Assembly: GCF_003002955.1 (NCBI RefSeq)
Contig: NZ_PVTJ01000004.1
Location: 248,001-312,000 of the forward strand
Reading direction: 5' to 3'
DNA from: Glycomyces artemisiae
Lineage (GTDB): Bacteria > Actinomycetota > Actinomycetes > Mycobacteriales > Micromonosporaceae
Length of the DNA: 64,000 nucleotides
This document shows, in pieces, positions 1-64,000 of this stretch (the stretch's first letter is position 1; every line of letters starts with the position of its first letter). The notes below the pieces were generated by a model that did not search any database, was not told where the DNA came from, and saw only the letters and a program-made list of their open reading frames with translations. A program made the position numbers and the translations under genes.

Positions 1-259
1 GGCCGCCGGGCTGCCCTGCGTCATGCCGCCGCGCTTCGAGCCGCTGTTCGGCGACGGCGGCGTCTACTGCGAACCCGAGGAGGTCGAGGCCGTCGTGCGC
101 GCGCTCATGGAGCCCGGCCGGTACCGCGAGCAGTCGGAGCGGTCGCTCGCGACGGTCCGCGAGCACTTCTCCCACGAGGCGCTGCTGCGCCGCGTCGCCG
201 CGCTCGGCGTGCGCGTCCCCGACCTGGCCGCCACTGCCTCGGAAGGCGGGACGCGATGA
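1..259 (+). CDS. Glycosyltransferase, C-terminal fragment (cut by window edge)
   Basis: The reading frame is open from base 2 to the stop at 259, so the start lies outside the window. The visible 85 residues match the C-terminal ends of the proteins at 256-1800 and 3979-5475: a 'GLPCVMPPRFEPLFG' stretch, then 'YCEPEEVEAVV' and a terminal helix containing HFSHEALLRRV. This is the sugar-nucleotide-binding end of a GT-B fold glycosyltransferase. Its stop overlaps the ATG of the next gene (ATGA), so the two are translationally coupled. Donor and acceptor are unknown; the surroundings suggest a cell-surface glycan. Confidence 0.75.
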   Translation, partial: AAGLPCVMPPRFEPLFGDGGVYCEPEEVEAVVRALMEPGRYREQSERSLATVREHFSHEALLRRVAALGVRVPDLAATASEGGTR

Positions 260-1800
260 GCGCCGGAACGAACCACCACTCCAGGACGGGGCTCGCCGCC
301 GCGGCCGCGGGGGCCGTCGCCGCCGCTGCCGCGGTCCTGCTGCTGCCCCTGGCCGCGGCCGTCGCGGTCACCGCCGCGATCGTCCTCGCCGAACTCGCCG
401 TGATCGGGGCCCTGCTCGCGAAGGTCGCGGGTCGCGCCCGCAACGTCGAGGTCCGCCGCAGTCTCGACCGGGCCGCCGCGGCGGCCGCCGAGTCGCCCGC
501 GGCGGCACCGGAGGACGCGGTCGACGAGAAGGACCTTTACCACGACAAGTGGGCGGCGCGGCTCCAGAACGGCTTCGCCGCCACCGCGATCGAGCCGCTC
601 CTGCGGACCGCCCGCAACCGCTCGAACCGGCCCGAGCACCGGTTGCGGACCCTGCGGACGCTCGACGCGTGGCTCCAGGCCGAGGCGCGGGCCCACGACG
701 CCCGCGTCGACCACTCCCTGGACGTCCTGATCGTGTCCCACTTCGGACTGCCGGGCGGGAACACCTCGGCGAACGTCGCCGACATCACCGCGCTCACCCG
801 GGCGGGGTTCCGCGTCGGCCTGCTGCACCACCCGGTCTACCGGTGGGACGTCGCGACGCCGATCAACCCGAAGATCGCCGAGCTCGTCGACGACGACGCC
901 GTGGTGCTCGTCAGCGCCCAGGACAGCGTCCGCTGCGACCTCGCCATCGTGCGGCTGCCCACGATCATGGGCCGGCTCATGGACGAGCTGCCCGAGATCG
1001 AGGCGGGCCGCACCGTGCTCCTGGTGAACCAGCCGCCGTTCACGTTCTACGACGAGGACGGCGGGCGGCGCGAGCAGTGGAGCGTGCGGACCGTCTTCGA
1101 GACGGTGCAGGGCTGGCTCGGCGACCACACCTGGTACACCATCGGCCCGGCCGTGCGCGAGACCCTTGAGCGCCACCACGGGCACGAGCTCGACGGCATC
1201 GACATCGCCGACGAGTACTGGTACGAGATCATCGACGTCGCCGACTGGATCCGCCCCGAGCGGCGCCCCGGCGACCGGCCGATCCGCATCGGCCGCCACG
1301 CCCGCGACGCGCCGCAGAAGTGGCCGGACACCCCGGAGGCCGTGCTCGGCTGCTACCCGGCCTCCCCGGAGTTCGAGGTGCACTCGCTCGGCGGCGTCGA
1401 GACCCCCCGCGAGATGCTCGGGTCCGTCCCGGACAACTGGATCGACCATCCCTTCGGCTCGGTGCCGGTGCGGGAGTTCCTGCACGGCCTCGACGTCCAC
1501 GTCTACTTCACCTCGCTCCAGTACGTCGAGGCGTTCGGCCGCTCGCCCATGGAGGCGATGGCCGTCGGCCTGCCGTGCATAATGGACCCGCGATTCGAGG
1601 CGCTGTTCGGCGAGGGCGCCCTCTACTGCGAGCCCGACGAAGTCGAGAGCGTGGTCCGCAAGCTCGTCGACGAGCCCGGCCGGTACGAGGAGCAGGTCCG
1701 GCGCGCCCAAGAGAAGGTCGAGCAGGACTTCTCACCGGCCGCGCTCGTCCGCCGCGTTATCCGGCTCGGCGCGCGCCCGACGGGAGGAGACGCCTCGTGA
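256..1800 (+). CDS. Membrane-anchored GT-B glycosyltransferase
   Basis: 514 residues. Residues about 12-55 form two Ala/Val/Leu-rich membrane helices, followed by a long cytoplasmic part. From about residue 160 there is a GT-B-like domain with 'HFGLPGGNTSANVADI' (a glycine-rich loop near the N-terminal Rossmann sheet). The C-terminal half has 'EAFGRSPMEAMAVGLPCI', the usual E-x7-E/G motif region of GT4-like enzymes. It overlaps the upstream gene by ATGA. It is a paralogue of the protein at 3979-5475 (same domain order, same 'LPEIEA', 'VNQ' and 'IGRH.RD' blocks) and of the fragment at 1-259. Role: probably sugar transfer in a surface polysaccharide or teichoic-acid-like polymer; the substrate cannot be read from sequence. 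Confidence 0.8.
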   Translation: MSAGTNHHSRTGLAAAAAGAVAAAAAVLLLPLAAAVAVTAAIVLAELAVIGALLAKVAGRARNVEVRRSLDRAAAAAAESPAAAPEDAVDEKDLYHDKWAARLQNGFAATAIEPLLRTARNRSNRPEHRLRTLRTLDAWLQAEARAHDARVDHSLDVLIVSHFGLPGGNTSANVADITALTRAGFRVGLLHHPVYRWDVATPINPKIAELVDDDAVVLVSAQDSVRCDLAIVRLPTIMGRLMDELPEIEAGRTVLLVNQPPFTFYDEDGGRREQWSVRTVFETVQGWLGDHTWYTIGPAVRETLERHHGHELDGIDIADEYWYEIIDVADWIRPERRPGDRPIRIGRHARDAPQKWPDTPEAVLGCYPASPEFEVHSLGGVETPREMLGSVPDNWIDHPFGSVPVREFLHGLDVHVYFTSLQYVEAFGRSPMEAMAVGLPCIMDPRFEALFGEGALYCEPDEVESVVRKLVDEPGRYEEQVRRAQEKVEQDFSPAALVRRVIRLGARPTGGDAS

Positions 1801-1855
1801 CCTGGTCAGCCGCAACTGCTCCGGCAGGAATGCGAACCTTCCACGAACGCCGTGC

Positions 1856-3982
1856 GTGTTACGATCGGCCCGGTTCAACGCCGATCTGCCTCCCTTTGCT
1901 TCCTTTTCCCGACGGTTGGCTGATTCCTTGACCTCCACCGCTTCCCGCACTCCCGTCACGGCGCCCGCCACGGTTCCCGTGCTGGACGGACTCGACCCGG
2001 AATCGGCGGCCCTGCTGCTCCGCGAGGCCCGGAGCCAGTCGGTCCAGGCGCTGTACGCGACCACGATCCGGACCAGGTCCGACCTCGCCGTGCGCATCGC
2101 CGCCCGCCTGGTGAGCCCCGCGCACGACCGCGAGGCGCTCCTCGCCGTCGCCGACGACCCGACCGCCGACACCTCCGAGATCGACGCCGCGCGGCTCGCC
2201 GGTTATGCGGCCGCGCTGTCGCGGCGGCGGGAGTACCGGGACGCGTATGCGCTGTTCGGACTTGCGGAGCGGTTGGATCCGGGGGCGATCGTCGCGGAGT
2301 TCCAGGTGCGGTACGCGGAGGCGGCGCTGGCGGTGACCGGGTCGGCTGCGGGGGTGCTGGAGCGGTTCGACGGGATGGTGCCCAGGTGGCGGCATGCGTT
2401 CGAAGCCGACGAGGTGCATCCGGACCGGGGCGGGGACGAAGCGGCGTGGCTGGAGCGGTTCCGGGTGCTCGCGGGGATGCCCGATCTGGAAGTGGCCGAA
2501 GGCGACGGGGTGCGGTTCGACCGGCTCGGGGCCGGGCCGGCCGCGCCGGTGCGGACGCAGCGGCGGATCAGCGTGGTCATGACGTGCTTCAAGCCGGACG
2601 AGACGCTGTTCACGGCGGTGAACTCGGTGGTGGCGCAGAGCTGGCAGAACTGGGAGCTGCTGCTCGTCGACGACGCGTCGGGGCCCGAGTACGGGGAGAT
2701 CCTCGCCAGGGCGGCGGCGCTCGACGAGCGGATCAGGCTGTTCCGGCTGCCGGAGAACTCCGGGACGTACAAGGCGCGGAACCGGGCGCTCATGGAGGCC
2801 AAGGGGGTCTTCACGACGGGCCTGGACTCCGACGACTGGGCGCACCCGCGGTGGCTGGAGCGGCAGGTCGCGCCGATGCTCGCCGACCCGGCGCTGGTGA
2901 TGACCTTCGCGAACTGCATCCGCGTGCGCGAGGACCTGACGGCCGTCCACACCGGACGGCCGGTGCAGGGGCCGCGGTCGACGTCGGTGATGTTCCGGAC
3001 CGAGCCCGTGCGCGAGCGCATGGGCTACTTCGACGCGCTGCGCAAGGGCGCCGACACCGAGTTCCACTTCCGGTTCAAGGCCGTGTTTGGGAACCGGGCG
3101 GTCAGGAAGCTCCAGGGCGAGGTGTTCACGCTCGTGCGCCTCGCGGGCGACACGCTCACCTCCCGCGAGATCGACAACGGCTGGCAGCACCCGTCCCGGT
3201 CCGCGTACCAGTCCGCGCACCAGCACTGGCGCGAGCGCATCCGCCGCGGCCAGTCCAGCGGGTTCATCGAGGCCGACCAGGTGGAGCGGGAGCTGTACGC
3301 GCCCAGCCTGAGCCGCGGCATCCGCCTCGACGGGCGGGAGTTCGACGAGCTGTACGTGCTCGACTGCCGGTTCTGGGAGGACGGGCAGCAAAGGGCGCTC
3401 GATCTCGTGCGCGAGGCCGCCGGCGCCGGGAAGCGCGTCGGGATCGCGCACGTCGAGTCGCTGCTGCGCCTGCGCGACGAGCTGCGGCACCTGCGCCCCG
3501 AGATCCTCGACTTCCTCAACGAGTCCTCGCACGGCCCGAACCCGGTCGAGTTCGTCGCACCCGTCGACAAGGTCGCGGCCGTGCGGCTCGTCGTCACCGA
3601 CCCGTCCCTGTGGGAGGGCCGCTCGGACGAGTTCGCGTTCACCGAGACCGGCCGCGTCGAGATGTGGGAGCGGACGATCACGCCGACCGCGGCCGTGAAG
3701 ACGGCCCTCGTGAAGCAGAAGGGCGCCAAGCGCAGCGGCGAGTCCAAGGAGTCCCGCCCCGACGGGAAGGGCCCGCGCCGCGTCCTCGCCGGGGCGTTCG
3801 GCGCCGTGCTGGTCCTGCTGTGGGCCGCAGCGGCCGCCTCGTGGTTCGTCGCGGGCGCCGATGCCGCCGCAGCCCTGACGTTCATCGCCTTGTCGGCGTC
3901 GGGCGGCACCGCCGTCGCGGCGCTGTCCTCGGCCGGGTTCGCCCGGTTCAAGGCCCTCCTGCGGCGGGCGGCCCGCCGATGA
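1856..3982 (+). CDS. GT2 (GT-A) glycosyltransferase with C-terminal membrane helices
   Basis: About 708 residues. A GT-A family 2 domain occupies the middle: 'RRISVVMTCFKPDETL' starts the nucleotide-binding fold, 'LLLVDDASG' supplies the first acidic motif and 'TTGLDSDDWAHP' the DxD metal-binding motif. The N-terminal ~200 residues are helical and may be a scaffold domain. Residues about 640-690 form two hydrophobic helices, so the C-terminus is membrane bound. The start is uncertain: GTG 1856 gives the full length, TTG 1928 ('LTSTASR') is equally possible, and neither has a good ribosome site. Its stop overlaps the next ATG (ATGA). It is flanked by GT-B paralogues, suggesting one surface-glycan pathway. 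Confidence 0.82.
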   Translation: MLRSARFNADLPPFASFSRRLADSLTSTASRTPVTAPATVPVLDGLDPESAALLLREARSQSVQALYATTIRTRSDLAVRIAARLVSPAHDREALLAVADDPTADTSEIDAARLAGYAAALSRRREYRDAYALFGLAERLDPGAIVAEFQVRYAEAALAVTGSAAGVLERFDGMVPRWRHAFEADEVHPDRGGDEAAWLERFRVLAGMPDLEVAEGDGVRFDRLGAGPAAPVRTQRRISVVMTCFKPDETLFTAVNSVVAQSWQNWELLLVDDASGPEYGEILARAAALDERIRLFRLPENSGTYKARNRALMEAKGVFTTGLDSDDWAHPRWLERQVAPMLADPALVMTFANCIRVREDLTAVHTGRPVQGPRSTSVMFRTEPVRERMGYFDALRKGADTEFHFRFKAVFGNRAVRKLQGEVFTLVRLAGDTLTSREIDNGWQHPSRSAYQSAHQHWRERIRRGQSSGFIEADQVERELYAPSLSRGIRLDGREFDELYVLDCRFWEDGQQRALDLVREAAGAGKRVGIAHVESLLRLRDELRHLRPEILDFLNESSHGPNPVEFVAPVDKVAAVRLVVTDPSLWEGRSDEFAFTETGRVEMWERTITPTAAVKTALVKQKGAKRSGESKESRPDGKGPRRVLAGAFGAVLVLLWAAAAASWFVAGADAAAALTFIALSASGGTAVAALSSAGFARFKALLRRAARR

Positions 3983-5475
3983 TCGGAGCACGCATGCGCA
4001 CCGCCAAGAGGCTCGCGCTCGCCGGGGCCGTGTTCGGGGCCGTGACGCTCGCGGTCGCCGCGCTCGCCCTCGCCGCACCGCCCGTCGTGTACCTGCCCGC
4101 GATGGCCGCGGTCCTCGCCGGGGAGGCCGCGCTCGTGGTCTACCTGCTGCGCAACCGGATGCGCGACTCCGGGGTCGCGAGCCCGCTGCAACTGCTGTCG
4201 CGGCGGCGCCTGCGGGCCGCGCAGCGCGAGACCCGCGCGCTCGCGAACGTGCGCAAGTGGCAGGAGCGCCTCGACGCGGGCTTCGTGTCCGCCGCGTCGC
4301 CGGCGCTCGCCTCGATCGCCGCCGACGGCGGCCACACGAGGACCGTCCGCAAGGCCGCGGCCGCCGCGCTCGCGACGCCCCGCGCGACCGGTGCGGGCGC
4401 CGAGGAGCGGTACGACGTCGTCATCGCCTCGAACTTCAACCTCCCCGGCGGCACCACCTCCTCGAACCTGAACGAGATCGCGCTGCTCAAAGCCGCGGGG
4501 ATGCGCGTGGGCCTGGTCCACAACCCGCTGTTCGAGATGCACCCCGGGCGGCCGCTGAACGGGAAGGTCCTCGACGCCGTGGACGGCGACCGGGTCCGGA
4601 TCGTCGGCGACCGCGCGAAGGTCAAGGCCGACCTGCTGCTCATGCGGTTCCCGCCGTTCGCGTCGCAGCTGCGCGACGACCTGCCCGAGATCGAGGCCGC
4701 ACAGCGGATGCTCGTGGTCAACCAGGCGCCCATGACCTATTACGAGGGCGGCGTGGGCCGCAAGCGCGTATGGGACGTGGACCGCGTGCACCGCAAGCTC
4801 ACCGGCTGGATCGGCGAGCACCGCTGGGTCACCGTCGGCCCGCTCGTCCACCAGGCGCTGCTCGACTTCCACGCCGACGAGCTCGACGGCGTGGACCTCT
4901 CGGCCGACTACTGGTACCCCTCGATCGACCTGAAGGCCACCGAGGTCCGGGGCGAGGAGCCCGTCGGGGACGTGGTGCGCATCGGACGCCACTCCCGCGA
5001 CCACCTGTCGAAGTGGCCGGAGCTCGCAGGGCAGCTGCGGGCCTGCTACCCGGCCGGTCCCGGCTTCGAGATCCGCGTCCTCGGCGGCGTCGACGTGCCG
5101 CGGCGGACCCTCGGCCGGCTGCCGTCCAACTGGGTGGGCCACCGGTTCGACGAGGTCGCCGTGGGCGAGTTCCTGCGCGGCCTCGACGTGTACGTGTACT
5201 ACACGTGCTCGTCGTGGCTGGAGGCGTTCGGGCGCGCGCCCGTCGAGGCGATGGCCGCGGGCGTCCCGGTGGTCCTGCCGCCGGTGTTCAAGCCCGCGTT
5301 CGGATCCGGGGCCCTCTACGCCGAGCCCGCCGACGTGGCCGCGCTCGTCACCGAGCTGACCGGGGACCATGCGAAGTGGCTGGAGCAGCGCGAGGCGGGC
5401 TTCGAGACCACCCGGCGGCTGTTCAGCCACGAGGCGCACCGGGCGCGCTTCCGCGCGCTCGGCCTCGACCTGTAG
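3979..5475 (+). CDS. Membrane-anchored GT-B glycosyltransferase
   Basis: 498 residues from the ATG that overlaps the upstream stop (ATGA); a second in-frame ATG at 3994 could also serve. Two N-terminal membrane helices (about residues 10-55) are followed by a GT-B fold: 'SNFNLPGGTTSSNLNEI' early and 'EAFGRAPVEAMAAGVPVV' late. The domain order and many short blocks match the protein at 256-1800, so they are paralogues within one cluster. It lacks a signal peptide cleavage site and is probably a cytoplasmic-facing membrane enzyme. It ends 21 bp before the convergent lipoprotein gene. The likely role is sugar transfer onto a lipid-linked or wall polymer precursor. Confidence 0.8.
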   Translation: MIGARMRTAKRLALAGAVFGAVTLAVAALALAAPPVVYLPAMAAVLAGEAALVVYLLRNRMRDSGVASPLQLLSRRRLRAAQRETRALANVRKWQERLDAGFVSAASPALASIAADGGHTRTVRKAAAAALATPRATGAGAEERYDVVIASNFNLPGGTTSSNLNEIALLKAAGMRVGLVHNPLFEMHPGRPLNGKVLDAVDGDRVRIVGDRAKVKADLLLMRFPPFASQLRDDLPEIEAAQRMLVVNQAPMTYYEGGVGRKRVWDVDRVHRKLTGWIGEHRWVTVGPLVHQALLDFHADELDGVDLSADYWYPSIDLKATEVRGEEPVGDVVRIGRHSRDHLSKWPELAGQLRACYPAGPGFEIRVLGGVDVPRRTLGRLPSNWVGHRFDEVAVGEFLRGLDVYVYYTCSSWLEAFGRAPVEAMAAGVPVVLPPVFKPAFGSGALYAEPADVAALVTELTGDHAKWLEQREAGFETTRRLFSHEAHRARFRALGLDL

Positions 5476-5496
5476 GAGCGGACCTCCGACGGCCCC

Positions 5497-6102
5497 TTAC
5501 GAGGCGGCGGTGGCCGTGAAGTCCTCGGGGAACGGGAACGACGAGGTCATCTCGCCGCACGCGGCGTCGACCTGCGCGAAGGCCGCGTCCCACGAGCACG
5601 TGATGTCGATGAGGTACTGGCCCGCGAACACGAAGTGGTCCTGCCACTTGACGGTGACGCCGTCGATGTCGACCGAGCCGAACCGGTACACGCCGTCGTG
5701 GCGGTGCACCACGGTCGGGTAGTAGTTGTCCAGGGAGATGTCCTGGTTCAGCTTCCCGAAGTAGTCGGTCACCAGGTTCGCCTGCGCGTCATAGGAGGAC
5801 GTGTCCGCGCCCTCGCTGAGCAGGTACGAGGTGACCTGGATGCGGTCGTAGCCGCCCTCGGCGCCCGCCACGTAGAACGTGTACGTGAAGTGGTCGTTCG
5901 CGAAGAGGACCTCGCGGTCCTCGCCCTCGGCCGCGGTGAACCCGGCCGGCGCCTCCAGCGTCAGTTCGAGGGGCGCGGTGGGCGCGGGCGGGGCGGTCGA
6001 CTCGTCGCCGCCCGGGTCCTCGCCGGTGCCGGGGTCGTCCGACCCGGTGCAGCCGGCGGCGAACAGCAGCACGAGTGCGGCGAGTGCGGTCAGCCTGCGC
6101 AT
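5497..6102 (-). CDS. Secreted lipoprotein of unknown function
   Basis: 201 residues. The N-terminus is a lipoprotein signal: MRRL, a hydrophobic core, and lipobox LFAAGC with Cys18 as the predicted lipidated residue. A Thr/Pro/Asp-rich linker follows, then a ~150-residue globular domain with alternating aromatic beta strands ('FTYTFYVAG', 'HFVFAGQYLID') and a Cys pair (C168/C181 region) that could form a disulfide. The start is supported by AGAGGAAC eight bases upstream of the ATG. The fold resembles small actinobacterial lipoproteins of the LpqN/PsbP-like type, but I cannot assign it. It lies convergent to the glycosyltransferases and upstream of nothing in its own direction, so it is probably monocistronic. 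Confidence 0.75.
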   Translation of the reverse strand: MRRLTALAALVLLFAAGCTGSDDPGTGEDPGGDESTAPPAPTAPLELTLEAPAGFTAAEGEDREVLFANDHFTYTFYVAGAEGGYDRIQVTSYLLSEGADTSSYDAQANLVTDYFGKLNQDISLDNYYPTVVHRHDGVYRFGSVDIDGVTVKWQDHFVFAGQYLIDITCSWDAAFAQVDAACGEMTSSFPFPEDFTATAAS

Positions 6103-6129
6103 GGGGCGTTCCTCTCAAGGGGGATCTCG

Positions 6130-6175
6130 GGCTCCCGACGGGGAAGGGCTCGATACACACTGTACCAAGCGCCCT
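6130..6175 (-). promoter_or_regulatory. Possible promoter of the lipoprotein gene
   Basis: Reading the minus strand, the stretch upstream of the lipoprotein start contains CTTGGTACAGTGTGTATCG, an AT-richer patch in a GC-rich background with a TACAGT hexamer. No well-spaced -35 hexamer is evident, so this is a weak call based mainly on composition and position. Confidence 0.25.
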
Positions 6176-6223
6176 CCACGGACGAGGCCCGCGAGCAGGG
6201 CGCGGATCGGCCTGCGCCACAGG

Positions 6224-8533
6224 TCACAGCGCCGGGAGCTGCTCCTCCAGCAGCTGGGTCAGCGACCGCGCGTACGGGGTGCTCATGTGGTGCGAATCGC
6301 GGTACACGAGCAGGTTCCCGGTGACCACCGGGCACTCCCCCGCGTAGCAGAACCAGCCGACGGTCTCGACGACCTGCGCCCCCGCCTCCTGCTCGGCGGC
6401 GAACGCGGCCTCGCGGTTCCCCGAGTCGTCCACGGCCTCGGTGCGCTGCATGACGCACTCGTCCACCGCGTCCTGGTGCAGCGCGACGCAGTCGGGCACC
6501 GGCCCGTACGGGCTGCGCGGGGTGTCGGTGAGGACCACGGTCTGCCCGGCCGAGGGGGTGATCCGCGCGAGCGTGTCGGTCCAGCCCTGCGCCCACCGCT
6601 CGGGGCTGTCGTCCTCCCAGTCGACCAGCGGCGGCGCGTCCTCGCCGCTGAGGACCACCATGGCGGGCTTGAGCTCGTCGATCTCGTCGAGGACGCGGTC
6701 GCGCCACTCGGCGCAGCCGGTGTACTCGCCGCCGACGTCGCTGTTGGAGACCGTCACCGTCGCCGGGGTGCACGCGCTCTTGGTGCGCGTCAGCAGCTTC
6801 CAGCCGTTCGCCTCCGCGATCGGCTCCAGCGCCGGGAACCACTGCGCCGCATGGGAGTCGCCCACGAGCATGACGGTCTTGTCGCCGCCGGTGTCGCCGA
6901 AGACGCAGTCGCCGGGGAGGTCCTCGGTCCACGCGTCCAGGTGGCAGCCGTTCCCGTAGATCTCCGGCTGGTCGGTCGCCACGGCCGTCAGCGACGGCTC
7001 CAGGTCGGCCGGGACCTGCGTGGTCGCGATGCCCTCCTGGAGGCGCACCTCGATCTGCGAGACGTCCTCGACCTCCTCGACGGCCTCCAGGTCCACCGCG
7101 TCGTCCTCCTGCGGCGGGACCTTCCCGAACCCGAGGGTGAGGACCAGGACCATGCCGATGCCCAGCAGCGAGCACGCGACGCCGGTGACCAGGCCCCACA
7201 TGTTGCTCGTCTTCAGCGGCCGGGCGCGGCGCAGCGGCTCCTCGATGTACAGGAACGACAGCTGCGCGACGGCCACCGTCGCGAGCAGCAGCACCACGTT
7301 CAGGCTCACGGTCGGCTCGGCGTCGACCGCGAGCGGGATGAGGATGAGGATCGGCCAGTGCCACAGGTACAGGCTGTAGGAGATCTTCCCGACGTACTGG
7401 AACGGGCCGGTGCCCAGCAGCGAGCTGGACGGGTTCTTGGCGCCCGTGCCCGCGGCGATGAGCGCCGCCGCACCGAGGACCGGCAGGAGCGCGGTGTAGC
7501 CCGGGAACGGCGTGGACGAGTCGTAGAGGACGCCCGAGGCGATGATCGCGGCGAGCCCGGCGATGCCGAGGACCCACGCGAGGGCCGCCGGGATGCGCTT
7601 GAGCGTCGGCAGCATGAGCGCCAGGACTGCGCCCGCGGCGAGCTCCCAGATCCGCGTGTGCGCCGCGTAGTACGCGGTCGGCTGCGACACCTGCGTCGTC
7701 AGCACCGACAGGACCAGGCTGAGCGCGAAGAGCCCCGCGCACGCGGCGAGCGCCGCGGTCACGAACTTGCGGGGCGCGCGCTTGGCGAGCACGAGCAGGC
7801 CGATGAGCAGCAGCGGCCAGATGACGTAGAACTGCTCCTCGACCGCCAGGGACCAGTACTGCTGGAACGGCGAGGGCATCTGGTCGGCGTTGAGGTACTC
7901 GGTCTCGGTCGCCACGAACCGGTAGTTCACGGCGTAGACGATCACGGTGAACGCGTCCTGCATGACCGCTTCGAGGCGGGTCACGGGGAACCACAGCCAC
8001 GCGCCGAGGGCCGTGGCGATGGTGACGGCGCTGGCGGCGGGGAGGATGCGGCGGGCGCGGCGGGCGTAGAACCCGGCGATCGAGATCTTCCCGGTGTCGA
8101 AGACCTCCTTGACGAGCAGAGAGGTGATGAGGAAGCCGGAGACGACGAAGAACACGTCGACGCCGACGTACCCGCCCTGCGCGAACGCGAACCCGGCGTG
8201 CGACAGGAGCACCAGGACCACGGCGACGGCGCGCAGGCCCTGGATGTCGGGGCGGAAGCCGACGCCCTCCCAGCGCTGCGGCGGGCGGACCGGGGCGGGC
8301 GCGGGCCGCGGGTGCGCGCCGGTGGTGCGCATGCCCGGCGGGGCCGGGGCCGCGGGCGGCGGCGCGGGGGCGCGGAACGGGGGCCGGACCGGGTAGGGGC
8401 TGGGGGCGGTGCGCTGGGTGGCCGCGGCGGGGTGGGCGGCGGAGCCGGGCGTGGTCGTGGGCAGGTGGAGGGTCTCCTCGTTGACGCCGCCCCCGGTAGC
8501 GGCTCGGGACTGCGGGGGCTGGGGCGAGGTCAT
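6224..8533 (-). CDS. OafA-type membrane acyltransferase with SGNH domain
   Basis: 769 residues from the ATG at 8533, which has GGAG upstream; a longer frame to 8641 exists but lacks a ribosome site. After a ~95-residue Pro/Ala-rich cytoplasmic N-terminus comes an acyltransferase-3 domain with about ten helices, opened by 'RPDIQGLRAVAV' and containing the catalytic-type His in 'LLSHAGF', the 'GYVGVDVFFVVSGFLIT' block and 'FWSL/YWSLAVEEQFY'. The last ~270 residues form an extracytoplasmic SGNH hydrolase-like domain: 'VMLVGDSHAAQWFP' (block I Ser) and 'YRDSHHMSTPYA' (Asp/His of the catalytic triad). Such proteins move acyl groups across the membrane onto surface glycans or peptidoglycan. A close paralogue lies directly downstream. 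Confidence 0.9.
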   Translation of the reverse strand: MTSPQPPQSRAATGGGVNEETLHLPTTTPGSAAHPAAATQRTAPSPYPVRPPFRAPAPPPAAPAPPGMRTTGAHPRPAPAPVRPPQRWEGVGFRPDIQGLRAVAVVLVLLSHAGFAFAQGGYVGVDVFFVVSGFLITSLLVKEVFDTGKISIAGFYARRARRILPAASAVTIATALGAWLWFPVTRLEAVMQDAFTVIVYAVNYRFVATETEYLNADQMPSPFQQYWSLAVEEQFYVIWPLLLIGLLVLAKRAPRKFVTAALAACAGLFALSLVLSVLTTQVSQPTAYYAAHTRIWELAAGAVLALMLPTLKRIPAALAWVLGIAGLAAIIASGVLYDSSTPFPGYTALLPVLGAAALIAAGTGAKNPSSSLLGTGPFQYVGKISYSLYLWHWPILILIPLAVDAEPTVSLNVVLLLATVAVAQLSFLYIEEPLRRARPLKTSNMWGLVTGVACSLLGIGMVLVLTLGFGKVPPQEDDAVDLEAVEEVEDVSQIEVRLQEGIATTQVPADLEPSLTAVATDQPEIYGNGCHLDAWTEDLPGDCVFGDTGGDKTVMLVGDSHAAQWFPALEPIAEANGWKLLTRTKSACTPATVTVSNSDVGGEYTGCAEWRDRVLDEIDELKPAMVVLSGEDAPPLVDWEDDSPERWAQGWTDTLARITPSAGQTVVLTDTPRSPYGPVPDCVALHQDAVDECVMQRTEAVDDSGNREAAFAAEQEAGAQVVETVGWFCYAGECPVVTGNLLVYRDSHHMSTPYARSLTQLLEEQLPAL

Positions 8534-8738
8534 GGTGCGAGTGTCTCCGTCTGCGGATCGCCGGGGCTGGTTCGCGCCCCATCCTAGGCGCATCCGGCCC
8601 TTCCGCGGACTCGGTGGTGACCAATCCGACCAACCGGACACGCAACTGGTTGCGGGCCTTGCTCACATCGTACCGAGGGCGGTCCCGCCGCGCGGTGCCG
8701 CACGGGCCCTGACGGCCCGAAATGTCGCTCCCGCAACC

Positions 8739-10856
8739 TCATTGGAGCGACGGCAGGGCCGCGCCCAGGACGTTCGCGAGGGACGCGGCGTACGGGGTGG
8801 AGACGTGGTGGCCGTCGCGGTAGACGGAGATGCCGTCGACCACGAGCGGGCACTGCCCGTCGACGCAGAACCACGGCTCGGTGTCGACGGTCGTCGCGCC
8901 CGCCGCCTCCTGCGCCGCGAACCCGGCTTCGCGGCGGTCCGCGTACGTGATCGCGTAGGGGCTCTCGGCCACGCAGGTCTGCACGTCGCCCTGGTGCAGC
9001 GCCAGGCAGTCGGGGGCGGCTTCGACGGTGGCCCAGGGGGTGTCGGCGAGGACGGCGACCTGCCGCGCGGCCTCGGACCCGGCGAGCGCCTCGGTCCACC
9101 CGGCGCTCCACGCCTCGGCGGCCGCCTCGCCGTCGAGGCCGGAGACGCCGGTCTTGTCGGAGGTGGCGATGACGACCAGTTCCGGCTCCAGTGCGTCGAT
9201 CTCCGCGAAGACCTCCTGCTTCCAGTCCCAGCACTCGGTGTACTCGCCCTCGTGGACGGTGCTGTCGACGCGCACGGACACGGGCGTGCAGGCGCTCTTG
9301 GTGCGGGAGACCAGCTCCCAGCCGTTGCGGTCGGCGAGCGCGGCGAGGGCCGGGAACCACTGCGCCGCATGGGAGTCGCCGAAGAGCATCACTTCGGTGT
9401 CGGAGCCGGTGTCGCCGTAGGAGCAGCCGTCGGGAAGGCGGACGTCCTCGAAGTCGAGGTGGCAGCCGTCGTCGTAGGTGGCGGGCCGGTCCCCCGCGGC
9501 GCCCGCGAGGGGCGGCACGAGGTCGGCGGGAAGGGCGGTGACGGCGAGGCCGTCGCGGAGGCGCTGCTCCTGGGCGGAGACGTCTTCGACCGCTTCGATC
9601 GCGTCGAGGTCGACCGGTTCGGCGCCGTCGGGGGTCTTGGGGAAGACGTGGACGAGCGCGAGGACCGCGGCCGCGCATGCGGCGGAGGCGGTGAGGCCCA
9701 TGAGGAGGCCCGCCCAGTTTCGTTTGAGGGGGCGCCAGTTGCGGACGGGCTCTTCGATGCAGGCGTAGGAGAGCTGGGCGACGGCGACGGTGGCGGCGAG
9801 GAGGATCAGGTTGAGGCGCAGCGTCGGGTCGGTGCCGAGGGCGAGGGGCGCGAGGATGAGGATCGGCCAGTGCCACAGGTAGAGGCTGTAGGAGATGCGG
9901 CCGAGGAACTGGAACGGGGCCGTGGACAGGAGGGCCGAGGCGGGGTTGCGGCCGGAGGCCGAGCCGGCGGCGATGACGGCGGCCGTGCCGAGGACTGGGG
10001 CGAGGGCGGCGTGGCCGGGGAAGGGGGTGGCCTCGGTGAACATGAAGCCCGACAGCAGGATCGCGGCGAGGCCGCCGATGCCGAGGACCCAGGCGAGGGC
10101 CCGCGGGGTCCGCTTGAGGGACGGGAGCGTCAGGGCCAGGAGGGCTCCGGCGGCGAGTTCCCAGGCGCGGGTGTGGGCGGCGTAGTACGCGGTCGGTTGG
10201 GAGGCGGCCGTGACCGTCACTGAGAGCGCGAGGGTCGCGGCGAAGATGACCGCGGAGGCGATGATCGCGGCCGTGACGAGGCGGCGCGGGCGCCTTCCCG
10301 TGCACAGCAGCAGGACCAGGAGGAGCAGCGGCCACACGACGTAGAACTGCTCTTCGACCGCGAGGGACCAGAACTGCTGGAACGGCGAGGGCATCTGGTC
10401 GGCGTTGAGGTACTCGGTCTGCTCGGCGACGAAGCGGTAGTTCACGACGTAGACGACGACGGCGAGCGCGTCCTGGAGCACCGCGTCGAGGCGCGTCACG
10501 GGGAAGAACAGCCACGCGCCCAAGGCGGTCGCGGCCGTGACGGCGGTGGCGGCGGGGAGGATGCGGCGGGCGCGGCGGGCGTAGAACCCGGCGATGGAGA
10601 TGCGGCCGGTGGTGAAGACCTCCTTGACGAGCAGGGAGGTGATGAGGAAGCCGGAGAGCACGAAGAACACGTCGACGCCGACGTATCCGCCTGCGGCCCA
10701 CGGGAGTCCGGCGTGCGAGAGCAGGACGAGGCCGACCGCGACCGCGCGCAGGCCCTGGATGTCGGGGCGGAACCCGAGGCCGGGCCAGCGGTCGGGTGCA
10801 GCGGCGATGCGGGGCAGCAGGAGCGTGTCGGTGCGGCTCGCCGCGGTGGTCGTCAT
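8739..10856 (-). CDS. OafA-type membrane acyltransferase with SGNH domain (tandem paralogue)
   Basis: 705 residues from ATG 10856; GTG 10871 would add five residues and neither start has a strong ribosome site. It has the same architecture as the protein at 6224-8533, but with a much shorter N-terminal tail (about 30 residues). 'RPDIQGLRAVAVGLVLLSHAG', 'GVDVFFVLSGFLIT' and 'WSLAVEEQFYVVWP' mark the acyltransferase-3 membrane domain. 'VMLFGDSHAAQWFPAL' and 'YRDGHHVSTPYA' mark the periplasmic SGNH domain, where the second block is DGHH rather than the DSHH of the paralogue. The two genes are 205 bp apart in the same direction and are best explained by tandem duplication. Substrate unknown; O-acylation of a wall polymer is likely. 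Confidence 0.9.
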   Translation of the reverse strand: MTTTAASRTDTLLLPRIAAAPDRWPGLGFRPDIQGLRAVAVGLVLLSHAGLPWAAGGYVGVDVFFVLSGFLITSLLVKEVFTTGRISIAGFYARRARRILPAATAVTAATALGAWLFFPVTRLDAVLQDALAVVVYVVNYRFVAEQTEYLNADQMPSPFQQFWSLAVEEQFYVVWPLLLLVLLLCTGRRPRRLVTAAIIASAVIFAATLALSVTVTAASQPTAYYAAHTRAWELAAGALLALTLPSLKRTPRALAWVLGIGGLAAILLSGFMFTEATPFPGHAALAPVLGTAAVIAAGSASGRNPASALLSTAPFQFLGRISYSLYLWHWPILILAPLALGTDPTLRLNLILLAATVAVAQLSYACIEEPVRNWRPLKRNWAGLLMGLTASAACAAAVLALVHVFPKTPDGAEPVDLDAIEAVEDVSAQEQRLRDGLAVTALPADLVPPLAGAAGDRPATYDDGCHLDFEDVRLPDGCSYGDTGSDTEVMLFGDSHAAQWFPALAALADRNGWELVSRTKSACTPVSVRVDSTVHEGEYTECWDWKQEVFAEIDALEPELVVIATSDKTGVSGLDGEAAAEAWSAGWTEALAGSEAARQVAVLADTPWATVEAAPDCLALHQGDVQTCVAESPYAITYADRREAGFAAQEAAGATTVDTEPWFCVDGQCPLVVDGISVYRDGHHVSTPYAASLANVLGAALPSLQ

Positions 10857-10946
10857 CGGGCGGGTCGCCACGTCGAAGGCATCGGGACAGTGTCCCGGAG
10901 CCAGGTGGACCCGGAGTGAACATCGCGAGGCGGGCGGGGGAACGAA

Positions 10947-10974
10947 ACGGCCCCGACCGGGAGGTCGGGGCCGT
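10947..10974 (-). terminator. Rho-independent-type terminator after the export permease
   Basis: A perfect 12-bp inverted repeat (acggccccgacc / ggtcggggccgt) with a 4-base loop lies just downstream of the permease stop at 10983. On the minus strand it is followed by a short T-rich run (TTTCGTT). Confidence 0.75.
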
Positions 10975-10982
10975 CGTCTCGT

Positions 10983-12641
10983 TTAGAGCGCCTTGAGGAC
11001 GCGCGGTTCGAGCTTGTAGAAGATCCAGCGGCCGAAGAACAGCAGGAAGACGGAGAAGCCGACGGCCACCCCCACCTGGTACATGTTCGGCGCCAGTTCG
11101 GGGTTGAACGCCCCGCGGTGCATCGAGAAGATGCCGACGAGCGGGTTCGAGGAGAACACCTGGAAGAGCCAGGGGTTGTTCTTCATCGCGTCGGCCTCGG
11201 CGACCTTGGAGACCGGGTAGATGATCGCGGAGCCGTAGAACAGGAGCCGCATGACCAGGGGCATGAACCGGGAGACGTCCTTGAAGAGGACGTTCGCGGC
11301 CGAGAGCACGAACACCATGCCCGTGGTCAGCATGGCCTGCACCAGGATCGCCGGGACGAGCCAGAGGAGGTTGAGGCCGAACACGCCGCCGTCGAGGAGC
11401 GCGACGATGATGAGGATCGGGAAGCCGACCAGGTATTCGGCGAAGCGCGCGAAGACCTTCGAGACGGGGAAGACCTCTCTGGGGACCTTCATGACCGTGA
11501 TGAGGCTGGCCTGGCCGCCGAGGGCAGTCTGGCCCTGGCCGACCGCGGTGCTGAACCACTGGTAGGCGAAGATGCCCGAGACGATGAACAGCAGGTACCC
11601 GGAGCTGCCCGGGAGGTCGCGGCCGCCGCCGAAGACGATGTCGAACACGAACCAGTAGATGAGCGTCAGGCCCAGCGGCTCGATGAGCGACCACACGTAG
11701 CCCATGACGGTGGACTGGTACTTGACGGCGAGGTCGCGGCGGACCAGGACCGACATCGCGTACCGGTGGCGCAGGAGCGCGGTGAAGCCGGTCGTCAGCG
11801 GGAACTTCCGCTTGAGCGGCTTGGCCTCGGCCTCGCGGGTGTTGTCGATCGGCCCCTCGTCGCTGCGCGCGGAGTCGAGGAACGCGGGGAGCTCGGCGGT
11901 GTCGTCGATGTTCCGGCGGATCGGCGACTGCCCGGCCATGGGCATGTCGCGGCCCGGCTCGGCGCGGGTCGCGTAGGGCGCCTGCGGGACCTGGCCCGGG
12001 CTGCCCGCGGCCACGTGCGGCGGCGGGGGCGCGACCGCGGGGGGCGGCGGAGGCGTCTGCGGCTGGAAGTGGTTGGGCTGGCCGTACGGCTGCGGCGGCT
12101 GCTGCCCGTAACCGGGCGGCGGGGGCGGCGGCTGCTGTCCCGGGTGGGGCGGGGGCGGCGTCTGGTGCTGGGGCTGCCCGGGGTGCTGCGGCTGCGGGGA
12201 CTGCTGCGGCTGGCCCGGGTGGTAGGGCGCCTGCGGGGCCCCGTAAGGCTGCTGCGGCGAGCCGTACGCGGCGGGCGGCGGGGCCTGCGGGTGGCCGGGC
12301 GCCGGGTGCGCGCCGGGGTGCTGGGGCGCAGCGGGGTTGAAGCCGGGCTGGGGCGCATAGCCTTGCGGCGCAGGCGCTCCCGGAGCGGCGGGGGCGTGCC
12401 CCTGCTGCCCGGGCTGGCCCGGGTGGGGCGGCGGGGTGATGCCGGGAGCGGCCGACGGAGGCGGGCTCGCGAACGCTGCCGATCCGGAGCTCATGGCCCC
12501 CTGCGGGTATCCCGCGGGAGTGGCCGACGGCCCGGCGCCGAGGCCGCCCTGGGGGGCTGCGGCGTCGTTGGAGTCCGGGCTCCCGTCGCGGTTCCCGGCT
12601 GGGCCGGAGACGCCGTCGGGGTGCGGGCTAATCGAGCTCAT
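10983..12641 (-). CDS. ABC-2 polysaccharide/teichoic-acid export permease with long Pro/Gln-rich N-terminus
   Basis: 552 residues. The last ~260 residues are an ABC-2 exporter permease of the TagG/Wzm kind: a conserved amphipathic lead ('LVRRDLAVKYQSTVMGYVWSLIEPL'-like region, residues about 300-325) and six membrane helices ending in 'KLEPRVLKAL'. The first ~225 residues are low-complexity Pro/Gln/Gly/Ala repeats, unusual for this family, which normally starts near the first conserved region. The ATG has GGAG seven bases upstream and overlaps the end of the dehydrogenase gene by 14 bp, so this is the last gene of an overlapping three-gene operon. No ABC ATPase partner (TagH/Wzt) is found in the window. 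Inferred role: export of a lipid-linked surface polymer. Confidence 0.88.
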   Translation of the reverse strand: MSSISPHPDGVSGPAGNRDGSPDSNDAAAPQGGLGAGPSATPAGYPQGAMSSGSAAFASPPPSAAPGITPPPHPGQPGQQGHAPAAPGAPAPQGYAPQPGFNPAAPQHPGAHPAPGHPQAPPPAAYGSPQQPYGAPQAPYHPGQPQQSPQPQHPGQPQHQTPPPPHPGQQPPPPPPGYGQQPPQPYGQPNHFQPQTPPPPPAVAPPPPHVAAGSPGQVPQAPYATRAEPGRDMPMAGQSPIRRNIDDTAELPAFLDSARSDEGPIDNTREAEAKPLKRKFPLTTGFTALLRHRYAMSVLVRRDLAVKYQSTVMGYVWSLIEPLGLTLIYWFVFDIVFGGGRDLPGSSGYLLFIVSGIFAYQWFSTAVGQGQTALGGQASLITVMKVPREVFPVSKVFARFAEYLVGFPILIIVALLDGGVFGLNLLWLVPAILVQAMLTTGMVFVLSAANVLFKDVSRFMPLVMRLLFYGSAIIYPVSKVAEADAMKNNPWLFQVFSSNPLVGIFSMHRGAFNPELAPNMYQVGVAVGFSVFLLFFGRWIFYKLEPRVLKAL

Positions 12642-13683
12642 GCATCATCTCCGTCAGGTGTCGCTCCAGCGCCACCGAGTCCAGTTCACGATGTTCGAGA
12701 ATCGTATAACGGCCTGGCCGGGTCCTCGGCGCGTAGGCCACCGCTGTGGCGAGCTGGGCCGAAGTCAATCCGAGTTCACTCGCGGTGCGCGGCAGCCCGT
12801 GCCGCTTCATGGCCGCGGCGAGCTCGGCGAACAGGGCCTCGTCGCCCCGCAGCCAGGTGCACACGAGCGCCCCGAGGGCCCCTTCGGCCCCGTGCGTCGC
12901 GAGGCCGGGGTGCAGCTCCTCGATCGCGTGCGCGATCTCGTGGCACCCGCCTGAGCAGGGCCGCGACGATCCGGCCATCGAAGAGGCGAGGCCGCCTTGG
13001 ATGAGCGCGTCGGCGAGGGTCGCCAGGAACGCGTCGTCGGCGATCGTCCCGGGGTGGCGCAGCACCGCTTCGGCGCCGGTGCGCGCGATGGCGGCGGCGA
13101 GGCCGTCGACGGGCTCGCCGTTCACCTCGTGCGAGAGCTGCCAGTCGGCGACCGCGGACAGGTTCGTGAGGGCGTCGCCGATCCCGGACTGGAGCTGGTG
13201 CGCCGGGGCCCTGCGGATGAAGTCGAGGTCGGCGAGGACCGCGAGCGGCGGGTGGACCCCGTAGGAGACGGAGTGGCCGTCGCGTTCGAGCGAGGCCGTG
13301 GGGGACGCGAGGCCGTCGTGGGCGAGGCTCGTGGCGACCGAGACCATCGGCAGGCCCAGGTCGGAGGCGGCCCACTTGGCGGTGTCGAGGAGCTTCCCGC
13401 CGCCGATGCCGACGAGGGCGTCCACGCGGTGGTCGTCGCGCAGGCGCTTGGTCAGCTCCTTGGCGCTGTCGAGGCTGCCGGGGACGACGGTGTGGACCGT
13501 GGCGTCGGGCAGGTGGTCGAGCTGGTCGGCGATGGTCTCGCCCAGGCCCGGCCCGAGCGCGACGGCGACGCGCCCGCCCGAGGAGATCCGGGAGTCCGCG
13601 AGGAGCTCCGGGAGGCGCCCGACGGCGCCCGCGGAGACCTCGACGGTGATCGGGGCCAGCACCGTGCGGGCGAACGTCGGCAC
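12628..13683 (-). CDS. Glycerol-1-phosphate dehydrogenase family (AraM/EgsA-like)
   Basis: 351 residues from a GTG that shares one base with the upstream TAG stop. It is an iron-containing alcohol-dehydrogenase-fold enzyme of the glycerol-1-phosphate dehydrogenase subgroup. 'ALVGIGGGKLLDTAKW' (residues 89-104) is the glycine-rich NAD(P)-binding loop. D170 ('SGIGD'), H248 ('GCHE') and H264 ('ATHG') sit where this family binds its metal. The family reduces dihydroxyacetone phosphate to sn-glycerol-1-phosphate, as in archaeal lipid synthesis and Bacillus AraM. It lies between a nucleotidyltransferase and an export permease, which suggests that the product is activated to a CDP-alcohol for a surface polymer rather than used for membrane lipid. 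The exact substrate is inferred. Confidence 0.85.
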   Translation of the reverse strand: MPTFARTVLAPITVEVSAGAVGRLPELLADSRISSGGRVAVALGPGLGETIADQLDHLPDATVHTVVPGSLDSAKELTKRLRDDHRVDALVGIGGGKLLDTAKWAASDLGLPMVSVATSLAHDGLASPTASLERDGHSVSYGVHPPLAVLADLDFIRRAPAHQLQSGIGDALTNLSAVADWQLSHEVNGEPVDGLAAAIARTGAEAVLRHPGTIADDAFLATLADALIQGGLASSMAGSSRPCSGGCHEIAHAIEELHPGLATHGAEGALGALVCTWLRGDEALFAELAAAMKRHGLPRTASELGLTSAQLATAVAYAPRTRPGRYTILEHRELDSVALERHLTEMMHELD

Positions 13684-14444
13684 TACAGCGCCTCCGCGCT
13701 CTGCTGCCTGGATCGCTCCGCAAGCTCCGCGATCTCGCGGGCGAGGGCCCAGTCGGCGTGGTCGTCGACCTCGGTCCAGGCGACGGGCCCGGTCGAGACC
13801 GTGCCGATGCGCCCGGCTTCGGCCAGCAGTTGGAAGGCGTCCTCGTAGTAGAGGGTCGAGTCGCGGGTGAAGGTCGCTTCGAGGGCCTTGGTCAGCTCCT
13901 CGGCGATCCCGGCGGGGATGAGGCTCACGCCGATGTACTCGCCCGCGGCGGCCTCGATGGGCTGCTGCTTGTGGATGAGCTCCACGCCGTGCTCGCCGAT
14001 GCGCACTTTCATCGCCTCGTCGGTGAGCCGCTTGTGGTCGTCGAGGGCCAGGAGCAGGCGCGGGTCGTCCTCGGCGGCGGCGAGGAGGTTCCGCTCGATG
14101 CTCGCGGGGTGGACGGTGTCGCCGTTGACGAGGATCGCGCCCTGGGCGTACCGCTCGCGGGCGGTCCACAGCGAGTAGGCGTTGTTCCAGTGCGGCCTGT
14201 CGTTGTCGACGATCGCGACCGTGACGCCGTAGCGCGATTCGAGCTCGGGGGCGTGCTCGCGGATCTTCTCGGCGGCGTGGCCGACGGTGACCGCGATGTC
14301 CGTCACGCCGACCTCGGCGAGGCCGCGGACGATGGTGTCGAGGATGGTCTCGGTCGCGGTGACCGGCAGGAGCGTCTTCGGGAGGCGGTCGGTGTCGGGG
14401 CGCAGGCGCTGCCCCTGTCCGGCGGCGAGGATGACGCCTCTCAT
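13683..14444 (-). CDS. Sugar/alcohol-phosphate nucleotidyltransferase (LicC-like)
   Basis: 253 residues from ATG 14444, which follows GAAAGGCAG; a GTG at 14468 is possible but has no ribosome site. 'MRGVILAAGQGQRLRP' is the nucleotide-binding signature of NTP-transferases, followed by 'LPKTLLPV' with the phosphate-contacting Lys, and 'AILVNGDTVH' with the metal-binding Asp. Single-domain enzymes of this size with this lead resemble phosphocholine/glycerol-phosphate cytidylyltransferases more than the longer hexose-1-phosphate enzymes. It is the first gene of the operon; the next gene probably makes the alcohol phosphate. Inference: it makes CDP-glycerol or a similar CDP-activated alcohol. GDP- or dTDP-sugar synthesis cannot be excluded. 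Confidence 0.8.
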   Translation of the reverse strand: MRGVILAAGQGQRLRPDTDRLPKTLLPVTATETILDTIVRGLAEVGVTDIAVTVGHAAEKIREHAPELESRYGVTVAIVDNDRPHWNNAYSLWTARERYAQGAILVNGDTVHPASIERNLLAAAEDDPRLLLALDDHKRLTDEAMKVRIGEHGVELIHKQQPIEAAAGEYIGVSLIPAGIAEELTKALEATFTRDSTLYYEDAFQLLAEAGRIGTVSTGPVAWTEVDDHADWALAREIAELAERSRQQSAEAL

Positions 14445-14529
14445 GTCTGCCTTTCGGTCGGGGGGCACCGGCGGCGCAATCTGCGCGAACCGGTGTGCAA
14501 CCCGGCTAGTTTACAAGCCGCGAAAGGGG

Positions 14530-14576
14530 GGAGGCCCCTGCCGAGTGTGCGCCTGCACACGTCGGCCGGGGCCTCC
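14530..14576 (-). terminator. Long hairpin terminator after isocitrate dehydrogenase
   Basis: Outer arms ggaggcccc / ggggcctcc and inner arms gtgtg / cacac form one long, slightly bulged stem, 75 bp downstream of the icd stop. On the minus strand it is followed by CCCCCCTTTCG. It probably insulates icd from the nucleotidyltransferase operon. Confidence 0.7.
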
Positions 14577-14650
14577 AACTGGGAAGGGGCGGGCACCGCG
14601 AACGGTGACCGCTCCCTCTACAACGAGTCCGGGGCGGGCCCGGTTACGCC

Positions 14651-15874
14651 CTATTTCGAGGCGATCGCCTTCGACAGGTTCTCCGAGAGGGTGTCGAGGA
14701 ACTCGTCGGTGGTCTGCCACTCGGCGTCCTTGCCGATGAGCAGGGCCAGGTCCTTGGTCATCTTGCCGCCTTCGACGGTGTCGATGATGACCTGCTCCAG
14801 CGCGTTCGCGAAGCCCTCGACCTCGGGGGTGCCGTCGAGCTTGCCGCGGTGGGCCAGGCCCCGGGTCCACGCGAAGATCGAGGCGATCGGGTTGGTCGAG
14901 GTCTTCTCGCCGCGCTGGTGGGCGCGGTAGTGGCGGGTGACGGTGCCGTGCGCGGCCTCGGCCTCGACGGTCTGCCCGTCGGGGGTCATGAGGACCGAGG
15001 TCATGAGGCCGAGCGAGCCGAAGCCCTGCGCGACGATGTCGGACTGGACGTCGCCGTCGTAGTTCTTGCAGGCCCAGACGTAGCCGCCCTCCCACTTGAG
15101 CGCCGCGGCGACCATGTCGTCGATGAGGCGGTGCTCGTAGGTGAGGCCCTTGGCCTCGAAGTCGGCCTTGTAGTCGTTGTCGAAGATCTCCTGGAAGGTG
15201 TCCTTGAACATGCCGTCGTAGGCCTTCAGGATGGTGTTCTTGGTGGACATGTACACCGGGTAGTTCCGGGCGAGGCCGTAGCGGAACGAGGCGTGGGCGA
15301 AGTCCTCGATGGACTTCTTGAAGTTGTACATGCTCAGGGCGACGCCGCCGCCCTCCGGGTAGCGGGCCACCTCGAACTCGATCGGCTCGGTGCCGTCGTC
15401 GGGGGTGAACGAGACGGTGAGGGTGCCGGGGCGGTCGACCTTGAAGTCGGTGGCGCGGTACTGGTCGCCGAAGGCGTGGCGGCCGACGATGATCGGCTCG
15501 GTCCAGCCCGGGACCAGGCGCGGCACGTTGCTCATGATGATCGGCTCGCGGAAGATGGTGCCGCCGAGGATGTTGCGGATGGTGCCGTTCGGGGAGCGCC
15601 ACATCTTCTTGAGGCCGAACTCCTCGACGCGGGCCTCGTCGGGGGTGATCGTCGCGCACTTGACGCCGACGTGGTGCTCGGCGATCGCGTTCGCGGCGTC
15701 GACGGTCACCTGGTCGTCGGTGGCGTCGCGGTGCTCGATCGAGAGGTCGTAGTAGCGCAGGTCCACGTCCAGGTAGGGGTGGATCAGCTCGTCCTTGATC
15801 TTGCTCCAGATGATGCGGGTCATCTCGTCGCCGTCGAGTTCGACGACGGGGTTCGCGACCTTGATCTTCGCCAT
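14651..15874 (-). CDS. icd: NADP-dependent isocitrate dehydrogenase (homodimeric, eukaryote-like type)
   Basis: 407 residues from the ATG giving '[19 protein letters not shown]'; a GTG 12 bases earlier is less likely because AGGAGAG abuts it. The protein follows the family end to end: '[12 protein letters not shown]', '[14 protein letters not shown]', '[19 protein letters not shown]' (substrate Ser and Arg residues), '[17 protein letters not shown]' (metal-binding Asp cluster) and '[12 protein letters not shown]' (NADP site). It closely matches mycobacterial Icd1, the ~45-kDa type also found in eukaryotes, rather than the monomeric 80-kDa type. It oxidatively decarboxylates isocitrate to 2-oxoglutarate in the TCA cycle. 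It appears monocistronic, with its own terminator downstream. Confidence 0.97.
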
Positions 15875-15938
15875 GGGTTTCGGCACCTCTCCTTGCGCTT
15901 CGCCGCGCGTGGTCGGGACGGGGAGCAGCAGCTCCTAA

Positions 15939-15954
15939 CAGTACGAGCGTACTG
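15939..15954. promoter_or_regulatory. Inverted repeat upstream of icd
   Basis: cagtac-gagc-gtactg is a perfect 6-bp inverted repeat 65 bp upstream of the icd start, in the segment that must hold the icd promoter. It is a possible operator; no regulator is identified. Confidence 0.3.
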
Positions 15955-16076
15955 GCTAAGCTTCCAAGGCCGAACCCCAGCCCGGCGAGTCGGTGGTCAC
16001 AGCCCCGGAACCTCCGATAACGATTCCGTCTCAAGACTGGCGTGCCCCGGGTCACGGCAGGTAGCGTCTCTAACTA

Positions 16077-16100
16077 GAAACAATCTTTCCAATTTGTTTC
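16077..16100. promoter_or_regulatory. AT-rich inverted repeat, likely operator of the Opp-type operon
   Basis: GAAACAA and TTGTTTC are perfect 7-bp arms separated by 10 AT-rich bases, centred about 73 bp upstream of the first permease start. The surrounding 40 bp are the most AT-rich in this intergenic region, so this is the probable promoter/operator zone. No dedicated regulator gene is adjacent. Confidence 0.45.
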
Positions 16101-16161
16101 GGCCCCGTCCCACCGCTGGTACGCGGGCCGTCGCTCGACTAGTGCACGAAGGAGTGCCGAG

Positions 16162-17256
16162 GTGACCGCACCCGCCGCACCCCCGCCGCAGCCCCGCGTT
16201 GCGGACGGTCCGCCCCGCACCGCCGGCAGCCTGCTCCGCCGGATCTGGGCCTCCTACGCGTTCCGCCGCATCCGCCAGTCCGTCTTCGTGATCTGGCTGG
16301 TCGCGACCATCACGTTCCTGCTCATGCACTTCATGCCCGGCGACCCCATCGAGATCATGGCGGGGCGCCTCAACAGCGCCGGCATGAGCCACGAGCAGGC
16401 CGTCGCCACGGCGTCGAACATCATCGCGTACGACCCCGACGCGAGCGTCTGGCTCCAGTACCTCGACTTCCTCAAGGGCCTGGTCACCTTCGACCTCGGC
16501 AACTCCCTCACCAACCCCTCCAAGACCGTCTTCGAGCACGTCATGGAGTACCTGCCGTGGACGCTGTTCGCCGTGGGCGCGGGCGTGGTCCTCGCGGTCG
16601 TCGTCGGCCTCAGCGTCGGCATGGCGATGGCCTACCGCCGCGGCTCCTGGTTCGACCACGCGATGACCTCCGTCGGGTCCTTCCTCACCGGCGTCCCGAA
16701 CTACATCCTCATCGCCGCGGTCATCGTCGTCGGCTACACGGTCCTCGGGGTCCTGCCGTTCCTCGACATGCGCGGGCGCATCACCGCGGGCGTCGAGCCC
16801 GGGTTCGACCCGGTGTTCTTCGGCGACGCGCTGTTCCACGCGATCCTGCCGATCATCGCGTTCGCGTTCACCGCCACCGGCTCCTTCATGCTCAACATGA
16901 AGGCCGCCACCACCGAAGTGCTCACCGAGGACTACGTGACCGTCGCGCAGGCCCGCGGCCTCAAGCCCGGCCGCATCAGCCGCAGCTACGTGGGCCGCAA
17001 CGCGATGCTGCCGATCATCCCGCAGGTCGCGCTCCAGCTCGGCACGCTCGTCGGCGGCTCCATCGTCATCGAGCAGATCCTCCAGTACCCCGGCGCGGGC
17101 CAGATGCTCATCCAGGCCATCTCGAACCGCGACTACCCGGTCGTCCAGGCCTCCGTCATCATCCTCGCGACCTCCGTGGTCATCGCCAGCCTCATCGTGG
17201 ACCTGTTCCTCGTCAGGATCGACCCGCGCATCAAGACCGAAGGGCAGGACGCGTGA
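16162..17256 (+). CDS. Oligopeptide/oligosaccharide ABC transporter permease (OppB/DppB type)
   Basis: 364 residues. The GTG start has GAAGGAG at a good distance. The family features are the N-terminal helix with 'FRRIRQSVFVIWLVATITF', the 'MPGDP' motif that follows helix 1 in all DppB proteins, and the cytoplasmic EAA loop 'DYVTVAQARGLKPGRI' that contacts the ATPases. It has six predicted helices. The first 35 residues are a Pro-rich cytoplasmic extension. It starts an operon of permease, permease, two ATPases, small membrane protein and binding protein. Family-5 systems import peptides, nickel or oligosaccharides; nothing here decides the substrate. Confidence 0.92.
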   Translation: MTAPAAPPPQPRVADGPPRTAGSLLRRIWASYAFRRIRQSVFVIWLVATITFLLMHFMPGDPIEIMAGRLNSAGMSHEQAVATASNIIAYDPDASVWLQYLDFLKGLVTFDLGNSLTNPSKTVFEHVMEYLPWTLFAVGAGVVLAVVVGLSVGMAMAYRRGSWFDHAMTSVGSFLTGVPNYILIAAVIVVGYTVLGVLPFLDMRGRITAGVEPGFDPVFFGDALFHAILPIIAFAFTATGSFMLNMKAATTEVLTEDYVTVAQARGLKPGRISRSYVGRNAMLPIIPQVALQLGTLVGGSIVIEQILQYPGAGQMLIQAISNRDYPVVQASVIILATSVVIASLIVDLFLVRIDPRIKTEGQDA

Positions 17257-18167
17257 CCACCACCCTCGACCCCGCTCTGAACGCCGCAATCACCAAGCCC
17301 CGCAAGCACTTCCGGGAGTCGTTCCTCGGGCGCCTGTGGACCGGGCTCACCCGCTCCCCCGCCGGGTTCGCCGGGACCGTCCTCGTGCTCGCGATCGTGC
17401 TGTTCTCCTTCGTCGGGCCGCTCGTGATCGACCAGCACAACCCCACCGACACGACCCAGATCTGGACCTCGCCGTCCGCCGAGCACTGGCTCGGCACGCA
17501 GTACGAGGGCAAGGACACCTTCACGATCCTGGTGAACTCCGGCGCCCAGCCGATTTGGGTCGGGACGCTCGCGGCGCTCATGGCGACGTTCGTCGCCGTC
17601 ACCCTCGGGTCGGTCGCCGGGTACTTCCGCGGCCGCATCGACGCGGTGCTCCTCCAGCTCACCGACGTCACCGTCACGATCCCGCAGTTCCTCCTCATGC
17701 TCGCGGTCGTCGCGTTCTTCGAGGACATCCCGCCGTGGGGCATCTCGATCGTCGTCGGCTCCACCATGTGGGCGTTCCTGTTCCGGTCCATCCGCGCGCA
17801 GGTCATGTCCCTCAAGGAGCGCGAGTTCGTCGAGGCCGCAAGGCTCCAGAACCTCGGGGCCTCCCGGATCGTCTTCCGCGAGATCCTCCCGAACATGGCC
17901 GGGTTCATCTTCGTCAACTTCGTGATCTCGGTGAACCAGGCGATCTACGCGATCGTCGGCCTCTACGTCCTCGGCCTCATGCCCTCCGGCACGCCGAACT
18001 GGGGCCTGATGATCCACCAGTCCTGGAGCCAGAACTTCTACCTCAACCCGGTCGCCCTGCCCTTCGTCGTCACCCCGCTCATCATGATCGTGCTCTTCAC
18101 GATCGGGCTCGTGACGATGGGCCGCGGCCTGGACCAGGCCCTCAACCCGCGCCTCCGGGAAAGGTGA
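17253..18167 (+). CDS. ABC transporter permease (OppC/DppC type)
   Basis: 304 residues from the GTG overlapping the upstream stop (GTGA). The N-terminal cytoplasmic stretch and first helix are typical of DppC, followed by the extracytoplasmic 'HWLGTQYEGKDTF' segment, where most family members have H-x-L-G-T-D-x-x-G-R-D. Five further helices follow, and the EAA loop reads 'EFVEAARLQNLGASRI', directly before 'FREILPN'. It pairs with the DppB-type permease to form the membrane channel. The change from the usual GTD-x-x-GRD to GTQYEGKD is mild and probably functional. Confidence 0.92.
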   Translation: MTTTLDPALNAAITKPRKHFRESFLGRLWTGLTRSPAGFAGTVLVLAIVLFSFVGPLVIDQHNPTDTTQIWTSPSAEHWLGTQYEGKDTFTILVNSGAQPIWVGTLAALMATFVAVTLGSVAGYFRGRIDAVLLQLTDVTVTIPQFLLMLAVVAFFEDIPPWGISIVVGSTMWAFLFRSIRAQVMSLKEREFVEAARLQNLGASRIVFREILPNMAGFIFVNFVISVNQAIYAIVGLYVLGLMPSGTPNWGLMIHQSWSQNFYLNPVALPFVVTPLIMIVLFTIGLVTMGRGLDQALNPRLRER

Positions 18168-18171
18168 GACC

Positions 18172-19221
18172 ATGACCGACCCGATCCTCAGCGTCCGCGA
18201 CCTCGCGATCGCGTACCGGACCGGCCGCAAGGAGTCCGTGACCGCCGTCAGCGGCGTCGACCTCGACCTGTACGAGGGCCAGTCCCTCGCGCTCGTCGGC
18301 GAGTCCGGCTGCGGCAAGACCACCCTCGGCCTGGGCCTGCTGCGGCTCCTCCCCGGCCTCGGCGAGATCACCTCCGGCTCCCTCACCTACCGGCGCAAGG
18401 ACGGCACCCGCGCCGACCTCCTCAAGATGAAGAAGGAGCAGCTGCGCCGCTTCCGCTGGGGCGAGGCCGCGATGGTCTTCCAGGGCGCCATGAACGCCTT
18501 CAACCCGGTCATCAAGATCGGCGACCACTTCGCCGACACCCTCCGCGACCACGCCGAGAACGGCAAGCGCTGGACGAAGGCCGCCGTCGAGGCCCGCGCC
18601 GGGGAGCTGCTGGAGACCGTGCGCCTCGACCCCGACCGGGTCCTCCAGTCCTACCCGCACGAGCTGTCCGGCGGCATGAAGCAGCGCGCCCTCATCGCGC
18701 TCGCCATCGCCCTCGACCCGCAGGTCCTCGTCCTCGACGAGCCGACCACCGCGCTCGACCTGCTCACGCAGCGCTCGATCGTGCAGCAGCTCCACGAGCT
18801 GCGCAAGAAGTTCGGGTTCACGATGGTGTTCATCACCCACGACCTCGGCCTCGCCGCCGAGCTCGCCGACCGCGTCGCCACCATGTACGCCGGCCGCATC
18901 ATCGAGACCGGCTCGGCCCGCGACATCTTCTACACGCCGAAGCACCCGTACACCGCGGGGCTCATCAACGCCGTCATGCCCGTCAAGGGCGAGCGCCCGG
19001 CCCTGGAGTCCATCCCCGGCTACCCGCCGAGCCTCAAGGCCATGCCCGACGGCTGCGCGTTCAACCCGCGCTGCGCCTTCGCCACCGAGGAGTGCAAGCG
19101 CGAGCGCGTCCCGCTCGAACTCCTCGCCGAGCGGCCGCTCGCCATGGGCCACTCCGTCGCGTGTGTCCACCACGACCAGGTCCGCCTCCAGCGCAAGCAG
19201 AAGGAGAACGCCAATGTCTGA
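18172..19221 (+). CDS. ABC transporter ATPase (OppD/DppD type)
   Basis: 349 residues, four bases after the upstream stop. Walker A is 'GESGCGKTT' (about residues 43-51), the signature motif is 'LSGGMKQR', Walker B is 'VLVLDEPTTALD', and the switch His is in 'FITHDLG'. The C-terminal oligopeptide-transporter extension contains 'GCAFNPRCAFATEEC', the four-Cys pattern that binds an iron-sulfur cluster in DppD/OppD proteins. GMKQR instead of GQRQR is the normal variant for the D subunit. It energises uptake together with the F-type ATPase encoded next; the two genes overlap by 8 bp. Confidence 0.94.
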   Translation: MTDPILSVRDLAIAYRTGRKESVTAVSGVDLDLYEGQSLALVGESGCGKTTLGLGLLRLLPGLGEITSGSLTYRRKDGTRADLLKMKKEQLRRFRWGEAAMVFQGAMNAFNPVIKIGDHFADTLRDHAENGKRWTKAAVEARAGELLETVRLDPDRVLQSYPHELSGGMKQRALIALAIALDPQVLVLDEPTTALDLLTQRSIVQQLHELRKKFGFTMVFITHDLGLAAELADRVATMYAGRIIETGSARDIFYTPKHPYTAGLINAVMPVKGERPALESIPGYPPSLKAMPDGCAFNPRCAFATEECKRERVPLELLAERPLAMGHSVACVHHDQVRLQRKQKENANV

Positions 19222-20302
19222 TGCTCCCCTGCTGAGGCTCCGCGCGCTGGAGCAGGTCTTCGACACCAAGAAGGGCCCCGTCGCCGCCGTCGGCGGCGTC
19301 GACCTCGAAGTGAAGGCCGGGAAGGTCCTGTGCCTGGTCGGCGAGTCCGGCTGCGGCAAGACCACGACCGCCCGCGCGGCCGCCGGGATCACCCGGCCCA
19401 CCGCCGGGGCCGTCGAGTTCCGCGGGAAGTCCCTCACCGACATGACCCCCGGCGAGAAGACCGCCTACCGCCGCGCCGTCCAGTACATCCACCAGGACCC
19501 GTACGCGGCGCTCAACCCCACGCGCACCGTCGCCTCGACCCTCACCGCCGGGCTCAAGCGCCACGGCCTGGTGAAGAACCGCACCGAGGCCCGCGCGAAG
19601 GCCGCCGAGCTGCTCACGCTCGTCGACCTGACGCCGCCCGAGTCCTACCTCGACTCCTACCCGCACCAGCTCTCCGGCGGCCAGCGCCAGCGCGTCAACG
19701 TCGCGCGGTCGCTCGCCATGAACCCCGAGCTGCTCATCTGCGACGAGTCGACCTCGATGCTGGACGTCTCGATCCGCGTGAGCCTCCTGAACACCCTCGG
19801 GCGGCTCCGCGACGACCTCGACGTGGGCTTCCTGTTCATCACCCACGACCTCGCCGTCGCGAAGTACTTCGCGTGGGACGGGGAGATCGCGGTGATGTAC
19901 CTGGGGAAGGTCGTCGAGCACGGCCCGACCCCGGAGGTCATCGGGAACCCGCAGCACCCGTACACGAAGGCGCTCATCGGCGCCGTGTGCGAGCCGGACC
20001 CCGACCTCGCCAGGGCCAACCGCTCCTCCGAGCAGCTCCGCTCCGCGGAGATCCCGTCCCTCACCGACCTCCCCGCCGGGTGCGCCTTCCACCCCCGGTG
20101 CCCCGCTTTCGAACCGGGCGTGTGCGACAGCACCGAGCCCGCGCTCGAAGGCACGGGCGCGGCCGGCGGCCGCCGCCGGGTCGCGTGCCACATCGTGGCA
20201 CGGGACCAGCGGCGGGAAAGCGTCCAACATGCGCAGAGCCGCGACGACCGGACGCTCGTCCTCGATCCAAACAAGTCACCGGGAGCGGCATGGTCGGCCT
20301 GA
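19214..20302 (+). CDS. ABC transporter ATPase (OppF/DppF type)
   Basis: 362 residues from the ATG preceded by AAGGAG, inside the end of the D-subunit gene. Walker A is 'GESGCGKTT', the signature is 'LSGGQRQR', and Walker B is 'LLICDESTSMLD', where the usual Pro is replaced by Ser and the Ala by Met (DESTSMLD instead of DEPTSALD). The catalytic Glu is kept. The C-terminus carries 'GCAFHPRCPAFEPGVCD', the Cys cluster of this family, then a ~35-residue polar tail not usual for OppF. The first bases of the next small gene lie within its last codons. Confidence 0.92.
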   Translation: MSDAPLLRLRALEQVFDTKKGPVAAVGGVDLEVKAGKVLCLVGESGCGKTTTARAAAGITRPTAGAVEFRGKSLTDMTPGEKTAYRRAVQYIHQDPYAALNPTRTVASTLTAGLKRHGLVKNRTEARAKAAELLTLVDLTPPESYLDSYPHQLSGGQRQRVNVARSLAMNPELLICDESTSMLDVSIRVSLLNTLGRLRDDLDVGFLFITHDLAVAKYFAWDGEIAVMYLGKVVEHGPTPEVIGNPQHPYTKALIGAVCEPDPDLARANRSSEQLRSAEIPSLTDLPAGCAFHPRCPAFEPGVCDSTEPALEGTGAAGGRRRVACHIVARDQRRESVQHAQSRDDRTLVLDPNKSPGAAWSA

Positions 20303-20478
20303 TCGCCCGCGCGGGGCTGGCGTTCGGGGTCCTGCTGACCCTGGCCGCCCTGCTCCTCCTGCTCCTCACCCCAAGCGGAACCGCGGAGTCCTCCGTCAGC
20401 GCGCTGACCGTCGGACTCGGTCTGTTCCTCATCCTCATCACTTCTATCGCCCTCTACATTGAAAGGAACCGGCGATGA
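20290..20478 (+). CDS. Small membrane protein in the Opp-type operon (62 aa)
   Basis: 62 residues with two hydrophobic segments (about 5-30 and 38-55) joined by a short Ser/Thr-rich loop ('TPSGTAESS'), ending 'YIERNRR'. The ATG has GGGAG upstream, overlaps the end of the OppF-type gene by 13 bp, and its stop overlaps the start of the binding-protein gene (ATGA). The tight coupling on both sides argues that it is real and made with the transporter. I do not recognise a family. It could be an accessory subunit of the permease or a stabiliser of the binding protein at the membrane. Confidence 0.72.
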   Translation: MVGLIARAGLAFGVLLTLAALLLLLLTPSGTAESSVSALTVGLGLFLILITSIALYIERNRR

Positions 20479-22259
20479 CCTCTCAGCGATTCGAGCTCAG
20501 CCGACGCAACCTCATGCAGGCGGTCGGCCTCGGCGCGGGCGCCGTTGCGACCACTTCCGTGCTCGGCGCCTGCCAGGCCGACAGCGGCGACGGCGGCGAC
20601 GGCGCGAGCGGCAAGTTCGTGTACGTGTACCCCTTCGACGTCTCGGTCGAGCACTACAACGCGGCCCTGAACACCGGCGTGCTGCTGACCGCCGCCCCCG
20701 TGGCGGAGCTGTTCATCCCGCGCTGCGCGATCCTGAACTGGGACACGCTGGAGTGGACCCCGCAGCTCGCCGAGTCGGTGACCCTGGACGCCACCACTTT
20801 GACGATCAAGCTGCGCTCGGGGATCAAGTGGACCGACGGCAACGCCGTGACCGCGAAGGACGTCGTCGGGACCATCTACCTCCAGAAGCTGAACGCCGCG
20901 CAGGGCACCATCGGCTGGGACCAGCTCGTGTCGGCCACCGCCGACGACGACACCACCGTCACGGTGACGTACTCGGAGGCGTTCACCGGCGTCGAGCACG
21001 GCGCGCTCAAGGCGCAGGTGCTGCCGTACGCGCGCTACGGCGAGTGGATGGACGAGGCGCAGGGCCTGGTCGAGGCCGGCGAGGTCCAGGGCGGGCCGGG
21101 CCAGGTCGCGCTGGCCGAGAAGATCGCGGCCGAGGACTTCCTCGACGAGGACTTCATCTCCTGCGGCGCCTACAAGTTCGACCAGATCGGCGAGACCGTC
21201 ATCACGCTCACGGTCCACGAGGACGGCCTCTTCGCCGACCAGGTGAAGTTCTCCACGATCGAGGTCCAGAAGGGCGACAACGCCGCTTCGGTGCAGTTCC
21301 TGCTGTCGTCCGCGGTGGACTACTCGACGCAGGTGCTCGGCGCGACCGACCGCTCCACGATCGCGGGCGTCGAGGGCCTCAAGGAGATCTCGACCCCCGG
21401 CTACGACGGCATCGGCCTGATGCTCAACGAGGGCCGGTTCCCCGAGTTCGCGGACGCCAAGGTGCGCAAGGCGCTCATGTACGTGTTCGACACCGAGGTC
21501 ATCGGCGAGATCGCGAAGGGCGCGGGCGGCTACTACATCCCCTCGACCTACTCGGGCCTTCCGGACCCGCACGCCGAGGGCCTGTTCGACGACGTCGAGC
21601 TGGAGTACTACACGACCGACCACGCCAAGGCCGAGACCCTGCTGACCGAGGCGGGCTGGGCGAAGGAGTCCGACGGCTGGCACAAGCCGGACGGGTCGCT
21701 CGCCGAGTACACCATCATCGGCGTCGAGGGCTGGACCGACTTCTCGCTCACCGGCGAGCAGGCGGCGTCGCAGCTGACCGAGTTCGGCCTGGCCGTGTCC
21801 TACGAGAACGTGCCCGCGGACAACCCGTGGGGCATCTGGGGCGCGGGCGACTTCGACATCGCGGTGCGCCAGTGGGCGAACCCGTTCGTGCCCTACGTCT
21901 ACGGCTCGTGGCAGATGACCTGGTTCACGGACAACTCGCAGACCGCGGACCAGCCGGGCATGGGCCTGAACACCGCGGAGGTCGCGACGACCTCCCTGGG
22001 CACGGTCAACGTGGACGACCTGTACCTGGCGTCGCAGAAGGGCACCGAGGAGGAGCAGGCCGAGGCGAACAAGACGCTCGGCATCGTCTTCAACGAGACC
22101 CTGCCGCGCCTGCCGCTGTTCCTGAACCAGCGCGTCTCGTACGCCATCGAGGGCGAGCGGGTGAAGAAGATCGACGCGGGCGACTACGCCCTCAACGACA
22201 TCTACTTCGACAACCCGATCATGGTCCGCATCCTCGAAGGCGGCATCGAGCCCGTCTAG
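20475..22259 (+). CDS. Family-5 extracellular solute-binding lipoprotein (Tat-type signal)
   Basis: 594 residues. The N-terminus has the twin-arginine motif 'SRRNLMQ', a hydrophobic stretch and lipobox 'VLGAC', so it is probably exported folded by Tat and lipidated at Cys33. The mature part is an SBP_bac_5 protein: 'GIKWTDGNAVTAKDVV' is the hallmark segment (usually W-x-DG-x-x-x-A-x-D-V). The ATG follows GAAAGGA and overlaps the small membrane gene. It is the operon's last gene, an unusual place since the binding protein is often first. It captures the ligand for the DppB/C permeases. Confidence 0.92.
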   Translation: MTSQRFELSRRNLMQAVGLGAGAVATTSVLGACQADSGDGGDGASGKFVYVYPFDVSVEHYNAALNTGVLLTAAPVAELFIPRCAILNWDTLEWTPQLAESVTLDATTLTIKLRSGIKWTDGNAVTAKDVVGTIYLQKLNAAQGTIGWDQLVSATADDDTTVTVTYSEAFTGVEHGALKAQVLPYARYGEWMDEAQGLVEAGEVQGGPGQVALAEKIAAEDFLDEDFISCGAYKFDQIGETVITLTVHEDGLFADQVKFSTIEVQKGDNAASVQFLLSSAVDYSTQVLGATDRSTIAGVEGLKEISTPGYDGIGLMLNEGRFPEFADAKVRKALMYVFDTEVIGEIAKGAGGYYIPSTYSGLPDPHAEGLFDDVELEYYTTDHAKAETLLTEAGWAKESDGWHKPDGSLAEYTIIGVEGWTDFSLTGEQAASQLTEFGLAVSYENVPADNPWGIWGAGDFDIAVRQWANPFVPYVYGSWQMTWFTDNSQTADQPGMGLNTAEVATTSLGTVNVDDLYLASQKGTEEEQAEANKTLGIVFNETLPRLPLFLNQRVSYAIEGERVKKIDAGDYALNDIYFDNPIMVRILEGGIEPV

Positions 22260-22283
22260 GGCCCTGTCCAGGAGATAAGACCG

Positions 22284-22313
22284 GCCCCCGGGGACGCTGC
22301 TCGTCCCGGGGGC
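22284..22313 (+). terminator. Hairpin after the solute-binding protein gene
   Basis: gcccccggggacg / cgtcccgggggc with a 5-base loop starts 25 bp after the stop at 22259. There is no T-run, so it may be an mRNA-stabilising hairpin rather than a simple terminator. It is the first of four strong hairpins within 200 bp. Confidence 0.5.
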
Positions 22314-22321
22314 AGGACTCG

Positions 22322-22349
22322 GCGGCGGGGTCCCACCGGACCCCGCCGC
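22322..22349 (+). terminator. Second GC hairpin after the Opp-type operon
   Basis: A perfect 12-bp stem (gcggcggggtcc / ggaccccgccgc) with a CACC loop, with no T-run. It may act with the neighbouring hairpins to end or protect transcripts. Confidence 0.4.
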
Positions 22350-22396
22350 GGGCCGCGCAGCACCGAGGCGGGTTCAGCGCGGCGTACGAGGGAAGC

Positions 22397-22429
22397 GAAG
22401 GGCCCCGGTCGAACAGGCCGGGGCCCTTC
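22397..22429 (+). terminator. Terminator hairpin, plus strand
   Basis: gaagggccccgg / ccggggcccttc, a perfect 12-bp stem with a 9-base loop, followed by CGTCTCGTCCT, the most T-containing tail of the series. It is a good candidate for the true end of the Opp-type transcript. Confidence 0.6.
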
Positions 22430-22453
22430 CGTCTCGTCCTCCCACGAAACCAC

Positions 22454-22485
22454 GAGGGGCCCGGTGCGTTCGCACCGGGCCCCTC
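22454..22485 (-). terminator. Terminator of the pknB transcript
   Basis: A perfect 15-bp inverted repeat (gaggggcccggtgcg / cgcaccgggcccctc) with a 2-base loop, 12 bp beyond the pknB stop. On the minus strand it is followed by GTGGTTTCGTGGG. Confidence 0.7.
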
Positions 22486-22496
22486 AGTGTTCTGGT

Positions 22497-24401
22497 CTAG
22501 CCGTCGCCTTCGTTGCAGGTCGGGTCGAGTGGCGGGCACTCTCCCTCGCTGGTCGTGGTGTCGTCGCCGCCTCCGCCGCCGTCGTCCGCGGCCGGGACGA
22601 TGGTGATCGCGGAGCCGGGGGCGACGGCGGTGCCGCTGGTGAGCTGGCCGTCCTCGCCGGAGACCGACTCGATGGTCTCCAGGGTGGCGTCGCCCTCGAT
22701 GGTCGCGGAGAGCCCGAGGCCGTTGAGCGTGTCCATGAGCGCCTGAGGCGTCGTGGTGGCGTCCCAGGTGACCACCACGCCCTGGGCGGTGATGGTGATG
22801 GTCTTGCCGCTGGACTCGGTGGAGCCGCTGCTCGGGTCCTGCTGGTAGACGACGCCGACGGTCGTGCCGCCGGTGCCGTACTCGACCGCGTAGTCGAAGC
22901 CCGCGTTCTGGAGCGTCTCGATGGCGGTGTCGACGACCATGCCGCGCACGTCCGGAACGGTGGCCTGGCCGCCGGCCGAGACGGTGAGCGTCACAGTGGT
23001 GCCCGGCGGGACCGCATCACCGGCCGCGGGGTCCTGGCTGAGGACTTCGCCCGCGGGGGCGGTGTCCTCGATCTCGGTCTTCTCGACCACGAGGTTGTCG
23101 CCTTCGAGCTCGGCCTTCGCGTCCTCGAACTGGTCGCCGACGACGTTGGCGACCTCCACGTCCGCGGGCGCCTGGAGGACCGTGATGGTGACCGTGGTGC
23201 CCTGGTCGACCTCGTCGTTGGGGGACGGCGACTGGTCGGTCACCTTGCCGATGGCCGTGTCGTTCGGGTCCGTCGCCGTGTCGTACTCGACCTTCACTTC
23301 GAGCTCTTCGGCGGTGATCGCGTCCGAGGCCTCCTGCTCGGACAGGCCTATCACCTCCGGCACGGTCGCCATGGCCGCCTGGTTCATCGCCTGCATGATC
23401 CCCCAGGCCGCGGCGGTGACCGCGACGAGCGCGAGGACCACGCCGAGGGCGATGAGCCACGGGCGGCGCTTGCTCTTGGAGGTGGGGAGCTGGCGGATCG
23501 GGGCGGTCGCGTCGGGGTCGATGATCGCGGTGCGGTCGGCGGCGGCCATCACGGCGGGGGCCATGACCTCCTGGCCGCGGGCGGCGCGGATGAGGTCCTC
23601 GCGCATCTCGCCCGCGGAGTGGTACCGGTTCTCGGGGTTCTTCGCGAGGGCCTTCATGATCACGGCGTCGACGGACGCCGGGATCGCGGGGTTGAGCTCC
23701 GAGGGCGGGCGGGCCTCCTCGCGCACGTGCTGGTAGGCCACGGACACGGGGTTGTCGCCGGTGAACGGCGGGTGACCCACGAGGAGTTCGTAGAGGACGC
23801 AGCCGACCGCGTACACGTCGGAGCGGGCGTCGACGGTCTCGCCGCGCGCCTGCTCGGGCGAGAGGTACTGGGCGGTGCCGATGACGGCGCTGGTCTGCGT
23901 CATGGTGGCCTGGCCGGACGCGAGCGCCCGCGCGATGCCGAAGTCCATGACCTTGACCTGGCTGGTCTCGGAGAGCATCACGTTGCCGGGCTTGACGTCC
24001 CGGTGGATGATGTGGTGCTTGTGGGAGAAGTCCAGGGCCGAGCACATGTCGGCGACGACCTCGCAGGCCGCGGCCGGGTCGAAGCGGCCCTCCGCGAGGA
24101 GGACCTCCTTCAGGGTGCGGCCGTTGACGAACTCCATCACCATGTAGGGGATGCCGGCCTCTTCGCCGGTGTCGAAGACCGCGACGATGTTGGGGTGGTT
24201 CAGGGACGCGGAGTTCTGGGCTTCGCGGCGGAACCGGATGAGGAACGACTCGTCGCGCGACAGGTCGGCCCGGAGCAGCTTCACCGCCACGTCGCGGCCG
24301 AGTCGCAGGTCGCGGCCACGGTGGACTTCAGCCATCCCCCCGTAGCCGATGACCTCGCCGATCTCGTATCTGCCGCCGAGCAGGCGGGGCTCTGTCGTCA
24401 T
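22497..24401 (-). CDS. pknB: Membrane Ser/Thr protein kinase with PASTA repeats
   Basis: 634 residues. The cytoplasmic kinase domain has K41, 'IIHRDVKPGN' with catalytic D135, and 'DFG' at D153; the activation loop is rich in Thr ('TMTQTSAVIGT'). Residues 314-337 are the membrane helix. Outside are four PASTA repeats from about 345; the fourth is degenerate, with few of the usual Pro/Gly positions. The protein ends in a Gly/Asp-rich tail with Cys622 and Cys629, which could form a small disulfide loop and is not part of typical PknB. PASTA domains bind muropeptides or lipid II and the kinase controls growth and division. It is the last gene of the cell-shape cluster. Confidence 0.95.
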   Translation of the reverse strand: MTTEPRLLGGRYEIGEVIGYGGMAEVHRGRDLRLGRDVAVKLLRADLSRDESFLIRFRREAQNSASLNHPNIVAVFDTGEEAGIPYMVMEFVNGRTLKEVLLAEGRFDPAAACEVVADMCSALDFSHKHHIIHRDVKPGNVMLSETSQVKVMDFGIARALASGQATMTQTSAVIGTAQYLSPEQARGETVDARSDVYAVGCVLYELLVGHPPFTGDNPVSVAYQHVREEARPPSELNPAIPASVDAVIMKALAKNPENRYHSAGEMREDLIRAARGQEVMAPAVMAAADRTAIIDPDATAPIRQLPTSKSKRRPWLIALGVVLALVAVTAAAWGIMQAMNQAAMATVPEVIGLSEQEASDAITAEELEVKVEYDTATDPNDTAIGKVTDQSPSPNDEVDQGTTVTITVLQAPADVEVANVVGDQFEDAKAELEGDNLVVEKTEIEDTAPAGEVLSQDPAAGDAVPPGTTVTLTVSAGGQATVPDVRGMVVDTAIETLQNAGFDYAVEYGTGGTTVGVVYQQDPSSGSTESSGKTITITAQGVVVTWDATTTPQALMDTLNGLGLSATIEGDATLETIESVSGEDGQLTSGTAVAPGSAITIVPAADDGGGGGDDTTTSEGECPPLDPTCNEGDG

Positions 24402-24471
24402 CGCGTTTTACGTCCTCGTGTTCCGTTCATCGCGGATTGATTCTAGTGGCAGCGAGAGGCCCGGAAGCCCG

Positions 24472-25755
24472 CTATCGGTCGTTGCAGTTGGCCCCGGGGA
24501 GGCAGTCGCCGAGGCCGCCGCCCTTGGTGGTCGTCTCGTCGTCGGGGGTGGTCTCGTCGTCGGGGCTCTGGTCCGACTCGTCGTCGGACTGCTCCGCGTC
24601 GGAGGAGGTGCTGGTCGACGGGTCCTCGCCGCCGCCGGGGTCCTTCTGGTCGTTCATGGACAGCACCAGCCACACCATACCGCCCACCAGGACCAGGGCC
24701 ACCAGGCCCACGATCACGCCGAGCAGCGTCTTGTTCGGTCCGGGATTGGACGCCCCGGAGGGCTGCGGGGCTCCCAGGTTGATCCCCGGAGGGGTCGTCG
24801 GGGGGCCGGGCGGCGGGAACTGGGGGGCGGACTCGGCGACGCCCGCGGGCGGGCCGGCCATGGCGACCACGCCGGCGCGCCGGGGCAGCTGGCCGACGGG
24901 AGGCATGACGGAGGTCGCCGGAGGCGCGTCGACCGCGACGCGCGCGGACGCGGCCATCTCGTCGCCGGTGGCGAACCGCCGGTGCGGGTCCTTGGACATG
25001 GAGCGCTCGACGAACGCGCGCACGCCCGGCGGGATGTCCTGCGGGAGCGGCGGCGCGGGGGTGCGCACGTGGTGCAGCGCCAGCTCGATCGGGTTCTCGG
25101 CCTGGAAGGGCCGGTGCCCGGTGAGGCCGTGGAAGGCGACCACGCCGAGCGAGTACATGTCGGAGGCGGGCAGGACGCCGGTGCCTTCGGCCTGCTCGGG
25201 CGCGATGTAGGAGGCGGTGCCCATGACCGCGCCGGTCTGGGTGAGGTCCCCGGAGGCGCCGGAGCGGGCGATCCCGAAGTCGGTGAGGACGGCGCGCCCG
25301 TCGCGGTCGCGCACCAGGATGTTCCCGGGCTTGATGTCGCGGTGGATGACGCCGTGGACGTGGGCGTGGTGGAGGGCTTCGGCGGTGGCCGCGATGATCG
25401 GCATGAGCTCGCGGGCGTCGATGCGGCCGCGCTCGGCGATGAGGTCGGCGAGGGACTTGCCCTCGACGAACTCCATGACGAGGTAGGCGGTGGTCTCGCC
25501 GCTGGGCAGGTCGGCGTTGCCGAAGTCGTGGACGTTGACGATGTGGGGGTGGGTGAGCGCCGCGACGGTCTTCGCCTCGGCGGTGAAGCGCTGGGTGAAG
25601 CCCGGCTCGCTGAGCAGGGACGGCAGCATGGCCTTCACGGCCACGGTGCGTTCGAGGACGGTGTCCTCGGCCCGCCAGACCTCGCCCATGCCGCCCACGG
25701 CAATGCGTTCGCGCAGGCGATAGCGCTGCCCGAGGAGCATTTCGGGGCTCAACAC
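24472..25755 (-). CDS. pknA: Membrane Ser/Thr protein kinase without PASTA (PknA-like)
   Basis: 427 residues from a GTG with GAGGAGA upstream. Kinase landmarks are K41, 'VIHRDIKPGN' with D140, and D159 in 'DFG'. A Pro/Gly-rich juxtamembrane linker (about 275-340) precedes a membrane helix at 343-367. The extracytoplasmic tail is only about 60 residues, Asp/Ser/Thr-rich, and ends with a Cys418-x5-Cys424 pair. The gene sits between pbpA and pknB as pknA does in mycobacteria, hence the name. PknA phosphorylates division and wall-synthesis proteins. Its short acidic tail ending in two cysteines resembles the end of the neighbouring PknB and PstP rather than known PknA proteins. Confidence 0.9.
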   Translation of the reverse strand: MLSPEMLLGQRYRLRERIAVGGMGEVWRAEDTVLERTVAVKAMLPSLLSEPGFTQRFTAEAKTVAALTHPHIVNVHDFGNADLPSGETTAYLVMEFVEGKSLADLIAERGRIDARELMPIIAATAEALHHAHVHGVIHRDIKPGNILVRDRDGRAVLTDFGIARSGASGDLTQTGAVMGTASYIAPEQAEGTGVLPASDMYSLGVVAFHGLTGHRPFQAENPIELALHHVRTPAPPLPQDIPPGVRAFVERSMSKDPHRRFATGDEMAASARVAVDAPPATSVMPPVGQLPRRAGVVAMAGPPAGVAESAPQFPPPGPPTTPPGINLGAPQPSGASNPGPNKTLLGVIVGLVALVLVGGMVWLVLSMNDQKDPGGGEDPSTSTSSDAEQSDDESDQSPDDETTPDDETTTKGGGLGDCLPGANCNDR

Positions 25756-25947
25756 GGCGTCTCCTCATTTCTGTGGAACGGAATCGACTCCGGGGGGATC
25801 GACGCTTCAGTCTACTGGCAGGTCGCCCGGTACCTGGGCGCTCGTTATCCGGTCGCCGTCGAACCGTCTCCGAGAATCCACGTCCGGGCGGCCCGCGGGG
25901 TTGCCGTTTCCGGGGATCTTGAGGAAACTGTGTCCTTCTCGTATTCC

Positions 25948-27426
25948 CTACTCTCCGTTGCCTTCCAGTACTTGCTCCATCAGGTTTCCGGAGATCTCGG
26001 CGGCCTTCGCGGAGGCGCCGCTGCCGTAGGAGTCGAGGAACACGCAGACGGCCACCGCGGGCTCGCCGTCCTTGTCCATCGCCCAGCCGTGGAACCAGCC
26101 GTGGTCGGGCAGGGTGTTCTCGCTCGACGCGGACTGCTCGGCGGTGCCGGTCTTCCCGCCGACGGTGTAGCCGTCGATCGCCGCGCTGGAGCCGGTGCCG
26201 TTGTCGACCACGCCCTCCATGATCTTCTGGAGCTCCTCGGCGGTGTCGCCGTCGATGGCGCGCCCGGCCGAGTCCTCGGGGCCGTTCTGGACGGTCTCGC
26301 CCTTGGAGTCGGTGAGGGCCGCGATGATCTGCGGCTCCATGCGCTCGCCGCCGTTGGCGATCGTGGCGGCGATGATCGCGTTCTGGAGGACCGTCTCCTT
26401 CACGTCCTGCTGGCCGATGCACGCCTGGGCGCGGAACGCGTCCTCGGAGAGGTCGCCGGTCTCCGACGCGACCGAGGTCAGCGGCGTCTGGAACGCCTCG
26501 CCGAACCCGAAGTTCGCGGCCATGTCGGCGATCTGGTCGGAGGAGAGCTCCTCGACGCACAGCCGCGCGAACGTGGTGTTGCACGACTTCGCGAACGCCT
26601 CCGCGAGCGTGTACTCCTGGTTCGGGCACTGGTCGGAGGAGTTGGTGATGGTGTGGTCGGTGTTCGGGGCCGTGTACTCGTTGCCGGCGGGGACCATCGT
26701 GTCGGCGTCGGCGCCCATGTCCTCGATGAGGGCCGCGGCCACGATCGTCTTGAACGTCGACCCGGGCGGGTAGAAGTTCGAGCGGGTGCGGTCGAGCGCC
26801 GGGTTGTCCCCGCCTTCGCCCTCCTCGGCGATGAGGTCGGCCCAGGCCGCGGTGGCGGTGTCGCCGTCGTTGGAGGACACGTCGGTGGGGTTCCAGCCGG
26901 GGTAGGACGCCTGCGCGAGGATCTGCCCGGTCTGCGGGTCGATCACGACGGCGCCGCCCTTGACGCCGGAGTCGGCGAGCGCGTCGTACGCGGCCTGCTG
27001 GAGCGCCGGGTCGATCGTGGTGACGACGTTCCCGCCGGGCTTCTGGTCCTTCTTCACGGTGGCCCAGAAGTCGTCGAAGGCGAGGAGCGAGCTGGAGCCG
27101 TTGAGGATCGAGTTCTCGGCCTCTTCGAGGTTCGTGGCGCCGTAGATGAACGACTTGTAGCCGGTGATGTTCGCGAACGCGTCGCCCTCGGGGTACTGGC
27201 GCTCGTAGACGTAGAAGTCGCCGTCGGTCTCGACCGACTGGGCGATGACGGTGTCGCCCGCGAGGATCTGGCCGCGCGGCACCGAGTACTCGGAGACGAG
27301 CGCGCGGGCGTCGAGCTGGCCCTGGTAGTCGTCGTGGTGGAAGAAGCCCACCCAGGTGACCTGGGCGATGAGGGCGCCCAGCAGGATGAGCGCGAGGACG
27401 CCGGTGCGGCGCAGGGCCGGGTTCAT
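25948..27426 (-). CDS. pbpA: Class B penicillin-binding protein (transpeptidase)
   Basis: 492 residues. One N-terminal membrane helix (about 8-28) is followed by a dimerisation region and the transpeptidase domain. The active-site motifs are S223-T-F-K226, S281-C-N283 and K425-T-G427, all intact. The size and position after rodA match mycobacterial PbpA, the class B enzyme paired with the RodA glycosyltransferase. It cross-links peptidoglycan on the outer side of the membrane. Its ATG overlaps the rodA stop (ATGA). The catalytic domain contains several extra Cys residues (C267, C282, C290, C336), so disulfides are possible. Confidence 0.95.
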   Translation of the reverse strand: MNPALRRTGVLALILLGALIAQVTWVGFFHHDDYQGQLDARALVSEYSVPRGQILAGDTVIAQSVETDGDFYVYERQYPEGDAFANITGYKSFIYGATNLEEAENSILNGSSSLLAFDDFWATVKKDQKPGGNVVTTIDPALQQAAYDALADSGVKGGAVVIDPQTGQILAQASYPGWNPTDVSSNDGDTATAAWADLIAEEGEGGDNPALDRTRSNFYPPGSTFKTIVAAALIEDMGADADTMVPAGNEYTAPNTDHTITNSSDQCPNQEYTLAEAFAKSCNTTFARLCVEELSSDQIADMAANFGFGEAFQTPLTSVASETGDLSEDAFRAQACIGQQDVKETVLQNAIIAATIANGGERMEPQIIAALTDSKGETVQNGPEDSAGRAIDGDTAEELQKIMEGVVDNGTGSSAAIDGYTVGGKTGTAEQSASSENTLPDHGWFHGWAMDKDGEPAVAVCVFLDSYGSGASAKAAEISGNLMEQVLEGNGE

Positions 27427-29345
27427 CGGCCGCCCTCCTTGTTCTCGGTTCGCGGGTCGAACGCCGAAGGCGGCGGCGGGGGCGGGGTCTGGGGGGCGGG
27501 GCGCGTCGGGGGCCGCTGCGGGTCGCTCCCGGGCGGGCCGTAGGCGGAGCCGGGCGGCGGGGGCGGGGTCTGCGGCCGGTACGGCTGCGTGCCGGGCCCC
27601 TGCGGCGAGCCTGGGCCCGCGGGCGGCGAGTACGGGGCCGTCGGGCTGCCGGGGCCGGGCGGCGGCGAGTACGGCCCGGTCGCTCCCGGCGGCGAGGACG
27701 GGCCCTGGCGGGTCGGGGAGACGACGTCCTCCTCCACGGTGCCGCCGGGTCCGGGCCCGCCGGAGCCGGGGAGGTGCCCGGGGATGATGAGCTCGGTGGG
27801 CTGGTCGCCGCCGGGGATCGGGCCGGAGTCCATGACGCCCGCGGCGGCCGCCTTCTCGGCCTCCTCGGCGGCGCGCTTGGCGGCCTGCTCGGCGAGGAAC
27901 TCCGGCGGGGCCTCGGTCTTCATGAGGCCGTAGGACGCCTGCCAGGGCTTGCGCGCGTCGTCGGAGACGCGCAGCAGCAGGCCCACGAGCAGCCAGGAGC
28001 CGACGAGCGAGGAGCCGCCCGCGGCGAGGAACGTGGTGGTCTGGCCGGTCATGGGGATGAGCCCGGTGACGCCGCCGAACACGACGAACAGCTGGAACGC
28101 CACCAGGAACGCCAGGCCCCCGGCGAGGAGCTTCCCGAACAGGTCCCGCGACATGATGCCGGTCTTGAAGCCGCGCTCCACGAGCACCGCGTACAGCAGG
28201 AGGATCGCGACGAGCCCGATGAGGCCGACCTCCTCGCCGATCGCGGCGAGGATGAAGTCCGACTCGGAGGCGGGGATGCGGTTCGGGTTGCCCGAGCCGG
28301 GCCCGTTCCCGAGGAGCCCGCCCGAGTTGAGGGCGACCAGGCCCTGCACGAGCTGGTACGAGGAGGTGACCGGGTCGTCGACGTACTTCCACGGGTCGAG
28401 CCAGATGGCAACGCGCACTTGGAGGTGCGAGAAGAACGGGTAGATCGCGATGCAGCCGCCGATGAACATGGTGAGGCCGATGAGGATCCACGACGCGCGC
28501 CGCGTCGCCATGTACAGCATCGAGAGGAAGATCGCGAACAGCAGCAGCGAGGTGCCGAGGTCGCGTTCGAAGATGAGCATGAGGAGGCTCGCGGCCCACA
28601 CGATCACGATGGGGCCCAGGTCCTTCATGCGCGGCAGCTGGAGGCCGAGGATCTTCTTCCCCGCCACCGACAGCATGTCGCGCTTGCGCACCAGGTACAC
28701 CGCGAAGAAGATCAGCAGCATCAGCTTCGCGAACTCGCTGGGCTGCACCGAGAACGACCCGAAGCGGATCCAGTTCTTCGAGCCGCCCGACTCCGAGATG
28801 GACGCGGGCAGGAAGCCCGGCAGCGCCGCGAGCGCGATGCCCGCGAACAGGAGGATGTACGCGTAGCCGCGGAGCATCCGGTGGTTGCGGACCACCGCGA
28901 GCAGCACGGTCATGAGCACGACCGCGGCCATGTAGTACATGAGCTGGCGCCCGCCCTGGCCGCCGAACACGCCCGCGTCCTGCGGGAGCGCGTTGTCGGT
29001 GATCGCGGTGCGGTCGATGCGGCGGATGTAGACGATGCCGATGCCGGTGAGGAACGCGGCGACCGGCACGAACAGCGGGTCGGCGTAGGGGGCGAGGAAC
29101 TTCACGGCCGTCCACGCGCACATGGACACCGCGAAGATGAGCAGCGGCAGCGTGAACGTGACCGAGGTGGTCTCCCCGACGTTGAGCGCCAGGTCGATCG
29201 TGAGCTGGAAGCAGAAGATCCCGATGCCGCCCATGAGGAGCATGACGATCTCGCGGCCGATGCGCTTGGGCATTCCCGACAGCGGCGTCAGCGGCGTCTC
29301 CGACGGCGCCACCGGCCGGGCGGTGGCCGACATGGGCTGGGCCAT
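27423..29345 (-). CDS. rodA: RodA/FtsW-family peptidoglycan glycosyltransferase with Pro-rich C-terminus
   Basis: 640 residues from ATG 29345 with AGGGGA upstream; a longer frame to 29414 is not supported. The SEDS domain has about ten helices. Its hallmark segments are 'SGGSKNWIRFG', 'QPSEFAKLML', 'ERDLGTSLLLF' (with the catalytic-type Asp) and 'SESDFILAAIGEEVG'. From about residue 485 a cytoplasmic tail of over 150 residues is almost entirely Pro/Gly/Ser, much longer than in mycobacterial RodA, and could bind cytoskeletal or FHA partners. SEDS proteins polymerise lipid II together with a class B PBP; the cognate pbpA overlaps its end. Confidence 0.94.
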   Translation of the reverse strand: MAQPMSATARPVAPSETPLTPLSGMPKRIGREIVMLLMGGIGIFCFQLTIDLALNVGETTSVTFTLPLLIFAVSMCAWTAVKFLAPYADPLFVPVAAFLTGIGIVYIRRIDRTAITDNALPQDAGVFGGQGGRQLMYYMAAVVLMTVLLAVVRNHRMLRGYAYILLFAGIALAALPGFLPASISESGGSKNWIRFGSFSVQPSEFAKLMLLIFFAVYLVRKRDMLSVAGKKILGLQLPRMKDLGPIVIVWAASLLMLIFERDLGTSLLLFAIFLSMLYMATRRASWILIGLTMFIGGCIAIYPFFSHLQVRVAIWLDPWKYVDDPVTSSYQLVQGLVALNSGGLLGNGPGSGNPNRIPASESDFILAAIGEEVGLIGLVAILLLYAVLVERGFKTGIMSRDLFGKLLAGGLAFLVAFQLFVVFGGVTGLIPMTGQTTTFLAAGGSSLVGSWLLVGLLLRVSDDARKPWQASYGLMKTEAPPEFLAEQAAKRAAEEAEKAAAAGVMDSGPIPGGDQPTELIIPGHLPGSGGPGPGGTVEEDVVSPTRQGPSSPPGATGPYSPPPGPGSPTAPYSPPAGPGSPQGPGTQPYRPQTPPPPPGSAYGPPGSDPQRPPTRPAPQTPPPPPPSAFDPRTENKEGGR

Positions 29346-29423
29346 CGGTTCCCCTAGCGTCTCGAAGTGATCAGGGCGCCCCCGCGCCGGTCCGTCTGCG
29401 CTGTGAGCGTACAACGGTGGCGC

Positions 29424-30704
29424 TCAGTCGTCGCGGCAGTCCTTCGAAGCGGTCGGCACCGCCTCAGTGTCCGAAACGGAGCACAGCGGGTCGAGGTTCG
29501 CATTGGACGCGGACGGGTCGGTCAGCTCGGCGAGCTCCTCCTCCGCGGCGGCCTGGTCGCCGACGCGGATGCCGTCCTCCAGGTCCGCCTCGACCGCGTC
29601 GGTCGCCTCGGAGGCGGGCCGCTCGGACTCGATGTCCAGCCAGGCCGCGCGCAGCCCGGCGACCTCAAAAGGGAGGCCCCGGTAGACGCTTATGTTGCCC
29701 GCGTCCGAGACCCCGATGAAGTACTGCGTGCGCGCCCACCACGCGCCCGCGCCGGCCGCGAGGACCAGCACGATCAGGCAGGACAGGACCGTCCGCCACA
29801 CCCGGCCGCGCTTCTTCGCCTTCTTCCCGTCCTCGGACGGCTCGGCGCCGTCGGCGCGCAGGTTGACGGTCTCGTCGCCGCCCGCGTCGCCGTCGTCCTT
29901 GACGGCCCGCAGCACCGCGGTGTCGGACTCGGCGAGGCGCTGGTCGGCGGCCGCGCCGCCGATGATCTGGCGCTGCTCGCCCGGGTCCTCCTCGACGACG
30001 TCGGCGATGAGCACCGTGACGTTGTCGGGGGCGCCCGCGTCGAGGGCCTGCTGCACGAGCGTCTCGGCGGCCTCCTGCGGCGTGGCCGCGCTCTGGAGGG
30101 TCCGCGCGATGTCCGCGTCCGAGACGGGCCCGGAGAGGCCGTCCGAGCACAGCAGCAGCCGGTCCCCGGCGACGCCCTTGATGGTCTGGAACGCGGGCTC
30201 GACCTCGGAGGCGCCCAGCGCGCGCAGCAGCAGCGAGCGCTGCGGGTGCCGCTCGGCCTCCTCGGCGGTGATGCGGCCTTCGTCGACGAGCATCTGCACG
30301 TACGTGTCGTCGACGGTGACCTGCTCGAACCCGCCCTCGCGGAGCCGGTACGCCCGCGAGTCGCCGATGTGCACCAGGTTGAACCACTCGCCGTCGAACC
30401 ACAGGGCCGTGAGCGTGGTGCCCATGCCCTCCTTCTGCGGGTCGTCGGCGACGCAGCGGCGGATCGCGCGGTTGGCGTCCGCGACGGCGTCCGCGAGCTC
30501 GTCGACCACCGAGTCCGGCGGCGGAGGGACGTCCAGCCGGGCCACGGTGTTGATGACGATCGCGGAGGCGAGGTCACCGGCGGCCATGCCGCCCATGCCG
30601 TCGGCCACCGCGATGAAGTGGGACCCGGCGAACACCGAGTCCTGGTTGCCTTGCCTCACCACACCGCGGTCGGAGACGGCCGCGTATCGCAGGTGCAAAC
30701 TCAT
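29424..30704 (-). CDS. pstP: PP2C-family Ser/Thr phosphatase, membrane anchored
   Basis: 426 residues. The N-terminal ~235 residues are a PP2C domain: 'SDRGVVRQGNQDS', 'VADGMGGMAAGD' (metal-binding Asp), 'VHIGDSRAYRL', 'LLLCSDGLSG' and 'APDNVTVLI'. An acidic linker leads to a membrane helix at about 302-322. The extracytoplasmic part (about 100 residues) is acidic and ends with Cys408 and Cys423. It reverses phosphorylation by the PknA/PknB kinases encoded downstream and acts on PBPs and FHA proteins. It lies between fhaB and rodA, as in mycobacteria. Confidence 0.95.
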   Translation of the reverse strand: MSLHLRYAAVSDRGVVRQGNQDSVFAGSHFIAVADGMGGMAAGDLASAIVINTVARLDVPPPPDSVVDELADAVADANRAIRRCVADDPQKEGMGTTLTALWFDGEWFNLVHIGDSRAYRLREGGFEQVTVDDTYVQMLVDEGRITAEEAERHPQRSLLLRALGASEVEPAFQTIKGVAGDRLLLCSDGLSGPVSDADIARTLQSAATPQEAAETLVQQALDAGAPDNVTVLIADVVEEDPGEQRQIIGGAAADQRLAESDTAVLRAVKDDGDAGGDETVNLRADGAEPSEDGKKAKKRGRVWRTVLSCLIVLVLAAGAGAWWARTQYFIGVSDAGNISVYRGLPFEVAGLRAAWLDIESERPASEATDAVEADLEDGIRVGDQAAAEEELAELTDPSASNANLDPLCSVSDTEAVPTASKDCRDD

Positions 30705-30774
30705 GTATCAACCGCCGTAGCGCGGGGCACGCCCGCTGATCGATGCCGACATCGCCGCGTCATTCGCTCGGGTC

Positions 30775-31257
30775 TCAGGGGCGCAGCTCGAAGGAGGAGC
30801 GCCCGATCCGGATGGGCACCCCGAGCGGGACCGGCGTGGGTGCAGTGACTCTAGCGCGGCCGAGGTAGGTGCCGTTCGTGGAGCCCATGTCCTCGACCAC
30901 CCACTGGCCGTCCAGGGGCCGCACGCGCGCGTGCCGGTTCGACGCGAAGTCGTCCCGGATGACGATCGTCGAGTCGGCCGCCCGCCCGATCGAGATCGGC
31001 TGCCCCGACAGCACGAACCGGCGGCCCTGGAGCTCCCCGGTCGTCACCACCAGCCACTGGGCGGCCTGCGCCTGCTGCGGGGCCGCGCCGCGCCCCGGGG
31101 CCGGCGGCGCCGACACCGGGCCCGCGCCCGGCCCGGCCGCGGCCGGGCGGCGCTGGGCGAGGAGGTCCCGCGTGATCGTCCGGGCCGCCGCGAACACGAA
31201 CAGCCACAGCAGCACCAGGAAACCGAACCGGGCGACGGTCTGGACTATCTCAGGCAT
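30775..31257 (-). CDS. fhaB: FHA-domain membrane protein (FhaB/FipA)
   Basis: 160 residues. One N-terminal membrane helix (about 10-28), a Pro/Ala-rich linker, and a C-terminal FHA domain with 'SIGRAADSTIVI', 'SNRHARV' and 'STNGTYLG', the phosphothreonine-binding residues (Arg, Ser, Asn). The ATG follows GGGAG. FhaB binds phosphorylated partners made by PknA/PknB and links them to wall synthesis and division. There is 70 bp to pstP, so they are probably cotranscribed. Confidence 0.94.
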   Translation of the reverse strand: MPEIVQTVARFGFLVLLWLFVFAAARTITRDLLAQRRPAAAGPGAGPVSAPPAPGRGAAPQQAQAAQWLVVTTGELQGRRFVLSGQPISIGRAADSTIVIRDDFASNRHARVRPLDGQWVVEDMGSTNGTYLGRARVTAPTPVPLGVPIRIGRSSFELRP

Positions 31258-31401
31258 TCGGTGCTCCCAGCGGATGAACGAACGGTCTCAGACACGGTAG
31301 CCCACCGGCGCGCGCCCCAGCAGGCGAGCCGCCGAAGGCGCCCGGTCATCCCACCGCTACCTATATGGGCCCGTGGGCTTCTCGATATCCGGAAACGACG
31401 G

Positions 31402-31427
31402 CGCCCCGATCCATGCGGATCGGGGCG
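31402..31427 (-). terminator. Hairpin between fhaA and fhaB
   Basis: cgccccgatcc / ggatcggggcg, a perfect 11-bp stem with a 4-base loop, 18 bp beyond the fhaA stop. A TCGTTTCC tail follows on the minus strand. It implies that fhaA can be transcribed separately from the fhaB-pstP-rodA genes. Confidence 0.6.
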
Positions 31428-31444
31428 GGCCGTTCGTGCGCGGA

Positions 31445-32158
31445 CTACCCCGCCTGGAGGGTGAGGGAGGTCGTCCCGATCTGGATGACGTCGCCGGGCT
31501 GCATGGAGACGGTGGCGATCCGCTGGCCGTTCACCAGGGTGCCGTTCGTCGAGCCGAGGTCGGTGACCGACACCTGGCGGCCGTCGAAGTCCACCCGGAC
31601 ATGGCGCCGCGAGATCCCCACGTCGGGGAGGCGGATCTGCGCCTGCTCGCCGCGGCCGATCACCGTGGCGCCGTGGGCGACCGTGAACTGGCGGCCGTCG
31701 GCGGTCACCAGCACCGGGCCCGTCGGGGCCTGCGGGTGCGCGGGGCCGTAGCCGCCGCCCGACACCGGCTGGTCGACGCCCTCGTTCAGCGCCGCGACCT
31801 CGGCGGTCACGCGGAACATGCCCGTGTCCAGGCCCTCGCCGCGCTCGATCTCGACGATCACGTCGCCGTAGACGGTCCAGCCGTTCTCGCCGATGAACTC
31901 GGCCTGCGACTGGGCGAGCTCCTGCGCCAGCGCGGCCGCGTACGGCGCGAGCCGGTCGTGGTCCGGCGGCGAGAGGTCGATGACGTATCGGTTCGGCACC
32001 AGCACGCGGCCACCGGCGAGGACCGCCTTGTGGGTCTCCGCCTCGCGCTGCATGGCGCTGGCGATCTCGACCGGGTGCACAACGCCCTTGAACATCTTGT
32101 TGAAGGTGCCCTCGAACAGGCCCTCCAGTTGTTTTTCCAAGCGTTGCAGAACGCTCAC
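31445..32158 (-). CDS. fhaA: DUF3662/FHA-domain protein (FhaA)
   Basis: 237 residues from GTG 32158, which has a very strong GAGGAGGGGAG ribosome site; the in-frame ATG farther upstream would place that site inside the gene. The N-terminal DUF3662 domain begins 'VSVLQRLEKQLEGLFEGTF'. The FHA domain is C-terminal: 'TVIGRGEQAQIRL', 'SRRHVRVDF' and 'GSTNGTLVNG'. The Pro/Gln-rich linker found in mycobacterial FhaA is short here, so the protein is less than half its usual length. FhaA binds the pseudokinase MviN and other phosphorylated partners at the membrane and regulates peptidoglycan synthesis. Confidence 0.93.
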   Translation of the reverse strand: MSVLQRLEKQLEGLFEGTFNKMFKGVVHPVEIASAMQREAETHKAVLAGGRVLVPNRYVIDLSPPDHDRLAPYAAALAQELAQSQAEFIGENGWTVYGDVIVEIERGEGLDTGMFRVTAEVAALNEGVDQPVSGGGYGPAHPQAPTGPVLVTADGRQFTVAHGATVIGRGEQAQIRLPDVGISRRHVRVDFDGRQVSVTDLGSTNGTLVNGQRIATVSMQPGDVIQIGTTSLTLQAG

Positions 32159-32384
32159 CGGTTCTCCCCTCCTCGTCATGTCCTCGTCATGGCGTTGCGA
32201 GGACGCACTACGCGTCGACTTCCGATGGTATCGGCTGCCTTCACGCGACGGCGAGGGGTTGAGACGCAACCGCCTCGCGAGTCGCTTTCATATCGTCTGA
32301 TCGGGTGAGGCCCGTGTCGGCCGGTAGTACCGAATGTCGGGAAGGTCAGGCAGGGGTCGGTGGCGGCGGCGGGACGAGGCGCGT

Positions 32385-32738
32385 ATGGTGACGCGGGTGA
32401 CAGATCGCGACTTCAGCTCATTCGTCCGGGACGTGCGCAAACGCGCCCACGTCTCGTTCCGCGAGCTCTCCGACTCCGCCGGGGTCTCGAACCCCTACCT
32501 CCAGGGCGAGCGCGGCGTCCGCCGCCCCTCCGGCGCGGTCCTCCGCCAGCTCGCGCTGGCGCTGCGCATGACCACCCCGATCATGTACCTCCGCGCCTCC
32601 GTCGGCAGCGGCGAGGACGGCGGCTCCGCGACGCCCCTGGCGATCGCCACCGACCGCGAGCTCACCGCCCGCCAGAAGCAGACCCTCACCGAGATGTACG
32701 AGGCCTTCTGCGACCAGAACGAGCGCACCGCCAAGTAG
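32385..32738 (+). CDS. Small XRE-type helix-turn-helix regulator
   Basis: 117 residues from ATG 32385 (GTG 32397 is an alternative). A HTH_XRE-like domain covers residues about 8-75, with 'FRELSDSAGVSNPYLQGERGVRRPS' as the helix-turn-helix. The C-terminus is a helical tail ending 'YEAFCDQNERTAK'. It is divergent from fhaA across a 226-bp gap that must hold both promoters, so it may regulate itself or fhaA. Proteins of this size with 'SNPYLSQIERG' helices are common in actinobacteria, where many lack a defined role. Confidence 0.82.
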   Translation: MVTRVTDRDFSSFVRDVRKRAHVSFRELSDSAGVSNPYLQGERGVRRPSGAVLRQLALALRMTTPIMYLRASVGSGEDGGSATPLAIATDRELTARQKQTLTEMYEAFCDQNERTAK

Positions 32739-32745
32739 GACCGGC

Positions 32746-32770
32746 TCCGGGCGCCGGTGGGGCGCCCGGA
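32746..32770. terminator. Bidirectional terminator between XRE gene and pat
   Basis: tccgggcgcc / ggcgcccgga with a 5-base loop sits in the 42-bp gap between two convergent genes. There is no T-run on either side. Confidence 0.5.
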
Positions 32771-32780
32771 TCAGCGCACG

Positions 32781-33836
32781 TCACTCTTTGACGAACGACC
32801 GCAGCGCCTCAAGGATCGCGTCGTTGTCCTCGGGCAGGCCGACGGTCACCCGCACCCCGTCGCCCGCGAAGGGCCGCACCAGGATGCCGCGCGCCTCGCA
32901 GTGCGCCGCGAACTCGACCGCGCGCTCCCCCAGCGGCAGCCAGAAGAAGTTCGCCTGCGTCTCCGGCACGTCGGGCACCAGTTCCCTTGCGGCCGTGACG
33001 ACCCGCTTGCGCTCGGAGGTCACCAGCGCGACCCGGCGCCGCATCTCGTCCTCGGCCGCCAACGCCGCGAGCGCCGCCGCCTGGCCGGGTCCGTTGACCG
33101 CGAACGGGATCACGCACCGCCGCACCGCGTCCGCGACGTCGGGCCGCGCGATCATGTAGCCGATGCGCAGGCCCGCGAGGCCCCACGCCTTCGAGAACGT
33201 GCGGAACACGACCGCGTTCGGCCGGTCCCCGTACCGCTCGATGCCGTCCGGCAGCGACGGGTCGGTCACGAACTCCCGGTACGCCTCGTCGAGCACGACG
33301 AGCACCGATTCCGGCACCGCCGCGAAGACCCGGTCGATCTCCTCGGCGCTCAGCGCCGGCCCGGTCGGGTTGTTCGGGGTGCACAGGATGACCGCCCGCG
33401 TGTTCGGCCCGACGGCCGCGATCATCGCGTCCACGTCGTGCCCGTGCTCGGCGGTGTTCGGCACCTGGACGGACTTCAGCCCCGCCACAGTCGCGGCGAT
33501 GGGATACGCCTCGAAGGACCGCCACGAGTAGACGACCTCGCTCCCCGGGCTCGCGATCGACTGGAGGAGGTGGCCGATGAGGGCCACCGATCCGGTGCCG
33601 GTGGCGATCCGCTCGGCGTCGACGCCGAGGCGCTTCGACAGCTCGCCGCGCAGCAGCGTCACGCCCATGTCGGGGTAGCGGTGCACATCCGCGGCCGCGT
33701 CCGCGATCGCGTCGGCGACCCCGGGGAGCGGCCCGTACGGGACCTCGTTGCTGGAGAGCTTGAGCGCGTCGGGGAGCGCCTTGCCGGGGACGTAGCGGGG
33801 AATCGCCGCGAGGTCGTCGCGGATCGGTTCGGTCAT
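32781..33836 (-). CDS. pat: Aromatic amino acid aminotransferase / HisC-like (Pat)
   Basis: 351 residues of class I/II PLP-dependent aminotransferase. 'YVPGKALPDALKLSSNE' at the start and 'GSVALIGHLLQ' closely resemble mycobacterial Pat (PRK03321 group), as does 'YSWRSFEAYP'. 'TFSKAWGLAGLRIGYM' carries the PLP-binding Lys. 'CTPNNPTG' and 'VVLDEAYREFV' are the substrate and cofactor positions. Pat converts phenylpyruvate and related 2-oxo acids; the same fold is used by HisC for histidine synthesis. No his genes are near, which favours Pat. The ATG overlaps the RDD gene stop (ATGA). Confidence 0.88.
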   Translation of the reverse strand: MTEPIRDDLAAIPRYVPGKALPDALKLSSNEVPYGPLPGVADAIADAAADVHRYPDMGVTLLRGELSKRLGVDAERIATGTGSVALIGHLLQSIASPGSEVVYSWRSFEAYPIAATVAGLKSVQVPNTAEHGHDVDAMIAAVGPNTRAVILCTPNNPTGPALSAEEIDRVFAAVPESVLVVLDEAYREFVTDPSLPDGIERYGDRPNAVVFRTFSKAWGLAGLRIGYMIARPDVADAVRRCVIPFAVNGPGQAAALAALAAEDEMRRRVALVTSERKRVVTAARELVPDVPETQANFFWLPLGERAVEFAAHCEARGILVRPFAGDGVRVTVGLPEDNDAILEALRSFVKE

Positions 33837-34702
33837 GCTGCGGGCTCCTTTTGGGGTCCCGCCTCGACGACGGCCGTTCCCGGCGACTTGTCGTGGAGGC
33901 ATTGACGGAAGGGTTGGTCTCGGATGCACCATATCCCGTCCATGATCCAGAGGATCGCGCCGAACGGGAAGCACAGCAGCGGCAGCGCCGCGTACGACCA
34001 GCGCAGCAGCAGCCGCCCCCAGCCGAGCCCGGCGGGCGCGAGCGAGACGACCTTGATGCCCATGAGGCGCTTGCCGAGGGTCTGCCCGGAGTTGAGGGTC
34101 GCGGGGACCTCGTACGCGAACCACAGGCCGAGCGAGATGAGCAGGACCACCCACCACTGGTCGGAGGCGCGGGCGGGCAGCTGCACGTCGTTGGGGTCGT
34201 CGGCGGCGGCCATCTCCAGCACGTACGGCCAGACGGTCTGCATGAACTGGTAGATGAAGTAGCCGTTGACGACCGCGTTCAGCGCGATGAGGGCGATCGT
34301 GTCGACGATGCGGGCGACGAACCGCTGCCCGGGGTGGGCGAGCACGCGGCCTTCGAGGATGCGGTCGACGTCGATCCGGGAGATCCAGCCGACGGTGACG
34401 CCGAGGGACCGGATGGGGATCGTCCCTGGCGGCTGGACCGCGCCGGGCGTCCGCTGGATCACCTTCGGCGGCGGGCCCGAGCCGAAGCGCGGGTCCGGCG
34501 GGAGCTCCTGGACGCCGCGCTCGCGGGGTCCATCGTGGATCGTCGGTGGGAGGGGCTCCGGCTCGGGGTCGACCGGTTCGGGTTCGGCGGGCGGCTCTGC
34601 GCCCGCGGGGATCGGCTTCCCGACCCAGGCGGAGCCGTCCCAGTAGCGCTGGGTGGACGGGTCGGCGGGGTCGGCGTACCAGCCGGGTTCGATCGTGGTC
34701 AT
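33833..34702 (-). CDS. RDD-family membrane protein with N-terminal DUF2510
   Basis: 289 residues. It opens with a DUF2510 motif ('PGWYADPADPSTQRYWDGSAW'-type, residues about 6-27), then a Pro/Glu-rich linker. Residues about 130-275 are an RDD domain with three to four helices: 'GQRFVARIVDTIAL', 'NSGQTLGKRLMGIKVV' and the C-terminal 'QCLHDKSPGTAVV', the usual RDD ends with conserved Arg and Asp. The start is chosen because the DUF2510 motif begins at once; the ribosome site is weak. RDD proteins are thought to transport or sense ions or osmolytes, but this one cannot be assigned. It is coupled to pat. Confidence 0.85.
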   Translation of the reverse strand: MTTIEPGWYADPADPSTQRYWDGSAWVGKPIPAGAEPPAEPEPVDPEPEPLPPTIHDGPRERGVQELPPDPRFGSGPPPKVIQRTPGAVQPPGTIPIRSLGVTVGWISRIDVDRILEGRVLAHPGQRFVARIVDTIALIALNAVVNGYFIYQFMQTVWPYVLEMAAADDPNDVQLPARASDQWWVVLLISLGLWFAYEVPATLNSGQTLGKRLMGIKVVSLAPAGLGWGRLLLRWSYAALPLLCFPFGAILWIMDGIWCIRDQPFRQCLHDKSPGTAVVEAGPQKEPAA

Positions 34703-35208
34703 CGTGGCCCATTCTTGCAGCCGCGGCTGAAGGTTCCCAGTCAGTTCGGACACAGGTCGCTGGGAAAGGGACACCGGAGAGGGGCGGGACCGCTTGGCGG
34801 GCAAACGACACGGCCCAGTCGGTCAATAGCCTCGACTGGGCCGCACGCAACTTTCAGCACTTCCGACCGAGTTACCAAGCGTGAAGTCTTTTATAGCGGC
34901 GTCCTGCTCCTAGGCGCTGGACCCGCTGTGCCTCCCGACGGCTCAGGTCGCACGTGGGTGCTCGGCGGCGGTGCACGAATCCTTCCGATCTCTGGAGACC
35001 GTGTCCCCGGGAAGTCCTTCCGGATCCGTAACTCATTTCTACTCGTCTACTGACGGGTAGTAAACCCCTAACCCCAAAAAATCCGAACGGAGTTCTCGAA
35101 TCGACGAGGCCCCCGGCCGGTTCCCCTGATTCGGCACACGACGAGTGAGGTTTGCGTTACCTTGCGGGGCATCGGCGCCGCGCGCGCATCCGAGCCGAGG
35201 AGGGCACC
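34703..35208. other. 506-bp intergenic region without a gene
   Basis: No frame shows coding character. It contains an inverted repeat (ggcccagtcg at 34812-34821 and cgactgggcc at 34833-34842) and a lower-GC stretch around 34870-35090 with CTTTTATAG and CCCCAAAAAATCC. It must hold the promoters for the divergent RDD-pat and DUF4190 genes. Confidence 0.5.
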
Positions 35209-35835
35209 ATGACCACCTACCCGCCGGCCTCCGACCCGCCCGAACCCGAGCGGCCCAAGGACGACGGGGGGTACTGGAGCCCGAACGCCGAGGGCTCGCC
35301 CGGCCAGGAGCCGTTCACCGGCAACACCGACGGCGACCCGCGGCCGCCCTCCCCCGGCTCGGACCCGTCCGGCGTCCCGCCCGCTCCGGACCCGAACCTG
35401 CCGCCCGCCCCGCCGCCGCCCGGCCCCGCCGGGATCCCGCCCGCGCCGCCGCCGCCCGGTGCCGGGTACACGCCGTACTCCGGCGGCGGCTCGGTCCCGC
35501 CGCCGCCACCGCCTCCGCCCGCCTACAACGCGGAGGGCGCGATCGGCGGCCAGCCGCGCAACGGGCTCGGGAAGGCGGCGCTGGTCTGCGGGATCATCGC
35601 AGTCGTGCTGTCGTTCGTGCCGGGCGTCAACTGGTTCGTGTGGCCGCTGGGCGTGCTGGCGATCGTGTTCGGGGCGATCGGCTGGTCGCGGGCGAACAAG
35701 GGGCAGGCGACGAACAAGAAGTTCGCGATCGCGGGGCTCGTGCTCGGCATCGTCTCGTTCTTCACGTTCTGCCTGATCTGGATCGTGATCTTCGGCAGCG
35801 CCAGCACCTCGATGTACAACACGGCGCCGATGTAG
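35209..35835 (+). CDS. DUF4190 membrane protein with Pro-rich N-terminus
   Basis: 208 residues; the ATG follows GAGGAGGGC. Residues 1-110 are a disordered Pro/Gly/Asp-rich cytoplasmic tail. Residues about 120-200 carry two membrane helices in the DUF4190 pattern: 'GKAALVCGIIAVVLSFVPG' then 'LGVLAIVFGAIGWSRANKG', then a third hydrophobic segment near the end. Such proteins are common in actinobacteria and have no known biochemical role. It is monocistronic and ends at a strong terminator shared with nagA. Confidence 0.82.
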   Translation: MTTYPPASDPPEPERPKDDGGYWSPNAEGSPGQEPFTGNTDGDPRPPSPGSDPSGVPPAPDPNLPPAPPPPGPAGIPPAPPPPGAGYTPYSGGGSVPPPPPPPPAYNAEGAIGGQPRNGLGKAALVCGIIAVVLSFVPGVNWFVWPLGVLAIVFGAIGWSRANKGQATNKKFAIAGLVLGIVSFFTFCLIWIVIFGSASTSMYNTAPM

Positions 35836-35845
35836 TTGCAGCGCA

Positions 35846-35886
35846 GAGGAAAGGGCCGGGAGCGGATCGCTCCCGGCCCTTTCCTC
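35846..35886. terminator. Bidirectional terminator between DUF4190 gene and nagA
   Basis: A perfect 19-bp inverted repeat (gaggaaagggccgggagcg and its complement) with a 3-base loop. The arms end in AAA/TTT, so it works on both strands. Confidence 0.85.
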
Positions 35887-35894
35887 TGTCTTCG

Positions 35895-37025
35895 TCAGAC
35901 CTGGAGCCAGGCGCCGCGGCGCATGACCGACACCAGGTTCAGGTCGTCGTCGAGGACGACCGCGTCGGCGTACTTCCCGGTCTCGATCGCGCCGACCTCG
36001 CGCAGGCCCAGCAGCTCCGCGGGCGTCGCCGACGCCATCTGCGAGGCTGCCTCGACGGACTGCCCGCCCAGGCGGACCGCGTTGCGGAACGCGTCCAGGA
36101 GCGTGATCGTCGAGCCCGCGATGATGTCGGTCCCGGCGACGGTGGCCGTGCCGTCCTTGACCTCGACCTCGTGGCGGCCGAGCACGTAGTGGCCGTCGGC
36201 GAGCCCGGCGGCGTCCATCGCGTCGGACACCAGGAGCGTCCACGCCGGCAGCGACAGGTCGAACGCGAACCGCATCGCCCCCGGGTGCAGGTGCACGGGG
36301 TCGGCGATGACCTCTGAGAGGATCCGCTCGTCGTTCATGAGCGCTGGGATCGGGCCGGGGTCGCGGTGGTTGAACGCGCGCATGGCGTTGAACAGGTGCG
36401 TGGCGGCCTGCGCGCCCGCGTCGATCCCGGCGACGGTCTCCTCGTAGGAGGCGTCGGTGTGGCCGATCGCGGGGACGACGCCGAGGCCGTCGAGGAACTC
36501 GATGGCCTCCAGGGCCCCTTCGAGCTCGGGCGCGATCGTGACCATCTTGACGGCGCTGGCGCCGTCGTCGAGACGCGCGGCCTCGATGAGCTCGGTCAGC
36601 TCCGCGATGTCGGGGTCGCGCAGGACCTCCTTGGCGTGGGCGCCGCACTTGGAGGCGGAGATGTAGGGGCCCTCGTAGTGGACCCCGGCGAGGACGCCTT
36701 CGGCGACGAGCGGGGTCAGGGCCTTCGTGGCGTCCAGGAGGAACCCGTGGGTCTGCGAGACCAGGGACGCGACGAGGGTCGTGGTGCCGCGGGAGGCGTG
36801 GAACGCGGCCGCGGCGCGCGCGGAGTCGGCGTCGCCGTTCGCGAGCGAGTACCCGCCGCCGCCGTGGCAGTGGGCGTCGACGAAGCCGGGGAGGACCCAG
36901 CCCGTGGGCTCGCCGTCCCGCTCCAGGATCCCTTCGAAGCGGTCGCCTTCGACGACGAGGGTCCCGTTGACCACGCCGTCGGGGGTGACGATCCGGCCCA
37001 CGGCCGGCAGCATGACGCCGTCCAC
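35895..37025 (-). CDS. nagA: N-acetylglucosamine-6-phosphate deacetylase
   Basis: 376 residues from a GTG with GGAAGGAG upstream. It is an amidohydrolase-fold enzyme: 'PGFVDAHCHGGGG' carries the HxH metal ligands, 'HYEGPYIS' the Glu, 'PAIGHTDASYE' and 'ATHLFNAM' the next His ligands, and 'LVSDAMDAAG' the catalytic Asp. The size matches NagA. It removes the acetyl group from GlcNAc-6-phosphate, feeding amino-sugar catabolism and wall recycling. No nagB or PTS gene is adjacent. It is divergent from a DeoR-type regulator across 176 bp, which is a natural candidate for its control. Confidence 0.94.
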   Translation of the reverse strand: MDGVMLPAVGRIVTPDGVVNGTLVVEGDRFEGILERDGEPTGWVLPGFVDAHCHGGGGYSLANGDADSARAAAAFHASRGTTTLVASLVSQTHGFLLDATKALTPLVAEGVLAGVHYEGPYISASKCGAHAKEVLRDPDIAELTELIEAARLDDGASAVKMVTIAPELEGALEAIEFLDGLGVVPAIGHTDASYEETVAGIDAGAQAATHLFNAMRAFNHRDPGPIPALMNDERILSEVIADPVHLHPGAMRFAFDLSLPAWTLLVSDAMDAAGLADGHYVLGRHEVEVKDGTATVAGTDIIAGSTITLLDAFRNAVRLGGQSVEAASQMASATPAELLGLREVGAIETGKYADAVVLDDDLNLVSVMRRGAWLQV

Positions 37026-37201
37026 CGGCGCTCCTTCCAATCGATCCGGCGTGTGTCGGCCCACCCCGGTGCGGCACAATGATCGTGAGCGCACGAGCAC
37101 CGCATGAGCACGGCCCGAGCGCCCCAGAGCATACTTCGAACACTATCGTGCAGGCAGCGGCGGCCCGCCGCTGTCCCAGCCCAGTACTTCCAAGGAGCGA
37201 C

Positions 37202-37987
37202 GTGGACCGCTACGCCCGGTGGAACACCCTGCTGGAGATCCTCGCAGAGACCGGACGCATCACCGTGGAGGAGGCGGCCGAGCGGCTCGGCGTCTCGCAG
37301 GCGACGATCCGGCGCGACTTCGACCAGCTCTCGCAGCAGCAGATGATCACCCGCACGCGCGGGGGCGCCGTCGCGGGCGGCATCTCCTACGACCTTCCGC
37401 TGCGCTACAAGACCGCCCGGCACGTGGAGGAGAAGCACCGCATCGGCACCGCCGCGGCGGGCCTGGTCAGCCCCGGCCAGGTCATCGCCCTCAACGGCGG
37501 CACCACGATCACCGAGGTCGCCCGGTCCCTCGCCATGCGCACCGACCTGGTCGCCACGCCCGGCTCGACCGGGCTGACGATCGTCACGAACGCGCTCAAC
37601 ATCGCCAACGAGCTCATCGTGCGTCCGCACCTCAAAGTGGTGGTCGTCGGCGGCGTCGTGCGGCCCCAGTCCTACGAGCTGATCGGCCCGCTCGCGGCCC
37701 CGATCCTGCGCGAGATCACCCTCGACATCGCGTTCCTCGGCGTCGACGCCATCGACATGAAGCTCGGCGCGACCAGCCACCACGAGGGCGAGGCCGCGAT
37801 CAACGCCCTCATGGCCGCCCGCGCCCGCAAAGTCGTCGTCATCGCCGACGGCTCCAAGATCGGCGGCCACGCCTTCGCCCGCATCTGCCCCACCGACCGC
37901 GTCCACACCCTCGTCACCGACGGCAACGCCCCGCCCGAGCAGCTCCGCGGCTTCGAGGAGGCGGGCATCCGCGTCATCGTCGTCTGA
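37202..37987 (+). CDS. DeoR/GlpR-family transcriptional regulator
   Basis: 261 residues from a GTG with AAGGAG upstream. The N-terminal winged helix has 'RITVEEAAERLGVSQATIRRDF', the DeoR recognition helix. The C-terminal DeoRC domain has 'VIALNGGTTITEVARSL' (phosphosugar-binding loop), 'GGVVRPQSYELIGPLA' and 'FLGVDAID'. These regulators respond to phosphorylated sugars; beside nagA, GlcNAc-6-P or GlcN-6-P is the likely effector (inference). Its stop TGA is followed at once by the stop of the convergent MazG-like gene, forming TGATCA. Confidence 0.9.
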   Translation: MDRYARWNTLLEILAETGRITVEEAAERLGVSQATIRRDFDQLSQQQMITRTRGGAVAGGISYDLPLRYKTARHVEEKHRIGTAAAGLVSPGQVIALNGGTTITEVARSLAMRTDLVATPGSTGLTIVTNALNIANELIVRPHLKVVVVGGVVRPQSYELIGPLAAPILREITLDIAFLGVDAIDMKLGATSHHEGEAAINALMAARARKVVVIADGSKIGGHAFARICPTDRVHTLVTDGNAPPEQLRGFEEAGIRVIVV

Positions 37988-38317
37988 TCACCGGTCGTCC
38001 CCGCTCCCGCCGAGCACCCCGCGCCGCTGCCGGTCGGCGAGCTTCGCGATGTTGTGCTCGGCGACCTCCCCCAGCGACAGGCCGAAGTGGTCGGCGAGCA
38101 CCGCGAGGTACCACAGCGTGTCCCCCAGCTCCTTCTTCAAGTCCTCCCGGTCCCACCGCGAGAAGTCGCTCCCCTCGTCCCGGATGACCTTCTTCGCCTT
38201 CTCCGCGATCTCCCCGGTCTCCCCCACCAGCCCGAGCAGCAGGTGGAACACCTCATTCGGCTTGTCCCTCGTCGCAGCCGTCCGCAGCGCCGCCTTCTGA
38301 TACTCGTCCATGTCCAT
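37988..38317 (-). CDS. MazG-like nucleotide pyrophosphohydrolase
   Basis: 109 residues, a single all-alpha NTP-PPase domain. 'GLVGETGEIAEKAKKV' gives the ExxE metal motif and 'KKELGDTLWY' the ExxD motif, at the spacing of the MazG/dUTPase-like fold. Single-domain members hydrolyse dNTPs or (p)ppGpp-type nucleotides and are often house-cleaning enzymes. The ATG at 38317 or the second ATG six bases later could start it; no clear ribosome site distinguishes them. It is convergent with the DeoR-type gene with no bases between their stops. Confidence 0.85.
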   Translation of the reverse strand: MDMDEYQKAALRTAATRDKPNEVFHLLLGLVGETGEIAEKAKKVIRDEGSDFSRWDREDLKKELGDTLWYLAVLADHFGLSLGEVAEHNIAKLADRQRRGVLGGSGDDR

Positions 38318-38359
38318 GCGAGCGATCGTAAGCGCCGCGCATATTCGAAGAGCACTTCG

Positions 38360-38650
38360 CTACAGCGGCCAGCCGCGGCGGGCGATGTCGCGGGCTTCAG
38401 CCTCGATGCCGGGACTCATGGGATCGCCGTTCCAGGCGCGCCGCCATGCGGTGTTGCAAGTCTGGGGCTCGGTGAAGACGGCGACGGGGCGCGGACCGAG
38501 GCCCGTGCCCTCATCGCAGCTGATCCCGTGCACGGCAGGGTCTTCAGTGTTCCGCTCCACGAGGAATCGGATGGTGTCGCCCATGCCGATGTCGCGAGTG
38601 AACTCGCCGAGCAGGTACCAGTCGTCATGCCGGTCGGGTCCGGGATTCAT
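38360..38650 (-). CDS. Small acidic protein of unknown function
   Basis: 96 residues from an ATG overlapping the stop of the upstream 111-aa gene (ATGA). It is mostly polar, with 'DDWYLLGEFTRDIGMGDTIRF', 'AVHGISCDEGTGLGPRPVAVF' and a C-terminal 'EARDIARRGWPL'. There is no signal, helix or known motif. Tight coupling to the zinc-ribbon-like gene suggests they work together. I do not recognise a family; similar small pairs next to GntR regulators occur in actinobacterial accessory regions. Confidence 0.6.
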   Translation of the reverse strand: MNPGPDRHDDWYLLGEFTRDIGMGDTIRFLVERNTEDPAVHGISCDEGTGLGPRPVAVFTEPQTCNTAWRRAWNGDPMSPGIEAEARDIARRGWPL

Positions 38651-38982
38651 TGCGCCGCCTGGAATCTCATGGCGGGGACCGGATAGGGACTGGGCTTGCG
38701 GCGATGTGCGCCGCTGGGTCGGAATCGGCGCTTGAGGCGCAGATCCTCGGCGGTGATGTCGCCTGCCAGGAGAGCGGCTTCCTGTTGGGCCGCCGAGGCG
38801 GTGTTCAGGAAGTGGCGGGCGGCGGATTCGCGGGGGTGGCAGCCGTGCCTGCCCCAGCGTTCGCCGCACCAGTCGCAGCGGAGGCGGCCGAAGCCGAGCC
38901 AGGTCCGGTAGGGCTGATGCAGTTGCAAGTCGATCTTCGCCCAAGCGGGCACAGTGCTGCGCGATAGGCTGTCGAGCGCCAT
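38647..38982 (-). CDS. Small Cys/His-containing protein of unknown function
   Basis: 111 residues. The centre has 'LRCDWCGERWGRHGCHP', giving C-x2-C-x7-C-H, followed by another His at 'ARHF', a plausible zinc-binding knuckle. The C-terminus is basic ('LRLKRRFRPSGAHRRKPS'), which would suit nucleic-acid binding. It starts 346 bp from the divergent GntR regulator and could be controlled by it. No family is recognised; the zinc role is inferred from the Cys/His spacing only. Confidence 0.6.
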   Translation of the reverse strand: MALDSLSRSTVPAWAKIDLQLHQPYRTWLGFGRLRCDWCGERWGRHGCHPRESAARHFLNTASAAQQEAALLAGDITAEDLRLKRRFRPSGAHRRKPSPYPVPAMRFQAAQ

Positions 38983-39005
38983 GAGAATCCGTTCTCGTGG
39001 AGTGC

Positions 39006-39047
39006 GCGGCCCGCCGGTCTAGGTTCCAAGCTTTCCCGGCGGGCCGC
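39006..39047. repeat. Hairpin in the promoter gap of the zinc-ribbon-like gene
   Basis: gcggcccgccgg / ccggcgggccgc, a perfect 12-bp stem with an 18-base loop, 24 bp upstream of the minus-strand start. It may be a leader structure or attenuator. Confidence 0.4.
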
Positions 39048-39217
39048 AGTCCGTGTGCGGCCCTATTGAGTTCGAGTTGCGCCCGCCCCGAGGCGTGAGC
39101 TTCGGGGCGGACGCCGATCACCGGCGGCATCCGCCTGCCCCCACCAAGACAGGCGGTCTGCGAGTCAGCGCCGCGAATCAGTGACCCTGAGTGAAGCTGG
39201 AACAAGTAAATCACAAC

Positions 39218-39248
39218 CGATGGCATCAGTCAATCATTGATGCCATCG
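39218..39248. promoter_or_regulatory. Operator-like inverted repeat upstream of the GntR gene
   Basis: CGATGGCATCA and TGATGCCATCG are perfect 11-bp arms around a 9-bp AT-rich spacer, 81 bp upstream of the GntR start and in the divergent promoter gap. The size and symmetry fit a dimeric GntR repressor, so autoregulation is likely. Confidence 0.65.
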
Positions 39249-39328
39249 AAATGAAATGCTCTCGCCTGGAACCCATCAGCGCCCGACTGGGTAGGCTGAG
39301 GCGTCATCGGCGAGGAGGAGCAATCGAC

Positions 39329-40069
39329 ATGCAAGGCAAGCAGGGCTCTGCGGCGGCAACCGCCGCTGAAGCGCTGCGCCAGCGAATCCTCGATGGCACC
39401 TACTCGCCTGGTCAGCGCCTGCCGAGCGCCACTGCGATCGGCAATGAATTCGGTATCGACCGCGGCACTGCGGCCAGGGTGCTCGCGCAGCTGCGGCAGA
39501 CCGGCTTCATCATCACCAAGCCTGGTTCGGGAAGCTTCGTGCGCACCTTCGAGCCGATCCGGCGCTCGTTCCCCTCCCGGTTGACCGCATGGCGCGAAGG
39601 CCAAGCCATCCAGGATGCCGACACCGGCAAACGGGCCCGGATGGTGGAAGTGGCCGTCGGCGAAGTGCTCGCGAGCGAAGCCGTCGCGGCGGAACTGGCG
39701 ATCGACACCGATGCGCCGGTGCTGCGCCGCTCCCGCCGGTTCGCCGTCGATGAGCGGCTGGTGCAGCTGGCCGACTCGTTCTACCTGCTCGACCTGGTCC
39801 GCTCGACTCCGATCGTCTACACCGACACCGGTCCCGGCGGCGTCTACGCGCGTCTCGATGAGATCGGCCATGCCCCGGTCCGGTTCACCGAGCGGCTGCG
39901 GGCCAGGATGCCCATGCCGACCGAGACCGAAGCGCTCGAACTCCCCGGCGGCACACCCGTCATCGCCATCACCCGCATGGCCTACGACAGCGAGGACCGC
40001 TGCGTCGAAGTCACCGAGATGGTGCTCGACGCCAGTGCCTACGAACTCGAATACCACGCCGCCATCTGA
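39329..40069 (+). CDS. GntR-family regulator with UTRA domain
   Basis: 246 residues from ATG 39329, preceded by GAGGAGGAG at 8 bases; a longer frame exists but is unneeded. The N-terminal winged helix contains 'GTYSPGQRLPSATAIGNEFG' and 'TAARVLAQLRQTGFI'. The C-terminal ligand domain is UTRA/HutC-like ('VLRRSRRFAVDERLVQLADSFY', 'LELPGGTPVIAITRMAY'). HutC-type regulators bind metabolites or act as repressors in actinobacterial integrative plasmids (KorSA group). Its codon use and the local GC content are slightly lower than in the neighbours. It probably binds the inverted repeat at 39218-39248. Confidence 0.9.
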   Translation: MQGKQGSAAATAAEALRQRILDGTYSPGQRLPSATAIGNEFGIDRGTAARVLAQLRQTGFIITKPGSGSFVRTFEPIRRSFPSRLTAWREGQAIQDADTGKRARMVEVAVGEVLASEAVAAELAIDTDAPVLRRSRRFAVDERLVQLADSFYLLDLVRSTPIVYTDTGPGGVYARLDEIGHAPVRFTERLRARMPMPTETEALELPGGTPVIAITRMAYDSEDRCVEVTEMVLDASAYELEYHAAI

Positions 40070-40085
40070 ACCCTCGGCCACAAAC

Positions 40086-40130
40086 AAGCGGGTGGGTCCC
40101 GGGCGCTTCGCGCCCGGGACCCACCCGCTT
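40086..40130. terminator. Bidirectional terminator between GntR gene and permease-like operon
   Basis: A perfect 20-bp inverted repeat (aagcgggtgggtcccgggcg and complement) with a 5-base CTTCG loop, in the gap between two convergent genes. Confidence 0.8.
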
Positions 40131-40138
40131 ATGGAGTC

Positions 40139-41449
40139 CTACCGGTCCGCGGTCGCGGGGTCCTGGAGGCTCGGGTCGAAGAGGCCGGTGCCGGGGTCGG
40201 TGGGGTCGGTGTTGGCGGGGAGTTCGGTGGTGGCGGCGGTGTCGTCGTCAGGGGTCGGCTCCTTGGGGCGTCCGAGGCGGTCGAGGCCGAAGGCGACGAA
40301 GAGGCCGAGGAGGAGCAGGCCCGCGTAGAGGGCGCCGGTCCAGCTCTGGAACAGCTCGGGGTCGGAGGCCGGGCCGGTGAGGCTGGACCACACGAGGAGG
40401 AGCGCCCACACCGCGATGGTGGCGAGGACGGTGCCGAAGACGGGGCCGCGGCGGCCCCACGGGCTCGTGCCCGCCAGGAGGACCGCGATCAGTGCGAACG
40501 GGGTCAGGTCGAGGCCCGACAGCATCCCGAGGGTGAACGGGGAGGTCGCGGTCCACTGGACCCCCTCCGGGCCGCCCGCGAAGGCCACCGGGAGAAACCC
40601 GGCGAGCGCGGCCAGGAGCAGCGCGAGCAGGTTCCCGCCGAGGAGCATGAACACCGACGCCGCGTCGCGGTCGCCCGTGCCGTCCGCGGCGCCCTTGACC
40701 TTGCTGAACCGGTCGCGCACCGCGGGCACCAGGCCGAGGAGGCCGCCCGCGACCGCGAGCGCGACCGCGCCGAGGAACACCCACAGGTCGCCGGGGTTGG
40801 TCCAGGTGCCGCCGTCGGTCGCGCCGATCAGCTCGGCGAGCTCGGTGAACGCCTGGAAGGACCCGGCGAGGACCACGAGCGAGGCGAGGCCCGCGAGCCA
40901 CGGCGGGACGCGGAAGACCACGGTGAGCACCGTGAACACGATCGCGAGCGCGAGCGCGGCGCCCGCCAGGTAGCCGAGGCCCACCAGCGGGTTCTCGCCG
41001 ATGAACAGCGACGGCAGCATGAGCGCGAGCATCGGCATCGCCGGGACGGCGAGGTTCACCGCGCCGAGGCGCAGCGTCAGGCCGAAGCCGGTCGCGACCA
41101 GCAGCAGCGAGGTGAGCGTCGCGAAATGGGTCCCGAGGGTGTCCATGGTCGCGTCGCCGCCGAAGATCTCGTCCTGCCGCTGGTAGACCAGGAACAGCGC
41201 GTTCAGGGTCAGCAGCAGGAGGATCGCCTCCCACACGAACTGGAAGACCGTGCGGTCGCGGGGCGCGGACGGCGCCTCGGCGTAGCCGACGGTGACCGCG
41301 GGGCGGCCCGCGAACGGGTCCACGGGCTGGGCGCTCTGGGCGTCGACGCCGTTGCCGACGGCCGGGAAGGCGGGCGCCGGCGTGGTGTCGAGGCGCTGCG
41401 TCTGGTCCAGGATGATGTCGTCGTCGCGGTCGGATGGTACGTACGTCAT
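40139..41449 (-). CDS. RbsC-like permease-type membrane protein
   Basis: 436 residues. A ~70-residue cytoplasmic lead and a Pro/Thr/Asp-rich tail flank about ten helices. 'GLTLRLGAVNLAVPAMPML' and 'LLAGTSPWGRRGPVFGTVLA' resemble the conserved segments of BPD_transp_2 permeases (RbsC/LivH fold), including the G-rich segment before the C-terminal helices. No ATPase or binding protein lies nearby, so it is not obviously part of a normal importer. The ATG follows GAGGACAG. It is a paralogue of the upstream protein (41486-42760) and ends the folB-folK operon. Confidence 0.78.
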   Translation of the reverse strand: MTYVPSDRDDDIILDQTQRLDTTPAPAFPAVGNGVDAQSAQPVDPFAGRPAVTVGYAEAPSAPRDRTVFQFVWEAILLLLTLNALFLVYQRQDEIFGGDATMDTLGTHFATLTSLLLVATGFGLTLRLGAVNLAVPAMPMLALMLPSLFIGENPLVGLGYLAGAALALAIVFTVLTVVFRVPPWLAGLASLVVLAGSFQAFTELAELIGATDGGTWTNPGDLWVFLGAVALAVAGGLLGLVPAVRDRFSKVKGAADGTGDRDAASVFMLLGGNLLALLLAALAGFLPVAFAGGPEGVQWTATSPFTLGMLSGLDLTPFALIAVLLAGTSPWGRRGPVFGTVLATIAVWALLLVWSSLTGPASDPELFQSWTGALYAGLLLLGLFVAFGLDRLGRPKEPTPDDDTAATTELPANTDPTDPGTGLFDPSLQDPATADR

Positions 41450-41462
41450 GTCGTCTGTCCTC

Positions 41463-41475
41463 TATGGGGGGATGG
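41463..41475. repeat. 13-bp direct repeat between permease-like genes, copy 1
   Basis: TATGGGGGGATGG is identical to bases 42795-42807. Each copy lies just upstream of one of the two paralogous permease-like genes, consistent with a tandem duplication that included the leader. Confidence 0.5.
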
Positions 41476-41485
41476 AGGGCGGTGG

Positions 41486-42760
41486 TCAGCGGCCGTAGCG
41501 GCGGTCGTTGTCGAAGCGGTTCCCGTAGCCGTCGCGCAGGTCGTCGAAGGCACCGGACGCGCCGAACGGGTCGGCGGGCTGCTTCGGGATGCCGCCGGTC
41601 GTGTTGGTGCGGATGCCGCCCGTGGACGTCGACCACGACTCGCCGCCGGACCCGAGGTCCGCCAGGTCGTCGTCGTAGCGCTCGTAGGAGCCGGTGTCCC
41701 GGGGGTCGTCCTCGCGCAGGTCGTCGACCGACCCCGCGCGGGACGTCGAGGCCGCCTCGTTCTCGTCGACCTGGTTCATGGCCTCCACGAGCCGCGTCAC
41801 CAGGAACCCGGCCACGATGGCGCTCAACGCGATCCAGCTCGGGTCGAAGCCCCACCCGCGCGCCTCGGCCAGCCACATCAGGGCCAGCACCAGCAGCGCG
41901 GCGAACACCGTCCCGCACACGCCGCCGCGCCGTCCCACCAGGCTCGTCCCGCCCAGCAGCGCCGCGCCCAGCGCGAGCACCGTCAGCAGGATCGGGTCCG
42001 GCAGCCCGGCCGCGCCCGCGTCGGGGACCGACGTCCACGCGGCCACGACGCCGGCGGCACCCGCCAGCGACGAGGAGACGAGCAGGCCCAGGAACACCAG
42101 GCCGCCGCGGCCGTGCCGCTCGCCGACCGGCGTGTCGCGGATCGGCGCCAGCCGCGAGCGCACGCCCGCGAACGCGCCGACCAGGCCCAGGAACAGCGAG
42201 ATGCCCGCCGCGCCCGCGAGCGCCGCGAGCACGCCCGTCGTCGGGAGCTCCGACAGCGAGAACGCGCCGGGGTCGCCTTGCGTCCCGGCCCACAGGCCGA
42301 TCGCGCCGCCCACCGCGCCGGACGCGGCCCAGCCGGGCGCGCGCAGCCACGCCGTCAGCGTCGCCAGGACGATCCCGGTGAACGCGGCCGCGCCGAGGCC
42401 GAACGCCAGGGCCATCGCCGAACCGGAGCCGGAGGCGTCGACGAACAGCCACGCCGACAGCAGCGCGATCGGACCGACCGCGAGGTTCACGGCGCCGACG
42501 CGCAAGGACACGGACATGGCGCAGGCCAGCATGATCGCGGGCGCGAGCGCCGCGCCGAACGCCGACCAGCCGCCGTCGGCGAACGGCCCGGCGGTGGAGC
42601 GGGAGAGGGCGAACAGGACGCCGCCGCCGAGGAGCAGCAGGCCGATCTCCCAGACCACGTGGACCGCCATGCGGTCGGCGGAGGCCTCGCCTCCGCCCTC
42701 TGACACGGCGCTCATCTGCGTGGTGGAGTCGCGCTCTTGGGATGGGGAGTCGAATTTCAT
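41486..42760 (-). CDS. RbsC-like permease-type membrane protein (paralogue)
   Basis: 424 residues from ATG 42760, with AGAGG eight bases upstream. It has the same fold as the next gene: about ten helices, 'VSLRVGAVNLAVGPIALL' and 'LGGTSLVGRRGGVCGTVFA' at the matching positions. The C-terminal ~100 residues are a disordered acidic tail with 'STSRAGSVDDLREDD' and Gly/Asn-rich repeats. It follows DUF3180 by 75 bp and belongs to the same transcription unit as folB and folK. Proteins like these occur after folK-DUF3180 in related actinobacteria; their substrate is unknown. The lack of ATPase and binding-protein genes is notable. Confidence 0.78.
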   Translation of the reverse strand: MKFDSPSQERDSTTQMSAVSEGGGEASADRMAVHVVWEIGLLLLGGGVLFALSRSTAGPFADGGWSAFGAALAPAIMLACAMSVSLRVGAVNLAVGPIALLSAWLFVDASGSGSAMALAFGLGAAAFTGIVLATLTAWLRAPGWAASGAVGGAIGLWAGTQGDPGAFSLSELPTTGVLAALAGAAGISLFLGLVGAFAGVRSRLAPIRDTPVGERHGRGGLVFLGLLVSSSLAGAAGVVAAWTSVPDAGAAGLPDPILLTVLALGAALLGGTSLVGRRGGVCGTVFAALLVLALMWLAEARGWGFDPSWIALSAIVAGFLVTRLVEAMNQVDENEAASTSRAGSVDDLREDDPRDTGSYERYDDDLADLGSGGESWSTSTGGIRTNTTGGIPKQPADPFGASGAFDDLRDGYGNRFDNDRRYGR

Positions 42761-42794
42761 GGGGCGCACCTCTAAACGCGCGAAATATTGGGGA

Positions 42795-42807
42795 TATGGG
42801 GGGATGG
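42795..42807. repeat. 13-bp direct repeat, copy 2
   Basis: TATGGGGGGATGG, the same as 41463-41475. It lies 35 bp upstream of the paralogue start, in the gap after DUF3180. Confidence 0.5.
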
Positions 42808-42835
42808 GTCCAGCATCGGGTCGAAGGGGGACGGG

Positions 42836-43390
42836 TCAGGGTCGGTCGCGGCGGTCCTCGTCGCGGTCCTGCGGGGGGATGCGGCAGGAGTGCTCCAGCC
42901 AGACGGCGGCGGCGGTGAGGAGCGCGCACGCGACGGTGCCGAGCACCGCCATGGGAAGGTCGTCCGCGGCGGCGGTGAGGCGTCCTGCCTGGACCGCCAG
43001 CCACACCGTGAACCCCAGGTACGCGCCGAAGAACGCGGCCCCGGCGATCGAGGCGGCCTTGCCGAGCACGGCGAAGCGGGCGATCTGGAGCGCGTGCTCC
43101 GGACCGTCGAGCCGCCCGGCGCCTGATGGCGCCTTCCCGTCGAGCGAAGCCTCCTGGAGCCGCTTCCCGCTGGGACGCAGCGCCTTCCGGGTGGTCCACG
43201 CCAGCCACGCGACGAGCGCGGCCAGAGCGAGGATCACCGCGGAGTTGTACCAGTTCAGGTCGGGGGCCTGCTGGTAGTAGCGGGCGACGAGGAGCAGGGT
43301 CAGGGCCGCCCCGACCAGGGCCGCCACCGCGATGGTGGACGCCGCCGTCGGCCTGAGGCTCGGCTGCGGACCGTGCTTCCCGTCACTCAT
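42836..43390 (-). CDS. DUF3180 membrane protein
   Basis: 184 residues with four predicted helices in two pairs: 'STIAVAALVGAALTLLLVA' and 'SAVILALAALVAWLAW', then 'AGAAFFGAYLGFTVWLAV' and 'AVLGTVACALLTAAAVWLE'. The middle cytoplasmic loop has 'PEHALQIARFAVLGKAAS', the conserved DUF3180 segment. It overlaps folK by 8 bp, the standard position of this family in actinobacteria. Function unknown. Confidence 0.9.
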   Translation of the reverse strand: MSDGKHGPQPSLRPTAASTIAVAALVGAALTLLLVARYYQQAPDLNWYNSAVILALAALVAWLAWTTRKALRPSGKRLQEASLDGKAPSGAGRLDGPEHALQIARFAVLGKAASIAGAAFFGAYLGFTVWLAVQAGRLTAAADDLPMAVLGTVACALLTAAAVWLEHSCRIPPQDRDEDRRDRP

Positions 43391-43904
43391 GATGCTTCGA
43401 CCATATCGGGTGGAGACGGCGCAGTGCGCGCGCGTCCGCCGCGACGGTGGCGTCCCGTAGCAGGTCCCTCACCCGGCCCTTCCCGGGCAGCTCCGCGTCC
43501 CGGTCCACCGCGAACCACGGGACCAGCACGAACGCCCGCAGGTGCGCGAGCGGGTGCGGCAGCCGGAGGCGCGGCTCCTCCGAGTGGACGGCGCCCGATT
43601 CGTCCCATACGGCGACGAGGTCGACGTCGAGGGTCCGGGGCCCGTAGGGCCGCTCGGGGTCGCGGACGCGCCCCGCTTCGGCTTCGAGGCGCTGGCCGAG
43701 TTCGAGCCAGTCGTGCGCGCTGCGCGCAGGGTCCTCGGCGATGACGGCGATGTTGTAGTACGCGGGCTGCTCGTCGTCGCCGCCCCACGGGGGCGTCTCG
43801 TAGACGTCGGAGACCGCGGTCGGTTCCACGGCGGCGATGGCGGACCGCAGCGCGGCCTCGCGGTCGCCCAGGTTGGAGCCCATGCTGAAGACGACCCTGC
43901 TCAT
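43383..43904 (-). CDS. folK: 6-hydroxymethyl-7,8-dihydropterin pyrophosphokinase
   Basis: 173 residues. 'VVFSMGSNLGDREAAL' is the HPPK N-terminal strand, 'VYETPPWGGDDEQPAYYN' the pterin-binding loop, and 'RPYGPRTLDVDLV' the family signature with the two metal-binding Asp residues. 'LPHPLAHLRAFVLVP' follows, as in other FolK proteins. It transfers pyrophosphate from ATP to the pterin in folate synthesis. It overlaps folB upstream (ATGA) and DUF3180 downstream. FolP and folE are not in the window and should lie beyond or elsewhere. Confidence 0.96.
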   Translation of the reverse strand: MSRVVFSMGSNLGDREAALRSAIAAVEPTAVSDVYETPPWGGDDEQPAYYNIAVIAEDPARSAHDWLELGQRLEAEAGRVRDPERPYGPRTLDVDLVAVWDESGAVHSEEPRLRLPHPLAHLRAFVLVPWFAVDRDAELPGKGRVRDLLRDATVAADARALRRLHPIWSKHHE

Positions 43905-44266
43905 GGCGCGCTCCGCTCGATGGTGACGGCGACGTCGGCGAACTGCTGCGCGATCGGCGCCTGGGGCTTGTGGACGGTCACTCTGGCGGAGCTGACGCCG
44001 TCGAGGGCGGTGCAGGCGTCCGCGAGCCGCTCGGCGAGCGTCTCGATGAGGTTGACGGGCTCGCCCGCGACGATGGCGGCGAGCGCGTCGGCGAGGGCGC
44101 CGTAGTCGACGGTGTGCTTGAGGTCGTCGGTGGCCGCGGCCGCGGCGGTGGAGGTGCGGAGGGCGACGTCGATGACGAAGTCCTGCCCGGCGTCCCGCTC
44201 GAAGTCGAAGACGCCGTGGCGCCCGTGGACGCGCAGGCCGGTCAGGGTGATCAGGTCGGTTTCCAC
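43901..44266 (-). CDS. folB: Dihydroneopterin aldolase
   Basis: 121 residues if it starts at GTG 44266, a position that matches the family start; an in-frame GTG at 44287 would add seven residues. 'LTGLRVHGRHGVFDFER' is the FolB N-terminal motif with the catalytic-type Glu/Lys region, 'TVDYGALADALAAIV' the mid helix, and 'LIETLAERLADAC' the pterin-binding helix. It converts dihydroneopterin to the substrate of FolK, whose gene it overlaps by ATGA. It heads the operon that continues through folK, DUF3180 and the two permease-like genes. Confidence 0.93.
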   Translation of the reverse strand: METDLITLTGLRVHGRHGVFDFERDAGQDFVIDVALRTSTAAAAATDDLKHTVDYGALADALAAIVAGEPVNLIETLAERLADACTALDGVSSARVTVHKPQAPIAQQFADVAVTIERSAP

Positions 44267-44323
44267 GCGCCCGAGCCTACTCGACACACCCGTGGAGTCG
44301 AGGAAGGACGATCGGAGGCCCGG

Positions 44324-45049
44324 TCAGGGGCCCTCTGCGGGCGCGGCGGCGGCCTCCACGGCGGTTTCCGCGGCCTCGGCGGGGGCGCGCTGGGCGGGGA
44401 CCCCGGCGCGCGCGTCCCGGGCGGCCCGGCGGGCGGCGGTGCGCGAGCGCACGAAGTACCAGGTGGCGACCGCGAGGACGGCGCCCGCGAGGAGGATCGG
44501 CAGGAGCCGCAGGTTCGCGTCGAACCAGTGCAGGAGCTCCCGGTACTCAGCGTCGGGGTCGAACAGGAGCACCGCGGCGATCCCCGCGGCGACCACGCCC
44601 GCGCCGGTGAACAGGCCCGAGCGCCACCACAGGCCGAGGCTGAGGCGGCGGGCGAGGATGCCCGCGGCGTCGAAGATCCGCTTGGCGCGCAGGGCCCGGA
44701 TGGTGCCGACAAGGTAGGCGAGGCGCAGCACCTGGGCGCCGCCCGCGGCGAGCACGAGGCTCGCGACGGTGAGCAGGCAGACCAGGAGCATCCACTTGTG
44801 GCGCCACAGCCACTCGCGCTTGTGCTCGGCCGCGAGGAGCAGCACCACCGACTCGAACCACAGCACCGCCCCGGCGGCCCAGCCGATCGCCTTGCCCGCC
44901 AAGGCGAAGCCGCCGTCGGTCCAGACGGTGAGGAACACCGCGGGGATGGAGGCGCACACCGCGACGAGGACCGGGACCTTCAGTTTGTACTGGACGAACC
45001 GGGCGAAGACGGTGAGCTTGTCTGGGCGCGCAGGGGCATTCGTGCTCAC
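44324..45049 (-). CDS. Four-to-six-helix membrane protein of unknown function
   Basis: 241 residues from GTG 45049. Helices lie at about 27-45, 50-72, 83-105, 140-160 and 175-195. The segment 'EWLWRHKWMLLVCLLTVASL' followed by 'GAQVLRLAYLVGTIRALRAKR' recalls the S2-S4 region of voltage-sensor channel proteins, with a charged RxxR series, but no pore sequence (TVGYG) is present. The C-terminus is an Ala/Glu-rich tail. Its neighbours give no clue: it lies between folB and glpD and is transcribed towards folB. The voltage-sensor likeness is only a resemblance. Confidence 0.6.
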   Translation of the reverse strand: MSTNAPARPDKLTVFARFVQYKLKVPVLVAVCASIPAVFLTVWTDGGFALAGKAIGWAAGAVLWFESVVLLLAAEHKREWLWRHKWMLLVCLLTVASLVLAAGGAQVLRLAYLVGTIRALRAKRIFDAAGILARRLSLGLWWRSGLFTGAGVVAAGIAAVLLFDPDAEYRELLHWFDANLRLLPILLAGAVLAVATWYFVRSRTAARRAARDARAGVPAQRAPAEAAETAVEAAAAPAEGP

Positions 45050-45118
45050 CCTTCCAATTTACGCGTCTCGTGCGCGGAGACGGGTGTCAGCCCAGCTCGC
45101 TGCACGTATCGTGAACGA

Positions 45119-46876
45119 ATGCGCACGCCCGTGTCCTGGTCCCGATCGCAGGCCGGCCGCCTCTCCCCCGAGCGGCGGCGCGCCGACCTGGAGCGGCTCG
45201 CCTCCGAACCGTTCGATGTGGTCGTCGTGGGCGGCGGCGCCACGGGCGCGGGCGCGGCGGTCGACGCGGCCTCGCGGGGCCTGCGGACCGCGCTGGTGGA
45301 GGCGCGGGACTTCGCGTCGGGCACGTCGTCGCGGTCCAGCAAGCTCGTCCACGGCGGCCTGCGGTACCTGGAGCAGCTGGAGCTGGGCCTGGTCCACGAG
45401 GCGCTCACCGAGCGGGGGCTCCTCGCCGGGACGATCGCGCCGCACCTGGTGCGTCCCGTGCCGTTCCTCTTGCCGCTCAAGGGGATCTGGGACCGGGCGT
45501 ACTACGGTGCGGGCGTCGCGGCCTACGACGTGCTCGCGACGGCGCTCGGTGCGGGCCGCGGGCGCGGGGGCCTGCCGTGGCACCGGCACCTCTCGCGCGA
45601 GGGCGCGCTGCACGCGTTCCCCGACCTGGACCCGGAGATCCGCGGCGCGATCCGGTACTACGACGCGCAGGTGGACGACGCGCGCCTGGTGGTGGCGCTC
45701 GCGCGCACGGCCGCGTCGCTCGGCGCGGCCGTCGTGCCGTCGGCGCAGGCGGTCGGCTTCGGGCGGCAGGACGGGCGGATCACCGGCGTCGAGGTGCTCG
45801 ACGTCGAGACGGGCACGCGGCGGTTCGTCAAGGCGCGCACCGTGGTCTGCGCGGCGGGCGTGTGGAGCGACGAGCTCGCGCGGACGCTCCCGGAGCGGCC
45901 GGGCCTGGCGGTGCAGGCGTCCAAAGGAGTGCACCTGGTGCTCCCGGGCTCGGCGATCGAGGGGTCGGCGGGGATCATCTCGCGCACGAGGTGGAGCGTC
46001 CTGTTCATCATCCCGTGGGACGGGCACTGGCTCATCGGCACCACCGATACGGAGTGGGAGCTCGACCCGGCGCATCCGGCAGCGTCGGCGAGCGATGTCG
46101 CGTACCTGCTCCAGCAGGCCAGCGAGGTCCTCGGCCGCAGACTCGACGTGGCGCAGGTCGAAGGCGTGTACGCGGGGCTGCGGCCGCTGCTGCGCGGCGA
46201 GACCGAGGAGACCTCGAAGCTCAGCCGCGAGCACGCCGTGGTCGAGCCGGAGCCGGGGCTGTTCTTCGTGGCGGGCGGGAAGCTCACCACGTACCGGATC
46301 ATGGCGAAGGACGCGATCGACGCCGCGGCGGTGAGCCTCGGCCCGGAGGTGCCGCCGAGCGGCACGCGGCGGCTCCCGCTGCTGGGCGCCGACGGCTTCG
46401 CGGCCTACTGGGAGGCGCGCGAGCGGATCGCGGCGCGCAGCGGGCTCGGCGTCCCCGTGGTCGAGCACCTGCTGCGCCGCTACGGGAACCTCGCGCCGCA
46501 GCTGCTGCGCATGGTCGCCGACCAGCCGCAGCTGGGCCGCCCGCTCGCCCGCGGCGAGCACTACCTGCGCGCCGAGGTCGTCTACGCGGCCCGCGCCGAG
46601 GGCGCGCTCCACCTCGACGACGTCCTGACCCGGCGGCTGCGCCTGTCGATCGAGACCTTCGACCGCGGCACGCGCGCCGCCGAGGACGCCGCATCCCTCG
46701 CGGGCGCGGTGCTCGGCTGGGACGAGGCCCGGCAGGCCCTCGAAGTCGAGACGTACGTCCACCGCGTCGGCGCCGAGCGCCGCTCCCAGCAGCAGCCCGA
46801 CGACGACGCCGCCGAGACCGCCAGGCTCGCCGCGGTCGACCTGCGCCGCCTCGCCCGCCTCCGGCCGATCGGCTAG
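45119..46876 (+). CDS. glpD: FAD-dependent glycerol-3-phosphate dehydrogenase
   Basis: 585 residues, ATG at 45119. The N-terminal FAD site is 'VVVGGGATGAGAAVDAASRG' (about 36-55). 'SSRSSKLVHGGLRYLEQLEL' and 'WDGHWLIGTTDTEW' are GlpD landmarks, and a C-terminal DAO_C domain follows. The family oxidises sn-glycerol-3-phosphate to dihydroxyacetone phosphate at the membrane, passing electrons to quinone. DHAP is also the substrate of the glycerol-1-phosphate dehydrogenase at 12628-13683, but the genes are unlinked. No glpK or glpF is adjacent. Confidence 0.95.
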   Translation: MRTPVSWSRSQAGRLSPERRRADLERLASEPFDVVVVGGGATGAGAAVDAASRGLRTALVEARDFASGTSSRSSKLVHGGLRYLEQLELGLVHEALTERGLLAGTIAPHLVRPVPFLLPLKGIWDRAYYGAGVAAYDVLATALGAGRGRGGLPWHRHLSREGALHAFPDLDPEIRGAIRYYDAQVDDARLVVALARTAASLGAAVVPSAQAVGFGRQDGRITGVEVLDVETGTRRFVKARTVVCAAGVWSDELARTLPERPGLAVQASKGVHLVLPGSAIEGSAGIISRTRWSVLFIIPWDGHWLIGTTDTEWELDPAHPAASASDVAYLLQQASEVLGRRLDVAQVEGVYAGLRPLLRGETEETSKLSREHAVVEPEPGLFFVAGGKLTTYRIMAKDAIDAAAVSLGPEVPPSGTRRLPLLGADGFAAYWEARERIAARSGLGVPVVEHLLRRYGNLAPQLLRMVADQPQLGRPLARGEHYLRAEVVYAARAEGALHLDDVLTRRLRLSIETFDRGTRAAEDAASLAGAVLGWDEARQALEVETYVHRVGAERRSQQQPDDDAAETARLAAVDLRRLARLRPIG

Positions 46877-46890
46877 ACTCGGCATCCGTC

Positions 46891-46966
46891 GCCCCAGTAG
46901 CTCAGGGGATAGAGCGTCGGTTTCCTAAACCGTGCGTCGCAGGTTCGAATCCTGCCTGGGGCACCA
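46891..46966 (+). tRNA. tRNA-Arg (anticodon CCU)
   Basis: 76 bases including an encoded CCA. The acceptor stem pairs GCCCCAG with CTGGGGC. The D-arm GCTC/GAGC and the T-arm GCAGG-TTCGAAT-CCTGC are canonical. The anticodon loop TTCCTAA places CCT at 46924-46926, so it reads AGG, a rare codon in GC-rich genomes. It starts 15 bp after the glpD stop. Confidence 0.97.
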
Positions 46967-47175
46967 TCCCACTCCGGCGACAGCCGCTTCCGAAACTCTC
47001 GGAAATCCTCCTTGCCGCAATCTCCGCAATCCAGGTAGTCCTTCGGCGCGCATTCACCCATAGCCTGGGGTGATGAGTCCGAGAAAATTCCGGAAGTTCT
47101 CCGAAAGTCATTGACGCACAGAAGGGGCGTACGGATACTTATCGCATCGAAATTCATCGATCGATTGGAGGACGC
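46967..47175. other. Lower-GC region after the tRNA, with the xylanase promoter
   Basis: 209 bp without a gene, clearly richer in A/T than its surroundings, with short inverted repeats (TTCCGA / TCGGAA at 46988-47004). It begins exactly at the tRNA 3' end, a common place for integration, but no repeat of the tRNA end or integrase gene is present. Confidence 0.45.
47111..47139 (+). promoter_or_regulatory. Sigma-70-type promoter of the xylanase gene
   Basis: TTGACG at 47111-47116 and GATACT at 47134-47139 are spaced by 17 bp, close to the HrdB/SigA consensus, 37 bp before the start codon. ATCGA repeats (three between 47140 and 47165) directly downstream may be an operator. Confidence 0.65.
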
Positions 47176-47892
47176 ATGGCTGACAAGCGCCCGACAGGGG
47201 ACCGTTCCCCGTCCGACGCGCGCCGCGGCCCGTTCAGCCGCCGGGGGCTCCTGTTCGGCGGGGCAGGGGCGCTCGCGCTCGGCGGATCGAGCCTGCTGCT
47301 GCCGAGCGCGGCGAACGCGCAGACCGTGATCACCACCAACCAGACCGGGAGCCAGGGCGGGTACTACTACTCGTTCTGGACCGACTCGCAGGGCACCGTC
47401 TCGATGACCCTCGGCTCGGGCGGGAACTATACGGTGAACTGGGGCAACACCGGGAACTTCGTGTGCGGCAAGGGCTGGAGCAACGGCAGCCGCCGCACGG
47501 TGAACTGGTCGGGGAACTTCTCGCTCTCGGGTAACGGGTACCTGTGCCTGTACGGGTGGACGTCGAACCCGCTGGTCGAGTACTACATCGTCGACAGCTG
47601 GGGCACCTACCGCCCCACCGGGACCCACAAGGGCACCGTGTCGAGCAACGGCGGGACCTACGACATCTACCAGACGATGCGGTACAACGCGCCGTCCGTG
47701 GAGGGCACGAAGACGTTCCCGCAGTTCTGGAGCGTGCGCCAGTCGAAGAGCACCGGCGGGGCGATCACCACCGGGAACCACTTCGACGCGTGGGCGGGCA
47801 AGGGGATGCAGCTCGGCTCGTTCAACTACTACATGATCCTCGCGACCGAGGGCTACCAGTCCAGCGGCTACTCCAACATCTGGATGAGCTGA
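47176..47892 (+). CDS. GH11 endo-1,4-beta-xylanase, Tat-exported
   Basis: 238 residues; the ATG follows GGAGG. The N-terminus is a Tat signal ('[16 protein letters not shown]') with cleavage predicted after SAANA (residue 48). The mature domain is a single GH11 jelly roll: '[13 protein letters not shown]' has the nucleophile Glu135 and '[16 protein letters not shown]' the acid/base Glu225. It has no carbohydrate-binding module, so it is a small xylanase. It cleaves xylan outside the cell. It has its own promoter and lies next to an LPVTG surface protein. Confidence 0.96.
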
Positions 47893-47985
47893 CCGGCCGG
47901 GGTGCGGCGACCGGACGCCGCACCCCCGTGTGACTTCCGCGTGTCGCGCAATGCTTCTTCCGACCTGGTTTGCAACGATCGTTCC

Positions 47986-49158
47986 ATGTGGAAGCAACGT
48001 TCACAATGGATCAGGACGGGCACCGTCGCCGCCGCAGCCGCCGCCGCGGTGCTCCTCCCGTCGGCGGCCCTCGCCGCCGAGTACGCCGCCTGGTCGGGCG
48101 GCTCCGGGTCGTTCCAGATGTCGAGCCCCGCGACCGGGTTCCCCGGCGCGGGCCTGACCACCGACGGGTCCCCGGTCACGACCCCGTCGGGGAAGTCGAT
48201 CTGGATGGGCGAGGACACCCCCTTCGGCGCCGCGTTCGGCTCGTCCCAGAACAAGGGCTACATCGGCATCGGCACCACCGGCGGGAACCTGCCGTCCACG
48301 ACCACCGTCGTGTTCGACTCGCCGACCCCCGACGCGAACTGGGGCTTCGCCTTGGGCGACATCGACGTCGACATGGTGCGGATCTCCGGCACCGACGCCG
48401 ACGGCAACCCCCTCACCGCCGCCGACCTGGGCTACCAGAGCTCCTTCAACCTCTGCCAGAACTCCCCGCGCCCCGCCGGGTGCAAGTCCGCGGCCACCGA
48501 CCAGCCCACCTGGGACGCGGCCACGATGACGCTGACGGGCACCAACTCCGGCGACACGGTCGGCGCGACCGGCTGGTTCCGGCCCGCCGCCTCCATCGCC
48601 TCGCTGACGTTCACCTTCACCGACTTCACCGGCATCCCGATGTTCCAGTTCTGGCTCGCCGCCGACGCCTACGAGGTCGTCGTCGAGACCGAGCCGATCG
48701 AGATCGTGCCCGGGGCCGTCGGCGGCGACGTCGGCTTCTGCGAGGACATGGCCGGCAACGTGGTCCTCGAACTCCTCGACGCGAACGGCGATCCCGTCCT
48801 CGCCGACGGCGAACCGGTGACCGCGCCCCTCGACGACGAGGGCGACTTCCACTTCCCGGCGGTCTTCCCCGGCGAGTACCAGGTCCGCGTCTCCGGCGGC
48901 GGCTACCCGGTCGACGGCCCCGCCGTCCAGTCCGTCGACGTCGCCGACGGCGACGTCTCAGGCCTGTCCTTCAGTCTCGAATGCGTCCCCGAACCCCCCG
49001 CCGCCTCGCCCGCGGGCAACGACACGTCCGACGGCGACGCGGCCGACGACGCCCGCCCGGCCCTCCCCGTCACCGGCCCGGGAGCAGGCCTCTGGATCGC
49101 CGCCCTCCTCGCCATGGCCGGAGGGACCATCGCCGTCCGCAGATCCCGCAACCTCTAG
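47986..49158 (+). CDS. Cell-wall surface protein with LPVTG sortase signal
   Basis: 390 residues from ATG 47986. A Sec signal (about 1-28, ending 'SAALAAEYA'). The next ~210 residues form a beta-rich domain with 'SKSIWMGEDTPFG', 'NWGFALGDIDVDMVRI' and a Cys pair. A second domain (about 225-320) looks like an Ig/Cna-B-type fold with 'DVGFCEDMAGNVVLELLDAN' and 'YQVRVSGGGYPVDG'. A Pro/Asp-rich linker leads to 'ALPVTGPGAG', a membrane helix and 'RRSRNL', the sortase sorting signal. No sortase gene is in the window. Role is likely adhesion or display; the substrate is unknown. Confidence 0.85.
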   Translation: MWKQRSQWIRTGTVAAAAAAAVLLPSAALAAEYAAWSGGSGSFQMSSPATGFPGAGLTTDGSPVTTPSGKSIWMGEDTPFGAAFGSSQNKGYIGIGTTGGNLPSTTTVVFDSPTPDANWGFALGDIDVDMVRISGTDADGNPLTAADLGYQSSFNLCQNSPRPAGCKSAATDQPTWDAATMTLTGTNSGDTVGATGWFRPAASIASLTFTFTDFTGIPMFQFWLAADAYEVVVETEPIEIVPGAVGGDVGFCEDMAGNVVLELLDANGDPVLADGEPVTAPLDDEGDFHFPAVFPGEYQVRVSGGGYPVDGPAVQSVDVADGDVSGLSFSLECVPEPPAASPAGNDTSDGDAADDARPALPVTGPGAGLWIAALLAMAGGTIAVRRSRNL

Positions 49159-49167
49159 CACCACAAC

Positions 49168-49204
49168 GAGAACGGGCGGGGCCGCGCAGGTCCCGCCCGT
49201 TCTC
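49168..49204. terminator. Terminator after the LPVTG gene
   Basis: gagaacgggcggg / cccgcccgttctc, a perfect 13-bp stem with an 11-base loop. It lies between convergent genes and serves both. The same stem is found after the 68-aa gene at 52840. Confidence 0.75.
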
Positions 49205-49215
49205 CGCGCCTCGGA

Positions 49216-49911
49216 CTACGCGCTGACCTCGGGCCGCGGGATCGACGGCGGCAGCCACCTCCGCGCCCCGGCCCGGTACAGCGCGGCCGGGCGGCCGCCG
49301 TCGCGCGTGGTCGTCTCGCCGGTCGGCTCGATGAAGCCGTCGATCCGCGTGACCTTCCGGTGGAAGTTGCCCGGGTCGAGCTTCCCGCCCCAGACCGCCT
49401 CGTAGACGCGCCGCAGCTCCGAGATCGTGAACTCCTTGCGGCAGAAGGAGACGGCCGCGGTCGACTGGTTGAGGCTCTGGCGCGCCTTCTCGACGGCGTC
49501 CTGGAGGATCAGCTTGTGGTCGAACGCGAGGGGCTCCTTGAGCGCCTGGTCGACCGGGAGCCACTCGGTGGCCGCCGCATCGCCGCCCGCCTTGGCGACC
49601 GGCGGGTCGGGGATCATCGCGACCCATGCCCCGGACGCGATCTGGCCGCGCGGATCGCGTTCCGGATCGGTGTAGACGCCCACCAGTTCGAGGTGCGGGG
49701 TCATCCCGTCGAGCGAGGTCTCCTCTTCGAGCTCGCGGATGGCGGTCTGCCACAGGTTCTCGTCGGCCTCCATGTAGCCGCCGGGAATCGCGAGCATGCC
49801 CTCGAACGGCGCCTTGCCGCGCCGGATCAGCAGGACCTCCAGGCGGTCCTCGCGGACGGTCAGGATGACCACGTCCGCGGTGAGCTGGACGAGCGGGCTC
49901 CGGTCACGCAT
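49216..49911 (-). CDS. NUDIX hydrolase-fold regulator (NrtR-like)
   Basis: 231 residues; the ATG follows GGGGGAG. Residues about 10-150 are a NUDIX domain; its box 'GGYMEADENLWQTAIRELEEET' region (about 44-66) keeps R-E-x-x-E-E but the final Gly is replaced by Ser. The C-terminal ~80 residues form a winged helix ('KEFTISELRRVYEAVWGGKL', 'RKVTRIDGFIEPTG'). This is the NrtR architecture, in which the NUDIX domain senses ADP-ribose or related NAD breakdown products and the wHTH binds DNA. It is divergent from the phosphorylase-like operon, and the two promoters overlap. Confidence 0.88.
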   Translation of the reverse strand: MRDRSPLVQLTADVVILTVREDRLEVLLIRRGKAPFEGMLAIPGGYMEADENLWQTAIRELEEETSLDGMTPHLELVGVYTDPERDPRGQIASGAWVAMIPDPPVAKAGGDAAATEWLPVDQALKEPLAFDHKLILQDAVEKARQSLNQSTAAVSFCRKEFTISELRRVYEAVWGGKLDPGNFHRKVTRIDGFIEPTGETTTRDGGRPAALYRAGARRWLPPSIPRPEVSA

Positions 49912-49933
49912 CGGACTCCCCCTTCTTGACGAC

Positions 49934-49963
49934 TTGACAATAATTCATGTTCGTGCCTAGGAT
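49934..49963 (+). promoter_or_regulatory. Promoter of the three-gene phosphorylase-like operon
   Basis: TTGACA (49934-49939) and TAGGAT (49958-49963) with an 18-bp spacer match the sigma-70 consensus very well, about 100 bp upstream of the first start. Confidence 0.65.
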
Positions 49964-49990
49964 CGTAGCAGTCAATTGTCCAATAAACAA
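49962..49990 (-). promoter_or_regulatory. Promoter of the NUDIX regulator gene
   Basis: On the minus strand TTGTTT (49990-49985) and TACGAT (49967-49962) are spaced by 17 bp. Its -10 overlaps the -10 of the plus-strand promoter, so the two cannot be occupied together. An inverted repeat CCAAT/ATTGG (49980-49996) covers its -35. Confidence 0.55.
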
Positions 49991-50061
49991 TATTGGTCCT
50001 CACCTCGGCTTCCTCGGTCCCCGCAGGCCGATCACGGACCCCGCACCCCACGGAGCACCGC

Positions 50062-50997
50062 ATGACCACCCATCCCACCGCCGTCATCTGCACCCCGCTC
50101 GAACTCGAATACCGCGCCGTCCGCGGCCTGATCGGCGGCACCGCGACCGAGGAGCACCGCCGCGACTCGGTCTACGAGCGGTTCGACTACCGCGGCCGCA
50201 AGGCGGACTGGCGCCTCGTCCTGGCGCTCACCGGCAGGGGCAACACCGAGACCTCGGCGGCGGTCGAACGCGCCCTCGCCGCCTGGGAGCCCCAGGTCCT
50301 CCTGCTGGTGGGTGTGGGCGGCGGACTTCGCCGCTCCGCGGTCGGCGACGTCGTCGCCGCGACCAAGGTCTACGGGTACGAAGGCGGCCAGGACACCGAC
50401 CTGGAGTACCTCCCGCGGATCGACTCCCTCCCGACCTCCGCGATCCTCGACGAGCAGGCGAAGCGGGTGAGCCTCGAAGGCACCTGGATCTGGCGGGCCG
50501 AGCCCGAAGCCGACACCGCCCCGGAGGTCCACCACCGGCCGATCGCCTCCGGCGGCAAGGTCGTCACCGGGAGCGCCTCCGACACCGCGGAGCTCATCCG
50601 GAAGCACTTCAGCGACGCCACCGCGATCGACATGGAGGGCTTCGGCGCCATGGCCGCGGCCCGCCAGGTCCGGGGCGTCGAGGCGACCGTGATCCGCGGC
50701 GTCTCGGACCGCTTGGACGACAAGGACAAGGAGACCGACAAGCGGACCCAGCCGATGGCGGCCCGGCGCGCCGCCGCGTTCGCCCTCGCGCTCATCGACC
50801 GGTACGACCCGGACCCCGTCGAACCCGCTCCCGCGCCGACGCCGCCGTCCTCGAAGTACCACTTCGAACCGCAGCCCGGATCGAACACCACCATCGGCTA
50901 CATGGGCGACGGGGGCAATGCCACCTTCGGCGCGATCGGCACCAACGCCACGGGCCACATCCACCACCACTACCGCGACGAGGAGGAGGACCGGTGA
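50062..50997 (+). CDS. Nucleoside phosphorylase-superfamily protein with C-terminal Gly-rich motif
   Basis: 311 residues; CGGAG precedes the ATG. Residues 1-250 are a PNP/MTA-SAH nucleosidase domain: 'AVICTPLELEYRAVRGL' at the start, 'LLVGVGGGLRRSAVGDVVAA', 'AIDMEGFGAMAAA' with E192, and 'VIRGVSD' with D216, the base-binding and catalytic positions. A Pro-rich linker (about 252-265) leads to a tail (277-304) with 'GYMGDGGNATFGAIGTNAT' and a His cluster. The tail is not part of the enzyme family and recurs in the next two proteins. Such enzymes cleave N-glycosidic bonds; in bacterial conflict systems they act as nucleotide-depleting effectors. Substrate unknown. Confidence 0.88.
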   Translation: MTTHPTAVICTPLELEYRAVRGLIGGTATEEHRRDSVYERFDYRGRKADWRLVLALTGRGNTETSAAVERALAAWEPQVLLLVGVGGGLRRSAVGDVVAATKVYGYEGGQDTDLEYLPRIDSLPTSAILDEQAKRVSLEGTWIWRAEPEADTAPEVHHRPIASGGKVVTGSASDTAELIRKHFSDATAIDMEGFGAMAAARQVRGVEATVIRGVSDRLDDKDKETDKRTQPMAARRAAAFALALIDRYDPDPVEPAPAPTPPSSKYHFEPQPGSNTTIGYMGDGGNATFGAIGTNATGHIHHHYRDEEEDR

Positions 50998-52622
50998 CCG
51001 CCACCGCCGTCGCGCCGCCGAGGCCGGCCGCGCGGCAGGACGAGCCGCGGCCGCAGTTCCGCGGCGACGCCACCGCCCACATGAGCGCGGGCGCCTACCT
51101 CGACTACCGGTTCCGCGAGGCGGTCGTGGAGCACGTCTACTCGCGGCGCGACCTCGCGGTCGCCCCGAGCCCCGGCTGCGATCCGGTCCCCGTGCTGCTG
51201 CACGCCCGCCGCGCCCGCGCGATCGACCTCGCCGAGGACCTGGCGACGGTGGCGGCGCTCGCCGCCTGCATCGCGGTCCCGGGCCCGGACCGGTTCCTGC
51301 TCCTGGCGTGCCTGGCGGCCTGGGCCGTGCCCGCGGTGAAGCTCCACGGCGTCGGCTCCTCGCTGCGGGTCTCGTCGATGCGCCGCCGCCCCAGGCTCGA
51401 CCGCCTCCTGATCCGGATCGAGGAGCGGATCAAGGGCGGCCACATCGGCGGCGCGGTCGTCGCCTTGACGGTGCTCGTCTGGATCGACGTGGTCTCCGGC
51501 GGCGTTCCGGTCTGGGCGGTGCTCGTGGGACTCGTCCTGTGCCGCAGCGCCTTCGAGTGGATCAGGCTCCGCTGCCTGGTCACGGTGCCGGTCCGGACGC
51601 CGTCGCCGCGGCGCCGGAACGGGCGGATCGGCCGCATCGGCGCCGCGGAGCGGTCCGGCCCGGTGGTCTGCCCGCGGAAGTACCGCCGGGACTACCCCGG
51701 GTTCGGCTTCAGGCTGTCGCAGGACCTGTTCTCACTGTCGCTGTCGCAGACCGCGGAGCAGGCCGAACGGGGCGAGATGCAGCCGTTCACCGTTGACGAG
51801 CTGCACGGCCACCTCCGCGCGTCGGTCGAGAAGCAGACCGCGGCGTCGCCGTCCGCATCGGCGCTGCCCGACCTGGAGATCACGGAGCAGTGCTTCGTGT
51901 CCGACTTCCACGTCGGCGGCCCGCAGGCCGACGCGGCGTCCCTGGACGGCGTGGTCCGCAGGGAGCTGCGGTTCCAGGTGTCGACCGCGGAAGGAGGATC
52001 GGTCACCAACTTCTTCACGCGCTTCACGCTCGAAGGCGGGTCGCTGTCGATGTGGTTCTCCCCCTGCGTCATCCCCGACACGTGGCCCGGGTACCACCTG
52101 TACCGCAACGGGCCGATCCGGTGGCGGAGCGCGGCGCTGTGGTGCACGGTCCCGGTCGCGGCGTCGCTCCCGGTGGAGCTGCTGCTGAGCCCGAGCGACC
52201 TGCTCATGCGCGCGGGCCGCGGCATCCGGAACACGGTCCGGGGCCGCCCGGAGCTGACCGGGTGGCAGCCGCCGGACCGCGGCGCGCAGTACGGGGTCAG
52301 GGAGCTCAGCGTCAACCCCGACGCCGAGTACCTCGACCTGACGAAGCCGCTCGTGTACATCCGCATCCTCCGCCGCAGGGTCCTCACCGCGGTGGTGGAG
52401 TTCCTGAAGGAGCGCAACATCGACGCGAGCTCGCTGGAGGAGCAGATCGCGGCGGTCGTCAACTACAACGTGGTCAACAACGGCGAGATGAACACCGGCG
52501 TCCTCGGGCCCGGCCACGTCAGCGTGACGGCGATGGGCTCGAACGCCTCCGTCGTCCAGCACCAGCACCAGGCCGGGCAGCAGCCGCAGCAGCAGCAGGG
52601 CGGCGAGAAGGGAGCGACATGA
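50994..52622 (+). CDS. Membrane protein (about four helices) with the shared Gly-rich C-terminal motif
   Basis: 542 residues from a GTG overlapping the previous stop (GTGA), with GAGGAGGAGG upstream. Two hydrophobic hairpins lie at about 78-118 and 150-190. The rest is cytoplasmic, with a basic linker (about 200-220) and a ~250-residue domain of unknown fold ('DLEITEQCFVSDFHVGG', 'LTGWQPPDRGAQYGVREL'). The C-terminus (500-521) reads 'NTGVLGPGHVSVTAMGSNAS', followed by a His/Gln-rich run. That motif matches the ends of the neighbouring proteins. I recognise no family for the body of the protein. It could be the membrane target or pore-forming partner of the phosphorylase-like protein. Confidence 0.82.
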   Translation: MTATAVAPPRPAARQDEPRPQFRGDATAHMSAGAYLDYRFREAVVEHVYSRRDLAVAPSPGCDPVPVLLHARRARAIDLAEDLATVAALAACIAVPGPDRFLLLACLAAWAVPAVKLHGVGSSLRVSSMRRRPRLDRLLIRIEERIKGGHIGGAVVALTVLVWIDVVSGGVPVWAVLVGLVLCRSAFEWIRLRCLVTVPVRTPSPRRRNGRIGRIGAAERSGPVVCPRKYRRDYPGFGFRLSQDLFSLSLSQTAEQAERGEMQPFTVDELHGHLRASVEKQTAASPSASALPDLEITEQCFVSDFHVGGPQADAASLDGVVRRELRFQVSTAEGGSVTNFFTRFTLEGGSLSMWFSPCVIPDTWPGYHLYRNGPIRWRSAALWCTVPVAASLPVELLLSPSDLLMRAGRGIRNTVRGRPELTGWQPPDRGAQYGVRELSVNPDAEYLDLTKPLVYIRILRRRVLTAVVEFLKERNIDASSLEEQIAAVVNYNVVNNGEMNTGVLGPGHVSVTAMGSNASVVQHQHQAGQQPQQQQGGEKGAT

Positions 52623-52825
52623 GCGAGGAGCACGCGGCCGTCCTCTTCGGGGGCGCGCGGATCGGCAGCGTCCACATCGGCGTCGTCGGGGACGGCGCGA
52701 CCGTGACGATCGGGGCGATGGGCGAAGGCGCCCGCGCGTACTTCGGCCGCGCCGAGGACCTCGGGCCCGGCGGCGGCCGGCACCGCAGGGGCGAGGCGGA
52801 CCCGGCCTCCGGGCGCGGCCGCTGA
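52619..52825 (+). CDS. 68-residue mini-protein made mainly of the shared motif
   Basis: The ATG overlaps the upstream stop (ATGA) and the ribosome site is GGAGCG. Residues 18-42 are 'VHIGVVGDGATVTIGAMGEG' plus a few, the same motif as at the ends of the two proteins encoded upstream. The rest is a short polar lead and a disordered Gly/Arg tail. A free copy of a shared self-association motif would suit a nucleator, cap or decoy for the other two. Its length and coupling make it very unlikely to be a chance reading frame. Confidence 0.75.
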   Translation: MSEEHAAVLFGGARIGSVHIGVVGDGATVTIGAMGEGARAYFGRAEDLGPGGGRHRRGEADPASGRGR

Positions 52826-52839
52826 GTCCGGGCAGCGAG

Positions 52840-52870
52840 AACGGGCGGGGCCTCTGGGGTCCCGCCCGTT
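52840..52870 (+). terminator. Terminator of the three-gene operon
   Basis: aacgggcggg / cccgcccgtt stem with an 11-base loop, followed by GTTTCAGTGT. The stem is the same as at 49168-49204. Confidence 0.75.
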
Positions 52871-52953
52871 GTTTCAGTGTGTCAGCACTGTTCGCGATGT
52901 GTTCTGGTCTTGGTGAAGAGCTCGGGGAGGCCCCCACCGGCCTCCCCGAAGCC

Positions 52954-53307
52954 CTATCCCACCAAATAGAGAAAGGTCTCGGGGGCGCGCTGCGATAAGC
53001 GGAAGCGCGCCGTGTAGATGTCGCCGTCGCGGATCCAGGCGAGCTGGAGCGAGGCGAACATGTCGTCGACGATGTCCTCGTCGGGGAGCCCGTAGTGCTC
53101 GCCGAGGCTGCGCCCGCGGTAGTGCCACAGGAGTCCTGCCTGGACCTGGGCGGCGTCCGCGGTGTGCTTGCCGCAGGAGCGGGCGCAGCGGTAGAGCACG
53201 GCGCCGCTGCGGTCGTACTCGATCGCCATCACCTGCTGGCACATCGAGCTCCGCAGCTTGCCTGCCGCGGCTGCCTGTAGCAACGTCTGCGCCTCAAGAC
53301 GTTCCAT
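52954..53307 (-). CDS. 117-residue protein of unknown function
   Basis: 117 residues if started at ATG 53307. It is rich in hydrophobic/aromatic residues spread evenly, with three Cys in the first half (C22, C43, C47: 'MCQQVMAIEYDRSGAVLYRC' then 'SCGKHTADAAQ'), 'WHYRGRSLGEHYGLPDEDIV' and a C-terminal 'TARFRLSQRAPETFLYLVG'. The pattern suggests a small globular protein, possibly metal binding. I do not recognise it. It is transcribed towards the phosphorylase-like operon and may be independent of it. The long upstream region is AT-rich and contains TGCAT boxes. Confidence 0.55.
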   Translation of the reverse strand: MERLEAQTLLQAAAAGKLRSSMCQQVMAIEYDRSGAVLYRCARSCGKHTADAAQVQAGLLWHYRGRSLGEHYGLPDEDIVDDMFASLQLAWIRDGDIYTARFRLSQRAPETFLYLVG

Positions 53308-53791
53308 ATGGCACCCAACCCCTCTCCGGGCGACGATCGGGCCTCGCCGGAGCGGGGGCCCGGCCAAGCTCTGCACTGGCACTTGTCCGGTTATGAGATG
53401 CGGGACGCCCGTTCGCGACGGCGGTTGCCGGTCCGAAGACCCGGAGGTTTCGGCCCGTTCCGCCCGTCGCTGCCCGAAGCGTCGGTTAGCGGCATTTGAG
53501 TCCGTGACAACGGTCGCATACCTTCTACGGCCGTGTCTATGTGCATTGTCACATTCATCGTAACATGCATCGACACCGGGCAGATGCACGTGCATTTGCG
53601 CGTCCATCCTCCCGTGCAGTCACGGAGTGTAATGTGCGACACTTGATCCGATCGACTACGGGGATGTCGGAATCGTCCGCCTGGGCGGCCGTCTGGTATG
53701 CCCGCGGCACCCGGTTCCACGCCTCCGGCGGTCGATCGAATTGAAAAGAGAATCCGGTCGGACGTACCGGCCACTGGTGGAAGGAATCTCT
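53308..53791. other. 484-bp divergent intergenic region, low GC
   Basis: No frame looks coding. The centre (53520-53640) is the most AT-rich part, with repeated TGCAT boxes. It separates the 117-aa unknown (minus) from the DUF397 gene (plus), so it must contain both promoters. Confidence 0.5.
53541..53595. promoter_or_regulatory. Cluster of TGCAT boxes including a 12-bp palindrome
   Basis: GTGCAT at 53541, ATGCAT at 53575 and the perfect palindrome ATGCACGTGCAT at 53584-53595 lie within 55 bp in the divergent promoter region. It is a candidate operator for a dimeric regulator, perhaps the XRE protein encoded at 54152. Confidence 0.4.
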
Positions 53792-54034
53792 ATGGACAAG
53801 GCACGCAACGGAATCCCGGCTGGGGAGCTCCCCTCGTCGCTGACATGGCGCAAGAGCAGCCGTTCCGGCCCGAACGGCGGCAACTGCGTCGAGCTGGCCG
53901 AACTCCCGCAGGGTGACATCGCCGTGCGCAACTCACGCTTCCCCGAGGGTCCCGCCCTCGTCTACACGGTCGCCGAGATCCGGGCCCTCGTCGAAGGCGC
54001 CAAGGACGGCGAGTTCGACGACCTGATCGCATAA
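53792..54034 (+). CDS. DUF397 small protein
   Basis: 80 residues from an ATG with GGAAGGAA upstream. 'LTWRKSSRSGPNGGNCVELAEL' is the DUF397 core; 'IAVRNSRFPEGPALVYT' follows. DUF397 proteins are the partners of XRE/DUF5753 regulators in Streptomyces (WhiJ/AbaA-type pairs) and influence development. Here it lies 117 bp upstream of such a regulator, in the same direction, whereas it usually follows it. Confidence 0.92.
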   Translation: MDKARNGIPAGELPSSLTWRKSSRSGPNGGNCVELAELPQGDIAVRNSRFPEGPALVYTVAEIRALVEGAKDGEFDDLIA

Positions 54035-54069
54035 GGATCGAGAGACGGAAGCCCAAGGGCTGCACACTC

Positions 54070-54109
54070 ACCCTGGCAGGACCGGCCCGACGGGCTACCC
54101 TGTCAGGGT
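54070..54109. promoter_or_regulatory. Repeated ACCCTG-N-CAGG elements upstream of the XRE gene
   Basis: ACCCTGGCAGG (54070-54080) and ACCCTGTCAGGGT (54097-54109, a perfect palindrome around one base) are 27 bp apart, about 2.5 helical turns, just upstream of the XRE start. Likely operators for autoregulation. Confidence 0.5.
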
Positions 54110-54151
54110 GGGTCCGTTTCCGGCCGATCACCGCGAGAGGAGGTGGCCGAC

Positions 54152-55027
54152 ATGGCCAAGGAAGAGACGCCGACCGGCGCCACCGCCCTGCGGATGATGA
54201 TCGGCGGGCAGCTCCGGCGCCTCCGCGAGGCCGCGGACATCACCCGCAAGGACGCCGGGTTCGAGATCCGCGGCTCCGAGTCGAAGATCAGCCGCATGGA
54301 GCTGGGACGGGTCTCGTTCCGGCTCAGGGACATCGAAGACCTGCTGGTCATGTACGGGATCACCGACCAGGCCGAGATCGAGCGCATGGTCAACCTCTGC
54401 CGCGAGGCCAACCGGCCGAGCTGGTGGCACCCGTACGGCGAGTCGCTGCCCGACTGGTTCTCGACCTATCTGGACCTGGAGAGCGCCGCCTCCACGATCC
54501 GCTCCTACGAGGTCCAGCTCGTCCCGGGCCTGCTCCAGTCCCGCGAGTACGCCCGCTCGCTGCTCATGCTCGGCTACGGGCACACGCCGCTGCGCGAGAT
54601 CGACAACCGGATCGAGCTGCGCATGGCGCGGCAGAAGGTCCTCGACCGCGAGACCGATCCGGCCACACTGTGGACCGTCATCGACGAGGCCGCGCTGCAC
54701 CGGCCCTTCGGCGGCTACGGCGTCATGCGCGAGCAGCTCGTCGCCCTCGCCGAGGCCTGCGACCGCCCCAACGTGCGGATCCAGATCGTGCGCTTCGACA
54801 GCGGCGCCCACTCCGGTGCCGGCGCGCCGTTCACCTGGCTGCGCTTCGCGTACCCGGAGCTCGACGACGTCATCTACATGGAGCACCTCACCGGCGGCCT
54901 GTACCTCGACCGCGACGCCGACGTGGACGCCTACCAGGCGGCGATGGAGCACCTGTGCGTCCAGGCGGCCCAACCGCGCGACACGCAGGACATCATCCAC
55001 GAGATCATCCGCGACCACTACTCCTAG
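54152..55027 (+). CDS. XRE regulator with DUF5753 ligand domain
   Basis: 291 residues from ATG 54152, eight bases after AGGAGG (the in-frame GTG 54143 abuts that site). The N-terminal helix-turn-helix covers about 18-75 ('TRKDAGFEIRGSESKISRME'). The C-terminal DUF5753 domain starts near 95 ('FSTYLDLESAASTIRSYEVQ') and contains 'VPGLLQSREYAR', its hallmark. These WhiJ-like proteins repress developmental or secondary-metabolite genes and are paired with DUF397. It probably controls itself through the repeats at 54070-54109. Confidence 0.93.
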   Translation: MAKEETPTGATALRMMIGGQLRRLREAADITRKDAGFEIRGSESKISRMELGRVSFRLRDIEDLLVMYGITDQAEIERMVNLCREANRPSWWHPYGESLPDWFSTYLDLESAASTIRSYEVQLVPGLLQSREYARSLLMLGYGHTPLREIDNRIELRMARQKVLDRETDPATLWTVIDEAALHRPFGGYGVMREQLVALAEACDRPNVRIQIVRFDSGAHSGAGAPFTWLRFAYPELDDVIYMEHLTGGLYLDRDADVDAYQAAMEHLCVQAAQPRDTQDIIHEIIRDHYS

Positions 55028-55105
55028 TGACCGCCCTCCGGGCGTGGACGTTTCCGTCCGTCCGAAGGAAGTTCACCCCATCGGGTGAGAGTCCCCCTGA
55101 CACGC

Positions 55106-55137
55106 CGAAGGCGCACGGCCGCGGCCGTGCGCCTTCG
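55106..55137. terminator. 32-bp perfect palindrome, bidirectional terminator
   Basis: cgaaggcgcacggccg followed directly by its complement, with no loop, between the convergent XRE and methyltransferase genes. Confidence 0.7.
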
Positions 55138-55146
55138 AATCGCGGA

Positions 55147-55965
55147 TTACGCCTTGTAGCCGATGCCGCCCATCATGATCTTGTGCCACGGTTCGAGGTC
55201 CTCGACCGCGGGCACCTCGCGGTCGGGCTCGCCCGGGAACCAGCGCGGGATGAACTCCAGCTTGTCGTCCACCAGCGGCAGGCCCAGGAAGTGCTCCCGG
55301 ATGCGCTCGGGGGTGCGGATCCAGCCGTTGCCCAGGGACTCCAGGCCGGCCTGCTCGATGGCCTTCTGGAGCGGCTCCCCGGTGTCGACGAAGTCGGTGA
55401 TGAGCAGGTAGGACCCGCTGGGGCAGGCGTCGAGGAGGACTCGCACCCACTCGTCGGGCTGCTCGTCGTCGTGGAAGTGCATGTGGAGGCCCACGACCAT
55501 GAGCCCGACGGGGCGGGTGAAGTCGATGTTCGCCTTCACCTCCTCGTGGTCGAGGATGCTCTGCGGGTCCCGCAGGTCGGCGGTGACGATCGTCGTGGTC
55601 TTGTTGGTGGCGAGCAGGGCCCGGCCGTGGGCGAGCACGATCGGGTCGTTGTCCACGTAGACGACCGTGGCGTCGGGGTTGACGGCCTGGGCGATCTGGT
55701 GGGTGTTCTGCATGGTCGGCAGCCCGGCGCCGATGTCGAGGAACTGGTCGACGCCCTGCTTGGCGATGTACTCGACGCCCTTGCGGAGGCCCTCGCGGTT
55801 GTCGAGGGCGACGTCCTTCGCGTTGGGCACGTACTTCACGTAGGCGTCGCGGCCCTCGCGGTCGGCCGCGAAGTTGTCCTTGCCGCCGAGGATCGCGTCG
55901 TAGACGCGGGCGATCGTGGGCCTGGAGATGTCGAATTCGGGCACGTACTCATCGTTCTCTGCCAT
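55147..55965 (-). CDS. SAM-dependent methyltransferase family protein (Methyltransf_19)
   Basis: 272 residues from the ATG giving 'MAENDEYVPEFDISRPTIAR', with AGAGGCAG upstream. 'ARVYDAILGGKDNFAADREG' is the N-terminal signature of PF04672. The SAM site includes 'FLDIGAGLPTMQNTHQIAQ', and 'VVYVDNDPIVLAHGRALL' has the acidic ribose-binding Asp. 'DFVDTGEPLQKAI' follows. This family is large in Streptomyces-like actinobacteria and often lies beside DUF397/XRE genes, but its substrate is unknown. Both neighbours here fit that association. Confidence 0.9.
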   Translation of the reverse strand: MAENDEYVPEFDISRPTIARVYDAILGGKDNFAADREGRDAYVKYVPNAKDVALDNREGLRKGVEYIAKQGVDQFLDIGAGLPTMQNTHQIAQAVNPDATVVYVDNDPIVLAHGRALLATNKTTTIVTADLRDPQSILDHEEVKANIDFTRPVGLMVVGLHMHFHDDEQPDEWVRVLLDACPSGSYLLITDFVDTGEPLQKAIEQAGLESLGNGWIRTPERIREHFLGLPLVDDKLEFIPRWFPGEPDREVPAVEDLEPWHKIMMGGIGYKA

Positions 55966-56127
55966 GGCGCTGCCTCTTCGTCGAAGGTTCGTTGCGCACA
56001 TCGTACGACCTTGATCACAATGCCGGGCTTCGGGATCACCCCACGAAGTCGCACGAGCACCAATGGGCGCAAGGGAATCGGTGAGCACACCAGGCACATC
56101 GGACGACGGAAGTCGCCTGGAGACGCA

Positions 56128-56157
56128 GCGGGGCCCGGCCTTCCGGCCGGGCCCCGC
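56128..56157 (-). terminator. Terminator after the LCP gene
   Basis: gcggggcccggcc / ggccgggccccgc with a TTCC loop, a perfect 13-bp stem, 14 bp after the stop at 56171. Confidence 0.7.
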
Positions 56158-56170
56158 GCTGAAGACTCCG

Positions 56171-57331
56171 CTACTCCTCGCCGCCGCCGACGAGGTCCGC
56201 GTTCTGCTCGACCCAGGCGCCCACGGTGTCCTCGCGGATCGCGTCCCAGAGGCTCGTCGCCTCCGGGTTGTCGTTCGACGGGTTCTCCAGGTCGTACGAG
56301 TAGACGACCACGGACTCGCCGCCGATGGTGTCCGTGCCGAGGTTCGGCGTGGTCATGAAGACCAGGTCGTCGCTGCGCAGGTCCATGAGGCTGATCGCGG
56401 TCGAGACGACGTTGAACTCGGTGTCGACCTTGACGGCGTCCGACGTGGAGTCGATGAAGCTGGTGAGCGTCGAGCGGCTGGTGAGCACGCCCGCGCTCAG
56501 CGCCGAGTCCATGATGGCCTTGATGAGGTCCTGCTGGTGCTGCATGCGCGCGAAGTCGCCGCGGTTCCACTGCTTGCGCTGGCGCACGTAGTCGAGGGCC
56601 TGCTCCCCGGTGAGCTCGGTGGGGCCCGCGGGGAAGAACATGTGGTCGCCGTGGATCGACTCGACGCCGGGCTCGTCGGTGATGTAGCCGTCGGCGTCGG
56701 CGGCCTCGATGTCGATGGTGACGCCGCCGAGGGCGTCGACGACCTGGACGAGGCCTGCGAAGTCGATCTCGACGACGTGGTCGATGCGGACGCCGGTGAA
56801 CTCCTCGATGGTGAGGACGGTGAGCGGCACGCCGCCCCAGGCGTACGCGGCGTTGAACTTCGCGTCGGACCCGGTGTACTCGGGGTAGTTGCTGGCGTCG
56901 GCGTACTCGGGGATGTGCACGTAGAGGTCGCGCGGGATGGAGACGCCGTACGCCTCGGTCCCGTCCTCGGCGACGTGCATGATGATGTTGGTGTCCGAGC
57001 GGGCGTCGGCCTCGTCGTTGCCCTCGCGGTGGTCGGAGCCGACGATGAGGATGTTCAGGGCCGCGTTCAGCTTCTCGGGGCGGTCCTCGTCGGGGATCGC
57101 TTCGAGGTCGAACGGCCGGTCGAGGTCGGCGTCGGTGGTCTTGGCGGTCGACCAGATCGCGAACCCGCCGCCGGTGGCCGCGATGGAGGCCACGAGGCCG
57201 ATCCCGGAGCCGATGAGGCCCCGCCGGGTCGAGCCGCCGCCGGCCGCCGCGGCGGCGACGCGCGCGCCGCCCCCGCCGCCCGCGGGGGGCACGGAGGCGC
57301 TGCCGCGGTAGTTGGAACCGGAATACGTCAT
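56171..57331 (-). CDS. LytR-CpsA-Psr family wall-polymer ligase
   Basis: 386 residues. A short Gly/Ala-rich cytoplasmic lead, one membrane helix at about 38-62, then the extracytoplasmic LCP domain. Landmarks are 'NILIVGSDHREGNDEADAR' followed by 'SDTNIIMHV', 'YGVSIPRDLYVHIP' with the Arg/Asp pair, 'KFNAAYAWGG' and 'LTGEQALDYVRQRKQ' near 'RMQHQQDLIKAI'. LCP enzymes transfer lipid-linked teichoic-acid-like or capsular polymers to peptidoglycan. It is the last gene of a set that contains an SDR and a polyprenyl phosphosugar transferase, so it probably attaches their product to the wall. Confidence 0.93.
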   Translation of the reverse strand: MTYSGSNYRGSASVPPAGGGGGARVAAAAAGGGSTRRGLIGSGIGLVASIAATGGGFAIWSTAKTTDADLDRPFDLEAIPDEDRPEKLNAALNILIVGSDHREGNDEADARSDTNIIMHVAEDGTEAYGVSIPRDLYVHIPEYADASNYPEYTGSDAKFNAAYAWGGVPLTVLTIEEFTGVRIDHVVEIDFAGLVQVVDALGGVTIDIEAADADGYITDEPGVESIHGDHMFFPAGPTELTGEQALDYVRQRKQWNRGDFARMQHQQDLIKAIMDSALSAGVLTSRSTLTSFIDSTSDAVKVDTEFNVVSTAISLMDLRSDDLVFMTTPNLGTDTIGGESVVVYSYDLENPSNDNPEATSLWDAIREDTVGAWVEQNADLVGGGEE

Positions 57332-57399
57332 GGTGCCAGCTTACGTGGTGTCCGCCCGCGCACCGGATCGCGCACGCGGGGCGGAATATCGGAGAACGC

Positions 57400-58368
57400 T
57401 CAGGGGGCGGTGAGCTTCCCCGCAGCGCGCCTCGCGACGAAGTCGTCGATGGTGGTCTTGAGACCGGCCTCATAGTGGACCTGCGGCTCGTAGCCGAGCA
57501 GCTCGCGGGCCCTGGTGAGGTCGGGGCGGCGGCGCTCGGGGTCGTCGGAGGGCCGGTCGGTGTACTCGATGGCCGAGGACGAGCCGGTGAGCCGCAGGAT
57601 GACTTCGGCCATCTCGCGGACGGTGAGCTCGTACTCCGTGCCGAGGTTCACGGGCCCGTACTCGCCGGACTCCAGGAGCAGCACGAGGCCGGCGACGAGG
57701 TCGTCGACATAGCACAGCGAGCGGGTCTGGGAGCCGTCGCCGTGGATGGTCAGGGGCTCCCCGGCGAGGGCCTGCGAGATGAAGCTGGGGACGACGCGGC
57801 CGTCGTCGGGGCGCATGCGCGGGCCGTACGTGTTGAAGATCCGCACGATCGCGGCGTCGAGGCCCTTGTGGCGGTGGTAGGCCGCGACGGCGGCCTCCGA
57901 GAATCGCTTGGCCTCGTCGTAGCAGGAGCGCACCCCGATGGGGTTCACGTTGCCCCAGTAGGACTCCGGCTGCGGGTGGACGAGCGGGTCGCCGTACACC
58001 TCGGAGGTGGAGGCCATGAGGAAGCGGGCGCCGTCGGCGAGCGCGCGGTCGAGCGCGTGCAGCGTGCCGACGGAGTCGACGCGGAGGATCTCCACGGGGA
58101 GGGTCGCGAAGTCGACCGGGCTGGCCGGGCACGCGAAGTGGAGGACGGCGTCGAAGGGCTCGTCGCCGACGGGGAGGCCCTCGGTGACGTCGGCCTCGAC
58201 GACGGTGAGGCGCTCGTGGGGCTGGAGGTTGGCCTTCGAGCCGGTCACGAAGTTGTCGACAGCGGTCACGTCGCAGCCCTTCGCCAGGAGCGCGTCGACC
58301 AGGTGGCTGCCCACCAGGCCCGCGCCGCCGGTGACGAGGATGCGGCTGCCGGTTCCGTAAGTAGTCAT
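57400..58368 (-). CDS. NAD-dependent nucleotide-sugar SDR (UDP-glucuronate decarboxylase-like)
   Basis: 322 residues from ATG 58368. 'ILVTGGAGLVGSHLVDALL' is the NAD-binding GxxGxxG loop, 'MASTSEVYGDPLVHPQPESY' the Ser/Thr region, and 'SCYDEAKRFSE' holds the catalytic Tyr-x3-Lys. 'NTYGPRMRPDDGRVVPSF' and 'GDGSQTRSLCYVDDLV' match UDP-xylose synthase more than dTDP-glucose 4,6-dehydratase. It would convert UDP-glucuronate to UDP-xylose, though an epimerase role is possible. It lies 83 bp after the polyprenyl phosphosugar transferase gene in the same direction. Confidence 0.85.
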   Translation of the reverse strand: MTTYGTGSRILVTGGAGLVGSHLVDALLAKGCDVTAVDNFVTGSKANLQPHERLTVVEADVTEGLPVGDEPFDAVLHFACPASPVDFATLPVEILRVDSVGTLHALDRALADGARFLMASTSEVYGDPLVHPQPESYWGNVNPIGVRSCYDEAKRFSEAAVAAYHRHKGLDAAIVRIFNTYGPRMRPDDGRVVPSFISQALAGEPLTIHGDGSQTRSLCYVDDLVAGLVLLLESGEYGPVNLGTEYELTVREMAEVILRLTGSSSAIEYTDRPSDDPERRRPDLTRARELLGYEPQVHYEAGLKTTIDDFVARRAAGKLTAP

Positions 58369-58450
58369 CAAGATCCCAGATTATCAGGGTTGGCCTGGCG
58401 TTCACCTGGGCGCAGGCTGTGCATTCGCTCAACGCACGCCCGTGTGCCCG

Positions 58451-60022
58451 TCAGTACGCGCCCTTTCGTCGCAATACTACGGCGACGGTGCGGAACAGGA
58501 TCTGGAGGTCGGTCGTGAGGGACCAGTTGTCGACGTAGTAGAGGTCGAGGCGGACCGCGTCGTCCCAGGACAGGTCGGAGCGGCCCGAGACCTGCCAGAG
58601 GCCGGTGATGCCGGGGCGGACGAGCAGGCGGCGGCGCACGTCGCCGAGGAAGTCGCCGTTCTCGGCGGGGAGCGGCCGGGGGCCCACGAGGCTCATCTCG
58701 CCGCGGACGACGTTGATGAGCTGCGGGAACTCGTCGATCGAGGTGCGGCGCAGCCATTTGCCGACCTTGGTGATGCGCGGGTCGTCCTTCATCTTGAACA
58801 GCAGGCCGTCGGTCTCGTTGTGCATCATGAGCGCGGCCTGGCGCTCCTCGGCGTCGATGTACATGGTGCGGAACTTCCAGCACGAGAACGTCTCGCCGTC
58901 GCGGCCGACGCGGTTCTGGCGGAAGAACACCGGGCCGGGGCTGTCGGTCTTGATGGCGATGGCCACGGCCAGGAACAGGGGCGAGAGGAGGATGAGCCCG
59001 AACACCGAGGAGGAGATGTCGAGGATGTTCTTGATGAGCCAGCCGATCCCGGAGATCTTCGGCTCCTCGACGTGCAGGAGCGGCAGGCCCTCGACGGGGC
59101 GGATGTGGACGCGGGGCCCGGCGATGTCGGTGAGGGCGGGGGCGACGACGAGGTCGCGGCCGGTGCCTTCGAGCTGCCAGGCGAGGCGGCGCAGGTCGGC
59201 GGCGTCGGCGGAGGCCGAGCCGCACACGGCGAGCGTGTCGGCTTCGAGGCGCTCGGCGCAGGTGACGACGTCGGTCCCGGCGAAGACCGGGACCGGGGTG
59301 TCGAGGTTGCGGACCGAGGAGGCGCCCTCGGTGACGTATATGCCCACGGGGACCAGGCCCGCGGCGGGCGCGCGGCGGACCGTCCGGTACACCTCCAGCG
59401 CCTCGGGGTAGGCGCCGATGAGCAGGACCCGCTGGACGCCCTTGCCCGCGAGGCGCAGCTTGTGCAGGCCGTACCGGGCGCCGTAGCGGAAGCCGATGAC
59501 GAGCGCGGCGGCGGCGAGGAGGATGACGGCGACCGCGACGCGGGACACGTCGGCCTTGAAGGTGAGGGCCGCGAACGAGACGAGCGCCAGCATGAACATG
59601 GAGGCGCGGATGACGCGCTTGAACTCCTCGTTGCCCATGCCGAAGTAGCGGCGGTCGTAGGAGCCGGTGCCCCACAGGGCGAGCAGCCAGGCGAGGGGCA
59701 GGATCAGCCAGACCGTGAGGTAGAAGAAGTGGAGCTGGTCGTCGGTGTCGAACCCGGCGCTCGGGGAGTGGGTGAGGTTGACGGCGATGACGGTGGCGAG
59801 GAGGGCGGCGAGCAGGTCGGCGCCGACGAGGGCGCCCTGGTAGTAGCGGTGCCAGTTCGAGGCGCGGACGAGGCGCCGCCAGGTGCGGCGGGTGGCGCCG
59901 TTGGTGACGAGCTGCGGGTCGCCGCCTACGCGCGTACCGGCCACCTGGGTCCCCGTCCGTCCGTACGGAACACTGCCGCTTCCCTGGATATTGTTTGCTG
60001 GACGTTCCAGGCTCGTAGCCAC
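58451..60022 (-). CDS. Polyprenyl-phosphate sugar-1-phosphate transferase (WcaJ/PglC-type)
   Basis: 523 residues from a GTG with AGGGA upstream. Four to five N-terminal helices and a central Rossmann-like domain ('VQRVLLIGAYPEALEVY') are followed by the C-terminal bacterial sugar transferase domain. It begins with the reentrant helix 'KNILDISSSVFGLILLSPLF', then 'PVFFRQNRVGRDGETFSCWKF' region residues including the Glu-Asp catalytic area, 'RRTSIDEFPQLINVVRGEMS', 'LVGPRPLP' and 'RPGITGLWQVSGRS'. It starts polymer synthesis by loading a sugar-1-phosphate onto undecaprenyl phosphate. It heads a set ending in an LCP ligase. Confidence 0.94.
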   Translation of the reverse strand: MATSLERPANNIQGSGSVPYGRTGTQVAGTRVGGDPQLVTNGATRRTWRRLVRASNWHRYYQGALVGADLLAALLATVIAVNLTHSPSAGFDTDDQLHFFYLTVWLILPLAWLLALWGTGSYDRRYFGMGNEEFKRVIRASMFMLALVSFAALTFKADVSRVAVAVILLAAAALVIGFRYGARYGLHKLRLAGKGVQRVLLIGAYPEALEVYRTVRRAPAAGLVPVGIYVTEGASSVRNLDTPVPVFAGTDVVTCAERLEADTLAVCGSASADAADLRRLAWQLEGTGRDLVVAPALTDIAGPRVHIRPVEGLPLLHVEEPKISGIGWLIKNILDISSSVFGLILLSPLFLAVAIAIKTDSPGPVFFRQNRVGRDGETFSCWKFRTMYIDAEERQAALMMHNETDGLLFKMKDDPRITKVGKWLRRTSIDEFPQLINVVRGEMSLVGPRPLPAENGDFLGDVRRRLLVRPGITGLWQVSGRSDLSWDDAVRLDLYYVDNWSLTTDLQILFRTVAVVLRRKGAY

Positions 60023-60208
60023 TGCACATCCCTGCGGTCGTCAGCTTACGGTGGAGGTGAGTGTCCGCGGGCGGAGATCGACGCTGCGTCTCCTGATCAC
60101 CGGGCGGCCCGCCGACACGGTACCCGACAACCTACACCTATTCGGCTCCTGCGGTATCTTCGGCCGAGCTGAAAGCCGTTCCCGCCACCCCGTCCGTGAA
60201 GGATGCCA

Positions 60209-61369
60209 GTGAAGATCGTCATCGCGCACAACCGGTACTCCTCGGCCCAGCCCTCCGGCGAGAACGTCATCGTGGACTACGAGATCGGCGCGCTGCGCGA
60301 CGCGGGAATAGAGGTGGTCCCGTTCCTGCGCTCCTCCGACGAGATCGGTTCCCTTCCGGCGCATAGGAAAGCACTCCTGGCGGCTTCGCCGATCCACGCC
60401 GCCGGGACGCAGCGCCAGCTCGCCGCGCTCCTCGAACGCGAGCGGCCCGACCTCCTCCACCTGCACAACCCGTACCCGCTGCTGTCGCCGTCCGTGGTCA
60501 GGACCGCTCACGGCCACGGGGTCAAAGTGGTGCAGACCATTCACAACTACCGGCACGACTGCATGAACGGGCTCTACTTCAGGGACGGCCACGACTGCCG
60601 CGACTGCCACGGGAAGCGCTGGAACGCGCCCGGCGTGCAGCACGCCTGCTACCGGGGCTCGCGCCCGCAGAGCGCCGTGATGGCCGTCGCCCTCGGCGTC
60701 CACCAGGGCACCTGGAGGACCGTGGACCGGTTCATCGCCCTCACCGACGCCATGGCCGGGTACCTGGAGGGCATCGGCATCGCGCCCGAGCGCATCCGCG
60801 TGAAGCCGAACGCGGTCGCCGACCCCGGGGTCGCGCCGCTCGGCGAGGGCTTCCTGTTCGGCGCCCGCCTCGTCCCCGAGAAGGGCGTGGAACTGCTGCT
60901 CGACGCGTGGAAGATCGCGAAGCCGGCGGTGCCGCTGCGGATCGCCGGGGACGGGCCGCTGCGCGGGATCGTCGAGGACGCGGCCGCCGCGAACCCTGAG
61001 ATCCACTACCTCGGCCAGCTCGACCCCGTCGCGCGCGACGCCGCCGTCGCCTCCTCGGCCGCGGTGATCGTGCCGTCGATCTGGCAGGACATCCTGCCGA
61101 CCTCCGGGATCGAGGCCCTGGCCGCGGGGCGCGCCGTGGTCGTCACGAGCATGGGCGGGGCGCCGTTCATCGCCGGGGAGGGCACGCCCGCGCCCGCGGG
61201 GGTCGTGGCCGCGCCGGAGCCCGCGGCGCTCGCCGCGGCGATCAACGAGGTCGCGAAGGACCCGGCGTACGCGGCGAACGCGCGCGCCCGCTACGAGGCG
61301 GTCTTCGCGCCGGAGGTGACGCTGCGGCGGCTCGTCGAGATCTACGAGGAGCTGCTCGCCGAGGGGTAA
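60209..61369 (+). CDS. GT4 glycosyltransferase
   Basis: 386 residues from GTG 60209, spaced well from GAAGGA; ATG 60203 abuts that site. GT-B fold: 'VKIVIAHNRYSSAQPSGENV' is the usual lead, 'HLHNPYPLLSPSVV' the acceptor-side motif, 'FLFGARLVPEKGVELLLDAW' the donor loop and 'PTSGIEALAAGRAVV' the E-x7-E site. The segment between about 125 and 155 has four Cys ('CMNGLYFRDGHDCRDCHGKR', then C), a zinc-like knuckle seen in a subset of GT4 enzymes. It is divergent from the polyprenyl transferase gene and probably adds sugars to the same lipid-linked polymer. Confidence 0.92.
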   Translation: MKIVIAHNRYSSAQPSGENVIVDYEIGALRDAGIEVVPFLRSSDEIGSLPAHRKALLAASPIHAAGTQRQLAALLERERPDLLHLHNPYPLLSPSVVRTAHGHGVKVVQTIHNYRHDCMNGLYFRDGHDCRDCHGKRWNAPGVQHACYRGSRPQSAVMAVALGVHQGTWRTVDRFIALTDAMAGYLEGIGIAPERIRVKPNAVADPGVAPLGEGFLFGARLVPEKGVELLLDAWKIAKPAVPLRIAGDGPLRGIVEDAAAANPEIHYLGQLDPVARDAAVASSAAVIVPSIWQDILPTSGIEALAAGRAVVVTSMGGAPFIAGEGTPAPAGVVAAPEPAALAAAINEVAKDPAYAANARARYEAVFAPEVTLRRLVEIYEELLAEG

Positions 61370-61382
61370 GGGCCGAGACCAC

Positions 61383-61410
61383 ATAGGATATATCCTATAT
61401 CCTATAGGAT
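61383..61410. promoter_or_regulatory. AT-rich nested palindromes between convergent genes
   Basis: ATAGGATATATCCTAT (61383-61398) and ATCCTATAGGAT (61399-61410) are two perfect palindromes side by side, built of AGGAT/ATCCT units. In a ~70% GC region this is a striking AT-rich block. It could be a protein-binding site or an unusual terminator. Confidence 0.6.
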
Positions 61411-62115
61411 TCAGCGGAGGGTGGCCCGTGCGCTCGTGGCGATGCTCGCCAGGAGGAACAGGCCGTTGACGGCCCCGAAGAACAGCATCACGGCGGCCAT
61501 CGACTCCGGCCACGCGAGCGCGACGGCGATGACGGCGACGACGAACCCGTAGTCGCGCACGAGCTTCACGAGCCGCACGACGATGTTCGTGCTCGTCACC
61601 ATCGACACCGACGAGTCCTCTTTGGCCATCACGGCGGTGACGAGGTTCGTCATCCACAGGGCCGCGAACGCCGCCCCGCACCACGCGGGAACCCAAGGGG
61701 CGTAAGCGTCCACGACGGCGACGACGACGGCGACGACCGAGGCCTGGATCGCGACGTCGCAGAGGATGTCGACGCGCGCGCCCGCGTCCGAGCCGGTGCC
61801 GGTGACGCGGGCGAGCTGGCCGTCGGCGCAGTCGAGCATGTACGCGGCGTGCCACAGGACCAGCGCGCCGAAGGCGACGGGCCACCACGGCGCGCCGTCC
61901 TCCGCCGCCGGGATGTAAGCGATCACGGCGGCGCTGACGGCGAGGCCGAGCACCAGGTTGAGGAGCGTCAGGTGGGTCGGCCGCAGGCCGGTCCGCCATG
62001 CGGCGTAAGCGAAGAGCGCGCCGCCGCGCTGGTCGAGGTGCAGGGTCACGAGGCCGCCGCCGCGGTTGGCGGCGAAGAACTCGGCGGGCCTGCGGGACGG
62101 GCGCTGATCGGTCAC
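61411..62115 (-). CDS. CDP-alcohol phosphatidyltransferase
   Basis: 234 residues from a GTG with AGGAT upstream. Five to six helices. The catalytic motif is 'DCADGQLARVTGTGSDAG' and continues to 'RVDILCD', giving the canonical D-x2-D-G-x2-A-R-x8-G-x3-D-x3-D with all four Asp residues. These enzymes move a phospho-alcohol from a CDP-alcohol onto a hydroxyl acceptor. The donor could be the CDP-alcohol made by the operon at 12628-14444; alternatively it acts in phospholipid synthesis. The short length and absence of extra domains fit both. It is convergent with the GT4 gene. Confidence 0.92.
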   Translation of the reverse strand: MTDQRPSRRPAEFFAANRGGGLVTLHLDQRGGALFAYAAWRTGLRPTHLTLLNLVLGLAVSAAVIAYIPAAEDGAPWWPVAFGALVLWHAAYMLDCADGQLARVTGTGSDAGARVDILCDVAIQASVVAVVVAVVDAYAPWVPAWCGAAFAALWMTNLVTAVMAKEDSSVSMVTSTNIVVRLVKLVRDYGFVVAVIAVALAWPESMAAVMLFFGAVNGLFLLASIATSARATLR

Positions 62116-62363
62116 GCGGCGATCCTATCGGGAAGACCCCGCAGGACCGGGTGGCCTCGGTCGCAACGCATCCGACCTGCACGGCGACGGAGCGTCGCCG
62201 GAGGGAACCCGGTTGTGTCAAGATCCCGACACCGCCGCGATGGGCGACTCCCTAATATGAGCGCGACCTACACCATTTGGGACGAAACAACTTCTCCCTT
62301 GGTAGCCAGCGCATGACCAAGCGTCCTAGAGTTGATGGACGTTCGATTCCTGGGGAGGAACAT

Positions 62364-63860
62364 ATGGGCGACGAGGTGACCGGCTCTGCCTTGAAGCACT
62401 GGGATCACCCGGCATATTCGGCGAGACTCCAGGCGGGACGAGCGGCCCTCGCGCAGTTGCTGGCCGAGGAGCGCCTGGACCGGGGCAGGCCGATGACGGG
62501 TCTCGAACTGGAGCTGGACCTCGTTGAGCCCGACGGGGACCCGGCGTTCGCGAACGACGCGGTGCTGGAGCACCTGCACACGTCGGGCGAGGAGGACGCC
62601 CTGTACGGCGCGCAGCACGAGCTGGGGGCGTTCAACATCGAGCTGAACCTGCCGCCGCGGCTGCTCGACGGGGCCGGGCTGTCCTGGTACGAGAGCGATC
62701 TGGCGGCGGTGCTCGCCGAGGTGCGGGAGGCGGCCGGGAAGGCCGGGGTGCAGATCTGCCCGATCGGGACGATGCCGACGCTGGCGACCGACCACATGGG
62801 CGTGGACGCGCTGTCGACCGCGCGCCGGTACCGGATCCTCAACGAGGAGATCATGTCGCAGCGCGGGGAGGACCTGCGGATCGACATCCGGGGCGCGGAG
62901 TCGGTGGACTTCACGTCCTCGTCGATCGCGCCGGAGTCGGCGAACACGTCGGTGCAGTTCCACTTGCAGGTCGCGCCGGAGGACTTCGCGCGGTACTGGA
63001 ACGCGGCGCAGGCGTTCGCGGGCGTGCAGGTGGCGACGGCCGCGAACTCGCCGTACCTGTTCGGGCGGCAGCTGTGGGCCGAGACGCGGGTGATCCTGTT
63101 CGAGCAGGGCACCGACACGCGGCGGGCGAACCAGCGGGCGGCGGGCGCCAAGCCGCGGGCGTGGTTCGGGGAGCGGTGGATCGGCGGCGTGCTCGACCTC
63201 TTCGACGAGAACTACCGGCACTTCTCGCCCCTTTTACCGCTGTGCGACGAGGAGGACCCCGCGGCGGTCGTGTCCGGCGGCGGGGTCCCGAGCCTCCAGG
63301 AGCTGCGGTACCACAACGGGACGGTGTACCGCTGGAACCGCCCGGTGTACGACGTGTTCCGGGGCAGGCCCCATGTGCGCGTGGAGAACCGGGTGGTCGC
63401 GGCGGGGCCGACGGCGGTGGACATCTGCGCGAACATGGCGCTGTTCTACGGCCTGGCGGTGCACTTCGCGGACGCGGAGGTCCCGTTGAGCGAGCGGATG
63501 GACTTCGCGCAGGCGGCGGCGAACTTCCGGTCGGCGGCGCGGCACGGCATCAACGCGGACCAGTGGTGGCCGGGCCTGGGCCTGGTCCCGGTGCGGCGCC
63601 TGGTGGTCGACGAGCTGCTGCCGAAGGCCGCGGAGGGACTGTCGTCGCTGGGCGTGAGCGGGCGGGACGCGGACCGGTTCCTCGGGGTGATCGAGTCGCG
63701 GTGCCGCCGCGGCGTGAACGGCGCGACCTGGCAGGTCGCGCGCGTGCAGGTCGCCGAGCACCGGCAGCGCCTCGAACGCCGGGACGCGCTGCGGGCCATG
63801 GTCCTCGACTACGCGGCGCGGTCCGCGGACGGGCGGCCGGTCCACGAGTGGGAGGTCTGA
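62364..63860 (+). CDS. Glutamate-cysteine ligase family enzyme (GCS2-like)
   Basis: 498 residues from ATG 62364, which has GGGGAGGAA upstream; a longer frame to 62277 has no ribosome site. 'MTGLELELDLVEPDGDPAF' holds the Glu pair that binds metal-ATP, 'ELGAFNIELNLPPRLL' the glutamate-binding strand, 'SSIAPESANTSVQFHLQV' and 'TAVDICANMALFYGLAV' later segments. This matches the actinobacterial GshA/EgtA-like carboxylate-amine ligases, joining an amino acid by an amide bond. Whether it makes gamma-glutamylcysteine or another gamma-glutamyl product is not decided, since mycothiol producers normally lack GshA. It appears monocistronic. Confidence 0.87.
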   Translation: MGDEVTGSALKHWDHPAYSARLQAGRAALAQLLAEERLDRGRPMTGLELELDLVEPDGDPAFANDAVLEHLHTSGEEDALYGAQHELGAFNIELNLPPRLLDGAGLSWYESDLAAVLAEVREAAGKAGVQICPIGTMPTLATDHMGVDALSTARRYRILNEEIMSQRGEDLRIDIRGAESVDFTSSSIAPESANTSVQFHLQVAPEDFARYWNAAQAFAGVQVATAANSPYLFGRQLWAETRVILFEQGTDTRRANQRAAGAKPRAWFGERWIGGVLDLFDENYRHFSPLLPLCDEEDPAAVVSGGGVPSLQELRYHNGTVYRWNRPVYDVFRGRPHVRVENRVVAAGPTAVDICANMALFYGLAVHFADAEVPLSERMDFAQAAANFRSAARHGINADQWWPGLGLVPVRRLVVDELLPKAAEGLSSLGVSGRDADRFLGVIESRCRRGVNGATWQVARVQVAEHRQRLERRDALRAMVLDYAARSADGRPVHEWEV

Positions 63861-63929
63861 TCTCCGCAAGCCCCGCGCCCGCGGGGATGAGCCGGGCCCG
63901 TCCGCGAACGGGAGGGGTGTGAACACGTG

Positions 63930-63960
63930 AGCGGCCGGGCCCGAATAGGGCCCGGCCGCT
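63930..63960. terminator. Bidirectional terminator at the window end
   Basis: agcggccgggccc / gggcccggccgct, a perfect 13-bp stem with a GAATA loop, followed on the plus strand by TTGCGTT. Confidence 0.75.
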
Positions 63961-63974
63961 TTGCGTTGCGGTGC

Positions 63975-64000
63975 TTAGGATTCGGCGTCGCCGGAGTCGA
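63975..64000 (-). CDS. Possible C-terminal end of a minus-strand gene (cut by window edge)
   Basis: Reading leftwards, the last 26 bases can encode '...DSGDAES' and stop (TAA at 63977-63975). It lies just before a strong bidirectional terminator, as a gene end would. Too short to identify. Confidence 0.35.

Follow-up and report, generated by a model that had tools for sequence, protein, structure and literature searches.

A Glycomyces gene set that may open a route through CDP-1-glycerol to an envelope glycoconjugate

Introduction

Experimentally, the bacterial use of sn-glycerol-1-phosphate (G1P) made by AraM is tied to a minor ether lipid of Bacillus. A study of the lipid divide catalogued actinobacterial G1P dehydrogenases (G1PDHs) without a partner pathway (Yokobori 2016, PMC5059525), and bacteria have been said to probably lack CDP-1-glycerol (Litschko 2021, PMC8262930).

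Several described systems resemble parts of a gene set found in a 64,000-nucleotide stretch of the Glycomyces artemisiae genome, which we call the window. The Bacillus AraM/EgsA-PcrB route to ether lipid shares with it a bacterial G1P dehydrogenase homologue, but Glycomyces is without PcrB and its dehydrogenase is paired with a nucleotidyltransferase (NTase) and CDP-alcohol transferases. Wall teichoic acid synthesis by TagD/TagF, together with the TarI/TarJ logic of reduction followed by CTP activation, also involves a CDP-polyol donor and TagGH-type export; Glycomyces differs in the opposite chirality predicted for its product, in an unrelated activating enzyme, in a CDP-alcohol transferase that stands alongside TagF or in its place, and in having no TagD. 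IPCT-DIPPS (inositol-1-phosphate cytidylyltransferase and CDP-inositol phosphotransferase) and AF2299 pair an enzyme that couples CTP to a small alcohol phosphate with a CDP-alcohol phosphotransferase, and both of the corresponding Glycomyces profiles match these structures, whereas the Glycomyces module adds a dedicated G1PDH and is surrounded by glycan and export genes rather than solute genes. CpgD, from the Caulobacter ceramide diphosphoglycerate pathway, has a LicC-like fold and uses CTP to activate a three-carbon phosphate, yet its substrate is phosphoglycerate and the product is a lipid. Finally, a Streptomyces synteny block (tagG-tagH-araM-CDP-OH_P-NTase; PMC13118837) holds the same gene set, already listed there by synteny; the passage that lists it gives neither a pathway nor stereochemistry. 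The enzyme families are known, and both the actinobacterial G1PDH and its Streptomyces synteny have been pointed out earlier; the pathway assembled from them is, as far as we could find, undescribed in bacteria.

Results

The initial annotation placed a LicC-like NTase, a dehydrogenase and an ABC-2 export permease in one overlapping operon, and the ORF coordinates confirm the overlaps among all three (Table 1). The GTG start of the dehydrogenase lies inside the NTase stop codon (TAGTG), a 513-aa ORF in the mechanical ORF list being merely an upstream extension of the dehydrogenase frame, and the permease ATG at 12641 produces a 14-nt overlap with the dehydrogenase end. This arrangement is not due to chance because the NTase-dehydrogenase pair is kept in 19 other Glycomyces loci (L003-L021) and across the phylum.

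Table 1 Features of the two surface-related regions of the window
Feature	Position	Strand	Basis
AT3-SGNH O-acyltransferase, possible polymer modifier	6224..8641	-	Pfam; downstream of the operon on the same strand; beside the operon in most Glycomyces loci
AT3-SGNH O-acyltransferase, possible polymer modifier	8739..10871	-	Pfam; present in some Glycomyces loci only
ABC-2 / TagG-like export permease, proline-rich N-terminal part	10983..12641	-	ATG at 12641
sn-glycerol-1-phosphate dehydrogenase homologue	12628..13683	-	351 aa, GTG start
NTase, LicC/IPCT/PntC type, predicted CTP:sn-glycerol-1-phosphate cytidylyltransferase	13683..14444	-	253 aa, ATG at 14444; Pfam NTP_transf_3
LytR-CpsA-Psr (LCP) protein	56171..57331	-	Pfam; same order in Glycomyces L126
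NAD-dependent sugar epimerase	57400..58371	-	Pfam; same order in Glycomyces L126
WbaP-like sugar-phosphate transferase (Bac_transf)	58451..60022	-	Pfam; 55% identical neighbour in Catellatospora L022
GT4 glycosyltransferase	60203..61369	+	Pfam; adjoins CDP-alcohol transferase; 55% identical neighbour in Catellatospora L022
CDP-alcohol phosphotransferase, predicted phosphoglycerol transferase	61411..62115	-	PF01066 above gathering score; full catalytic motif

Among curated models, the dehydrogenase scores 240.6 bits against the G1PDH model NF002022 versus 68.3 for GldA, a value that makes it a homologue and not a certified equivalog since the equivalog cut-off of that model is 413 bits. A glycolaldehyde-reductase model also falls far below the G1PDH model, which is matched by all 29 of the 29 relatives of the dehydrogenase. 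Its best PDB matches include 3ce9 and the G1PDHs 4rgq, 4rfl and 5fb3, and it contains the G1PDH motifs DGxxSP, SRPxSG and RYT, matching 4rgq and 5fb3. The residues D170, H248 and H264, which had been read as intact, are present when counted from the GTG and align with D181, H259 and H280 of the 4rgq chain (M. jannaschii G1PDH); we take these to be the metal ligands D148, H226 and H247 of the native protein, assuming that the chain carries a 33-residue tag. D123, G124, S127, P128, R241, P242, S244, G245, H248 and H264 are invariant among the relatives, and D170 is replaced by Glu in two of them (L022 and L068). The earlier label 'AraM/EgsA-type' is imprecise, since what the protein matches is the model for archaeal-type G1PDH, the comparison being with this model rather than directly with AraM sequences. 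The other Fe-ADH_2 match in the genome, considered as a second G1PDH, is, by sequence, a shikimate kinase-dehydroquinate synthase fusion. These data support assignment of the dehydrogenase as a G1PDH homologue predicted to convert dihydroxyacetone phosphate (DHAP) to G1P.

Profile searching with the NTase returned LicC (E 2e-30), PntC and three inositol-1-phosphate cytidylyltransferase (IPCT) entries, one of them 4jd0, as the five closest solved structures, in keeping with its description as LicC-like; none of the five is a hexose-1-phosphate enzyme. The AF2 model (pLDDT 97) gives its best VIA Z, 30.6, to PntC, with sugar enzymes next at 27-28. Fold alone does not separate the two groups, and we set aside a hexose-1-phosphate NTase on the grounds that, among proteins of known structure, those nearest to it in sequence use CTP to activate alcohol phosphates or phosphonates. 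N88, S91, N107, D109, E225 and D227 are invariant. In CpgD, the Asn90/Thr93 pair contacts ribose, glycerate and cytosine; N88/S91 of the NTase motif WNNAYS resemble this pair, an equivalence suggested by motif spacing rather than by alignment. The NTase is predicted to be a CTP:sn-glycerol-1-phosphate cytidylyltransferase.

A CDP-alcohol phosphatidyltransferase with a full catalytic motif had also been noted at 61411. The motif reads DCADGQLARVTGTGSDAGARVDILCD, agreeing with the pattern D..DG..AR.{8}G...D...D, and the Pfam match upholds the family assignment. In Glycomyces this gene lies 48 kb from the operon, and its proposed link to the NTase-dehydrogenase pair is supported by relatives, in most of which a member of the same family directly follows the dehydrogenase. 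Such a transferase is carried by 84/84 Micromonosporaceae genomes with the dehydrogenase and is the next gene after it in 67 of these 84, counts that are not independent events as the sampled genomes are related; Catellatospora L022 has the orthologue directly downstream of the dehydrogenase. Nineteen further Micromonosporaceae genomes have the transferase without the dehydrogenase, and where genomes lack the dehydrogenase there are eight loci in which it follows a different NTase, for which no close relative of solved structure was found. Across the 39 loci compared, likewise related by descent, the NTase adjoins the dehydrogenase in 32 and a CDP-OH_P gene lies within 10 kb (≤10 kb) in 26. 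In one actinobacterial group the NTase-dehydrogenase pair is accompanied by a phosphodiesterase and WbaP, with CDP-OH_P ≤10 kb away in only some loci.

The permease scores 25.1 bits, just under the Pfam gathering score of 26.9, and 34.7 bits against the KpsM model, below its cut-off. It nonetheless shares its family with the TagG encoded next to the NTase-dehydrogenase pair in Streptomyces operons. The Streptomyces locus joins DUF5941-CDP-OH_P, NTase, dehydrogenase, CDP-OH_P, GT2, TagG and TagH, the second CDP-OH_P being without the fourth Asp of the motif. Glycomyces has a TagH-like ATPase (C4:111 kb) and a DUF5941-CDP-OH_P protein (C4:109 kb) side by side at C4:109-112 kb, ~150 kb from the window permease. 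Both parts of a TagGH exporter are thus found in the genome, and the ATPase is likely the partner of the permease, with which it would act jointly. The DUF5941 protein, on which a literature search found no papers, is a second CDP-alcohol transferase, better linked to export than the enzyme at 61411; its low-confidence model (pLDDT 63), supportive only, has an NTase-like N-terminus and a fold matching IPCT-DIPPS and AF2299.

Neither PcrB/GGGPS nor a TagD-type CTP:glycerol-3-phosphate cytidylyltransferase was found in the Glycomyces genome, which is 100% complete, indicating that neither known route (ether lipid or CDP-sn-3-glycerol) is present. In 41 other genomes with the dehydrogenase, PcrB searches gave only partial matches of 47-65 residues, one of them over the cut-off, and no TagD was over the cut-off. 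A TagD-type donor is rejected on these grounds; TagF-like genes occur elsewhere in the Glycomyces genome.

Discussion

We consider it probable, with real room for doubt, that the operon provides the first steps of a route through CDP-1-glycerol to a glycoconjugate of the cell envelope. Against this weigh the dehydrogenase score under the curated cut-off, the Glu in place of D170 in L022 and L068, the 48 kb between transferase and operon, the 19 genomes that have the transferase alone, the fourth Asp missing from the second Streptomyces CDP-OH_P, the group with a phosphodiesterase and WbaP, and the TagF-like genes. In the proposed scheme, the dehydrogenase would reduce DHAP to G1P, and the NTase would then use CTP to convert G1P to CDP-sn-1-glycerol. 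Membrane CDP-alcohol phosphotransferases (the enzyme at 61411 and probably the DUF5941 protein) would place phosphoglycerol on a hydroxyl group of a glycan that is lipid-linked and made by the WbaP/GT4 genes. We infer these three steps from homology and motifs together with the very strong linkage of the genes. For a fourth step, Streptomyces synteny and gene neighbourhood suggest that the TagG-like permease and TagH-like ATPase may export the glycoconjugate, with the AT3-SGNH proteins modifying it and LCP proteins anchoring it; judged by its family, the LytR-CpsA-Psr protein at 56171 presumably attaches polymer to the wall. A more specific version, which we put forward tentatively and would not bet on at even odds, is that the product is a surface polymer of sn-1-glycerol phosphate made in the cytoplasm by the dedicated G1PDH-cytidylyltransferase pair and CDP-alcohol phosphotransferases; such a polymer would be enantiomeric to wall teichoic acid, made by unrelated machinery and widespread in Streptomyces and Micromonosporaceae.

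CDP-1-glycerol could instead serve a membrane lipid, sn-1-phosphoglycerol being passed to diradylglycerol or a glycolipid in the fashion of the Kennedy pathway. With diacylglycerol as acceptor the product would be phosphatidylglycerol in its natural headgroup configuration, as the free glycerol phosphate of that lipid is sn-1, and the solved relatives of the 61411 transferase include choline/ethanolamine phosphotransferases of eukaryotes. We regard this as unlikely, since ordinary lipids have other CDP-OH_P genes in this genome, with higher scores, and the linkage to GT2, TagG/TagH, WbaP and LCP points to glycans. The appearance of IPCT and IPCT-DIPPS entries among the profile matches of both NTase and transferase raises a different scheme in which G1P is the acceptor of the CDP-alcohol transferase, or in which the NTase activates a different alcohol phosphate, for instance inositol-1-phosphate, to give a phosphodiester such as glycerophosphoinositol; with no inositol gene seen in the module and glycan and export genes around it, this seems quite unlikely.

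The identity of the activated alcohol depends on the dehydrogenase, and substrates differ between members of the Fe-ADH/DHQS superfamily. The dehydrogenase score under the curated cut-off would also be consistent with reduction of a different ketose phosphate or alcohol, in which case the activated compound would not be glycerol, but the conserved motifs of solved G1PDHs and the far lower scores of the glycolaldehyde-reductase and GldA models make this decidedly improbable. An archaeal-type ether lipid built on G1P, as by AraM-PcrB in Bacillus, has experimental precedent as a bacterial use of G1P; given the PcrB results here and in the 41 other genomes, we think it has very little chance of being correct.

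Should the CDP-1-glycerol pathway for an envelope glycoconjugate prove right, 'archaeal' G1P would be a surface-glycan precursor in many Actinobacteria, bacterial G1PDH genes would be read differently in arguments about the lipid divide, and the glycerol phosphate of these envelopes would be predicted to have the opposite handedness to that of wall teichoic acid. The enzyme GlpQ is stereospecific in this respect, cutting sn-3 but not sn-1. The gene set is conserved in Glycomyces and many relatives, including Streptomyces, and its sequences predict that glycerol phosphate of the 'archaeal' hand is activated with CTP and attached to a molecule of the cell surface.

The operon and its enzymes

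The initial annotation had claimed that the nucleotidyltransferase (NTase), dehydrogenase and permease genes overlap, and they do, the GTG start of the dehydrogenase lying inside the NTase stop. The window (G000:C4:248001–312000) comes from a genome of 5.79 Mb that is 100% complete, and Glycomyces loci with 93–94% identity point to that genus. Two AT3-SGNH acyltransferases follow the permease on the same strand, and the nearest same-strand gene upstream of the NTase, ~200 nt away, looks from its sequence like isocitrate dehydrogenase. At 256–5477 of the window, a GT2 is flanked by paired GT-like genes; similar pairs occur upstream in locus L023 and at L110:10680–13142.

Window features of the proposed pathway
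Feature	Position	Strand	Details
NTase	14444–13683	minus	253 aa
Dehydrogenase	13683–12628	minus	351 aa; GTG start overlapping NTase stop
ABC-2 permease (TagG-like)	12641–10983	minus	14-nt overlap with dehydrogenase
CDP-alcohol phosphotransferase (CDP-OH_P)	61411–62115	minus	

The dehydrogenase scores 240.6 bits against the NCBIfam model for NAD(P)-dependent sn-glycerol-1-phosphate (G1P) dehydrogenase, below its curated cut-off of 413, versus 68 for glycerol dehydrogenase and 57 for glycolaldehyde reductase; all 29 relatives tested match the G1P dehydrogenase model. Its nearest solved structures are 3ce9 and the G1P dehydrogenases 4rgq, 4rfl and 5fb3. The D170/H248/H264 triad recognized earlier is borne out by alignment with 4rgq chain positions D181, H259 and H280, the metal ligands (native D148, H226 and H247 if the chain has a 33-residue tag). 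The 4rgq/5fb3 motifs DGxASP, SSRPxSG and R[YW]T are retained, and D123, G124, S127, P128, R241, P242, S244, G245, H248 and H264 are invariant among the 29 relatives, two of which have Glu for D170.

A profile of 26 NTase relatives places LicC (E 2e-30) and PntC (2e-23) nearest among solved structures, with 4jd0 (inositol-1-phosphate CTP transferase), 2xme (A. fulgidus IPCT) and 4mnd (IPCT-DIPPS). The very confident AlphaFold2 model (pLDDT 97) best matches PntC (Z 30.6), followed by sugar-1-phosphate enzymes (Z 27–28), so the fold by itself does not tell them apart. In the motif WNNAYS, N88 and S91 are invariant; their spacing suggests a resemblance to the CpgD pair Asn90, which touches ribose and glycerate, and Thr93, which touches cytosine.

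Linkage to the phosphotransferase

In Catellatospora (L022) the NTase is followed by the dehydrogenase and then by a CDP-alcohol phosphotransferase that shares 53% identity with the one in the window; its GT4 and WbaP neighbours each show 55% identity to window 60203–61369 and 58451–60022, respectively. Among 121 genomes of the family, 84 carry the dehydrogenase and all 84 also have this phosphotransferase (Fisher p 1e-11, uncorrected for relatedness). It is the next downstream same-strand gene in 67 of the 84, at gaps of 11–281 nt; the 17 exceptions include all eight genomes of the window's genus, where the spacing is 42–48 kb when both lie on one contig.

Nineteen family genomes have the phosphotransferase without the dehydrogenase. 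In 8 of 12 such loci read (L112–L117, L120, L122) it directly follows a differing NTase, only 25–29% identical to that of the window (five aligned), in the same chromosomal setting (for example L114:9011–9739 and 8287–9024). We read this as an exchange of the donor-making step ahead of one transferase.

In a phylum sample, dehydrogenase relatives occur in 42 of 396 genomes, with an NTase directly upstream in 32 of 39 loci and a CDP-OH_P gene within 10 kb in 26 of 39; the latter is far above chance, given that the 5.8-Mb window genome carries just five such genes. Streptomyces-type loci contain a DUF5941-CDP-OH_P fusion, NTase, dehydrogenase, second CDP-OH_P, GT2, TagG and TagH, then squalene/phytoene synthases. 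In the second CDP-OH_P (L091:10694–11473 and orthologues), Ala or His replaces the fourth catalytic Asp of the motif; this protein is possibly a non-catalytic or altered subunit. One Streptomyces-type genome has an extra dehydrogenase copy with neither NTase nor CDP-OH_P beside it (L066, G334:C1:847000–866900). Another actinobacterial group (L073–L087, e.g. L087:6430–13489) has DUF4012 on one side of the NTase-dehydrogenase pair and a type I phosphodiesterase with WbaP on the other.

A plausible export partner and the proposed pathway

At 109–112 kb of the window's contig, C4 (L110:7372–10205), a DUF5941-CDP-OH_P fusion gene overlaps a TagH-like ATPase gene, matching the Streptomyces-type set, which makes this ATPase a plausible partner for the orphan TagG-like permease of the window. 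Our open-access literature search found nothing on DUF5941. TagF-like genes lie at 81–83 kb, in a separate locus (L111:8636–11991, contig 82–86 kb), beside an NTase of the exchanged type (10426–11133) and a second cytidylyltransferase-like gene (11278–11991) that by eye looks to be of IspD/TarI type.

Neither PcrB, of the ether-lipid route, nor TagD, the CTP:glycerol-3-phosphate cytidylyltransferase, was found in the window genome. Across 41 dehydrogenase-bearing genomes, PcrB gave partial matches of 47–65 residues, one just above cut-off, and TagD none at cut-off. This takes away both the established use of G1P in bacteria and the established CDP-sn-3-glycerol source.

A 2016 paper (PMC5059525) catalogued G1P dehydrogenase homologues of Actinobacteria, a 2026 paper (PMC13118837) listed the Streptomyces synteny, and CDP-1-glycerol has been deemed likely absent in bacteria (PMC8262930); in the open-access literature we found no paper uniting these as one pathway. 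In B. subtilis, glycerol phosphate is sn-3 in wall teichoic acid and sn-1 in lipoteichoic acid (PMC7086022). Sequence comparison establishes the enzyme families and gene linkage of the pathway proposed here, for which we infer substrates, stereochemistry, acceptor and polymer. Most likely, the dehydrogenase would convert DHAP to G1P, the NTase would combine G1P with CTP to give CDP-1-glycerol, and CDP-alcohol phosphotransferases would move phosphoglycerol onto a lipid-linked glycan, to be exported by TagGH and anchored by LCP.
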